Positions 1 to 38,560 of a stretch of DNA of 38,560 nucleotides are shown here, one piece after another. A program made the translations under genes and the position numbers. How positions within the stretch are numbered: the stretch's first letter is position 1; every line of letters begins with the position of its first letter. Source of the DNA: an uncultured Ruminococcus sp. (GTDB lineage Bacteria; Bacillota; Clostridia; UBA1212); assembly GCA_902782645.1 (NCBI GenBank), contig CACZNV010000009.1, positions 1 through 38,560 on the forward strand, in the 5' to 3' direction. Below the pieces are notes generated by a model that was not told the origin of the DNA, searched no databases, and saw nothing but the letters and a program-made list of their open reading frames with translations.

Positions 1-1
1 C

Positions 2-115
2 AGCAAAGGCGGGGCGCTGTTCTGTGAACGGCGCTATGATACCGTGTTCACTTATCACAACGGCGCGGATTCATACTATTCTGTGCGCGGGTTCAGAGGG
101 TATATTCTTGTCTGA
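2..115 (+). CDS. C-terminal end of an unidentified protein (partial)
   Basis: An open frame enters from the left edge and stops with TGA at 113-115, giving 37 residues ending GFRGYILV. The stretch is rich in Tyr, Gly and Arg, like the last beta strands of an extracellular or carbohydrate-active protein, but no family can be named from so little. It lies about 270 bases before the phosphodiester glycosidase gene on the same strand, so it may belong to the same surface-glycan locus. The rest of the gene lies outside the window. Confidence 0.5.
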   Translation, partial: SKGGALFCERRYDTVFTYHNGADSYYSVRGFRGYILV

Positions 116-283
116 GTACCGGGCCCAATGATAAAATCGTTGCGATTTCTTGGACTGTAAAATTGACGACTTCCGGTTTGTCGAAATATAACGATCCCGC
201 AAAAAAGTGTAGGGCCTGTGGAAAGTGATAACATTGTTGATTATTGATTCCGCAGTTTCTTTTTTGCACACAGTTTGCCTTCT

Positions 284-297
284 TTTGCAATTGCAAA
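284..297. promoter_or_regulatory. Perfect palindrome TTTGCAATTGCAAA, candidate AraC-family operator
   Basis: A perfect 14-base palindrome lies about 90 bases before the phosphodiester glycosidase start. A related site with the same TTTGCAAT / ATTGCAAA arms lies before the lipoprotein gene at 2901, next to the AraC regulator gene. The shared arm is seen in the sequence; that the AraC protein binds it is inferred. Nothing else was recognised in 116-385. Confidence 0.5.
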
Positions 298-385
298 TAC
301 ACCCATTATTTCTTAGAATATGAACACTGCATGATGCTGTACACTTTTGAGAAAGGTTTCCGAAAAACGGAAAGATGGCGCTTTT

Positions 386-1924
386 ATGAAGAAATTGATC
401 GCATTTTTGATTTGCTTGCTGGTCCTGATGTCTGCTGCTGAGATCTGTTCCTTCGGGATGAGCGACGAAAAGCTTGACGGCGAGGTCTCCCGCACCACGG
501 AAATTATTCGCGAAGGAGTTGTCTGCACCCATATATCCCTTGGCGACAGTTCCAAGTATAAGAGGCAGGAAATCTGGGTCGTCGAGTTCGATCCGCAAGA
601 TCCCGTCTTTGACTTGCAGGTAACCTGCGGCGGGAAGTACACGACGAAGCTTGTGACCGTAGAGGAAACCGTCAAAAAATTCAAAGACGCCAATGTTGAC
701 AAAGGGCTGATTCCCGTTGTTGCGATCAACGGCGACATCTGGACAACGTCTTACGCCCATGCGAGGATACTGGGCAGCGGCACGGAATACGGCGGTTACA
801 GCGATCCGGTGGTTACACACGCAATGACACTTCCGAGGGGCCTTGATATCTATAACGGAGAGATTGTTTCAAGCCCTCACACCGCCAAGGAGACCCCCTA
901 CGAGAGGCAGCTGCACGCCTTCGGGATCACTCCGGACGGCAGGACCGTTCTGGGTACGCCAAGCCTCAAGATGTGTCTTAATGACCTCTCGATTGAAGGG
1001 TTTGAGCAAGTCAACCTTTCCGGGCTGAACAGACTTCCCGCTAAAAATACGATAATGATCTACTCCGATAAAGTGGGGGAAGACACGGCAGCGCTTGACG
1101 ACGCCTACGAGATCGTGATCGACTGTGACTATGACTACGTGATAAAACATGGCACCACAATTAAGGGCAAAGTCACCGCCATCTGTAAAGAAGGCGACGA
1201 AGACCCTATAATGCGAGAAAACCGTCTGATCGTGACCGCAAGAGGCTCAAACTACATTAAAAGAATCCAAAAAATCCGGATCGGAGATGAAGTAGAAGTG
1301 TCCTTCGAGATCTCAGGCTCGAAGAAGGACGGCGATATATGGTCGCAAGTGACAAATTGTGTCGGCGGCCACACGATCCTGGTCAAGGACGGTAAAGCGG
1401 TGTCCAATACTGACTTTGACGTGATTCCCGCAACTGCCATCGGGAACACCGCTGACGGTCACGTTATGTTCCTGGTGTGCGACGGGAGAAGGAAAGACTA
1501 TTCCGTTGGTCTCAAAATCAGCGACATGCCCGGTCTGTGCAAAGCTCTCGGTTATGAAAACTGCTTTCTCGTTGACGGGGGCGGCAGTTCGACTCTTCTG
1601 AAGGAAAGCGGGGGTGGAAACTATGAAGTCGTCAATATACCCTGTGACAAATACGAAGACGGCACGTACGGAAAACCGCGAACCGTAGTGAATTCAATTA
1701 TTTTGTCGTTTATAGATGAAAGCCCGGTCGCGACTCCCGAACCCAATCAACCGTCCACAGAAGCACCGGCTGATCCAACAGCGGAAATACCGACGACCGA
1801 TCAATACTCCGGAAATACCGGATGCGGTTCCTCCGTCACAGCTTTATCGGCGCTTTTGACCGCTTTGGCGTCACTGCTTATTTTGAGAAAACAACCGAAG
1901 CTTTACAAGTCAAAAGACCGTTGA
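386..1924 (+). CDS. Secreted phosphodiester glycosidase (NAGPA/DUF2233-like) with C-terminal anchor
   Basis: Predicted exported enzyme of the phosphodiester glycosidase (NAGPA) family, which removes sugars linked through a phosphodiester, as in cell-wall or capsule glycans. ATG 386 was chosen because it opens a clear signal peptide (Lys-Lys then about 18 hydrophobic residues); the longer TTG start at 347 adds a non-signal leader. Family landmarks are VVAINGDIW near residue 113, GITPDGRT near 180 and LVDGGGSSTLL near 396. The tail has a Pro/Thr/Glu linker, then GCGSS, a hydrophobic segment and RKQPK, resembling a C-terminal sorting or anchoring signal. Its last 15 bases overlap the convergent AraC gene. 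The family call is good; the substrate is unknown. Confidence 0.85.
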   Translation: MKKLIAFLICLLVLMSAAEICSFGMSDEKLDGEVSRTTEIIREGVVCTHISLGDSSKYKRQEIWVVEFDPQDPVFDLQVTCGGKYTTKLVTVEETVKKFKDANVDKGLIPVVAINGDIWTTSYAHARILGSGTEYGGYSDPVVTHAMTLPRGLDIYNGEIVSSPHTAKETPYERQLHAFGITPDGRTVLGTPSLKMCLNDLSIEGFEQVNLSGLNRLPAKNTIMIYSDKVGEDTAALDDAYEIVIDCDYDYVIKHGTTIKGKVTAICKEGDEDPIMRENRLIVTARGSNYIKRIQKIRIGDEVEVSFEISGSKKDGDIWSQVTNCVGGHTILVKDGKAVSNTDFDVIPATAIGNTADGHVMFLVCDGRRKDYSVGLKISDMPGLCKALGYENCFLVDGGGSSTLLKESGGGNYEVVNIPCDKYEDGTYGKPRTVVNSIILSFIDESPVATPEPNQPSTEAPADPTAEIPTTDQYSGNTGCGSSVTALSALLTALASLLILRKQPKLYKSKDR

Positions 1925-2770
1925 GGACTGTTCTTGGGTATCCGTCGGGGAAACAGGACCCGACCGGATCTTGACGGAGGAGGGGGAGATTCCGAAATGT
2001 TTGACAAAGGATTTGTAGAACACCGAGTAATCCCCGAAACCGCATCTTGACGCGGCGGCCTTAATGTTGCAACCTTCCGATATGAGATTATAGGCCAGAT
2101 CAAGCTTTTTTACGGTGATATATTGCCAAACGGATATGCCCAGGGCATCGCGGAAAAGCCGGTTTACGTGGGAGTTGCTGTAATGGAACACTGATTCGAT
2201 AAACGACAGATCGGATATCATATTGAGATTGTCGCCAATGTAGTCGATCACCGCGTTCAGAAGCTCTGTGCCCCCGCTCTTTTTGCCTTTGTGTTCAAAA
2301 GCAATGCCGTCTTTTCGGACCGCATTGTTGCAAAGCTCGTAAAGAATAGATTTAATATACGTGAAGTACATTTCTGCGTTTGTATCCGAACGCTCGTCGC
2401 AGATACGCCTCATACATGAAACGACCGTCGGGTAGATCGAGCTGTCTACCGTAAGAACAGCCCCGCTTTTGCTCTTGCACAGATCTGCAAGCACATTGTC
2501 GAGTTCCGCATTTTTGCAGGCTTTGGGAACAAACTGTACAGCAAAGAATTCAAACGGCGCTTCGTTTATCAAAAGGCCGTGGGACTCATTTTCGATCATG
2601 AAAGCGACGTCATTGGCGCCGAGCTCATACTCTGTGCCGCCGATAACGATCCCGCATCTTCCTTTTGTAACGACAAGTATTTCATGTGAGGTGTGGCTGT
2701 GAACGGGATATGAAAAGCTGTCGGCGCTTGTTTCGACTTTGTGGACTGTGTATAATCCGTACATTTCCAT
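1910..2770 (-). CDS. AraC-family transcriptional regulator
   Basis: A 286-residue regulator with an N-terminal cupin-like sensing region (about 1-130, including SYPVHSHTSHEILVVTKG, typical of carbohydrate-responsive AraC proteins). The C-terminal double helix-turn-helix includes HVNRLFRDALGIS and AAASRCGFGDYSVFYKSFVK. The start was set at ATG 2770 because GGTGAT lies seven bases upstream. The in-frame GTG at 2782 overlaps that site. The gene is divergent from the GH99-like lipoprotein gene and convergent with the phosphodiester glycosidase gene, and TTGCAAT inverted repeats lie before both enzyme genes. It probably controls both in response to a glycan product; the ligand is unknown. Confidence 0.9.
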   Translation of the reverse strand: MEMYGLYTVHKVETSADSFSYPVHSHTSHEILVVTKGRCGIVIGGTEYELGANDVAFMIENESHGLLINEAPFEFFAVQFVPKACKNAELDNVLADLCKSKSGAVLTVDSSIYPTVVSCMRRICDERSDTNAEMYFTYIKSILYELCNNAVRKDGIAFEHKGKKSGGTELLNAVIDYIGDNLNMISDLSFIESVFHYSNSHVNRLFRDALGISVWQYITVKKLDLAYNLISEGCNIKAAASRCGFGDYSVFYKSFVKHFGISPSSVKIRSGPVSPTDTQEQSSTVF

Positions 2771-2833
2771 GCTGTTTATCACCCGCCTTGATTATAGTAA
2801 AACAGTATCGTTATTGCAATATCGCTTCACGGT

Positions 2834-2853
2834 TTTGCAATTGTAATTGCAAA
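2834..2853. promoter_or_regulatory. Inverted repeat TTTGCAAT-N4-ATTGCAAA in the divergent araC/lipoprotein gap
   Basis: Arms TTTGCAAT and ATTGCAAA are separated by TGTA, and an extra ATTGCAAT copy lies at 2813-2820. The site sits between the AraC gene and the lipoprotein gene start at 2901, where an operator for both would be expected. The same arms form the palindrome at 284-297. Binding by the AraC protein is inference. Confidence 0.55.
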
Positions 2854-2900
2854 CATTATGAAGTAATCTTATTTCATACTTTTGTGTGGAGGAAACGGCA

Positions 2901-5900
2901 ATGAAAAAACGGATTCGAGGGTTTCTCTGTATTCTGTTGGGCATAGTGATGATATTACTCTACGGCTGTGACGGGACAGGTACCGGCGGACCGGGAAAAG
3001 TTTACGTTTTTGACGACGGCATAACCGAAGACAGCGGTCAGGAAGCCACGGAAATAAAGGAGCCGCAGAGCTATTCGTACGCTCAGAATTTTGACCAAAC
3101 GATAAAAGCAAACGATCCCGACTGGTACGTAAACTCCGAGGGGACCTTCGAGGACGGCGTGTTCAAGAGCAAGACGAATCATGCTTATTGTTCCTCAAAA
3201 CACAAGATAAAAACTGACGTATTTGTTGCCGAATGGGACATCAACACAGACAGAAAAGGCAATGTCGATAACGTTTCCGAATACATAGGATTGAGACTCC
3301 CGGGATACGATGATCAGTTCGCCGCAGTCGGGGCCAACGGCATCTGGTTCCTGTTTCACAACAACAAAGTCGGAATAATCGACACCTGGCCGACGGTTAA
3401 ATCGTTTAAGGTTGACGTCGATTTCTCAAAAACGAAGCGCGTCAGAGTGACCGACAATACAGTTGACAATACTATTACCTTTGAGGTGCAGCAGGACGGT
3501 GAATTCCGGCCTCTGTTTTCTGCGGTGATCGAAGACGGGAAAAACGTTTTTGTGAAGGACGTGAACGGTAAAGACAGAATCAAAGCCAAATTCACTTATG
3601 ATATTGACACAAAGGGCTATTTTTCTCTCTGGTCAAGCGGGGGCAATTCGGGAAGCGCATACATTGACAATGTTGAGATCAATTGGAAAGAAGCTTTGCC
3701 GGAGCAATACCATCCTGCGGATATTACTCTTTTGCGCGACCTGTACTCCGACACCTGGGTAGCGACTGACGACCTTGACAGAACAGTTTCTGACGGCGCC
3801 GCTGCACCCCGCGACAAGCTTGTGGGAGTGTTTTACCAGATCTGGTTTACGCCAACGAGCGTGACCTATTCCGATCAGAGAATATACGATCACAACAGGA
3901 TCTATCATGAGGGCGGTTTTGAAGCCCTCAAAAAGGCCTACGATAAAGGTCCGCAGGGGTGGGGCCATTACTGGGCAGAGCCGTATTTCGGCTATTATCT
4001 CACCAATGACAGATGGATAATCCGGAAGCACGCGTCAATGCTTTCCGACATTGGCGTGGATTTCATATTTCTTGACGTTACAAACGGCAACCCCCAGACG
4101 ACGAGCTACCGCGCAATATTCAAGGAATACGAGCAGATGCGTAAAGATGGCCTTGATACGCCTGACATCTGTTTCTTCCTTGCCGACAACACAAGTCTTG
4201 TGGAGAACGTTTTTCTTGACATCTGGGACGACATTTATTCCACCGGCCGGTACAGTGATCTTTACGTCATGTACGACGGAAAGCCCCTTATCCTTGGCAA
4301 TTTATCGGAACTGTCTGAAGAGGCCGGAAGAATCGCCAATGAGAATTTCACCTGGCGCCGCTGCTGGGCTCTCCGGGAAAACGTAAAAGACGGAAAGGAT
4401 TTCTGGACCTGGATGCACGAGACGCCGCAGGTCGCTTCCTATAACTCGAAAAAAGGCAATGCGGTGGAGGAAATCTCGATATCCGCAGGAATACTTGCCA
4501 ATACGGGCACGGGCAGAAGCTTCTCAAACGGCAGACAGCCTGAGGTCGGCACCCTTCCTGACGGGTCAAAAGATCATTTCCAGTTCAACCTCGAGACAAC
4601 AAGGCAGGGCCTGCTTTTCAATGAACAGATGCAGCGGGCTCGGGAGGTCGATCCTTACGTAATTCTTATCAACGAGTGGAACGAGTGGATAGCCGGACGC
4701 TGGGAGGGAACGGGGCATCCCACGATTGCCAATACATATATATCATGGTCCAACAGCTTTTACGTTGACTGCTTCAACCCGGAATTCAGCCGGGACATCG
4801 AACCGATGAAAGACGGATTCGGCGATAATTATTATTATCAGCTGGCTGCATTCCTGCGTACCTTTAAGGGCGGACGTACCGCTTCTGCAGCCTCCGGCCA
4901 GCACGAAATATCGCTTAACGGGGAGCTTGACCGGTGGTCAGACGTGTGGCCCGAATACCGGGACACGGCGGGCGACACGATTCACCGGGATTCGCTTGGC
5001 TACGGCGGACTGGTATCGTATAAAAATGACAGCGGCAGGAACGATATCGTCAGCGCAAAAGTCTCGAGAATCAACGGTAAGACGTACTTTTTGGCGGTAT
5101 GCGCGGATGCGTTGACGGCGCGGGAAGGCGAAAACTGGATGAACCTCTATATTGACGCCGACGGCAATTCCAAAAACGGCTGGTACGGATACGACCTGAT
5201 CATAAACCGGAACAATGGCTCGATCGAGAAGTTCACGGACGGATGGAATATGCAGAAGATTGGTCAGTGCGAACTTTTCGCAGGAGACAACTATCTGGTG
5301 ATTGCAGTCGACGACGCTTCCTGCGGCCTTGGCGATGATTTTGATTTCAAATGGGCCGACAATTCCACCACCACCGGCGAGATAATGCAGTTCCTTGACC
5401 TTGGGGACGCCGCTCCGAATGCACGGTTCAACTATGCGTACAGAACAAAAGCCAAAGGCACAAAGCTTACCGACAATGTTAAGACCGTTGTAGGCGCAGG
5501 CGCTTCGTTTACTGCGAACAGACCTTACGCTTTGTCTGACGGGAAAGTTGTCCCCGTATATGGGCAGAATACGGCGGTTCTGCCGGAGATGTATAAAAAC
5601 AGGCTGTTTGTACCCGCTGCTTCCTTGGGTGTTATCAAAGATATGACGGTCACGGTATCAGGCGGCATTGCAACCGTAAAGTACAGAAACAAGACTTTTG
5701 CTTTCGAGGACGGCAATAAAGAAGTAAAATGCGGCAATGATACATATCAGATACCCGTCGCACCTTACGTAAAAGGCAACGTCCTGTACGTTCCGCTCAA
5801 TGCCGCAGCGTTTATTACCGGCTTGAATTACGCGCAAAATGTTTTTGGCGTTGCGATCGTCACGCCCGCCAAGCTGACAAATGAGGAAAAAGTCAATGCG

Positions 5901-5930
5901 GCGTTAAAGGAACTGTACGTTTCGTATTGA
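2901..5930 (+). CDS. Large lipoprotein with GH99/WbsX-like glycosidase domain and CBM9-like module
   Basis: A 1009-residue predicted lipoprotein: basic start, hydrophobic core and lipobox LLYGC with the acceptor Cys at 23. ATG 2901 follows GGAGG with eight bases between. Order of regions: an N-terminal beta-rich region resembling a lectin or laminin-G fold (about 45-270); a GH99/GH71-like catalytic region (about 304-600) with GVFYQIWF, GWGHYWAEPYFGYY, DFIFLDVTNGN and LINEWNEW, the last carrying likely catalytic Glu; a CBM9-like carbohydrate-binding region (about 668-830); and a copper-amine-oxidase-N-like stalk domain (about 856-1009, NRLFVPAASLGVI). It likely acts on complex surface or dietary glycans at the outer face of the membrane, with the phosphodiester glycosidase as partner. 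The substrate is unknown. Confidence 0.8.
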   Translation: MKKRIRGFLCILLGIVMILLYGCDGTGTGGPGKVYVFDDGITEDSGQEATEIKEPQSYSYAQNFDQTIKANDPDWYVNSEGTFEDGVFKSKTNHAYCSSKHKIKTDVFVAEWDINTDRKGNVDNVSEYIGLRLPGYDDQFAAVGANGIWFLFHNNKVGIIDTWPTVKSFKVDVDFSKTKRVRVTDNTVDNTITFEVQQDGEFRPLFSAVIEDGKNVFVKDVNGKDRIKAKFTYDIDTKGYFSLWSSGGNSGSAYIDNVEINWKEALPEQYHPADITLLRDLYSDTWVATDDLDRTVSDGAAAPRDKLVGVFYQIWFTPTSVTYSDQRIYDHNRIYHEGGFEALKKAYDKGPQGWGHYWAEPYFGYYLTNDRWIIRKHASMLSDIGVDFIFLDVTNGNPQTTSYRAIFKEYEQMRKDGLDTPDICFFLADNTSLVENVFLDIWDDIYSTGRYSDLYVMYDGKPLILGNLSELSEEAGRIANENFTWRRCWALRENVKDGKDFWTWMHETPQVASYNSKKGNAVEEISISAGILANTGTGRSFSNGRQPEVGTLPDGSKDHFQFNLETTRQGLLFNEQMQRAREVDPYVILINEWNEWIAGRWEGTGHPTIANTYISWSNSFYVDCFNPEFSRDIEPMKDGFGDNYYYQLAAFLRTFKGGRTASAASGQHEISLNGELDRWSDVWPEYRDTAGDTIHRDSLGYGGLVSYKNDSGRNDIVSAKVSRINGKTYFLAVCADALTAREGENWMNLYIDADGNSKNGWYGYDLIINRNNGSIEKFTDGWNMQKIGQCELFAGDNYLVIAVDDASCGLGDDFDFKWADNSTTTGEIMQFLDLGDAAPNARFNYAYRTKAKGTKLTDNVKTVVGAGASFTANRPYALSDGKVVPVYGQNTAVLPEMYKNRLFVPAASLGVIKDMTVTVSGGIATVKYRNKTFAFEDGNKEVKCGNDTYQIPVAPYVKGNVLYVPLNAAAFITGLNYAQNVFGVAIVTPAKLTNEEKVNAALKELYVSY

Positions 5931-6033
5931 CCGTTTTCCGGTTTGAAAACAGAAAGAGCTTTCCGGCAGAGTTGCATCTAAATCGACCACACACCGCACA
6001 AGAAGGGGATTTGATTCGGTGTTTTGAAAAAAC

Positions 6034-7116
6034 CTAAGCCTTATACTTTTCTATAACCCCCACATATTCGGGGTTTCCCAGAAGCTCGACGTTCCGCGGA
6101 TTCTTCCAGCTTAGCGTGCTTTCGACAGCACGTGAAAGAAGATCGTCGGTGTGATGAGACTTTATAAGGGCGTCATACATTGGCGGGTTGTCCTTGGCGG
6201 TTTCGCAGAGCCGGGAAAGGGCGGAGAAGCACTTGTCGGTTATCCTTATAATGTCCTCGGCGGTGCCTCCCCTGAAATCCCGGGCAATCAGATCGTTGCG
6301 GAGCCTGCCGTAGATGGATTCAGCCTGGCTTATAAAGTATCCGTCGCCGGTCTCGCATCCGATCGAAAAGGCTGAATCGGCAAGCTTTTCAAGGGTTCCC
6401 ACCATTTCGGCGTAGGGAATCGAAAGGTCGTAGAAGTAGGACTTGACAAGTTTGTCAGCTGCATACTCGCCAAGCTCAAACATGTTTCTCCTTGCCCAGT
6501 AGAGAAATTCCGGGCGATCCTTGGTAAAAAGCTGCTCGTTCATCTGTCCTTCGGAGAAGTACCAGTTTCCGAACTTCTCGCTGTGAATCCTGAGGGCCTC
6601 GTCTGTTCGCCCCTCCGCGTGAAGAAGAATCGCCTTCATTTTCCACGCGCCAAGGCAAAGCTCCGTGTCCCGGCAGCCTTCGATTATTTTGTCGCATATG
6701 GGCTCAATCTCAGGCTTAAGGGCGAGGGCCAGCTTCAAATCGGGCTCCGCGTCCGAGACGCCGAGAGACCACATGTAGTGGTACATGATTCTGAAATCGC
6801 GGGGGAAGTCCTTGTAGGCTTTTTTGATCACCTGCTGCGCTCTTCCGTCGTTTTTCCAAACCAGCTCCTCGTACTCGTTCAGCACATTGGCGATCTCCTC
6901 GTTCACCTTCGCTTCATCATAACCCATGAGGGTGTCAAGGGACACGCCAAAGTAAAATGCAAGAGGCTGCAGCATCGTAATGTCGGGATATGTGTCTCCC
7001 CGCTCCCATTTGCTTACCGCGGCGCAAGTGACGTTCATTGCATCCGCCAATTGCTCCTGGGTAACGCCCTTTTCGGTGCGCAGGCGTTTAATGTTAGATC
7101 CGACTGTAATTTTCAT
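6034..7116 (-). CDS. XRE-family regulator with helical repeat C-terminus
   Basis: A 360-residue protein with an N-terminal XRE helix-turn-helix (about residues 6-60: LRTEKGVTQEQLADAMNVT, then AAVSKWERGDTYPDI). A long helical region rich in Trp, Leu and Ala follows, resembling tetratricopeptide-type repeats. The start is ATG 7116: the in-frame GTG at 7125 is part of the GGAGGTG ribosome binding site, so it was rejected. Such proteins commonly act as DNA-binding regulators with a peptide- or protein-sensing C-terminus. The gene is alone, with the membrane protein gene divergent from it 334 bases away. The target is unknown. Confidence 0.85.
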   Translation of the reverse strand: MKITVGSNIKRLRTEKGVTQEQLADAMNVTCAAVSKWERGDTYPDITMLQPLAFYFGVSLDTLMGYDEAKVNEEIANVLNEYEELVWKNDGRAQQVIKKAYKDFPRDFRIMYHYMWSLGVSDAEPDLKLALALKPEIEPICDKIIEGCRDTELCLGAWKMKAILLHAEGRTDEALRIHSEKFGNWYFSEGQMNEQLFTKDRPEFLYWARRNMFELGEYAADKLVKSYFYDLSIPYAEMVGTLEKLADSAFSIGCETGDGYFISQAESIYGRLRNDLIARDFRGGTAEDIIRITDKCFSALSRLCETAKDNPPMYDALIKSHHTDDLLSRAVESTLSWKNPRNVELLGNPEYVGVIEKYKA

Positions 7117-7163
7117 TGTTTTCACCTCCGGGTAGATTGAAACCGGCGCCTGTTTCTGCAGAT

Positions 7164-7191
7164 ATCATACCATAATTACGGGTCATGTACA
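7164..7191 (-). promoter_or_regulatory. Possible promoter of the XRE regulator (TGTACA-16-TATGAT)
   Basis: On the minus strand, TATGAT (7164-7169) and TGTACA (7186-7191) are 16 bases apart, about 50 bases before the start. Both boxes are imperfect. Confidence 0.4.
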
Positions 7192-7213
7192 GGCATTGTT
7201 CGGAAAATGCGAG

Positions 7214-7228
7214 TTAACTTTAAGTTAA
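7214..7228. promoter_or_regulatory. Inverted repeat TTAACTT-T-AAGTTAA, candidate operator
   Basis: Perfect 7-base arms are separated by one base, too close to fold as RNA, so a dimeric DNA-binding protein is more likely. It lies between two divergent genes, one of which encodes an XRE regulator. Assignment to that regulator is inference. Confidence 0.45.
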
Positions 7229-7346
7229 TTTTTTGTCTTGAGAGTACAATTTCTTGCGGTTTCAGGTAAGAAGTCCATGTGCCGCCAAGCAGCTGCAGGG
7301 CACTTGCCCCGGATCACGGCCTTTTGTTTCAGGCCTCCATTCAAGA

Positions 7347-7375
7347 TTGAAAACAGCGCCGAAATCAAGTATCAT
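7347..7375 (+). promoter_or_regulatory. Promoter TTGAAA-17-TATCAT for the membrane protein gene
   Basis: TTGAAA (7347-7352) and TATCAT (7370-7375) are 17 bases apart, about 75 bases before ATG 7451. The -35 region resembles that of the MBOAT promoter at 14331. Confidence 0.5.
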
Positions 7376-7450
7376 TCTATAAATAAAAGCGTATGCCCGG
7401 GGCTCCTCTGAAATCATTCCACACCGGGCAAAGGAGCAGACAACGACAAC

Positions 7451-8374
7451 ATGAACGACAAGAAAACAGCACCGATTCGTGAGAACCTGACCATACTTCT
7501 GCGGCGCCGCAGCGTGACCGCTTTTTGCTGCGTGGTATTGACGCTGATACTCGCTTTTTACGGTATCATTGAAGGCGTGAACAAAACCGTCACCGTTTTT
7601 CACGATAACGGATTCAGATCGTTCATCTATTACACCATGGTCTCCAACACATTCGCAGCGCTGTCTGCTGCGTTTGTATTTCCCTTTGCAGTGGAAGGAA
7701 TCCGGAAAAAACGCTTTATCCTGCCTAAATGGGTGGCGCTGCTGCACTACATGGCAACGACAACCATCACCATCACAATGGTTTTTGTGTTTGCCTTTAT
7801 GAGCTGGACCTCGCTTGAGGATGCCTTTGGCGGCGCCAATTTCATCACCCACATCATTTGCCCGCTTCTTATCCTGTTTTCCTTCTTCCAGATTGAAAGC
7901 GGCCGCCTTTTTACGTGGAAGGACAGGCTCCTTGGTATCGTTCCCGGCGCGGCGTATATGTTGGTCTATTTTATTGAGGTTGCCCTTGTGGGCGAGGCCA
8001 ACGGCGGCTGGCCCGATATCTACCAAGTCTGCGAACGACTGCACCCTGCATTGGCAATACCCGCATTTTTGATGCTTGCCTTTGGCGTCAGTACAGGCAT
8101 CGCGTTGCTGTCGAATTGGCTGACAAGAAGGCGGCGCAAGAAGATGTTTTTGCTCTGGAAGAAGGACCTTGACCCCATCGAGGTGAAGATCGAGGCGTAC
8201 GGAATGGGGCGGATGGCGGCGCAATACGGCGAAGAAAACAACATACCCATCCCCAATGACATTCTTACCGAGCTCGCAAGGATGTACGGTATGGACCCGG
8301 AGGAGCTGATGAAGGCGTTCGTCAAGGGCATGATGGTCGAGCGGGAGGATCTGGGGAAACGAAATTCTAAATGA
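7451..8374 (+). CDS. Polytopic membrane protein, Pr6Pr/FAR-17a-like
   Basis: A 307-residue integral membrane protein with about six hydrophobic segments (roughly residues 22-42, 60-82, 97-118, 130-146, 160-178, 197-216) followed by a cytoplasmic tail of about 85 residues rich in Arg, Lys and Glu. The segment FIYYTMVSNTFAALSAAF and the overall six-helix layout resemble the bacterial Pr6Pr (FAR-17a/AIG1-like) family, whose function is poorly known. The ribosome binding site AGGAG is rather far (about 14 bases) from ATG. It is a single gene with its own promoter. The family assignment is tentative; being a membrane protein is certain from the sequence. Confidence 0.65.
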   Translation: MNDKKTAPIRENLTILLRRRSVTAFCCVVLTLILAFYGIIEGVNKTVTVFHDNGFRSFIYYTMVSNTFAALSAAFVFPFAVEGIRKKRFILPKWVALLHYMATTTITITMVFVFAFMSWTSLEDAFGGANFITHIICPLLILFSFFQIESGRLFTWKDRLLGIVPGAAYMLVYFIEVALVGEANGGWPDIYQVCERLHPALAIPAFLMLAFGVSTGIALLSNWLTRRRRKKMFLLWKKDLDPIEVKIEAYGMGRMAAQYGEENNIPIPNDILTELARMYGMDPEELMKAFVKGMMVEREDLGKRNSK

Positions 8375-8399
8375 TGGTGAAATAAGATCCGGTTTTTTT

Positions 8400-8843
8400 C
8401 TATTTTAACATGTTTTTTGGCTGGCCATACTCACGCTTCATGGCCTCCGTAGAAACTACCCACTGTTTTCCATACTTGCAGGCATCTACGCCGTTGACCA
8501 GCTTGCCGTAGGCAATCGCCTTGCGCAGTGTGCTTTCGTTCAAGCCCCAAAGCTGGGTGGCGTCGGTAAAAGCCATCAATCCGTCAAAAGGAGTTTCGAC
8601 AGTCTTCCCATTGGCAAATAACTCATCGCAGGACAGGTCAAGATCATCATTCCAGATGATACCATACCCGCCAACGTCGACTTCCACGCCGAAAAACAAC
8701 TCCGGCGAATCCTTTAGAACCAAAAAAGGTTCCCATTTTTCAAACAGCGGCTTTACGTCATATATTTTTGTCACACCCTCCGCAAACTGTACACTCAGGA
8801 GATAGTCCGGCAGAGCGTTAACTGCTTTCACTTTGTGAAACAT
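8400..8843 (-). CDS. DUF2442 protein with C-terminal helix-turn-helix, likely antitoxin
   Basis: A 147-residue protein. The N-terminal 80 or so residues match the DUF2442 pattern (KVKAVNALPDYLLSVQFAEG, then YDVKPLF and GGYGIIWNDDLDLS). The C-terminal part resembles a helix-turn-helix (DATQLWGLNESTLRKAIAYG). GGAG lies eight bases before ATG 8843. It follows the DUF4160 gene after 12 bases, so the two are co-transcribed. DUF4160/DUF2442 pairs are widespread and treated as toxin-antitoxin-like modules; here the DNA-binding tail suggests that this member is the antitoxin and autorepressor. That role is inferred, not shown. Confidence 0.8.
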   Translation of the reverse strand: MFHKVKAVNALPDYLLSVQFAEGVTKIYDVKPLFEKWEPFLVLKDSPELFFGVEVDVGGYGIIWNDDLDLSCDELFANGKTVETPFDGLMAFTDATQLWGLNESTLRKAIAYGKLVNGVDACKYGKQWVVSTEAMKREYGQPKNMLK

Positions 8844-8855
8844 ACCATCAACTCC

Positions 8856-9110
8856 TTATTCGAGGGGAGGAAGAGATTGGAATTCCTGTGTCTCCCACAT
8901 ATGCAAGAGTTCGTCCTTATGGATAGAGGCCCATTCACGCACCATGGCAAGCGCTTTTGGCGGCAGATAACCTTCCAGAACCTTGCCTGTTTGAAAATCA
9001 ACTTCAGCCATATCCTCTCCGTAAAGTGCGTGGATATGCGGCGGATTATGTTCCGCTTGCTGGAAATACATACGAATAATGATTCCGTAAAATCTAGACA
9101 ATACCGGCAT
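8856..9110 (-). CDS. DUF4160 protein, likely toxin-like partner
   Basis: An 84-residue protein with the DUF4160 signature: MPVLSRFYGIIIRMYF at the start, then EHNPPHIHALYGEDMAEVDF and GYLPPKALAMVREW. GGGAGG precedes ATG 9110 by seven bases. It is the first gene of a two-gene unit with DUF2442 downstream. A strong promoter with an inverted repeat between its -35 and -10 boxes lies just upstream, the usual layout for autoregulated toxin-antitoxin units. The biochemical activity of DUF4160 proteins is not established. Confidence 0.8.
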   Translation of the reverse strand: MPVLSRFYGIIIRMYFQQAEHNPPHIHALYGEDMAEVDFQTGKVLEGYLPPKALAMVREWASIHKDELLHMWETQEFQSLPPLE

Positions 9111-9144
9111 AAGAAAACCTCCCTCGACTATTTTTCACACTATA

Positions 9145-9172
9145 ATTATATCACGATACCGTGAAATTGCAA
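9145..9172 (-). promoter_or_regulatory. DUF4160/DUF2442 promoter with operator TCACG-ATAC-CGTGA in its spacer
   Basis: On the minus strand, TTGCAA (9167-9172) and TATAAT (9145-9150) are 16 bases apart. An inverted repeat with arms TCACG and CGTGA (9151-9164) fills the spacer, so a bound protein would block RNA polymerase. Confidence 0.65.
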
Positions 9173-9332
9173 ATGCTTTTTTCTGATCTGTTTTGAACGT
9201 TTTGGGAAAAGCCGCTGTATAAGATGAATTGACCTTGTTTGGGCCAAAGGCGTTCTGATGTTATGACTGCTATGGATCTGATAATGTCGTCAAAAAGGCA
9301 AGTGCGTATTTTAATATGAGCACCTAATTAGC

Positions 9333-9355
9333 TTATCAGATAACTTATCTGATAA
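9333..9355. promoter_or_regulatory. 23-base palindrome TTATCAGATAA-C-TTATCTGATAA
   Basis: The 11-base arms are perfect and separated by one base, too tight for an RNA hairpin, so this is probably a protein binding site on DNA. No promoter was seen close by; the nearest downstream start is DUF4160, about 220 bases away on the minus strand. Confidence 0.5.
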
Positions 9356-9399
9356 CCCGCTTTTCACCCTGACGATACGATCCTCCGGCCCTTGAAGGG

Positions 9400-9460
9400 G
9401 CATGCACCGGAAGGGGCGAGAACCCGTAAAAAAGGCCCCGCCCGGGGTGGCGGGCGGGAG
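9400..9460. repeat. Direct repeat copy C, 3' of the first DUF4143 ATPase
   Basis: About 61 bases starting GCATGCACCGGAAGG and ending in a GC-rich hairpin. It is nearly the same as copy D (10981-11044), in the same orientation about 1.58 kb away, with the ATPase gene between the two. Confidence 0.8.
9428..9458 (-). terminator. Rho-independent terminator of the first DUF4143 ATPase
   Basis: Read on the minus strand, a CCCGCCC/GGGCGGG stem is followed by six T. It lies about 60 bases after the ATPase stop codon. Confidence 0.75.
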
Positions 9461-9517
9461 AGGATGATAAAGCACGATTTCCATCGTGCAGGGAGCACAG
9501 ATATGTGAAAGGCAACT

Positions 9518-10849
9518 TTACATAAACATCACAAAATAGTGGGGTAAAGTTGATTTAACGCCGGACACACCGTTTTTCCCTCCGATCAATTTGTATGCAA
9601 CCGGCGGACTAAATTTTTTTATGAAATCATTCAACGAGGGAGTTGAATTGTTTCCGGCCTTAACTTCAACGGGTATCACATCCCCGTTCTTTTCGATAAG
9701 AAATTCGATTTCGTGTTCACTGTCCGGCCTGAAATAGTATAAAGTGTAGCCGCGCTTAAGAAGGCACTCGGCAATTACGTTTTCGTATATGCCGCCTCTT
9801 GCGTTGCCTTTTATCGTATTGTTCAGGACGGCAAGTTTTGTCTCGAAGCCGTACATGCAGAGCAGCAATCCGGTGTCGTTGATATACAATTTGAACTGAT
9901 CGTCTTTGGCGTTTGCCATCAGGGGAAGATACGGTTCAGATATGTTATAGCATGCATTAACTATTTCAGAATCTTTCAGCCATTGTACACTTCCGCCAAA
10001 CTTTCTGCGGGTCTGCCCTTTTTCGACTGAGGAATACTGAAACTTTTTCAGTTCTTTTGCCAACTGCTTTGGAACGGCGTCATAGCACATGCGTACATAC
10101 TGTTTTTTATTCCCTTTGGCGTGTTTTGAAATGTCATCTTTGTATTCGGCAATAATATCGCTCTGTATTTTGTTAACGCGGTTGAAATCCTTGTTTACGA
10201 CAAAATCCGCAACCGCTTCCGGCATTCCTCCAACGACCATATACTCGCGAAACAGAGACTCGTATTTGTTGTGTATGCTCTCTGGAACAGTCTCGCCGGA
10301 TTCGAAGTAAGAGCGAAGCACAGAGATCGTAGCTTCATCATAACCGTACGCCCACAGGAACTCTTCAAAATCCAAAGAATACATTGTGATTTGAGATTCA
10401 TAACCAACGGGAACAGATTCCGGAACTTCCACTCCGTCATCGTCATCCGCCCCATAAGTTAACCCCATAAGTGATCCGGATGAAATGACGTCAAATCGCA
10501 TGTCTTCCGCTAGATATTTTATTGCGGTGCGTGCATTTCCGCAACGCTGGATCTCGTCAAGGAAAATCAATGTTTTCCCCGGAATCAAACTGAAATTCCT
10601 GATATTTGCTGTAATTCTTTTGAGGATTTCCTCAGAAGTCAGGTCGCCGTCAAAGATGGACTTCAGTGCCGGCTCACGGTAAAAATCGATGCAGACAAAT
10701 GATTTATACTCGTTCCTGCCGAATTCCTTTATTATGAATGACTTGCCGACCTGCCGGGCGCCCTTTACGAGAAGACATTTTTTGATTTGCTCCTGCTTTC
10801 TGCTGTTTTTCCAGTCAAGAAGGTGACTATAGATTTTACGTTTCAACAT
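9518..10849 (-). CDS. AAA+ ATPase with DUF4143 C-terminal domain (first copy)
   Basis: A 443-residue P-loop ATPase of the AAA_14/DUF4143 type. Walker A GARQVGKS is at about residues 30-37 and Walker B TLIFLDEIQ at about 93-101. The C-terminal domain ends with an intact nuclease-like signature (HEIEFLIEKNG then VIPVEVKAG), as in PD-(D/E)XK folds. Start ATG 10849 follows AGGAGG and fits the promoter at 10884. The open frame continues upstream to 10984, but that extension is made of three 11-residue repeats encoded by the operator-like array, so it was left out. The family is abundant in gut bacteria and its role is unsettled. Unlike the second copy at 21019 it keeps VEVK. Confidence 0.85.
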   Translation of the reverse strand: MLKRKIYSHLLDWKNSRKQEQIKKCLLVKGARQVGKSFIIKEFGRNEYKSFVCIDFYREPALKSIFDGDLTSEEILKRITANIRNFSLIPGKTLIFLDEIQRCGNARTAIKYLAEDMRFDVISSGSLMGLTYGADDDDGVEVPESVPVGYESQITMYSLDFEEFLWAYGYDEATISVLRSYFESGETVPESIHNKYESLFREYMVVGGMPEAVADFVVNKDFNRVNKIQSDIIAEYKDDISKHAKGNKKQYVRMCYDAVPKQLAKELKKFQYSSVEKGQTRRKFGGSVQWLKDSEIVNACYNISEPYLPLMANAKDDQFKLYINDTGLLLCMYGFETKLAVLNNTIKGNARGGIYENVIAECLLKRGYTLYYFRPDSEHEIEFLIEKNGDVIPVEVKAGNNSTPSLNDFIKKFSPPVAYKLIGGKNGVSGVKSTLPHYFVMFM

Positions 10850-10883
10850 GGCGACAAGAGGCCTCCTTTTAGTTGTCAAGGAC

Positions 10884-10913
10884 AGTATACATAAAATTGG
10901 GGTTGCCCGCAAG
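10884..10913 (-). promoter_or_regulatory. Promoter of the first ATPase (TTGCGG-18-TATACT)
   Basis: On the minus strand, TTGCGG (10908-10913) and TATACT (10884-10889) are 18 bases apart. One 17-base unit of the repeat array exactly fills the spacer. Confidence 0.5.
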
Positions 10914-10972
10914 AGAAAAACGCATAAAATTGGGGTATCGAAAACGGGGAAAATGCATATTTTTGGGGTTGC
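10890..10972. repeat. Three 17-base repeats at exact 33-base period, candidate operator array
   Basis: CATAAAATTGGGGTTGC (10890), CATAAAATTGGGGTATC (10923) and CATATTTTTGGGGTTGC (10956) are direct repeats spaced 33 bases, about three helical turns. The first lies in the ATPase promoter spacer. Because 33 is 11 codons, the array also reads as an 11-residue repeat on the minus strand. Confidence 0.75.
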
Positions 10973-10980
10973 ACGTCTTT

Positions 10981-11044
10981 GCATGCACCGGAAGGACGAG
11001 AACCCGTCAAAAAAAGAGCCCCGCCCGGGGGTGCCGGGCGGGGG
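10981..11044. repeat. Direct repeat copy D, 5' of the first ATPase
   Basis: This copy matches copy C (9400-9460) apart from a few substitutions and single-base insertions. It lies between the ATPase promoter array and the stop of the Schlafen-like gene. Confidence 0.8.
11009..11043 (-). terminator. Terminator of the Schlafen/AlbA-type gene
   Basis: A perfect 10-base stem, CCCCGCCCGG with CCGGGCGGGG, has a five-base loop and is followed on the minus strand by a T-rich run. It lies about 30 bases after the stop codon at 11073. Confidence 0.8.
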
Positions 11045-11072
11045 GAAGTCATAACAATACTACAACTGCTGC

Positions 11073-12527
11073 TCAATGCTTCAGTTTAACTTTTTCTTGA
11101 TTCGAACGGAAAACGCTGCTGCCATTTCCCTTTGATTCCAGAAGGTAACCGTTTTCACACAGCCGCCCGAGAGTGTTCGTCCTGAAATATGTAGATGCGG
11201 TTATGCCTATATATTCGGCAATTTCCTTTGCGCTGCGTGCGGATTGGTAACAGTAAGCAAGAATCTTAAGATCATTTTTCCCCGTTGTGATCCCTTCTGT
11301 ATAGATTTCGGGAATTAGATCATCTGAAATTCCGAAACGATATGTCAGGTCCGGAAGCGTCAGCGTAAAAGAAGATGCATCAGCGGTAATGTACGGCTGG
11401 TACCGGTCGGCATATGGCGCATAATCTTCGGCGATTTTATCAAATCCGGAGCCTTTTTCCTCCATATATCTGCACATTTCAAGTATCGCGCATATCACGT
11501 TATTCCGACGACGTGGGATAATAGCAGAAATATTCTTTTCTTTTCTCAGCTCTTTTCCTCCCATCAAAGAACCGGGAGATGTGATCTCCAGTCTGTCGCG
11601 GAATATGTTCACTTCGATCTGTGTTCCAAACATGAAGTAATTTCGGTGACCTACTGCATTGACGATTCCTTCTGTCACAGATCGTGCCGGAAAAGCGATA
11701 AAGTCGCTTTGCCCAAGGGCTTCTTTCTTAAAGCCGTTGGCAGAATGATTTCGAACAAAAGCAGCACACTTCTCTATGATGTCAAGGAGATTGCCGTTGT
11801 ATTCCTCACTCGCCAATACAATGTCGTCTCCTTTGGTCAAGCCGGGCCAAAGCGTTGCCACCGCATGTGTTTCCTCGCAGCTGCAATCATCTTCAAACAA
11901 AAGTGCACCTTTTGATAGATATCTGTCTGAAGACATGAAAGAACGGGAAATCAGCGCCTTTTCGTTAAACTGGTTTCCTCCGGCTTCAATTGTTTTTTTG
12001 AGTTTTTGGAATTTTCCGGGATCAAATTCTATCTCTGTAAAAGGTTGATCGTACGGAATCTCTTCACTCATAATGACCATGTCGCGAACTTGTTCCGGAG
12101 AGGCAATATCAGTCCTTCCAAAAATCCGCACATAGATTCCCAACAATCCGTCCTGATGAAGCATAACAGGCAGATTACGGCTCTTCTCAACATCGATCTT
12201 TAAGACGTAACGGCTTGGCGATATACCCGGTACCGGTATTGCAGATATTTCATAGTTGATCAAAGGAGTTACTTTGCTCCTCAGCTGTCTATGAACCATC
12301 AGAACGGTTTTGTCTGCGGTTTCATGATCCAGCGCGACTACTTTGTGGCTGTTATCCTCCACGCCAACATAAAGCACTCCGCCCTCTGTGTTTGCAAATG
12401 CGGTCAGTGTTTTCAGCCATCCGATCTCTTTGCTTTTTCCCTTACTGTCAGTTCCTTCTTCGATTATCCCTTTAAACTCGATATTCTTTGATTCTAAATT
12501 TACATTGGCAATTTCCTGAATAAGCAT
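11073..12527 (-). CDS. Schlafen/AlbA_2-domain ATP-binding regulator
   Basis: A 484-residue protein of the 'putative DNA-binding/ATP-binding' class common in Clostridia. The N-terminal AlbA_2 (Schlafen-type) region includes NIEFKGI and KTLTAFANTEGGVLYVGVED (about 15-60). The middle and C-terminal part resembles the HATPase_c_4 type (ITSPGSLMGG, EEKGSGFDKI). The last 70 residues look like a winged helix (SAKEIAEYIGITASTYFRTN). GGAGGTG lies seven bases before ATG 12527. The promoter is preceded by a 22-base tandem array, so it is probably autoregulated. Members are suspected regulators or defence-related proteins; the role here is unknown. Confidence 0.85.
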   Translation of the reverse strand: MLIQEIANVNLESKNIEFKGIIEEGTDSKGKSKEIGWLKTLTAFANTEGGVLYVGVEDNSHKVVALDHETADKTVLMVHRQLRSKVTPLINYEISAIPVPGISPSRYVLKIDVEKSRNLPVMLHQDGLLGIYVRIFGRTDIASPEQVRDMVIMSEEIPYDQPFTEIEFDPGKFQKLKKTIEAGGNQFNEKALISRSFMSSDRYLSKGALLFEDDCSCEETHAVATLWPGLTKGDDIVLASEEYNGNLLDIIEKCAAFVRNHSANGFKKEALGQSDFIAFPARSVTEGIVNAVGHRNYFMFGTQIEVNIFRDRLEITSPGSLMGGKELRKEKNISAIIPRRRNNVICAILEMCRYMEEKGSGFDKIAEDYAPYADRYQPYITADASSFTLTLPDLTYRFGISDDLIPEIYTEGITTGKNDLKILAYCYQSARSAKEIAEYIGITASTYFRTNTLGRLCENGYLLESKGNGSSVFRSNQEKVKLKH

Positions 12528-12550
12528 GGTATTTCACCTCCGTACCAGGC

Positions 12551-12579
12551 AGTATACAAGAAAAAAATGAAGTTGTAAA
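12551..12579 (-). promoter_or_regulatory. Promoter TTTACA-17-TATACT of the Schlafen-like gene
   Basis: On the minus strand, TTTACA (12574-12579) and TATACT (12551-12556) are 17 bases apart, about 25 bases before the start codon. The 22-base array begins two bases upstream of the -35 box. Confidence 0.7.
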
Positions 12580-12581
12580 GG

Positions 12582-12647
12582 AAAACTTCACTGCACTTCA
12601 TTAAAAACTTCACTGCACTTCACTGAAAACTACACTGCACTTCACTG
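12582..12647. repeat. Iteron-like array, three copies at exact 22-base period
   Basis: Units begin at 12582, 12604 and 12626. Read on the minus strand each carries AGTGAAG (or a one-base variant) twice, about 10 bases apart, so the half-sites recur on one face of the helix. A further AGTGAAG lies near 12661. It sits directly upstream of the Schlafen-like promoter. Confidence 0.85.
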
Positions 12648-12865
12648 GTAGCTTCATTTTTAGTGAAGACGGACCGGTATATCAAAAAGAAGACGCCCTT
12701 ACAAAAAGCATCCGTTGAAATCATGTTCCGATTAGCGATTATCAGCCAAGTATCGGAGTAAAATTAGGCCAATCGTCGGATTTGAGTGGAAAAATAAGGT
12801 TAATAACTACGATATTTTGTTTGATTGCCGCCAATAACTTGACACGGTCCGTCCCTTATTCCAGC

Positions 12866-12894
12866 TTGAAATCTCAACGTACGGCTGGTAAAAT
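12866..12894 (+). promoter_or_regulatory. Promoter TTGAAA-17-TAAAAT for the SGNH lipoprotein gene
   Basis: TTGAAA (12866-12871) and TAAAAT (12889-12894) are 17 bases apart, about 40 bases before ATG 12932 and its AGGAGG. Confidence 0.55.
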
Positions 12895-12931
12895 TGCATC
12901 AATAGTAATCGATCTTCTTTAGGAGGATATT

Positions 12932-14281
12932 ATGAAAAAAACAGCTAAAGCAATACTGGTTTTGCTGATCCTGGTGACTGTGCTTGGCACCGCTTCATGC
13001 GATACAACCACAAACACGAATTCGGAAACAAATACAGAAACGAATACAGAAACGAATACGGATTCGAGTACAAATACAAAAGAGCCCGAACCGGCGGAGG
13101 CAACGCAGGATATGTTTGGCTGCAGACCGTTAAATTATAAAGCAGAGGACCTTACCTGGGAAATGCAGAACGTATTTTCAGGCAATTATGTGAAAAACGA
13201 GACCGTGATGTTCATTGACAAAGGGGACACCAAGGAACTTCTGTATAGAATTGACAATGTCATTTCCGTCAAATCATACAACGGCAAGAAAACATACGTC
13301 GAAGGCCAGGATTATGAAGTCGTGGACGGCAAGCTCAGGATAACCGAAAACAGTAAGATTCCCTGCATTACGAGCGAAAAATACTACGCCGGCGACGGTA
13401 CCCTCGTGGTGGAAGTTGACGGCGAGAAAAAGCCGGTCTACTGGGGCGAGGGCACGGTAATGACCAACTATCAGGTGAATGTGGAATATACTCATTCCGA
13501 CACCTGGAACGGCTATAAACAAAAATGCTATGCAGGCATTTACGATAAACTTTACCGCAAGCTGGAGGCAGGGGAAGACGTGACGGTCGTATTCTACGGT
13601 GACAGCTGCACGTACGGGGCTGCCTCGTCCTATACGTACGGTTATCAACCGAACCAGTATTCGTATGCCTTGCTGGTCACAAACGCATTGGCGGACATTT
13701 TTGGATACACGGTACATTACGAGAAATCAAAACTGTCAGGCACGGGGCCGATGCCTAGAAAGGATTATGTTGCCGGCAACAGAGGGACAATAACCTACAT
13801 CAACAACAGCGTTGGCGGCTGGACGACAAGGGACGGGGTGAACAATTTCGACGAGCACGCGAAAACGTTTATCGAAAAGTTTGGCTGCGATTTGTTCATA
13901 GTTGACCTTGGCGGCAACGACGGCGACATTTCACCGAGAAAGACTGCGGATAACGACGCCACAATCATTGACAAGGTCCGCGAAATTGCCCCGGACAGCG
14001 GTATAATTATCATGTCAACACTGCTCAACCGCCCCGGCTCCAACTGGGCAGGGAACGATGCGCTGCAGGAGCCTTTCCTGGTGGAGCTTTCTGAAAAGCT
14101 GCGGGACGAGGGCGTGGCCTGCGCCGTTTGCGGGATCACCTCGATGACCGCGTCAGTGCTGGAGCATATCAAATTCGAAGACTTTTCGGGCAACAACATC
14201 AACCACCCGAACGACTTCTGGGCCCGCCTCTACGCAAATACTTTGTTCGAGACCCTCGCCGGATACGAAAACCTTAATTAA
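12932..14281 (+). CDS. SGNH/GDSL-family hydrolase lipoprotein
   Basis: A 449-residue lipoprotein: signal peptide with lipobox GTASC (acceptor Cys 23), then a Thr/Asn/Glu repeat linker (about 24-55). The SGNH blocks are visible: VVFYGDSCTYG (about 220-230, nucleophile Ser), VDLGGNDG (about 323-330, oxyanion Asn) and NHPNDF (about 423-428, catalytic Asn-x-x-His region). A beta-rich region of about 150 residues lies before the catalytic part. Such enzymes remove or transfer acyl groups on carbohydrates. Placed just before an MBOAT acyltransferase and a DHHW protein, it may act as a surface-glycan O-acetyl esterase or transferase; the substrate is inferred. Confidence 0.85.
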   Translation: MKKTAKAILVLLILVTVLGTASCDTTTNTNSETNTETNTETNTDSSTNTKEPEPAEATQDMFGCRPLNYKAEDLTWEMQNVFSGNYVKNETVMFIDKGDTKELLYRIDNVISVKSYNGKKTYVEGQDYEVVDGKLRITENSKIPCITSEKYYAGDGTLVVEVDGEKKPVYWGEGTVMTNYQVNVEYTHSDTWNGYKQKCYAGIYDKLYRKLEAGEDVTVVFYGDSCTYGAASSYTYGYQPNQYSYALLVTNALADIFGYTVHYEKSKLSGTGPMPRKDYVAGNRGTITYINNSVGGWTTRDGVNNFDEHAKTFIEKFGCDLFIVDLGGNDGDISPRKTADNDATIIDKVREIAPDSGIIIMSTLLNRPGSNWAGNDALQEPFLVELSEKLRDEGVACAVCGITSMTASVLEHIKFEDFSGNNINHPNDFWARLYANTLFETLAGYENLN

Positions 14282-14330
14282 CTCCATACGGATTCATATA
14301 ACGGGTCCGCCGGATGCCCTCCTCCCGCGA

Positions 14331-14359
14331 TTGAAAACACGCTTCAAATGAAGTATTAT
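14331..14359 (+). promoter_or_regulatory. Promoter TTGAAA-17-TATTAT for the MBOAT/DHHW genes
   Basis: TTGAAA (14331-14336) and TATTAT (14354-14359) are 17 bases apart, about 40 bases before ATG 14402. Confidence 0.6.
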
Positions 14360-14401
14360 TATTGCCGGTGAAAGTGGGGCCCGGGACAGGAGAAACCGCT
14401 G

Positions 14402-15943
14402 ATGTTTCTCTCATTGCCGGGCCGAAAAGATGAAATGGTATTTTCAAGCCTGCCTTTTTTATTCATATTCCTTCCCGTCTGTCTGATCCTCTACAACGTC
14501 GTTCCCGGCTGGGTTCGGGAAAAGGGCGCCGCTTTGGGAAAGGGCGGAGACCTTAAGGAGAAGGGCGGAGACGGGGCCGGCAGCTGCGTCAGGCTGAAAA
14601 AGAAGGATATGCGGTATAAAAATGCTGTCCTGCTTTTGATGTCCCTGGTGTTTTACACGGCAGGGGAGCCGGTATACGTTGTTTTGCTTGTTCTTTGCGC
14701 CTTGGCGGGTTGGCTGAGCGGTTTTTTCATCGATAAATACAGGGATTCGTCGCCGAAAAAAGCAAAGGCCGCCGCGGTGATCTGCGTCGCGATATGCCTT
14801 TCGATGCTTTTTGTGTTCAAGTACCTTGGCTTTTTCATTGATACATTGAGGCTGCTGCCTTTCATCCACCTCCCGGCGGTGAAACTGACGCTGCCCATAG
14901 GCATTTCATTCTACACATTCCAGACGATTTCATACGACATTGACCTCCTGAGGGGCAGGGCGGGGCTTCAAAGAAACTTCGGCAGGTTTCTGCTGTTTGT
15001 GGCCCTGTTTCCACAGCTCATCGCGGGGCCGATTCTTCGATATAAAGACATTGAGGCCCAGCTTACGGACCGCACCGCCACGAGGGAGAAATTCTGCGAG
15101 GGCATCGTGCGGTTTCTCTGCGGCTGCGGCAAGAAGGTTCTTATCGCCAATACCCTTGGCGAGCTTGTGAGTTTTACTTTTTCCGCAGGAGCGGAGGGTG
15201 TCGCCAAGGCAAACGTGTGGCTTGGCGTGTTGGCGTTTTCGCTGCAGATTTACTACGATTTTTCGGGCTACTCCGACATGGCGATAGGCCTGGGGAAGAT
15301 GTTCGGCTTTGACTACGGGGAAAACTTCAACTACCCCTATGTGTCCCGCTCGGTTACGGAATTTTGGCGGCGCTGGCACATCTCCCTGGGCTCGTTTTTC
15401 CGGGATTATGTGTACATTCCTCTTGGCGGCAACAGGAGGCACCAAGTGCTCAATCTGCTTGCGGTGTGGCTCCTCACGGGGCTGTGGCACGGCGCGGGCT
15501 GGAATTTCGTGCTCTGGGGCCTCTATTTCTTCGTTCTGCTGGTCATTGAGAAGTTTCTTCTAAAGGGCAGGCTGGAGAAGATTCCGGTGCTTTCGAACGT
15601 TGTCACGCTGCCGCTGCTTGCCGTCGGGTGGGCCGTTTTCTACTTTGAGGACACCCGCCAATGCCTCACGGCCCTGGGCTCCATGTTCGGGATTGGCGGC
15701 GCACCGACCTGGGACAATGTTGGCGCCAATATGTTCCTCGCAAAGCTTCCGGTGATACTTACCGCCTTGGCGGGCTGCCTGCCGATTGGCGCATTTGTAG
15801 GTAAAAAAGTTGCCTCACTGAGGACCAAAAGGCCTGTGCTTTGGTTCACGCTGGTGTTTCTTTACACGTCGGCAATGCTTTTCCTGTGCGTATGCGCGCT
15901 GGTAAGCTCCACATACAATCCATTCCTTTACTTCAGGTTCTGA
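14402..15943 (+). CDS. MBOAT-family O-acyltransferase (AlgI-like)
   Basis: A 513-residue polytopic membrane protein of the AlgI/DltB type, which passes acyl groups, usually acetyl, across the membrane onto extracellular polymers. Signatures are VFSSLPFLFIFLP at the start, SFYTFQTISYDIDL, YYDFSGYSDMAIGLGKMFGF, EFWRRWHISLGSFFRDYVYI near 322 and LTGLWHGAGWNF near 361 with the presumed catalytic His. AGGAGA lies eight bases before ATG 14402, so that start was kept. ATG 14435 would give the more standard N-terminus but lacks a good site. It is followed after 19 bases by the DHHW gene, matching the AlgI-AlgJ/X arrangement. The acceptor polymer is unknown. Confidence 0.92.
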   Translation: MFLSLPGRKDEMVFSSLPFLFIFLPVCLILYNVVPGWVREKGAALGKGGDLKEKGGDGAGSCVRLKKKDMRYKNAVLLLMSLVFYTAGEPVYVVLLVLCALAGWLSGFFIDKYRDSSPKKAKAAAVICVAICLSMLFVFKYLGFFIDTLRLLPFIHLPAVKLTLPIGISFYTFQTISYDIDLLRGRAGLQRNFGRFLLFVALFPQLIAGPILRYKDIEAQLTDRTATREKFCEGIVRFLCGCGKKVLIANTLGELVSFTFSAGAEGVAKANVWLGVLAFSLQIYYDFSGYSDMAIGLGKMFGFDYGENFNYPYVSRSVTEFWRRWHISLGSFFRDYVYIPLGGNRRHQVLNLLAVWLLTGLWHGAGWNFVLWGLYFFVLLVIEKFLLKGRLEKIPVLSNVVTLPLLAVGWAVFYFEDTRQCLTALGSMFGIGGAPTWDNVGANMFLAKLPVILTALAGCLPIGAFVGKKVASLRTKRPVLWFTLVFLYTSAMLFLCVCALVSSTYNPFLYFRF

Positions 15944-15962
15944 CGAAACGGGTGACGCGAAG

Positions 15963-17492
15963 ATGAAAAATGACGAACGGTCAAAACGAATAGCCAATCT
16001 TTTGAGCACGGTCCTCGCAGTCCTTTTTGTCGCGGTCCTTGCCCTTGGCGGCATTGCGAGCCTGATTTTAAAGAGCGGCGACGTATCGGAAAAGGAGCAG
16101 CGGACCCTGAAGCAGTACCCGGATTTTTCCTGGCAATCCTTCTTTGACGGCAGCTTTTTCAAGAAGACCGAGGAGGCCTACAACGACCGTTTCCCCCTGA
16201 GGAACCTGTTCATCGACGCCGCGGGCAGCATTCGCGACCTTGTCACGATAAAGACCGGCCCTGAATTCATTCCCATCGCCAATGAAGACGAGGACTACTT
16301 CACCCCGGACGCAAACCCAACACCTACGCCCGAGCCGGAACCCACGGCTTTACCCACCGCTTCGCCAAGCCCCGCACCTGAAGAGACGGAGGCGCCCACG
16401 CCCACCCCGGATAACACGGAGACTCCTTCCGGCACCGCTGCGCCTTTTGAAACCGAAGGCCCTACAGGCACTCCAATAACAACCCCGGAGCCAACATCCA
16501 CACCCACGCCGACACCTACTCCCACCCCAACTCCAACGCCTACACCGGCCCCCTTTGACATCTCCGGCTACGAGGTGTTCACCGGCGGCCGCCAGCTCAG
16601 CGGCATTGTGATTGAAGGCGGCCGGGGCATGGAAGTGTTCAACGGCACAGCCGAGGCCGCGGAAGGCTACACCTCGTACCTGAAGCGCCTTGCCCTGAAG
16701 TATCCCGGAAAGAGGGTGGTGTCCGCAGTGACGCCAAACGCCTGCGCATTTTACGCCTCAAGCGAGTACAGGACCGAGAACCACAACCAGCAGGCCTGGC
16801 TGGAGCTTGCGGCGAAAAACATGCAGGGGGTCGTTGTGCCGGACATTTACGGGGCATTGGCGGCTCATAAAGACGAATACATTTTCTTCAAGACGGACCA
16901 CCACTGGACCGCCCTTGGCGCGTACTATGCGTACAGGGAGATCTGCAGGGAACTGGGTATGGCGGCTGTGGACATTGGCGAGCTCGAGACCAAAAAGATT
17001 GAGGGGTTCCTGGGCTCCACATACAGGAAGACGAACAGCAAGACCCTTGAGGCCTCGCCGGACACCATCTACTGCTACATGCCCAAGGTGAGGACAATCG
17101 CCAAGAGCAACCGGGACAGGTCCGTGCTGAATATGAACGGCTTGGCGATGATAGACGTGGTGAATCCGAACTACAGGGGGAGCAACCTTTACGTGTGCTT
17201 TATCGCCGGCGACAATCCCTACACCGAAATTACCACCAACGCGGGGACAGGCAAATCCTGCTTCATTATCAAGAATTCATACGCCAATTGCCTGGTTCCC
17301 TGGCTCTGCCACAACTACGACACCCTGTACATCCTTGACCCCCGCCACGTGAACACCACCGACAGCAACCGGTTCAGCCTGGAGGGCTTCCTTGGAAGCC
17401 ACGAGGTTGACGATATAATCGTTGTTTCCCACACACTTTTTGCCGCAACCGCCAACAACGTGTTCTATGCGGGGCTCATGAGGCTGTCGTAA
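15963..17492 (+). CDS. DHHW-family (AlgX/AlgJ-like) protein with Pro/Thr linker
   Basis: A 509-residue membrane-anchored extracellular protein with one N-terminal transmembrane segment (about 14-36). An EQRTLKQYPDFSW motif and AYNDRFPLRNLFI follow, typical of the DHHW/AlgX group. Then comes a low-complexity Pro/Thr linker (about 115-197) and a catalytic-like domain with FKTDHHWTALGAYYAY near 312. AlgX-like proteins act with MBOAT partners to acetylate extracellular polysaccharide. The gene is 19 bases after the MBOAT gene, so a working pair is likely. A linker inserted between the N-terminal segment and the DHHW domain is unusual. The polymer substrate is inferred only. Confidence 0.88.
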   Translation: MKNDERSKRIANLLSTVLAVLFVAVLALGGIASLILKSGDVSEKEQRTLKQYPDFSWQSFFDGSFFKKTEEAYNDRFPLRNLFIDAAGSIRDLVTIKTGPEFIPIANEDEDYFTPDANPTPTPEPEPTALPTASPSPAPEETEAPTPTPDNTETPSGTAAPFETEGPTGTPITTPEPTSTPTPTPTPTPTPTPTPAPFDISGYEVFTGGRQLSGIVIEGGRGMEVFNGTAEAAEGYTSYLKRLALKYPGKRVVSAVTPNACAFYASSEYRTENHNQQAWLELAAKNMQGVVVPDIYGALAAHKDEYIFFKTDHHWTALGAYYAYREICRELGMAAVDIGELETKKIEGFLGSTYRKTNSKTLEASPDTIYCYMPKVRTIAKSNRDRSVLNMNGLAMIDVVNPNYRGSNLYVCFIAGDNPYTEITTNAGTGKSCFIIKNSYANCLVPWLCHNYDTLYILDPRHVNTTDSNRFSLEGFLGSHEVDDIIVVSHTLFAATANNVFYAGLMRLS

Positions 17493-17508
17493 AGGGCCCT
17501 GAAACAAA

Positions 17509-17538
17509 TTGATTTTTCCCTTTCTTTTCGATTATAAT
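17509..17538 (+). promoter_or_regulatory. Promoter TTGATT-18-TATAAT for the CotH lipoprotein gene
   Basis: TTGATT (17509-17514) and TATAAT (17533-17538) are 18 bases apart, about 40 bases before ATG 17578. The CotH gene can therefore be expressed apart from the upstream pair. Confidence 0.7.
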
Positions 17539-17577
17539 GGGCCCATGTAAGCACATTTTTACGGGGAGAAACTGCCA

Positions 17578-19821
17578 ATGGGAGCCCTTCGAACAGGAAC
17601 AAAACTGAAGATATTGATATGTTTGGGATTGGCGATTTGGGCAATCCTGATGACTCTTTCTGCCTGCGGACCGAAAAACGGTAATGATTCGTCACCGCTC
17701 CCTGAACCCACGGATGTTATTGACATAAGAAGCGAAGAACCAACCGACGCCGAAACGCCTGCGCCAGCCGTGACACCGACGCCCACAGAAGCGCCCACGG
17801 AAGCGCCCACTGATACAGCGGCGCCCACAAATACCGAAGCTCCCACTCCAACCGAAGCTCCCACGCCAACGGAAACACAAACCCCCGTCGAGACTCCTGC
17901 ACCCACCGAGGCCCCCACGCCAACGGAAGCTCCCACTCCAACCGAAACACCCACACCTACACCCACGGTGACGCCAACTCCGGGCCCTGAACCCGGAACA
18001 CGGGAGTATTACGAAACATATTCTTACCTTTGCACGGTCAAAACCGACAAGCGCATCACCCCCTCTCTTTACACCGACGGAAAAGAGCTTCCGGGAAGCC
18101 TGTCGGACCTCTACTACACATCCGACGCCCCCGGCGGAGCGCCAACCCGCGATAACGGCGATCTTTGGCTCTGCCTGGAGCCCCAAAAGGGCTATATGGT
18201 CTCCTCGGTGAGCGTGGAGGGAACGTATGCGAAAATTGAGGACCTGGGGCGGGATGTTTACGTTATCCGGGGAGTGAAGAGCACCCTTAAAGTTTCGGTG
18301 TCCTCCAGGGCGATGGCCCACGCTGCGTCAGGAGACTGTCTCTTGGCGTCTTACGGGTACGGGATTACGGACAGCGGCGAGCTTTTGATCTCCTGGAAAG
18401 AGGCGGAGGGGACGCCCCTGCGCTGCGTGGAGATTGACGTTACCGACGGAACAAACACGGTTTCCAAAACATACGACGGCGACCTTGGCGAGTGCAATAT
18501 CACGAAACTCACGCAGAACACATCATACACAATCCGGCTGAGAGCCTACGGCTACAAACAAATCGGAAGTGTTGCCACCTTCAGCTCCTGCTACATACCG
18601 AATGCGAGAAGGGTTGCCTTCCCCCGTGTGGAAATCACCACCGAGGATTACGTGTGGCCCACCTGCGAATACGTCACGCCGCCGCCCGGAAATATCGGAG
18701 CGGGTATAACCAATGCGACCTGGGAAAACAGTATCGTGAAGATATTCGACGCCTCCAACAATGTCGTTTACGACTCATCGGTGAACATGACCGCCGACAA
18801 TGAGTTCCAAGGCGCCAAGATGAAGATCCGCGGCAACACCAGCGCCTACGGCGTGAAGAAGCCCTACAAGATCAAGCTGAGCAAGAAGTGCGACCTGTTG
18901 GAGCCCTTTATAGACCGTCCGGATGACGGCAAGTCCTACGCCGACAAGGAGTGGCTCCTGCTCAACTACGGGACGGACATTTACCGCATTGCCGGTGATG
19001 CCATTGCAGACGTCGTGGGCACCCCCTGGTCGCCGGATTACACCTACGTAAGCCTTTACGTCAACGGCGATTACCGGGGCCTCTACGTGCTTTCTGAATG
19101 CGTCAAGGAGGGCACGGGGAAGGGTGACGCCAAGTGGCGCTGCCCCGTTGACGACGACGGCTTTGTCATCGAATACGACGCCTACTGGTGGAACGAGCCC
19201 CTTCATTTCACCACCCCCTCCTGCGTGAACTTCGTGATGAAGTACACCTTCAAGTACCCTGACACCGACGATATCGACAAGAATTCCGCGGCCTACAAGT
19301 ACATAAAGAAATACATGACCGACCTTGAAAATGCGCTGGCCAGAAACGACAGCTCCTACCTTGACTACATGGACATGGACTCCTTCGTCAAGTGGCTCCT
19401 GGTGGCGGACTACATGTGTCTCCTGGACTCCGGCGGCAACAACCTCTACATGTGGAAGAAGGACTCCACCGCAGACAGCAAGATCGTCATGGGCCCCAAC
19501 TGGGACTTTGACTCCTGGAAATGGAACGTGGACTCATTCGCCAATATCCACCGCGACGGCTCCCACTTCTACTTCCCCCAGCTTCTTAAAAAACAGGAGT
19601 TTGCCCGGGCATACAAAGAGCTGTTCTACAAAACCTACGACAAGGTGGCCGCAGCTGTCAACGCCGCCCTGGACAAGATCAACGAAAACGGCTACAACAG
19701 GCTCTACCGCATGGAGGCCACCCGCTACCAGTCGGGGCAGCGGACCCTTGCCGATATGCGCAATTCATTTAACTCGTGGATAGGCGACCACCTGGCCTGG
19801 ATGCAAAGCCAAATCGGTTGA
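17578..19821 (+). CDS. CotH-kinase-like lipoprotein with Pro/Thr linker
   Basis: A 747-residue lipoprotein: lipobox TLSAC with acceptor Cys 30, a long Pro/Thr/Glu/Ala repeat linker (about 42-140), a fibronectin-type-III-like region (about 255-340), and a CotH domain (about 400-720). CotH landmarks are MKIRGNTSAYGVKKPYKIKL, KEWLLLNYGTD, LYVNGDYRGLYVLSE and GPNWDFDSWKW, the last holding the Asp residues of the atypical kinase site. CotH proteins phosphorylate spore-coat or surface proteins; this one would act outside the membrane. GGGGAG precedes ATG 17578. It has its own promoter but shares linker style with the DHHW protein, suggesting a common surface structure. Confidence 0.9.
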   Translation: MGALRTGTKLKILICLGLAIWAILMTLSACGPKNGNDSSPLPEPTDVIDIRSEEPTDAETPAPAVTPTPTEAPTEAPTDTAAPTNTEAPTPTEAPTPTETQTPVETPAPTEAPTPTEAPTPTETPTPTPTVTPTPGPEPGTREYYETYSYLCTVKTDKRITPSLYTDGKELPGSLSDLYYTSDAPGGAPTRDNGDLWLCLEPQKGYMVSSVSVEGTYAKIEDLGRDVYVIRGVKSTLKVSVSSRAMAHAASGDCLLASYGYGITDSGELLISWKEAEGTPLRCVEIDVTDGTNTVSKTYDGDLGECNITKLTQNTSYTIRLRAYGYKQIGSVATFSSCYIPNARRVAFPRVEITTEDYVWPTCEYVTPPPGNIGAGITNATWENSIVKIFDASNNVVYDSSVNMTADNEFQGAKMKIRGNTSAYGVKKPYKIKLSKKCDLLEPFIDRPDDGKSYADKEWLLLNYGTDIYRIAGDAIADVVGTPWSPDYTYVSLYVNGDYRGLYVLSECVKEGTGKGDAKWRCPVDDDGFVIEYDAYWWNEPLHFTTPSCVNFVMKYTFKYPDTDDIDKNSAAYKYIKKYMTDLENALARNDSSYLDYMDMDSFVKWLLVADYMCLLDSGGNNLYMWKKDSTADSKIVMGPNWDFDSWKWNVDSFANIHRDGSHFYFPQLLKKQEFARAYKELFYKTYDKVAAAVNAALDKINENGYNRLYRMEATRYQSGQRTLADMRNSFNSWIGDHLAWMQSQIG

Positions 19822-19872
19822 TTTTTGGCTCTTTACGCAAGCCGCAGATGGCATTGCATCAACCAATGGCAG

Positions 19873-19919
19873 GTGTCGTTCTGACACTAAACGAAACAAC
19901 AATAGTGCCAAAATGGCAC
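19873..19919. promoter_or_regulatory. Two inverted repeats before the HTH-MNT gene
   Basis: GTGTC-N5-GACAC (19873-19887) and GTGCCA-AAA-TGGCAC (19905-19919) lie just upstream of a strong -35 box, and a further GGTGCCA half-site is within the promoter spacer. They are candidate autoregulatory operators for the XRE domain encoded downstream. Confidence 0.55.
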
Positions 19920-19926
19920 CATTGTC

Positions 19927-19955
19927 TTGACAAGAAGGTGCCAAGCTATTATAAT
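19927..19955 (+). promoter_or_regulatory. Promoter TTGACA-17-TATAAT for the HTH-MNT gene
   Basis: Both boxes match the consensus exactly (19927-19932 and 19950-19955), with the ideal spacing. The predicted start lies about 20 bases before ATG 19974. Confidence 0.85.
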
Positions 19956-19973
19956 GGCTACGGGGTGATAAAA

Positions 19974-20444
19974 ATGTCAATAAGGCAGTTGCGCGAAACA
20001 AAGGGATTGACACAGAGCCATTGTTCTGAATATCTGCAGATTCCCCTTCGCACGTATAAGAGGTATGAATCCGACGAGAGCAGGATTAACCGCATTAAGT
20101 ATCAATACATTATCGAGCGATTAAACGCTTTCGGGTTTATCGATGAAGAGCACGGAAAATTGACAATTGACCAAATCAAAGAGATTTGCGGTTCAGTTTT
20201 TCCCTCATATTCAGTAGAATACTGTTATCTGTTTGGCTCTTACGCCAAGGGAACAGAAACAGAGACCAGTGACGTTGACCTGCTTGTTTCTCTGCCGGTT
20301 AACGGACTGAAATTTTTAGAACTGATAGAGATTCTTCGTGAAAAACTGAAGAAAAAAGTGGATTTACTTGATGCTGCACAGCTTAACAACAATCCTACAC
20401 TTGTGCAGGAGATACTGAAGTACGGAATTAAAATATATGATTAA
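19974..20444 (+). CDS. XRE helix-turn-helix fused to a MNT-type nucleotidyltransferase domain
   Basis: A 156-residue protein. Residues 1-60 form an XRE helix-turn-helix (LRETKGLTQSHCSEYLQIPL, RTYKRYESDES). Residues about 80-156 form a minimal nucleotidyltransferase with GSYAKG at 88-93 and SDVDL at 99-103, the metal-binding GS...DxD pattern. ATG 19974 follows GGGGTGAT and lies just after a consensus promoter; the frame is open further upstream but has no signal. MNT domains usually serve as antitoxins that AMPylate HEPN toxins. Here no HEPN gene is adjacent and the MNT is joined to a DNA-binding domain, so it may be a stand-alone regulator or an orphan antitoxin. Confidence 0.85.
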   Translation: MSIRQLRETKGLTQSHCSEYLQIPLRTYKRYESDESRINRIKYQYIIERLNAFGFIDEEHGKLTIDQIKEICGSVFPSYSVEYCYLFGSYAKGTETETSDVDLLVSLPVNGLKFLELIEILREKLKKKVDLLDAAQLNNNPTLVQEILKYGIKIYD

Positions 20445-20515
20445 CACTCTGCTGCCGGTTGACTCCCGCAGGCGCCGGAGGGAAAATTGGCGGCAGGAAA
20501 AAGGAGAATGAAGCT

Positions 20516-20920
20516 ATGCCCAGGAAAAAAGATATACCGGAAATTGAGTGCCACAGGCCCACGGCTGTGCTTGCCGTTGAGGCTCCGGAGAGGAAGCTTT
20601 ATGCGTCCATCGCCAAGAACGATGCCGCAGAGGCCTTCGAGAAGCTGTGTGCGCCACTTGCCGTGGAGCTGAAGGACGACGGGTGCTTTTCGAAGAAAGG
20701 GACCCTTCCGAAAAGCATTCCTTTTACCGCCAATGACATCGAAACCGAGCCCGGCGACGTGATCCTGACGGATGAGAATACCGTTGCCGTCTGCTACGGG
20801 AAAAAGGCGGTCAAGGCCGTAAGAATAGGCGAAAAGACCTACAAATCCAAGGAGCAGATCCTTGAGATATTCGGCGAAGGCGACGTGAACGTAAGGTTTT
20901 ACCTCGAATGGAGCGAGTGA
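20516..20920 (+). CDS. Cyclophilin-like fold protein
   Basis: A 134-residue protein resembling the bacterial cyclophilin-like beta-barrel family (PF18050-type): a central helix region (NDAAEAFEKLCAPLAVEL), then SIPFTANDIETEPGDVILTD and NTVAVCYGKK, which match the 'P-G-D-I-x-L' and 'N-x-L-x-L-x-Y' landmarks of that family. No signal peptide is present, so it should be cytoplasmic. AGGAGA precedes ATG 20516. It follows the HTH-MNT gene after about 70 bases and ends in a bidirectional terminator. Function is unknown; members lack a proven peptidyl-prolyl isomerase role. Confidence 0.7.
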   Translation: MPRKKDIPEIECHRPTAVLAVEAPERKLYASIAKNDAAEAFEKLCAPLAVELKDDGCFSKKGTLPKSIPFTANDIETEPGDVILTDENTVAVCYGKKAVKAVRIGEKTYKSKEQILEIFGEGDVNVRFYLEWSE

Positions 20921-20921
20921 G

Positions 20922-20997
20922 CTCACATAGAAAAGCATCAGCCGAGACAAAAGGATACCACCCGCCCCAGGGCGGGGAGGGTATCCTTTTGTGACAA
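20922..20997. repeat. Direct repeat copy A, 3' of the second DUF4143 ATPase
   Basis: 76 bases beginning CTCACATAGAAAAGCATCAG. It is nearly identical to copy B (22426-22499) in the same orientation about 1.5 kb away, with the ATPase gene between them. Confidence 0.85.
20947..20992. terminator. Bidirectional terminator (13-base stem) between convergent genes
   Basis: ACAAAAGGATACC pairs perfectly with GGTATCCTTTTGT around a GC-rich inner stem. Runs of A and T on both sides let it work for the cyclophilin-like gene (+) and the ATPase gene (-). Confidence 0.85.
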
Positions 20998-21018
20998 ATT
21001 GTTTATGCGGCAAGACAA

Positions 21019-22308
21019 CTAAATGAAATCGTCGCCAAGTAAAAAGTCGTAGATGTTAACTGTTAGAATACCGTTTTCGTCATACCAGGGAGATACAAGA
21101 TCCTTGGTAACAATGATCTTCTTAAAAGAGTCATCAATCTTTTTGAAAGAATGTGTTTCCTGTATGCGCTTTTCTTCGTTGGGAAGAGAATAAGCTGACT
21201 GGATATATACTCGACTCGATCCCAGGTTACAAACGAAATCCACTTCAAGACTTGCCCGCTTTACGCTTCCGTCTTTTGTTTTTTCGACAACGGGCACAAC
21301 ACCCACATCGACATTGTAGCCTCGCATTCGGAGCTCATTATAAATTACGTTTTCCATACTGTGATTCGGTTCGAATTGGCGGAAATTTATCCTTGCATTA
21401 CGAAGCCCGAGATCGGAAAAGTAGAACTTAGAGGGCGTTTCGATGTAGCCTCTACCCTTTATGTCATAGCGCTTTGCTTCCTCTATGAGAAATGAATCTT
21501 CAAAGTAGCCAAGAAACCTGAGAATGGTGGCAGTGGTAATTGAAGATTTTTTGACGGTCTTGAAAGTGTTTTTAATCTTTTCAGGATTTGTCAATGATCC
21601 GACGGAAGACGAAAGAATATTCAACAAATCCTCCAGTTCGCCTACTTTACGTACTTTGTTGCGGCTTACGATGTCCTTGATATATATTTCTTTGAAGAGA
21701 GTGTTAAGAAGGGCGATTTTCTCCTGCGGGGTTCTCCGAAGGACGACAAGAGGTATACCTCCGTAGAGCATATACTGCGTCAGTCCTTCGTACCTGTCGC
21801 CTTCCCATACAGTCATAAACTCCGAATAACTGAGCGGGTAAAGATGAACATCGTCGCCTCTTCCCTCAAATTCAGTAATTATATCGCTAGAGAGAAACTT
21901 GGCGTTGCTGCCGGTGACATATATGTCCATGTTGCTTCTGCGCAGATAACTGTTCAGCACAGATTCAAAAGCGTTTAATTCCTGAATCTCGTCAAGCAAA
22001 AGGAAGTACATGCCGTCGTCTACGACCTTCTCCCTGATGTATGCCATAAATTTTGAAGGGTCGACTTTTTTGTTCTCTGATCTCAATCGTATCAGGTCCT
22101 CGCCAATAAGCGAAAGATCCTCGGCAGAATCAAACGCAAAGCGGATAATGTGGTCTTCATTGACGCCAATGCTAACGAGGTAATTGTAAAAAATAGTGTT
22201 AAGAAGATACGACTTGCCGCATCTCCTGATGCCCGTTATCACTTTGATCAATCCGTTCTGCTTACGGGATATTAGCTGGTTAAGGTAATGGTCGCGATTG
22301 ATTTCCAT
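21019..22308 (-). CDS. AAA+ ATPase with DUF4143 C-terminal domain (second copy)
   Basis: A 429-residue AAA_14/DUF4143 ATPase. Walker A GIRRCGKS is at 26-33 and Walker B YFLLLDEIQ near 109-117; GSNAKFLSS follows as sensor-like region. The C-terminal domain has LEVDFVCNLG but IQSAYSL where the first copy has VPVEVKAG, so the nuclease-like site is probably inactive. Start ATG 22308 follows GGAGGG with six bases between; the upstream frame to 22338 runs into a repeat. The gene is bracketed by 75-base direct repeats and its promoter lies between two 41-base repeats. It is only distantly similar to the first copy, so the two are not a recent duplication. Confidence 0.88.
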   Translation of the reverse strand: MEINRDHYLNQLISRKQNGLIKVITGIRRCGKSYLLNTIFYNYLVSIGVNEDHIIRFAFDSAEDLSLIGEDLIRLRSENKKVDPSKFMAYIREKVVDDGMYFLLLDEIQELNAFESVLNSYLRRSNMDIYVTGSNAKFLSSDIITEFEGRGDDVHLYPLSYSEFMTVWEGDRYEGLTQYMLYGGIPLVVLRRTPQEKIALLNTLFKEIYIKDIVSRNKVRKVGELEDLLNILSSSVGSLTNPEKIKNTFKTVKKSSITTATILRFLGYFEDSFLIEEAKRYDIKGRGYIETPSKFYFSDLGLRNARINFRQFEPNHSMENVIYNELRMRGYNVDVGVVPVVEKTKDGSVKRASLEVDFVCNLGSSRVYIQSAYSLPNEEKRIQETHSFKKIDDSFKKIIVTKDLVSPWYDENGILTVNIYDFLLGDDFI

Positions 22309-22319
22309 AAACAGCCCTC

Positions 22320-22360
22320 CTATTGAAGATTTTTGCAACTTTTAACAGTTTTCTCACATA
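22320..22360. repeat. 41-base repeat, copy 1, downstream of the ATPase -10 box
   Basis: This starts CTATTGAAGATTTTTGCAAC and matches 22393-22433 at 40 of 41 positions. It forms most of the 5' leader of the ATPase mRNA. Confidence 0.85.
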
Positions 22361-22388
22361 TTATCGCATCGAAAGACACTGATGTCAA
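22360..22388 (-). promoter_or_regulatory. Promoter TTGACA-17-GATAAT of the second ATPase
   Basis: On the minus strand, TTGACA (22383-22388) and GATAAT (22360-22365) are 17 bases apart. The promoter is framed by two 41-base direct repeats. Confidence 0.8.
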
Positions 22389-22392
22389 GCTT

Positions 22393-22433
22393 CTATTGAA
22401 GATTTTTGCAACTTTTAACACTTTTCTCACATA
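22393..22433. repeat. 41-base repeat, copy 2, upstream of the ATPase -35 box
   Basis: This matches copy 1 with a single substitution at a 73-base period, and runs directly into direct repeat copy B. Confidence 0.85.
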
Positions 22434-22499
22434 GAAAAGCATCAGCCGAGACAAAAGGATACCCACCGACCCAGGGCGGGAGGTATCCTTTTGTGACAA
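22426..22499. repeat. Direct repeat copy B, 5' of the second ATPase
   Basis: 74 bases nearly identical to copy A (20922-20997), including the whole terminator hairpin. Confidence 0.85.
22451..22494. terminator. Terminator-like hairpin between two divergent genes
   Basis: The same ACAAAAGGATACC / GGTATCCTTTTGT stem as at 20947, but here it stands between divergent genes, where no transcript needs to end. That suggests it is a duplicated copy. Confidence 0.7.
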
Positions 22500-22526
22500 G
22501 ACAGGCCTTTCAAACGATGTTATAAT
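22498..22526 (+). promoter_or_regulatory. Promoter AAGACA-17-TATAAT of the XRE-sigma4 gene
   Basis: A perfect TATAAT (22521-22526) and a partial -35 box (22498-22503) are 17 bases apart, about 40 bases before ATG 22566. Confidence 0.5.
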
Positions 22527-22565
22527 GAATGCGAAGACTTAATTATCCGGATTGGAGTATCCCCA

Positions 22566-23123
22566 ATGACAGACCTTTCTGAGATGCCGGACAGTTCAAA
22601 AGGGACTGAATGTGCTGAAGCAATCGCAAAGCTTAGAAGCGGGAAAGCCATGTCCCAGCAGGACCTGGCGGACAGTTTGTTCGTCTCAAGGTCGCTGGTG
22701 GCAATGTGGGAGACCGGAGCCAGGACGCCTGACAGCTACAGTTTGGAGCGCATGGCGGAGATGTTCGGCGTGGAGCCGGGGGATATTCTTGGCGACGTCA
22801 GGTATGCGTTTGTTTCAAGCCTGGAGAGGGAATTGATTGAGAGTGAGCTTGACGATTTCACAAGCAGCGGGCCTTCGCCAAGCGGCGCAGTAAACGGCGG
22901 CGCAACAGAAAGCGGCACCGAAAGGGCGGAGCGCATAATTGAGGATTTTTTCAAACGTGTCGGCCCGCGGGACAGGGAAATCTTTATGAGCCGCTACTTC
23001 GCCATGAAGGCGCTGAAGACCGTGGCGGAGGAGACCGGGATGAGCTTGGCGGCTGTGAAGAAAAGACTTTTCAAGATTCGAAAAAAGCTGAAGGCCTTTA
23101 TACTGAGGGAGGAAAAGAAATGA
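22566..23123 (+). CDS. Hybrid regulator: XRE helix-turn-helix joined to sigma-70 region 4
   Basis: A 185-residue protein. Residues about 15-72 are an XRE domain (SQQDLADSLFVSRSLVAMWE, TGARTP). A Ser/Gly-rich linker follows, then residues about 120-180 resemble sigma-70 region 4 (ERIIEDFFKRVGPRDREIFM, ETGMSLAAVKKRLFKIRKKL). Region 2, needed to bind core polymerase and melt the -10 box, is absent; the XRE domain stands in its place. GGAG precedes ATG 22566. The next gene overlaps its stop by four bases (ATGA) and encodes a single-pass membrane protein placed like an anti-sigma factor. The pair looks like a membrane-signalling unit built from non-standard parts. Confidence 0.85.
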   Translation: MTDLSEMPDSSKGTECAEAIAKLRSGKAMSQQDLADSLFVSRSLVAMWETGARTPDSYSLERMAEMFGVEPGDILGDVRYAFVSSLERELIESELDDFTSSGPSPSGAVNGGATESGTERAERIIEDFFKRVGPRDREIFMSRYFAMKALKTVAEETGMSLAAVKKRLFKIRKKLKAFILREEKK

Positions 23124-24016
23124 ACAGGGAAGATTTCAGAAAGGCACTCGCCAATGTGGGCAACCGCGAAGCAACGGACCAGGAGATAGAGCAGAAAAGG
23201 AAAAGGCCCCGTTTCAGGCCGGCGCTGGCAGCAGCGGTGGTGCTGGCGGCAGCGGTATTGGCGGCGGGAATCATTGGCGTGTACGCATACAAGTCCTACG
23301 TGGAGCAAAACCAGCAGGAAAAGGAGGTCGAGCCTGCCTCCTCGAAACCCGCCAAGGCTCTTGCCCCTCTCACCGCGACCACCGTCTCAGAGCTCTTTTC
23401 CCTTGATTCAGTCGTCATCCACCGGAAAGACCTGCCTACGGACCTGCAGCGGGAAATGAAAACCGGCCAAAAGTTTTCCTACAACGGCCTCAAATATTAT
23501 GTCCAGACATCCGGCTATAACTCCGGCGTCATAGGCATCAGGCAAATCTCCCATGAAGACGCCGTCAAGGTGATGAATTTTGCGGAGTTTACCCGGCCAT
23601 CCGACCAAAGGAGCTACACCGAGGAAGAGGCGTACTACGTCTATCTCCTGCTGAGCCATTCCTTAGGCGGCGGTGAAATCGGTTTCTATGTTCCCGCAGA
23701 AATGCGCAACGGCCAAGTGATCGCAGTGTTTCAGGAAGAGGAAAACGTGCTGTTTGTGATTGACTGCATCTTTCAAAAGGACAGGGTTGTTTGCATCAAA
23801 AAGGTGAGCCTGGATACCGTCAACAGCATGGGCCTGGTCCTTCCCCAAAAGGGCGAGAGGCTTGACTGCGCCTTTGACGAAACGAACACGCACTTCCTGG
23901 GGGATCTCTCGTACAGGGAAATAATCAACAAGATCTATGAGCTTTGCGGCATAACCGGCAACGATCTGTATCCCTTCCTGCCCTGGGCAACACCTGAGGC
24001 TGAGAATGAAGCCTGA
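23120..24016 (+). CDS. Single-pass membrane protein, anti-sigma-like partner
   Basis: A 298-residue protein with a cytoplasmic N-terminus of about 33 residues (DFRKALANVGNREATDQEIE), one transmembrane helix rich in Ala/Val (about 34-58), and an extracytoplasmic domain of about 240 residues without a recognised family. Its start overlaps the stop of the XRE-sigma4 gene as ATGA, so the two are translationally coupled. This is the standard layout of a sigma/anti-sigma pair, and the short cytoplasmic part would be the binding segment. No zinc-binding HxxxCxxC motif is seen. What the outer domain senses is unknown. Confidence 0.75.
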   Translation: MNREDFRKALANVGNREATDQEIEQKRKRPRFRPALAAAVVLAAAVLAAGIIGVYAYKSYVEQNQQEKEVEPASSKPAKALAPLTATTVSELFSLDSVVIHRKDLPTDLQREMKTGQKFSYNGLKYYVQTSGYNSGVIGIRQISHEDAVKVMNFAEFTRPSDQRSYTEEEAYYVYLLLSHSLGGGEIGFYVPAEMRNGQVIAVFQEEENVLFVIDCIFQKDRVVCIKKVSLDTVNSMGLVLPQKGERLDCAFDETNTHFLGDLSYREIINKIYELCGITGNDLYPFLPWATPEAENEA

Positions 24017-24091
24017 CACCGCCAAGGCCCCTCCCGCGCCCCGCATTTAACCTTTGCAACCTATGCTGCCGCTGCCGCCAAAGCTTGCGGT

Positions 24092-24487
24092 TTACTGCCC
24101 GTTTGTGAACTTTGTGCCGCAGCTCCAGCAAACCTTGCGGGTGCTCTTTTGTTTCGTCCCACAAACGGGGCACGTTATTAAGGCTTCTTCCTTCTTTTCC
24201 GGTTTTTCTTCAACCGGAGCTTCGCCGCTTATTGCATTAATGTCATGCTTAATAGTCTCGTTCAGTCCTATGTTCTCCCTGACGGATCTTTTTGTGGCAA
24301 CTATCTGCTTCATCAAAACGTTCTGGTTTCTAACGATGTGACCTATACCTATGTATATGACCGCAAAAAGAAATGTTCCTCCCCAAATATACGTGGCAAC
24401 TAAGAAGCTGTTAAGCTGCGATCCCACCGCTATCCCAGTTATGAAACCGCTAACGGATATAATGATTCCAAAGATGATGTAGAACAT
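24092..24487 (-). CDS. Two-helix membrane protein with C-terminal zinc ribbon
   Basis: A 131-residue protein with two hydrophobic segments (about 2-22 and 32-52), a charged helical region (KQIVATKRSVRENIG) and a C-terminal zinc ribbon with two Cys pairs (CPVCGTKQK and CWSCGTKF). AGGAGG lies seven bases before ATG 24487. Zinc ribbons of this form are common on small Clostridial membrane proteins of unknown role. The gene is convergent with the anti-sigma-like gene, with about 75 bases between them and no clear terminator. Confidence 0.75.
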   Translation of the reverse strand: MFYIIFGIIISVSGFITGIAVGSQLNSFLVATYIWGGTFLFAVIYIGIGHIVRNQNVLMKQIVATKRSVRENIGLNETIKHDINAISGEAPVEEKPEKKEEALITCPVCGTKQKSTRKVCWSCGTKFTNGQ

Positions 24488-24517
24488 ACTATTTCCTCCT
24501 GTGGGTAGTTTTGAAGT

Positions 24518-24546
24518 ATGGTAGCATAGATTGGGTGGGTTGGCAA
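24518..24546 (-). promoter_or_regulatory. Possible promoter of the zinc-ribbon protein (TTGCCA-17-TACCAT)
   Basis: On the minus strand, TTGCCA (24541-24546) and TACCAT (24518-24523) are 17 bases apart. The boxes are imperfect. Confidence 0.4.
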
Positions 24547-24733
24547 TGTTGTTTCATTGTAATACAGTTAAAGGAGATGAGCAGGCGGATTTGAGATTGA
24601 AAAGGAGCGCGACATTCATGGCCAGTTAACTGATAAATCACGAGTATGAACACAAAATACTACGAATAACTGTTCCTTATTTAGCAAACTTTGTACTATT
24701 CCGGTTTTGGTATTGAAAAACCAAAGAAAATGC

Positions 24734-24762
24734 TTGACAAATGTTCTTGAGAACGGTATAAT
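24734..24762 (+). promoter_or_regulatory. Promoter TTGACA-17-TATAAT with palindrome GTTCTTGAGAAC in its spacer
   Basis: Consensus -35 (24734-24739) and -10 (24757-24762) boxes are 17 bases apart. A perfect 12-base palindrome (24743-24754) fills the spacer, so a repressor bound there would shut the FtsH-like operon. It is not the B. subtilis-type LexA box, whose half-sites face the other way. Confidence 0.8.
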
Positions 24763-24827
24763 GTTGGCGGTTATCAAAAACCAAGTAAATGCAAAACTCA
24801 AATATTTACTGAAAAGGAGATAATTCT

Positions 24828-26192
24828 ATGAACGCATTTGACAAAGTAATTGGGTACAACGACATTAAAGCGGAACTCTTGCAAATCTGCGACATGTTAA
24901 AGAACAGAGAAAAATATGAACAGTTTGGCGCCAAGTTTCCCCACGGAATCATCCTTCACGGAAAACCCGGTGTCGGAAAAACTCTGATGGCTAACGCTTT
25001 TATAAAGGAGAGCGGTCTTCCCTGCTACACCGTGCGCAGAAAAGACGCAAGCCCGTATTTTACGAAAGAAATCGAGAAAGCTTTTTGCGACGCAAGGGAA
25101 AACGCTCCTGCAATTGTGCTTCTTGACGATATGGACAAGTTCTCAAACGAGGACGACAGACATACAGATGCGGAAGAATACGTGGCTATTCAAGCATGTA
25201 TTGATGAAAGTGCAGGTCAAGATGTATTTGTACTCGCCACTGTAAACAACATACACAAACTGCCGGACTCTCTTATTCGTGCAGGAAGGTTTGACCGAGA
25301 ACTCAGATTTTATTCGCCAAAGCGTTCCGATGCCAGAAAAATCGTTGAGTATTATCTTTCCGACAAACAATTGTCCGAAGAAGTTAATTTAGACGACTTT
25401 GTGAAAATGATGACCTACAACTCTTGTTCTGAACTGGAGACAATTATCAACGACGCGGCTATAAGAGCCGCATACGCCGGAAAAGACGTCATAGAGATGA
25501 ATGACCTCGCAGCGTCTGTTCTTACGATTCAGTACAACATTAATGCTCGATTGAACAAACCGGGTGCGCGGAGAAGAAGACGTCGTTTCGAAGATTTTTG
25601 CGATGAAGAGGATGATGCTGTCGTTGAAAACGAACCCGTAAGCGCTCTTGAAAAAAGAAAAGTCGCCCTTCACGAGGCTGGACATTTGGTGGCCAGTGAA
25701 ATCCTGAAAAGAGGAAGTGTCGGTCTTGCGACGATTTGCCCAAACGCTTCGAGCAAAGGTTTTATTTACAAATGTGTTGATACCAATTCCAGGAGCGCTG
25801 AAATCCTGATATCTCTTGCCGGCAAAGCAGCAGTGGAACTCTATTATTTCGATGCTTGTGCCAGCGGGTGCGAAAGTGACATCAGCAGTGCTGTAAAGCT
25901 CATTAGAAGCGGAATAACCTACAGTGGTACTCACGGATTCAGTGTTGTTCAAACATCTCTTGGCGATGATTACGACCACTACTACTCAGATAACTATAAA
26001 AACTCCATTGAGATTCTCACTAAGACAGAACTGGAGAAATATATGCGCAAAGCGCGTGAAATTATGATGAAAAACAGGGCTTTCCTCGAAAAGGTTACCG
26101 ATGCACTGCTTGAAAAAGAGGTGCTCCTGGCATCCGACATCAAATCAATAAGAGAAAGTGTAACTGGAACTCCAACGGAGGCCGCTGCATAA
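24828..26192 (+). CDS. Soluble FtsH-like AAA+ ATPase with M41-type zinc protease domain
   Basis: A 454-residue protein with the FtsH order of domains but no membrane segments. Walker A GKPGVGKT is at 45-52, Walker B IVLLDDMD near 96-102 and the second region of homology LIRAGRFDRE near 149-158. A basic/acidic linker (about 243-270, a run of six Arg then many Asp/Glu) separates this from an M41-like protease region with HEAGH near 282-286; CESDISS near 350 likely supplies the Asp ligand. Bacterial FtsH is normally about 600-650 residues and membrane-bound, so this is a shortened cytosolic relative, not the housekeeping protease. It begins an operon-like run of same-strand genes with its own repressible promoter. 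Confidence 0.85.
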   Translation: MNAFDKVIGYNDIKAELLQICDMLKNREKYEQFGAKFPHGIILHGKPGVGKTLMANAFIKESGLPCYTVRRKDASPYFTKEIEKAFCDARENAPAIVLLDDMDKFSNEDDRHTDAEEYVAIQACIDESAGQDVFVLATVNNIHKLPDSLIRAGRFDRELRFYSPKRSDARKIVEYYLSDKQLSEEVNLDDFVKMMTYNSCSELETIINDAAIRAAYAGKDVIEMNDLAASVLTIQYNINARLNKPGARRRRRRFEDFCDEEDDAVVENEPVSALEKRKVALHEAGHLVASEILKRGSVGLATICPNASSKGFIYKCVDTNSRSAEILISLAGKAAVELYYFDACASGCESDISSAVKLIRSGITYSGTHGFSVVQTSLGDDYDHYYSDNYKNSIEILTKTELEKYMRKAREIMMKNRAFLEKVTDALLEKEVLLASDIKSIRESVTGTPTEAAA

Positions 26193-26198
26193 GCGGCC
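26180..26198 (+). other. Hairpin spanning the FtsH-like stop codon
   Basis: GGCCGCT and AGCGGCC pair around a five-base loop, and the stop codon lies in the hairpin. No T-run follows, so it is not a normal terminator. Confidence 0.6.
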
Positions 26199-26281
26199 CC
26201 GTGAGAAAAAAAGCTGCGCAAAAGAGACCTAATAGATCAGCGATTTTAAGAACTGATCCGCATAACAATAAGGAGCACAAA

Positions 26282-26923
26282 ATGAATTATCACGATTTTT
26301 ATGAAGCGGTTAAGAATGTGGAGATTCCAAAAACACTTGTCCTGAATACTGCTTATTTCTGGTTCCATCGCGAACATCTTCCGCTTAAACTAGTTTCCTT
26401 AGGAGCTGCAAGCAATCCCGTTGTTAAGGTTCCTTCCACAGGATTGAATTCATACGGTAATATTGTACCGATACGTTATATCAGCAAAAAGGTTTTTGCC
26501 GGAAACAGATTAATAACGGACATTATTCTTCCGCCAAGTATTTTGGAGTGTCCCGAAGAGGCGTTTGCAGGTTGCACAAATCTTAAAAACATTACCATAC
26601 CTAAGACAATTAAAAGGATTCTTGCAAAAACTTTTGATGGATGTACCAACCTTGAGAACGTTTATTACGAAGGAAGCTTGGAAGAGTGGGAAAGTATTGA
26701 CATTGAATATGAAAGAGTTGAAATTGATTTTGGAGGTAATCTTCCCGGAACGCCTGTGCGGTCTGTTATCGACGAGAGAAGAGTGCCTATCCCGGGTAAT
26801 GAAGCTTTGAGAAAGGCAACCGTTCATTTCAATTGTGATTTAAAACTGTTTGAGGACGAAGATACAGATGATACAAACAATCAAAAAAAAACTGGCATGT
26901 ACGAAATCTGCCAAGAAGGGTGA
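26282..26923 (+). CDS. BspA-like leucine-rich repeat (LRR_5) protein
   Basis: A 213-residue protein with two to three LRR_5 (BspA-type) repeats between about residues 75 and 140: VFAGNRLITDIILPPSI, EEAFAGCTNLKNITIPKTI, KTFDGCTNLENVYYEG and SLEEWESI. No signal peptide is present, so unlike most BspA proteins it should stay in the cytoplasm. AGGAG precedes ATG 26282. It lies 89 bases after the FtsH-like gene in the same direction. LRR_5 modules bind proteins, so it might be a substrate adaptor or sensor for the protease; that is speculation from position. Confidence 0.75.
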   Translation: MNYHDFYEAVKNVEIPKTLVLNTAYFWFHREHLPLKLVSLGAASNPVVKVPSTGLNSYGNIVPIRYISKKVFAGNRLITDIILPPSILECPEEAFAGCTNLKNITIPKTIKRILAKTFDGCTNLENVYYEGSLEEWESIDIEYERVEIDFGGNLPGTPVRSVIDERRVPIPGNEALRKATVHFNCDLKLFEDEDTDDTNNQKKTGMYEICQEG

Positions 26924-26924
26924 T

Positions 26925-26987
26925 GCGATGGCCTTTAACTGGCGATGATTCATTCGATAAATCGCGCTTTGAACTAAAGCCCATCGC
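26925..26987 (+). other. Long imperfect hairpin between the BspA-like gene and the unknown gene
   Basis: Arms at 26925-26937 and 26975-26987 pair at 12 of 13 positions around a 37-base loop. It ends four bases before the duplicated leader at 26991. Confidence 0.5.
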
Positions 26988-26990
26988 GAT

Positions 26991-27044
26991 GACCCATGAG
27001 ATAAGGAGAATTCAACCCCAATGACAAAGGAAGAATGGACTGAA
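26991..27044 (+). repeat. Leader repeat E: translation leader and first eight codons
   Basis: 54 bases match 28336-28389 at 53 positions. It includes the AAGGAG ribosome binding site and the codons for MTKEEWTE. Confidence 0.9.
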
Positions 27045-28295
27045 ATGAACATATATGAGTTTCTGATAGAAGCAACAGAACGTCACTGCACTGCCGGAGC
27101 ATATAACGCTTACGGATACATGGCCAATTCTATTGATGTTGAAAATGCGAAAGTCATTGCATCAGGCGGCAAATTTACTACGTTTTCAGGATATGGCGAG
27201 AAAAGAGCCGTGAAAAGAAAGCGTACAGAGGGCGTAATTGTCTTTCCGTCAGAAGACAATGAGAAAACCTTGAATAATCTGCTCCTATATCTTTGTGGCG
27301 GTGATGAAATGGATTATGCATGGAAGCTCGGTCGTTTCGTGAAAAGGAGCGTTGTAAATCCAGAAGGATACGAATGTAGCGATAATTCTCTCTGCCTCGC
27401 AATTTCGACTTTCAACTGGGGAGAACTGATACTGGTTGTCAGAAACATCAGCTGCTGGCTTGGGTTTGATTATGTCTGGGTGAAGGTGACAAACGAAAAA
27501 CGTAAGTCTTGCGAAATGTGCAAAGTCGACTGCCGTAGTGAGGAATTCAAAGAAATGGGAAAACTCCAGCGCGGTGAAATATCAGAAGATGAATTTGATA
27601 GTTTTTTAAAAGAATTTAACAGCAGAAAACCTGAGAGAATCCGTAAAAACATAAGAAATGAGAAAAAATGGCTGCGTATTTTAACAGAGGATGTATTAAA
27701 AAGACTGTTGAAAGATAATTACCGCCTTGGCTGCATTGTGATAAAAGAAAAAAAACACGAAAAGGACTCGGAAAGGAAAAGCATTTCATACAATGACCTG
27801 GCAGAGAGAATATGGCGTAACGGCTATTCATATGTTAATGTATTCGGTTTGGCAAGAGACGAAATAAATCAAACATGCGATGATCATTATTACACATTTG
27901 AGGCAGATATTGACCAATTAGACAAGTGGATCATTGCCGTTCCGTACAGTACCGGAACATGTAAGCAAAAAGACTTTGAACAATTTCGAGCCGCAATTAC
28001 AAACATTTGTTCTGCTACCGATGAAGACGGATGCAGAGTGTTTTCAGAAGAAGATCCCTTAATATGTGAACCGAATGCAGAAGAAGATCTCTATCATACG
28101 GTACTTAAATTGATCGCAAGTTCAGAAGAAAACTCAGGGGAAATTTACTGCTGTATTGAAGGCCCGCCAAGATCCTATGCGGATGGCCATACTAAGTGGG
28201 CAAGAGGAAATCTGAACAGCATTTTACAGGAAACCAAGACTAAATGGCCAAAAGACTTTGCCTTGCATATAGCCCGTTGTGATGATAAAATGTAA
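27021..28295 (+). CDS. Unknown 424-residue cytoplasmic protein
   Basis: No family was recognised. The protein is mainly alpha/beta, without signal peptide or membrane segment. It has Cys-containing stretches (SCEMCKVDC near 156-164, ISCWLGFDYVWVKV) and a strongly charged helical middle (RKNIRNEKKWLRILTEDVLK). The C-terminal half has YSYVNVFGLARDEINQTCDD and WIIAVPYSTGTCKQ. Its first eight residues, MTKEEWTE, are the same as those of the methylase-like protein downstream, because leader and start were duplicated as DNA. The rest does not resemble that protein. It sits between the BspA-like and methylase-like genes, so it may be an exchangeable component of that operon. Confidence 0.75.
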   Translation: MTKEEWTEMNIYEFLIEATERHCTAGAYNAYGYMANSIDVENAKVIASGGKFTTFSGYGEKRAVKRKRTEGVIVFPSEDNEKTLNNLLLYLCGGDEMDYAWKLGRFVKRSVVNPEGYECSDNSLCLAISTFNWGELILVVRNISCWLGFDYVWVKVTNEKRKSCEMCKVDCRSEEFKEMGKLQRGEISEDEFDSFLKEFNSRKPERIRKNIRNEKKWLRILTEDVLKRLLKDNYRLGCIVIKEKKHEKDSERKSISYNDLAERIWRNGYSYVNVFGLARDEINQTCDDHYYTFEADIDQLDKWIIAVPYSTGTCKQKDFEQFRAAITNICSATDEDGCRVFSEEDPLICEPNAEEDLYHTVLKLIASSEENSGEIYCCIEGPPRSYADGHTKWARGNLNSILQETKTKWPKDFALHIARCDDKM

Positions 28296-28309
28296 ATGGT
28301 TATTATTAA

Positions 28310-28336
28310 CCGCGAAATGCGTAAGCATTTTCGCGG
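28310..28336 (+). other. Hairpin just before the methylase-like leader
   Basis: CCGCGAAATGC and GCATTTTCGCGG pair around GTAA with one bulged base. No T-run follows; it borders the second leader repeat. Confidence 0.65.
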
Positions 28337-28389
28337 ACCCATGAGATAAGGAGAATTCAACCCCGATGACAAAGGAAGAATGGACTGAA
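28336..28389 (+). repeat. Leader repeat F: translation leader and first eight codons
   Basis: Second copy of the 54-base repeat, exactly 1345 bases after copy E. The only mismatch is the base before ATG. Confidence 0.9.
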
Positions 28390-30171
28390 TTGAAACTAAG
28401 AAGTCATGTGTTCGTCAGAGAACTGGCTGCCGATATCATGGAACCCATAAAAGAACAGGCTGATGCGCCGATGCTGGCCGTTCCCATGGCCTATGTCCTT
28501 CTAAAGTACTTTAAAGACGGTGCAGACATATCGTCACCGGGAGCCTTTGTGGAGTCGCTCGGTATTGGCGATGAGAAAGAAAAAAGCCGCAAGATGGCGT
28601 TTTACAAAGGCAGGTTAGAGAGCGTTTGGAATGCAATCACAGAAGCCCCGGGAAGAGTCAGATTCCTTTCAGGGGATAAAAGCAATGCAATTCAAATATT
28701 AAAATCAATGGTCCTCTTCTACGATTTCACAAGGGTTGAAAAGAACTATTCTTCAATGCCTGAGTCGATAGCGGAGCTTGCCATAAGGATTCTCGACCTG
28801 AAAGAAGAGGACAGAGTTTGCGAGTACTGCACCGGAAGAGGCACGTTTACGGTATTGGCGTCTCAAAGAGAGCCGAAAGCAACCTACACCGGCATTGAGA
28901 TAGACAGTTTCCTTTGCGAGATAACTTCGATAAGAGTTGAGGCTGCAGGCGGTGAGATGAATCTGATTGAAGGCGATGTGTTCGAAAGGACGGCTGAGAC
29001 GAAATTCACAAAAGCTTTTATGAACTATCCATTCGGACTAAGACGAGTGAGTCTTGCGGGGGACTTAAACGACCAGAGCAGCCTGTTTGAAACTGTCAGT
29101 AAAACGCCAATCAAATTCGCAGACTGGCAGTTCATCGCAAACGTGCTTGACGGTCTCGAGGACGGGGGCAGGGCGGTCGTCGTCACTCACAACGGAAGTC
29201 TGAACAACTTGTACGATAAAGACGTTAGGTCGATTTTTATAAACCGAGGCTACATAGACGCGGTGATTGCGCTTCCCGAAAAGCTGTTTAACAACACGAG
29301 CATTCCGATGACGCTGCTGGTCCTGACCAAGAGAACTGATGCGGACAAAGCTCCCCGGACTGTTAAAATGGTCAAAGCGTCAGGCTTCTGCGAAAGCGCC
29401 AGATTCACCAACCTTATAACTGACGAAAACGTTGAGGAAATCATCCGCGCATACAAAGAAGACACGGTTTTTAGCAAAAACGTTCCGACCGAAGAAATCA
29501 TCGCCAATGACTTTGTCCTGTCTGCCGACAGATACTTTGCGGAGAAGGTTTCTCTGTCAAATTCCCGCGAATTTGGCGATTTCATTAAGGTCATCAAACG
29601 CGGCACGCCAATGAAGGCCGAGGACCTCAAGGCAATCGAGACTGACGAGGCCGGCTGTGAATATCTCGCCATCGGCAATATCGCTGACGGCTATATTGAC
29701 CACGACAGCCTGAAGCACATCAAACCCGATGGCGCACTTGCCGCAAAACTCGTAAATTACCAAATAAACGACGGCGACTTGATCATCTCTAAGGGAGGCA
29801 ACCCCTTCAAGATCGCAGTGGCAGATGTGCCGGAAGGTACGCAGATCATTGCAAGCGGAAACCTTTACGTGATTGAAATAGATAAAAGCAGAGGCAATCC
29901 GTACTTCTTCAAGGCATTCCTGGAGAGCGAAAAGGGACGAAAGATTCTTGACAACGCCTCTGTCGGGTCGGTCATTTCGATGATTAGCGCTGATGCAATC
30001 AGAAAGCTTCCGGTGCCAGCCTATACGCTTAGCGACCAGCAAACAATCGCCAATGAATTACGCGAGGTTACAACAACACTCCGCAAGACGGCAGCACACT
30101 ACAAGGCAACAATGGAAGAGCTGCGCGACAAAGCTGCGCATATCTGCGAGGAGTGGAATGCGGAGGAATAA
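28366..30171 (+). CDS. Fused N6-adenine-methylase-like and type I specificity-like protein
   Basis: A 601-residue protein. Residues about 110-400 resemble HsdM-type N6-adenine methylases: EYCTGRGTFTVLAS near 156 is the SAM-binding motif, followed by IEIDSFLCEITSIRVEAAGG and the downstream GGRAVVVTHNG. The catalytic motif reads NYPF at about 220-223 instead of the usual NPPY/F. Residues about 400-601 look like one target-recognition domain of a type I specificity subunit (FGDFIKVIKRGTP, LIISKGGNPFKIAV, then a coiled tail). No HsdR is present in the window. The altered catalytic motif makes methylation uncertain; it may act as a modified-DNA or DNA-binding component. Confidence 0.8.
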   Translation: MTKEEWTELKLRSHVFVRELAADIMEPIKEQADAPMLAVPMAYVLLKYFKDGADISSPGAFVESLGIGDEKEKSRKMAFYKGRLESVWNAITEAPGRVRFLSGDKSNAIQILKSMVLFYDFTRVEKNYSSMPESIAELAIRILDLKEEDRVCEYCTGRGTFTVLASQREPKATYTGIEIDSFLCEITSIRVEAAGGEMNLIEGDVFERTAETKFTKAFMNYPFGLRRVSLAGDLNDQSSLFETVSKTPIKFADWQFIANVLDGLEDGGRAVVVTHNGSLNNLYDKDVRSIFINRGYIDAVIALPEKLFNNTSIPMTLLVLTKRTDADKAPRTVKMVKASGFCESARFTNLITDENVEEIIRAYKEDTVFSKNVPTEEIIANDFVLSADRYFAEKVSLSNSREFGDFIKVIKRGTPMKAEDLKAIETDEAGCEYLAIGNIADGYIDHDSLKHIKPDGALAAKLVNYQINDGDLIISKGGNPFKIAVADVPEGTQIIASGNLYVIEIDKSRGNPYFFKAFLESEKGRKILDNASVGSVISMISADAIRKLPVPAYTLSDQQTIANELREVTTTLRKTAAHYKATMEELRDKAAHICEEWNAEE

Positions 30172-30374
30172 ATCCCACTCAGATGTCTGCCAGTGCAACG
30201 TTGTCAATAGAGTAGATGTGAATTCGTGCAAAAGCAATGACGCCATATTGCCACACTGCAACAGAGCAAACCAATCTAAGATGCCATTTGATGATTTTCC
30301 TAAAGAAAAGATCCATAAGGGTAAAACCTGCAAAAGTCACAAGTGAGGTCTCGTGGTCAAAATGTGAGGAAAGC

Positions 30375-30908
30375 ATGAACATTGACGACATAGATTTAAA
30401 CAAAACATGCTGCTTTACAGGCCACAGACCCGGTAAGCTGGTTGCAGACGAATCTGAAATCAGAGCCTGGCTCCGGCAGGAAATCAACCGTGCGGTGAAT
30501 TCGAACTTCAATACATTTATTTGCGGAATGGCGGATGGTGTTGACGTTTGGGCGGCGTTGGAGGTCTTGGCGTTGAGAAAAAACAATCCCGAAATCAGAC
30601 TTGTTTCAGCAGTGCCTTTCAGGGGCATGGATAAGAGCAGTCAATGCGGAGATATAAGTCTTTTTAACAAAATCATCAGTGAATCAGATTACGTTCATTA
30701 CATTTGTGACTACTACACCAGGTGGTGCTTTCTTGCAAGAGACAGATGGATGGTGGATCGGTCGGAGAGGGTAATTGCAGTGTTCAACGGGTCTAAGGGC
30801 GGAACAGCTTACACGCTGGAGTATGCCCGAAACAAGGGGCGAGAAATAGTTGTGGTAAATGACGCGGGTCTTGGTGGCAGGGTCGCCCCAAATGAGCATT
30901 TAGGATGA
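30375..30908 (+). CDS. SLOG-family protein (DUF1273/YpsA-like)
   Basis: A 177-residue protein with the DUF1273/YpsA signature of the SLOG superfamily: CCFTGHRPG at 12-20, ICGMADGVDVWAALEVL near 57, LVSAVPFRG near 85, and RWMVDRSERVIAVFNGSKGG near 131. SLOG domains bind nucleotide-derived ligands, and several are found in antiviral signalling systems. ATG 30375 follows GAGG. It lies 200 bases after the methylase-like gene in the same direction, within a run of likely defence genes. Whether it belongs to the FtsH-like/methylase operon is not shown, since the 200-base gap could hold a promoter. Confidence 0.85.
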   Translation: MNIDDIDLNKTCCFTGHRPGKLVADESEIRAWLRQEINRAVNSNFNTFICGMADGVDVWAALEVLALRKNNPEIRLVSAVPFRGMDKSSQCGDISLFNKIISESDYVHYICDYYTRWCFLARDRWMVDRSERVIAVFNGSKGGTAYTLEYARNKGREIVVVNDAGLGGRVAPNEHLG

Positions 30909-31377
30909 AATACGTTTTATTTTGAATCTTTAGAGGTGACGCCAATACAAAACTGTTATCAGTATCCGAGCTACGATATAGACGGCAAAACTCGTGAGGA
31001 TGTTGTTATGTTCTCAAGATCTGGTACAAATTACAAACATATGCAAGAGTGATCGCTCTTCAAGACGTTTGCGGTGCTGCCAGAATGGTATGGATGCCTT
31101 TGGACATAAGGCATGTTACTATTAGGGAAAATAATGGAAGCAATATGACCGTGTATTACCGAGGAATTTATTGAAAAGACTATTGAAAGGGAAAAAGCCT
31201 CGGCGGGATTGCGTTAAAAGCCATTATTACAGCACAAAAATGGTCCTTGGGAGGACGCTGAGAGTAATTGATCATTATTCTTTTTCTGTATTCTTAAACA
31301 TACACGTCACCCATCGTCTGTAGACTTATAGTATTCTAAATTGTACTATATTATTAGTATAGGAGGTTAAGACGCCT
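30909..31377. other. Gene-poor gap with decayed coding fragments before the R-M island
   Basis: This 469-base stretch holds short protein-like fragments in different frames: a 38-codon frame at 30936-31052 containing YPSYDIDGKTRED, a fragment with MVWMPLDIRHVTIRENN further on, and EFIEKTIEREKASAGLR near 31170. No intact gene was found. These look like remains of an older gene, but no family could be named. The last TTGGCG/CGCCAA motif before the R-M island is at 30940. Confidence 0.4.
31323..31359. promoter_or_regulatory. C-box-like operator before the controller gene
   Basis: GACTTATAGTA (31323-31333) and TACTATATTATTAGTA (31344-31359) resemble the ACT...AGT inverted half-sites bound by restriction-modification controller proteins. 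They lie just before the controller gene and its AGGAGG. Confidence 0.55.
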
Positions 31378-31587
31378 ATGGATATAATAAGAATATTTGG
31401 AACTAACTTACGAAAATACAGAACAAATAAAGGTCTATCTCAAGAACAGTTTGCTGAAATCTGTGGGCTTCATCGAACTTACATCAGTGATATCGAATGC
31501 TTTCAGCGAAATGTTTCGCTTGAAAACGTGCAAAGAATAGCTGACGCTTTAGGTATACAGTCATATAAGCTTCTTCAGGAGGAATAG
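31378..31587 (+). CDS. Restriction-modification controller (C) protein, XRE family
   Basis: A 69-residue protein made almost only of a helix-turn-helix (LRKYRTNKGLSQEQFAEICG, LHRTYISDIECFQRN), the size and form of R-M controller proteins. These delay endonuclease expression until the methyltransferase has protected the host. AGGAGG precedes ATG 31378. The endonuclease gene begins two bases after its stop, so both are on one transcript, as in many controlled type II systems. C-box-like half-sites lie upstream. Confidence 0.88.
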   Translation: MDIIRIFGTNLRKYRTNKGLSQEQFAEICGLHRTYISDIECFQRNVSLENVQRIADALGIQSYKLLQEE

Positions 31588-31589
31588 AT

Positions 31590-32369
31590 ATGCTATATGT
31601 TCACAAAGAAAACATGCGTTCAAAAATCGACAATAATTATAAAAACAAAGGTCGTATAATAGAAGATTTTTACCAAAACGAGTATCTTGCGATGCGTTCT
31701 AAAATTGATGTACTTACGTTTGACGAAAGTCATCTAGATTCTTTTACCGAAGCTGCTGATGAGTTTACAGACTATTACAAAAAAATAGAAAGGTTTTCAT
31801 CCGCTAACGGGATTTCGTCTCAATCAAAATTTGCCTCATCCTTTTTGGAAGAGATAAGTTGTTATCTCTTTAAGGATTTACCTGAAATCAGAAATGGTGT
31901 TTTTGGAGTATTCAACAAGGGTATTTATGCTGGGTTGAAGATAGACCGTAATCGCCGTATTGCGGTCATCAAAAAAGATGTAGATTTTTGCATTGGCAAA
32001 AAGGTGAGTATTACCATAGACGGGCAACCTTCCACTGAATTGATACTCCCCATTGTAGCAGTCGAAGTTAAGACATATCTTGATGCTACAATGTTTGGAG
32101 AAATAAAGTCATCCAGCAAATCAATTCGAAGTGCTTCTCCAAATTCTAAAGCATATGTTCTTATGGGGTACAAAAGTATTGCAGATGAGCACATAATCTC
32201 TGCTCGCCAGGACGCAACACTTACAGAAATGTTTAGCTTGTGTGCTGACGAACATATGTCATTTAATACTGTTGTCCTTCGTGAATATTGGGAGGAAATC
32301 AAAGATGCAGTTTCGTCCATCTCTGAATATGACAGTGTTCCAATTTCGGGCAAACTATTAAATCCATAG
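31590..32369 (+). CDS. Type II restriction endonuclease, PD-(D/E)XK, possibly Bpu10I-like
   Basis: A 259-residue protein between a controller gene and a convergent cytosine methyltransferase gene, the standard place for the endonuclease. The active-site pattern is visible as DVDFCIGKK near 129 followed by PIVAVEVKTYLDATMF near 155-170, with the E-x-K of a PD-(D/E)XK nuclease. The KTYLD-x-TM stretch recalls Bpu10I-family enzymes, but I cannot confirm that. AGGAGG at the end of the controller gene precedes ATG 31590. The target site is unknown; the partner methylates cytosine. Confidence 0.8.
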   Translation: MLYVHKENMRSKIDNNYKNKGRIIEDFYQNEYLAMRSKIDVLTFDESHLDSFTEAADEFTDYYKKIERFSSANGISSQSKFASSFLEEISCYLFKDLPEIRNGVFGVFNKGIYAGLKIDRNRRIAVIKKDVDFCIGKKVSITIDGQPSTELILPIVAVEVKTYLDATMFGEIKSSSKSIRSASPNSKAYVLMGYKSIADEHIISARQDATLTEMFSLCADEHMSFNTVVLREYWEEIKDAVSSISEYDSVPISGKLLNP

Positions 32370-32395
32370 AACATCAGTAGGTTCACGTTTGCGTA

Positions 32396-33520
32396 TTAGC
32401 GAAGAAAATCTGATATTGTACTCGCGATTGCTTTAGCGAGTAGAGGGGGGACTGCATTCCCTATCTGCTGATATTGCGATAGGTTTTTTTCCCATGACAT
32501 TGTTGTTCTTTTTCCGCAAAAAACATATGTGTCAGGGAACGATTGCAGTCTGGCACCTTCACGAGCGGTATAGTTACGGTTCTCAAATGGATGAATGAAA
32601 TTGCTTTGAAAACTTGCCGGTATAGTTGGAGAGGGCTTGTCAGGATATGGGCGCATATTGTTTTGAGAGTATACCTTCCCGCTGATTTTACTGGCATCGC
32701 CTCTCTGCCTTTGTTGATACTCTTGATTGACATCCGCCACTGATTGGCCAAAGCCAATATGTGAAAACCTTTCTATGAGTCTAGCAGTATGGTGCATGGC
32801 TACATGATTATAGACTTTCTTGCTATTTGTTCTTATCCAGCGTTGGTAATCGTTTTGCGCATCCATAGTGTAGTCCCACTCGTCCTGACCTTCACCGGCC
32901 TTTATCTTTGGAAGATCCATTATTGCTTGTTCAATAGTTATTTGATCGGCACCAAAAAGGAACCCTCTGGGTTTTATATTATCCGTGTTGTATTTAATAT
33001 CGTTGCGTAAGCCAATGAAGAATACGCGAATTCTACTTTGAGGGACACCAAATTCAGCAGCATTTAGCATAAACACTTCAACATTGTAGCCCGCTTGTGT
33101 GAATTCGTTAACAATGAGCTCTTTTACAAGATCCCCATTTTTTGTTTGCATTGAAAGGATTCCTGTAACATTCTCCATTACAAAAAATCTTGGCTTAAAG
33201 TGTCGTACAAAGCGAACAAACTCCATAAAGAGACTATTCCTCGGATCTTTTTTGTCTCGGTTCCCGCTTAAAGAAAAGCCTTGACAAGGCGGACCCCCAA
33301 TGATGCCATCAATTTTCATATTCTTTTCTGGGAGCAGACTGTCAAGATCCAATACCTTCGTGATATCGTTTGTGATGACTGCGGTATTAGGATGATTTCT
33401 TGTATAGGTTTGAGATGCCCATGCATCTTTTTCTACAGCAAGAGGAACGTTATAGCCTGCCATTTCAAAGCCAGTGCTTAAGCCACCGCAACCGGCAAAC
33501 AAATCAATTACATTGCGCAT
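32396..33520 (-). CDS. DNA cytosine-5 methyltransferase
   Basis: A 374-residue C5-cytosine methyltransferase with the ordered motifs: DLFAGCGG (I, 6-13), GGPPCQGFS (IV, 75-83, catalytic Cys), FVMENV (VI, about 113-118), QSRIRVFFIG (VIII) and QYQQIGNAVPP (X). It protects DNA from the adjacent endonuclease. It converges on that gene with 26 bases between stops. GGAGG lies 10 bases before ATG 33520. The likely promoter is about 260 bases upstream, beyond a small leader frame. The gene and its island lack the TTGGCG motif and look AT-rich, which points to transfer. Confidence 0.95.
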   Translation of the reverse strand: MRNVIDLFAGCGGLSTGFEMAGYNVPLAVEKDAWASQTYTRNHPNTAVITNDITKVLDLDSLLPEKNMKIDGIIGGPPCQGFSLSGNRDKKDPRNSLFMEFVRFVRHFKPRFFVMENVTGILSMQTKNGDLVKELIVNEFTQAGYNVEVFMLNAAEFGVPQSRIRVFFIGLRNDIKYNTDNIKPRGFLFGADQITIEQAIMDLPKIKAGEGQDEWDYTMDAQNDYQRWIRTNSKKVYNHVAMHHTARLIERFSHIGFGQSVADVNQEYQQRQRGDASKISGKVYSQNNMRPYPDKPSPTIPASFQSNFIHPFENRNYTAREGARLQSFPDTYVFCGKRTTMSWEKNLSQYQQIGNAVPPLLAKAIASTISDFLR

Positions 33521-33643
33521 TACTTACTTTCCTCCGATGAATGGGGTAACCATTCTTTTCTATTTCTTCAAAAGGAAGTTATTTAACAGAATTACTTCAT
33601 GCGCTTTATCTCAGTCAGATTTGGCTTGTTCCGTCCACATTCT

Positions 33644-33745
33644 TTATGGTTTATTGTGGAATCTCATACGCAAATGTTTTTGCGAAATCATATTGAGGTA
33701 TAAGCGCCCGCTTTCGTGTGCGTTAAGCAATTCATTTAAAGACAT
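33644..33745 (-). CDS. Possible 33-residue leader ORF upstream of the methyltransferase
   Basis: A short frame beginning MSLNELLNAHESGRLYLNMI and ending in TAA. AAAGGAG lies 11 bases before its ATG, and a good minus-strand promoter lies about 40 bases further upstream. It is basic and has no recognised family. It could be a leader peptide, a tiny antitoxin-like gene or a chance frame; the ribosome binding site and promoter are its only support. Confidence 0.35.
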   Translation of the reverse strand: MSLNELLNAHESGRLYLNMISQKHLRMRFHNKP

Positions 33746-33779
33746 GCTGTTAACGACTCCTTTTCGGGAATCTAATGAT

Positions 33780-33808
33780 AGTATAGCTTAAACCCATCAT
33801 TATTTCAA
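33780..33808 (-). promoter_or_regulatory. Promoter TTGAAA-17-TATACT toward the methyltransferase gene
   Basis: On the minus strand, TTGAAA (33803-33808) and TATACT (33780-33785) are 17 bases apart. The only genes downstream are the small ORF and the methyltransferase. Confidence 0.65.
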
Positions 33809-34200
33809 TTGAATTTAGGATTCTGCAATGCAGTCAATATCGTAAACACAGATTTGTGCGGTATTGTTGGATGACATTGAGTTATACGGTGTAGCCCCAG
33901 TATTCCACCCAATATTCAAACAAAGCTTTTCTGTTTTGCATGTTTAATGCCCCTATCACTGAAGTAGAGGCATGCACAGAGCCGAGATTTGAACGAAACA
34001 TCAAGCAATTAGGAGCTTTTCTGTCGGACGAGTAATCTACAGCTTACGTTTTGGTCCGTACAGTATTATCGATTTCCTCGGATATAATGGGTTGATTTCT
34101 ATTACATATTATCTGCCGATAGCGCGAAGTGATTATATTTTTATGTCGGTTATACCCGACAGCTCATTTCCAAAAAACTGTTTCGCACTGGCTTTTTTTA

Positions 34201-34230
34201 TTGACGGACTTGGATTTTTCATGATAAAAT
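34201..34230 (+). promoter_or_regulatory. Promoter TTGACG-18-TAAAAT
   Basis: TTGACG (34201-34206) and TAAAAT (34225-34230) are 18 bases apart, about 95 bases before ATG 34324. Confidence 0.5.
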
Positions 34231-34286
34231 TTCCTCACAGTTAGATTATCACATCAATGCGCTTCCTGTACATTGAGATTCGCAAC

Positions 34287-34311
34287 AAATCATCACTCTG
34301 AATGATGATTT
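34287..34311 (+). promoter_or_regulatory. Hairpin with 9-base stem directly before the ribosome binding site
   Basis: AAATCATCA pairs perfectly with TGATGATTT around a seven-base loop, ending about two bases before AAGGAGG. Folding could limit translation of the frame at 34324. Confidence 0.55.
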
Positions 34312-34323
34312 TAAGGAGGAAAT

Positions 34324-34527
34324 ATGATTAAACCCAATGTAAATAAAAACGATATTCACGTAGCACTGAAGTATATAGATGAACATGGTGTGCCAGCAAG
34401 AAGTCAAAGCAGAACATACAACCTTGTTAATGATGATGGTATAACCTATCCTGCAAAGTATGTGGTTAACTTGGCTGACTACCTAGCAAATGGGGTCAGT
34501 ATCGCCAGTGCAGACTATAATTATTAA
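34324..34527 (+). pseudogene. Truncated N-terminal domain of a ScoMcrA-type restriction protein
   Basis: A 67-residue frame with a good ribosome binding site. ALKYIDEHGVPARSQSRTYN followed by YPAKYVVNLADYLANG matches the N-terminal head domain seen in ScoMcrA-like and related restriction endonucleases, which normally continue for several hundred residues. Here the frame stops just after that domain, and the next sequence looks like the C-terminus of an antitoxin. This is best read as a deletion that removed the nuclease and left its first domain. The family match is from memory of the pattern. Confidence 0.55.
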
Positions 34528-34672
34528 GACTCAGTCAGTAGTTACGTTAGACTGCATAGGCAAGAATCAGTTCGATGCAATGATGCAGAAGGGCTACGAC
34601 GAAGCTCAAGCCGGGATCGGTCTTTCAGTTGATGAGGCGTTCAAGAAAATCCGTGAGATTATTGGAGGTTGA
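34490..34672 (+). pseudogene. Antitoxin-like (RelB/DinJ-type) fragment, 5' end missing
   Basis: The 60-residue frame contains FDAMMQKGYDEAQAGIGLSV and DEAFKKIREIIGG, resembling the C-terminal part of RelB/DinJ-like antitoxins. Its apparent ATG lies inside the preceding frame and lacks a ribosome binding site, so the true 5' end seems lost. The join between the two fragments is near 34500-34515. Its stop lies two bases before ATG 34675 of the HEPN gene, and GGAGG for that gene is within its last codons, so the two may have been one transcript. Confidence 0.45.
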
Positions 34673-34674
34673 AG

Positions 34675-35442
34675 ATGGACAGCAATCAGATTGTCAGCAA
34701 AATGAATTCGTATACATTTATTTCTGCAGAGATTCTGGAAAAATGGCTGGGTAAGGTGCTGCCGCAGGTTTCAGAAAACTGGTGGGACAAATGCGTAATG
34801 GAGAATTTGACCAACAATCAGAGAGAAACCGTAATTAATAGAGGAATAACGAATCTTTCTCAGCTCGATCTTGCAGCGTTGCTTAACGTGGCAGAAGGGT
34901 CTTCCTCGTCGTTGCGTAGCATTTATTATTTGTCCGAGAGTGAAAAAAACTGTCTAAAGAAAATGAAAGACGTGAGAAACGATTGGGCACATGTTAGCGT
35001 TGAACTTCCGAACAAGGACAAAATTCTTGCTGATTTGACGACTTTGCGAACCTTTTTCAGATTGTTTGACAGCGGCAACAAAAACCTTCATAGGGAAATT
35101 GACTCAATAATAGAAGTGTTAAACAATCCCTCAGCTGCTGCAAAGGCTCCTGTAAAGACCGTTAATAAACCGCATGCTGAGAACAAAGCCAAGGCCTCAA
35201 GAACTGTCAAATTTGAGAGTTTTGAAAAATATATTTCAGAGAAAACTGAAAGCCGGTTTACACTTACATTCGGTGAAATTGAAGCTATCATGGACAACAA
35301 GCTGTGCGATTCAGCTTATACTTACGTTGAATATTGGAGCCCTTCCGGTCATTCATTTCCAAGGATGGTACAATCTTACGGTTACAGAATGAAGCCGGAT
35401 TTGAAGAATCAAAAAGTCCTTTTTTATAGGGAAGAACTCTAA
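34675..35442 (+). CDS. HEPN (Swt1-like) protein with C-terminal DUF7662-like domain
   Basis: A 255-residue protein. Residues about 12-135 form an all-helical region with ISAEILEKWLGKVLP and the motif RNDWAH at 101-106, which fits the R-x4-H (RNxxxH) active site of HEPN ribonucleases, as in Swt1-type domains. A Lys/Ala-rich linker leads to FTLTFGEIEAIMDNKL, SAYTYVEYW and KPDLKNQKVLFYRE, resembling the DUF7662 domain found at the end of many defence or toxin proteins. GGAGG lies six bases before ATG 34675. It may be an RNase toxin; the upstream antitoxin fragment is not a known HEPN partner. Confidence 0.7.
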   Translation: MDSNQIVSKMNSYTFISAEILEKWLGKVLPQVSENWWDKCVMENLTNNQRETVINRGITNLSQLDLAALLNVAEGSSSSLRSIYYLSESEKNCLKKMKDVRNDWAHVSVELPNKDKILADLTTLRTFFRLFDSGNKNLHREIDSIIEVLNNPSAAAKAPVKTVNKPHAENKAKASRTVKFESFEKYISEKTESRFTLTFGEIEAIMDNKLCDSAYTYVEYWSPSGHSFPRMVQSYGYRMKPDLKNQKVLFYREEL

Positions 35443-35468
35443 AAGAATCAGACAAAGATTTACGGTTT

Positions 35469-35500
35469 GCTGTCGGTCACGGCCGACAGCTTTTATTTTA
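35469..35500 (+). terminator. Rho-independent terminator after the HEPN gene
   Basis: GCTGTCGG pairs with CCGACAGC around a six-base loop and is followed by TTTTATTTTA. Confidence 0.85.
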
Positions 35501-35515
35501 GCGCCCCTTCGCATA

Positions 35516-35544
35516 TTGATTAGATTTTCATACTCAAATAAACT
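35516..35544 (+). promoter_or_regulatory. Promoter TTGATT-17-TAAACT for the DUF6273 gene
   Basis: TTGATT (35516-35521) and TAAACT (35539-35544) are 17 bases apart, about 35 bases before ATG 35578. Confidence 0.45.
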
Positions 35545-35577
35545 GTGATTACAAGGAAAATGGTAAGGAGATGCTTT

Positions 35578-36222
35578 ATGGAAAACCGTTTAAAAACAGG
35601 CGTTATATCTTTCGGCAGGTACCCAACAACTGCGGAGGGGAACGTGCTGGGGATTGATTGGCGTGTTCTAAAAGTTGAGGGGGACAAGGCGCTTGTCGTC
35701 AGCGAGTTTGCCCTTGATTGCAAGCAGTTTGGTGAAAACGGGAATGATGTGACTTGGGAAAACTCTTTGCTTCGCAGGTGGCTTAATAATGAGTTCTTGG
35801 CGGCTGCCTTTTGCGAGGATGAGCGTGAGAGAATAATTGATGCTTACCTAAAAGTAGAAGAAAAACCGGTTTATGATGCATTCTTTGATGTTACCGTAGA
35901 TCCGGGTCGTGATACGGTGGACAAGGTGTTTATTCTCAGCGTCAAAGAGGCCAAGACGCTTTTTGAAAGTGATGAAGCAAGATTGTGCCGGCCTACGGCT
36001 TATGCTAAAATGAGAGGTGTTGAGACGTGCGAGGGGGATGAATATCTGCCTAACGAAAACCCGCATTGCGAGTGGTGGTTGAGGTCGTCCGGCGTGGTGC
36101 CGAATGGTCGCTGTTCTCCTGTGGCCACGGTTTCCGATGATGGCGGAGTATTGCCGAGCGGAGTGTACTGCGATTGGGAGCTTGGCGTGAGGCCGGCTTT
36201 GTGGATAAGGGTTGGAGAGTGA
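35578..36222 (+). CDS. DUF6273 domain protein
   Basis: A 214-residue protein made of one DUF6273 domain: VISFGRYPTT, IDWRVLKVEG, SEFALDCKQF, SLLRRWLNNEFLAAAF, DKVFILSVKEA, then CEWWLRSSGV and GVRPALWIRV. The WWLRSSG and VRPALWI elements are the family's signature. GGAG lies seven bases before ATG 35578; the frame upstream has no signal. DUF6273 resembles formylglycine-generating/diversity-like folds in layout, but its function is unknown. No signal peptide is seen, so it is probably cytoplasmic. Confidence 0.85.
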   Translation: MENRLKTGVISFGRYPTTAEGNVLGIDWRVLKVEGDKALVVSEFALDCKQFGENGNDVTWENSLLRRWLNNEFLAAAFCEDERERIIDAYLKVEEKPVYDAFFDVTVDPGRDTVDKVFILSVKEAKTLFESDEARLCRPTAYAKMRGVETCEGDEYLPNENPHCEWWLRSSGVVPNGRCSPVATVSDDGGVLPSGVYCDWELGVRPALWIRVGE

Positions 36223-36266
36223 GCGGACTAGGGTTCACTTCAGTTGAAAACGAAAGGGCCAAAACA

Positions 36267-37274
36267 ATGGATGGAATGAAGAATCTTTTTGACTATGCAG
36301 TAAAAGAGCTTGAGCAGGATGCCTTTTTAATGTGGCTGTTTGAAAGCTGGAAAGATCCGAAAATAAATTCCATTGTCCAGCATTTGCTTGAAGCATTTTG
36401 CGGTTTGAATAAAACGGATGAAATAAAAGATATTTCAACTCAAGCGCAATGGCGAAACAGCGATGTAAGAGTTAATATTACTCTTTCAGATGATAGGCAG
36501 ATTGTTCTCCTTATAGAAGATAAAACTTTTTCTTCTGAACACAGTGACCAGCTTATGCGATACAACAAAGCTGTTGAAGAGCTGGAAGGTGAAAAATACA
36601 AAATCTATTATAAGACGTATATAATTGACGACGCTGAATCGGAGAGAGTTAAAAAGGCCGGCTGGAAGGAATATGATTTGGATAAAATTAATGATTTGTT
36701 TAAAGACTTTAGGGAAACGGATGTGTTTCTGGTTAAGCAATACATTGACCATCTCGAAGGTTTAATTAAGGTGAACCGGAATGAAGTGAAACCCCAAAGT
36801 AGTGAGACCCGCAGAGATGTGCTTCTGTGGGATGCCTATTTTAAGAACACAGTAATTTCAAAACTAAAAGACAAGCTTAATGAAAAAGGTTGCAATGCAT
36901 GGGCGTTTCATGTTCACTACGGTTACTCGTTGCTTAAAGTGGAACCCCAAAATGATAAAGATAAACTGCCGTATCTTGAAATCAGAAGCAGAGACTGTCT
37001 TGACAATAAGGTCAAGGCACTGATCGTCTGCTACAACATTGAAGATGAATCAATCATGAAAACAATAGTTCCGCTGGCGACTAAAGCGGCAGAAAAAATA
37101 GATTTTTGGAGCACAAAATACCAACGCCACAAGGCCGGAAAAGAACCGAAGCAAATCTGTTTTAAAGAAGAAAAACTTGAAACAGATTCTGATGAGGAAT
37201 TTACAGCTCGCATTGAAGAGTGCATTGATCGGTATTGTGAACTGCTCGATAAAATGCGTGAATTCTCTGATTGA
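36267..37274 (+). CDS. PD-(D/E)XK nuclease superfamily protein (PDDEXK_4-like)
   Basis: A 335-residue protein resembling the PDDEXK_4 family: NLFDYAVKELEQDAFLMWLF at the start, WRNSDVRVNI at 62-71 with the active-site Asp, and IVLLIEDKT at 79-87 giving the E-x-K pair. SSEHSDQLMRYNKAVEEL follows as in family members. ATG 36267 was chosen because it opens the conserved domain; the upstream frame overlaps the DUF6273 gene. Such stand-alone nucleases are common beside restriction systems and mobile DNA. It lies 44 bases after DUF6273. Its substrate is unknown. Confidence 0.82.
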   Translation: MDGMKNLFDYAVKELEQDAFLMWLFESWKDPKINSIVQHLLEAFCGLNKTDEIKDISTQAQWRNSDVRVNITLSDDRQIVLLIEDKTFSSEHSDQLMRYNKAVEELEGEKYKIYYKTYIIDDAESERVKKAGWKEYDLDKINDLFKDFRETDVFLVKQYIDHLEGLIKVNRNEVKPQSSETRRDVLLWDAYFKNTVISKLKDKLNEKGCNAWAFHVHYGYSLLKVEPQNDKDKLPYLEIRSRDCLDNKVKALIVCYNIEDESIMKTIVPLATKAAEKIDFWSTKYQRHKAGKEPKQICFKEEKLETDSDEEFTARIEECIDRYCELLDKMREFSD

Positions 37275-37292
37275 TAATAACAGGAGGCCCAA

Positions 37293-37496
37293 ATGAAACG
37301 TGACGACAAAGACAACACCGGTCCGGTTTTTAACTGGATCACAGGCGAGGTTGAATATGAAGTGCCCGGCGGGTTTATTATCGGAAACGACGGGCAAACC
37401 AAGGTCAGGGTTGGTGGGGACCTTGTTGTTGACCTTGAGTCCGGCGATGTCGAAGTCGTAAGCTCTTTCCTCGGCAGGAAAAGAAAAAGAAAGTAA
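37293..37496 (+). CDS. Small basic protein of unknown function
   Basis: A 67-residue protein with NWITGEVEYEVPGGFIIGND, VRVGGDLVVDLESGDVEVVS and a basic tail (GRKRKRK). The middle looks like short beta strands. AGGAGG lies five bases before ATG 37293 and the gene follows the PD-(D/E)XK gene after 18 bases, so it is probably translated from the same mRNA. No family was recognised; it could be a partner or inhibitor of the nuclease, but only position suggests this. Confidence 0.6.
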   Translation: MKRDDKDNTGPVFNWITGEVEYEVPGGFIIGNDGQTKVRVGGDLVVDLESGDVEVVSSFLGRKRKRK

Positions 37497-37551
37497 ATAT
37501 GACTTTTGTTTGTGTAATATATCCCCAAAATTCTGCGAGAGAATCAAATAA

Positions 37552-37567
37552 TATCACCGTAGTGATA
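37552..37567. promoter_or_regulatory. Operator O1, inverted repeat TATCAC-CGTA-GTGATA
   Basis: Perfect six-base arms. A second site with the same arms lies 43 bases downstream, about four helical turns. Confidence 0.7.
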
Positions 37568-37585
37568 CATATTTCCTCAACCCCA

Positions 37586-37614
37586 TTGCCAAACTATCAC
37601 TGTGGTGATATAAT
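37586..37614 (+). promoter_or_regulatory. DUF3990 promoter TTGCCA-17-TATAAT overlapping operator O2
   Basis: TTGCCA (37586-37591) and TATAAT (37609-37614) are 17 bases apart. O2 (TATCAC-TGTG-GTGATA, 37595-37610) fills the spacer and reaches the -10 box, so binding would repress. Confidence 0.8.
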
Positions 37615-37644
37615 ATTGGCGATTTCAGAGGGAGGTGCAGCGCT

Positions 37645-38337
37645 ATGGAGAAGTTGATAACGATATATCACGGTTCTAAGCAGATTGTTGAGACGCCTGT
37701 TTTTGGCGGGGGAAAAAAGAACAACGATTTCGGCTTGGGGTTTTACTGCACCGAAAGCAATGACCTTGAGAAGGAGTGGGCCGTTTCCTCGCTGCAGGAC
37801 GGTTTTTCCAACAGGTATACGCTTGACACGGAGTATCTGAACATTTTGAATCTCAACAGCCCGGACTATACCATTCTGAACTGGATTGCCGTACTTGTGG
37901 AACACCGCATTTTTTCGATAAAAACGCCGGTGGCGAGGAGGGCGAAACAGTACTTGATTGAGCACTTTAGCATTAATGTGAATGCCTTTGATCTGATTGT
38001 CGGATACAGGGCCGATGACTCCTATTTCGATTATGCGGAGGCCTTTGTCAACAACGGGATTACGGTTGAGCAGTTGGCGCGTGCAATGAGGCTTGGGAAG
38101 CTTGGCGAGCAGATTGTCATCAAGTCCCGGTTTGCTTTTTCAAAGATTAAGTTTGAAGGATTTGAGAGCGCCGAAAAAGACACCTATTACGTGCTCCGGA
38201 AAGCACGGGATGACGACGCCAATAAAACCTACCTGGAGATACTGGAGGAAGAAGCGGACGGTTTGTATATTCAGGACATTATGAGAGGAGAGATCAAAAA
38301 CGATGACCCGCGCATACCGAGAACTATATTTGAGTGA
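37645..38337 (+). CDS. DUF3990 protein, predicted ADP-ribosyltransferase-like toxin
   Basis: A 230-residue protein with the DUF3990 pattern: TIYHGSKQIVETPVFGGGKK, then NDFGLGFYCTESNDLEKEWA, where the YHG and G-x-G-F-Y-x-T elements resemble the NAD-binding site of ADP-ribosyltransferases. A later FDLIVGYRADDSYFDYAEAF is also typical. GGGAGGTG precedes ATG 37645 by seven bases. Two palindromic operators at its promoter suggest control by a DNA-binding antitoxin, which is not visible on the left and may lie beyond the window end. The toxin role is suggested by family context; enzymatic activity is not shown. Confidence 0.8.
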   Translation: MEKLITIYHGSKQIVETPVFGGGKKNNDFGLGFYCTESNDLEKEWAVSSLQDGFSNRYTLDTEYLNILNLNSPDYTILNWIAVLVEHRIFSIKTPVARRAKQYLIEHFSINVNAFDLIVGYRADDSYFDYAEAFVNNGITVEQLARAMRLGKLGEQIVIKSRFAFSKIKFEGFESAEKDTYYVLRKARDDDANKTYLEILEEEADGLYIQDIMRGEIKNDDPRIPRTIFE

Positions 38338-38560
38338 TGCACAGACGGTGCTTGGCGATGCATTTGACTATGCGGTAAACACTTGTCAGATTCCGGGAGG
38401 CGATTTTGTGAAGCTTTTTGCCGCAAGCTCGGTCAGTAAACGGATGGAGAACGGCGAGGCGGCTTTGCTTTCAGGGAAGAGCGGGATTGAGATTGCCATC
38501 GATGTGGTTTTTGAAACCACCGGCAAGCTGCTTGAGACGGAGCCCCGGGAGCGTATGGAG
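38303..38560 (+). CDS. DUF3990 partner protein (partial, runs off the window)
   Basis: ATG 38303 opens a frame of 86 codons that remains open at the window edge, overlapping the DUF3990 gene by 35 bases. It reads ELYLSDAQTVLGDAFDYAVN and then FVKLFAASSVSKRMENGEAA, like the conserved protein often encoded just after DUF3990. The overlap implies translational coupling and a shared function, possibly as partner or antitoxin. GGAG lies about 12 bases before ATG. The real end is unknown. Confidence 0.7.
   Translation, partial: MTRAYRELYLSDAQTVLGDAFDYAVNTCQIPGGDFVKLFAASSVSKRMENGEAALLSGKSGIEIAIDVVFETTGKLLETEPRERME

Follow-up and report, generated by a model that had tools for sequence, protein, structure and literature searches.

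A total of five genes (P1 to P5) were found on one strand of the window, the whole stretch of 38,560 nucleotides analysed in this study, downstream of a perfect -35/-10 promoter at position 24734 (Table 1). Contig C9 of a 2.15 Mb genome (G000) makes up the window, which was compared with a near-identical relative (G004) and a 68% relative (G005), all three belonging to one genus. The promoter is identical in G004 and absent in G005, and the inverted repeat GTTCTTGAGAAC is located in its spacer; the five same-strand genes, the strong promoter and the spacer palindrome of the original prediction are all present in the sequence. The palindrome was rejected as a regulon signal or genome-wide operator since the genome shows no excess of it (8 sites, with 9 in the reversed control) and no such promoter accompanies the five other sites that could be read.

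Table 1. Features of the five-gene cassette in the window.
Feature	Position	Strand	Evidence
Sigma-70 type promoter TTGACA-17-TATAAT	24734..24762	+	12/12 consensus matches
Inverted repeat GTTCT-TG-AGAAC, possible operator	24743..24754	.	within promoter spacer
P1, soluble zinc protease of AAA+ / M41 type, 454 aa	24828..26192	+	AAA 6e-20, Peptidase_M41 1e-17
P2, BspA-type LRR protein, 213 aa, no membrane segment, proposed substrate adaptor	26282..26923	+	LRR_5 8e-14
59-nt direct repeat, copy 1	26991..27049	+	ribosome site of P3 with its start and first codons
P3, two-module protein, no confident family	27021..28295	+	modules in separate ORFs in G005
59-nt direct repeat, copy 2	28336..28394	+	ribosome site of P4 with its start and first codons
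P4, fusion of an N6-adenine methylase with one type I-like specificity half	28366..30171	+	N6_Mtase 2e-32, Methylase_S 2e-4
P5, YpsA-family SLOG protein	30375..30908	+	YpsA SLOG 6e-16

The reading frames of P2 and P5 open at 26201 and 30237 respectively, and the starts given in Table 1 are the better ones, with AAGGAG upstream in P2 and GAGGA in P5. A gap of 203 nt precedes P5, which is only a putative member of the operon. This gene encodes an ordinary YpsA-type SLOG protein, scoring 59.4 bits against a YpsA profile cut-off of 27.7 bits and matching 2nx2.

The two copies of the direct repeat are 97% identical and flank P3, so that recombination between them would excise P3 cleanly. A related leader occurs in G005 only before P4, which suggests that P3 probably acquired the leader of P4. 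Residues 1-195 and approximately 320-424 of P3 correspond to separate ORFs in G005. The N-terminal module was found on two further contigs carrying P1 (10 kb away in L070 and 16 kb away in G161); only one sampled genome outside the genus has it. A PDB search with P3 gave no match, and its predicted fold was set aside (model pLDDT 41).

In P4, M and S occur in one chain with one specificity half, and the closest relatives outside the genus are about 30% identical. The gene is under purifying selection (dN/dS 0.14-0.16; 0.16 for G000 versus G004). A catalytically dead P4 was considered from its motif IV (NYPF) and motif I (CEYCTGRGTF) and was not accepted, given the motifs of KsgA and Erm enzymes, which use NLPY or NIPY, the weak matches of the KsgA and Erm family profiles to P4, and the dN/dS values. 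The sole HsdR of G000 (contig C43) adjoins its own HsdM and HsdS, and none was found in G004 (77% complete) or G005. These searches uphold the claim of a methylase-like protein with its own recognition domain and no nuclease partner, and we propose that P4 is an orphan sequence-specific adenine methylase.

Several other gene sets were observed in the flanks and elsewhere in the genome. Upstream of the cassette (22566-24016), an HTH domain fused to sigma-70 region 4 overlaps a membrane protein with a weak anti-sigma match, and the two possibly form a one-cassette sigma/anti-sigma switch. A restriction-modification (R-M) unit consisting of an HTH controller-like gene, a Bpu10I-like endonuclease and a C5 methylase lies at 31378-33520, followed downstream by HEPN_Swt1, DUF6273, PDDEXK_4 and DUF3990 genes in series (34669-38337). 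Contig C43 carries a type I R-M set of HsdM, HsdS and HsdR (L194) with an ADP-ribosylglycohydrolase-like ORF nearby. It also encodes a 975-aa protein (L022:80-3007) that, as judged by eye, combines a pair of CbxX/CfxQ-type AAA domains with an M41-like peptidase (HELGH) at the C-terminus, an unusual fusion in the same genome as P1.

The P1 protease and its distribution

P1 consists of an AAA domain followed by an M41 domain with a complete zinc site. Its motifs comprise Walker A (GKPGVGKT), arginine fingers, HEAGH and D351 as the third zinc ligand, and none of 44 members of the P1 clade departs from H282, E283, H286 and D351. Nothing lies N-terminal of the two domains, and neither the N-terminal membrane anchor of housekeeping FtsH nor any other membrane segment was found, the best 19-residue hydropathy being 1.18 versus at least 2.34 in 21 FtsH controls. 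The motifs and the hydropathy agree with the earlier description of a protease bearing AAA+ and HEAGH motifs and lacking membrane segments. The structure model (pLDDT 85) matches FtsH over its full length (3kds, E 3e-25).

The Walker B motif of P1 is LLDDMD, whereas FtsH has DE. This Glu to Asp change (DD) was found in every clade member examined, and DE in all 21 FtsH; the pattern used for the clade scan itself contained LDD, although members recovered by a plain search also have DD. The aspartate could reduce the ATPase activity of P1. In a tree of 83 short proteins and 21 FtsH, the two groups fall on the two sides of one branch (support 100, one change), and members of the P1 clade are about 420-480 aa long without membrane segments. 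Clustering with housekeeping FtsH, proposed earlier as a test of the system, was accordingly not observed. P1 scores 181.8 against the FtsH equivalog TIGR01241, below the cut-off of 600, and G000 has its own separate FtsH on contig C167. Selection on P1 is reflected in a dN/dS of 0.13 (G000 versus G004). P1 would be FtsH-like in mechanism, minus the membrane anchor, and is not a housekeeping FtsH; we infer active proteolysis and hexamer formation.

A total of 222 stretches related to P1 were found in a scan of one genome per species covering about 85,000 species, and the best 80 of them come almost entirely from Bacillota, mostly Clostridia of the gut and rumen. Among 391 sampled genomes from the class, members beyond the genus were found in eight (G164, G318, G326, G161, G330, G391, G039 and G024, the last being a fragment only). 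Cultured carriers of the family are Butyrivibrio proteoclasticus, Schwartzia succinivorans and Mobilibacterium timonense. The Butyrivibrio copy is located on plasmid pCY186 amid replication-like genes; the distance to a WYL gene there is about 7 kb. Two matches were found on viral contigs. The one at L143 is probably not viral, as the adjoining gene resembles release factor 2. A phage-borne P1 was likewise rejected, since all 92 phage records have less than 60% identity, with about 25% among the matches listed, which is the level of ordinary FtsH.

Genes linked to P1

The neighbourhood of P1 was analysed in 82 loci outside the genus. P2 orthologues were found within 3 kb of P1 in six of them (L066, L072, L073, L114, L086 and L091), and in the P1 tree these loci are spread over two deep branches, compared with a roughly estimated chance expectation of 0.001 for P1-P2 neighbours. 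Most of the linked orthologues have the same N-terminus and tail as P2; the copy in L072 is split over two frames and that in L086 seems incomplete. At a similar threshold, P2 occurs anywhere in just one of 244 other genomes of the class, where P1 is absent within 10 kb. Generic LRR_5 proteins were observed near P1 in 16 of the 82 loci and were absent from a control of 586 kb drawn from six genomes. P1 and P2 are therefore a pair that recurs together in unrelated gut bacteria, and the conserved partner of P1 is an LRR protein, not a methylase. P2 is not obligatory, as 76 of the 82 loci and G005 are without it and G087 has P2 with P1 absent among the matches listed. It is the best-supported partner, and its linkage and fold class suggest that it is probably an adaptor.

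All five genes occur together only in G000 and G004, where they are collinear with 94-99% identity. This collinearity extends from 13938 to 30868, so that homology ends inside the end of P5, and the neighbouring R-M genes are absent from the examined pieces of G004 and G005. G005 retains P1 (66-68%), P4 (64-66%) and P3, the last as two ORFs with other genes between them, in flanks that differ from the window, and it lacks P2 and P5. Neither P4 nor P5 was found as a close partner of P1 in the 82 loci. SLOG proteins of 34-38% identity lie 7-9 kb from P1 in one lineage, and a single M-S relative near another P1 (L083, about 20% identity) was rejected as an independent co-occurrence because it is within chance by a rough estimate. 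The failure to co-occur in other genomes, named earlier as evidence against a system, thus applies to P4 and P5 but not to P2. A five-gene system is unlikely and its linkage to the R-M island is not conserved. We propose that the remaining genes (P3 to P5) are either passengers or extensions at the level of the genus.

Among the other neighbours, WYL regulators were found in 35 of the 82 loci (29 within 3 kb) versus one gene in the control. Weaker enrichment was observed for calcineurin-type phosphatases (14 loci), ADP-ribosylglycohydrolases (9), CbxX-type AAA proteins (8) and DUF2779 proteins, and macro and RtcB genes occur in four and three loci respectively; the control has no phosphatase, ADP-ribosylglycohydrolase, CbxX-type, macro or RtcB gene. 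Since this control comes from six genomes and P1 loci served both to choose the neighbour families and to train their profiles, which favours these loci over the control, only the WYL and P2 linkages are firm. MoxR-like and DUF2201-like proteins occur in some loci, as named by eye and not by profile matches, and many P1 loci share no neighbour. The setting of P1 resembles described conflict or stress islands.

An uncharacterised family with an xVxRFIxSKDIRxxL start, often duplicated, was also observed near P1 (L066:3398-4408, L063:12625-14319, L082, L087, L089, L107 and L109); in G005 it lies between the P3 halves.

Explanations for the cassette

The explanation that we favour, which we hold to have about an even chance of being right, is that P1 is a soluble FtsH-type protease with P2 as its substrate adaptor, in a unit induced in stress or conflict. 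P1 would act as a hexameric AAA+ zinc protease degrading cytosolic proteins, P2 would be its substrate adaptor or recognition partner, and the unit would be held silent or low until stress or conflict turns it on. The switch would be the adjacent WYL regulator at other loci and, in the window, probably a repressor bound to the palindrome that lies within the strong promoter. The adaptor role, the inducing signal, the repressor and any part in phage defence are what we infer, and a defence role is possible. Against this explanation, no WYL gene was recognised in the window cassette, P2 is missing from most P1 loci, the pCY186 copy lies among replication-like genes and the Walker B aspartate could lower ATPase activity. 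A broader version is a tentative suggestion: an undescribed, widespread conflict module of gut Clostridia in which exchangeable LRR adaptors would direct the protease and WYL sensors would govern it, for the selective degradation of foreign or modified proteins.

The WYL, phosphatase, ADP-ribosylglycohydrolase, CbxX-type, macro and RtcB counts would also fit a role of P1 within conflict islands, as one of their effectors or as a quality-control protease that removes damaged or ADP-ribosylated proteins; P2 and the CbxX-type AAA proteins would be examples of its chaperone-like partners. The same ingredients define the ARG-centred systems in the available part of their description (PMC9503650). 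This is an unlikely reading, as none of these genes is inside the window cassette, each of them save WYL is in a small minority of loci, and the profiles are biased against the control. A slightly more doubtful reading is that the region is no system at all, with unrelated genes joined by recombination, P1 standing alone and P4 being an orphan epigenetic methylase. The removable P3 cassette, the flanks that change in G005 and beyond P5, and the many P1 loci without a common neighbour all argue for it; the P1-P2 linkage far above chance, the retention of P3 and P4 with P1 in G005, and the recurrence of the P3 N-terminal module on P1 contigs argue against it. The least probable reading is the five-gene defence system of the original prediction, in which P4 would mark or sense DNA, P5 would sense a ligand and P1 would destroy proteins on unmodified or phage DNA. 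The single promoter and strand, the persistence of P1, P3 and P4 together in G005 at about 60-70% identity, the recognition domain of P4 without a nuclease and the accessory nature of the locus are in its favour. They are outweighed by the lack of P4 and P5 linkage outside the genus, the loss of P2 and P5 in G005, a lone M-S relative near another P1 that is within chance by a rough estimate, and R-M neighbours that are not conserved. Action by protein destruction stays plausible for P1, and DNA recognition aiming the protease is not borne out.

A five-part defence system is less likely than a widespread protease module that has so far not been described. A soluble M41 branch with its own Walker B signature, found in many gut and rumen Clostridia within accessory regions and next to WYL regulators that sense ligands, would add a new route to regulated proteolysis, and the LRR partner offers a direct, testable adaptor hypothesis.

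Comparison with known systems

No described system corresponding to the set was found, in agreement with the original prediction, and the literature yielded no soluble FtsH/M41 defence protease. P1 shares with FtsH, Yme1 and AFG3L2 the fusion of AAA+ to M41, the HExxH plus Asp zinc site, the arginine fingers and the fold. It differs from them in having no transmembrane or periplasmic part, in its length of about 420-480 aa, in the DD of Walker B, in its separate clade and in being accessory. To our knowledge, all known M41 AAA+ proteases are membrane anchored.

The domains of P4 are shared with HsdM/HsdS of type I R-M systems and with Mad2/Mad5 of MADS. P4 differs in that a single chain holds both M and S, with one specificity half and no HsdR beside it. 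NCBIfam MAD2 and MAD5 scores are far below cut-off, and no other MADS component was found in a PADLOC scan of ten proteins.

The IetAS anti-phage system consists of the AAA ATPase IetA and the subtilisin-like IetS. An AAA ATPase coupled to protein cleavage is common to both, and the PADLOC IetA profile matches the AAA domain of P1 (2e-20). In P1, however, the M41 peptidase is in the same chain and only the generic AAA part matches; with the NCBIfam IetA equivalog, listed as IteA, the score is 57 and the cut-off 510, and a scan of ten proteins from the cassette and its surroundings gave no IetS match.

The FtsH-type component of MoxR-vWA-FtsH ternary systems is described as having two AAA copies, the first inactive (PMC7159879). 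The likeness lies in the FtsH-type AAA and in the MoxR-like and DUF2201-like proteins named by eye in some P1 loci, whereas the AAA of P1 is single and joined to an M41 domain, and the taxa are different (PMC7159879). The available part of the description of ARG-centred systems places WYL or Nudix regulators, phosphatases and chaperones around an ADP-ribosylglycohydrolase, and names no protease of the P1 kind there (PMC9503650). The ADP-ribosylglycohydrolase core, WYL and phosphatase are absent from the window cassette; across the P1 loci, the WYL regulator, the ADP-ribosylglycohydrolase and the calcineurin-type phosphatase are shared with these systems as far as that part describes them (PMC9503650).
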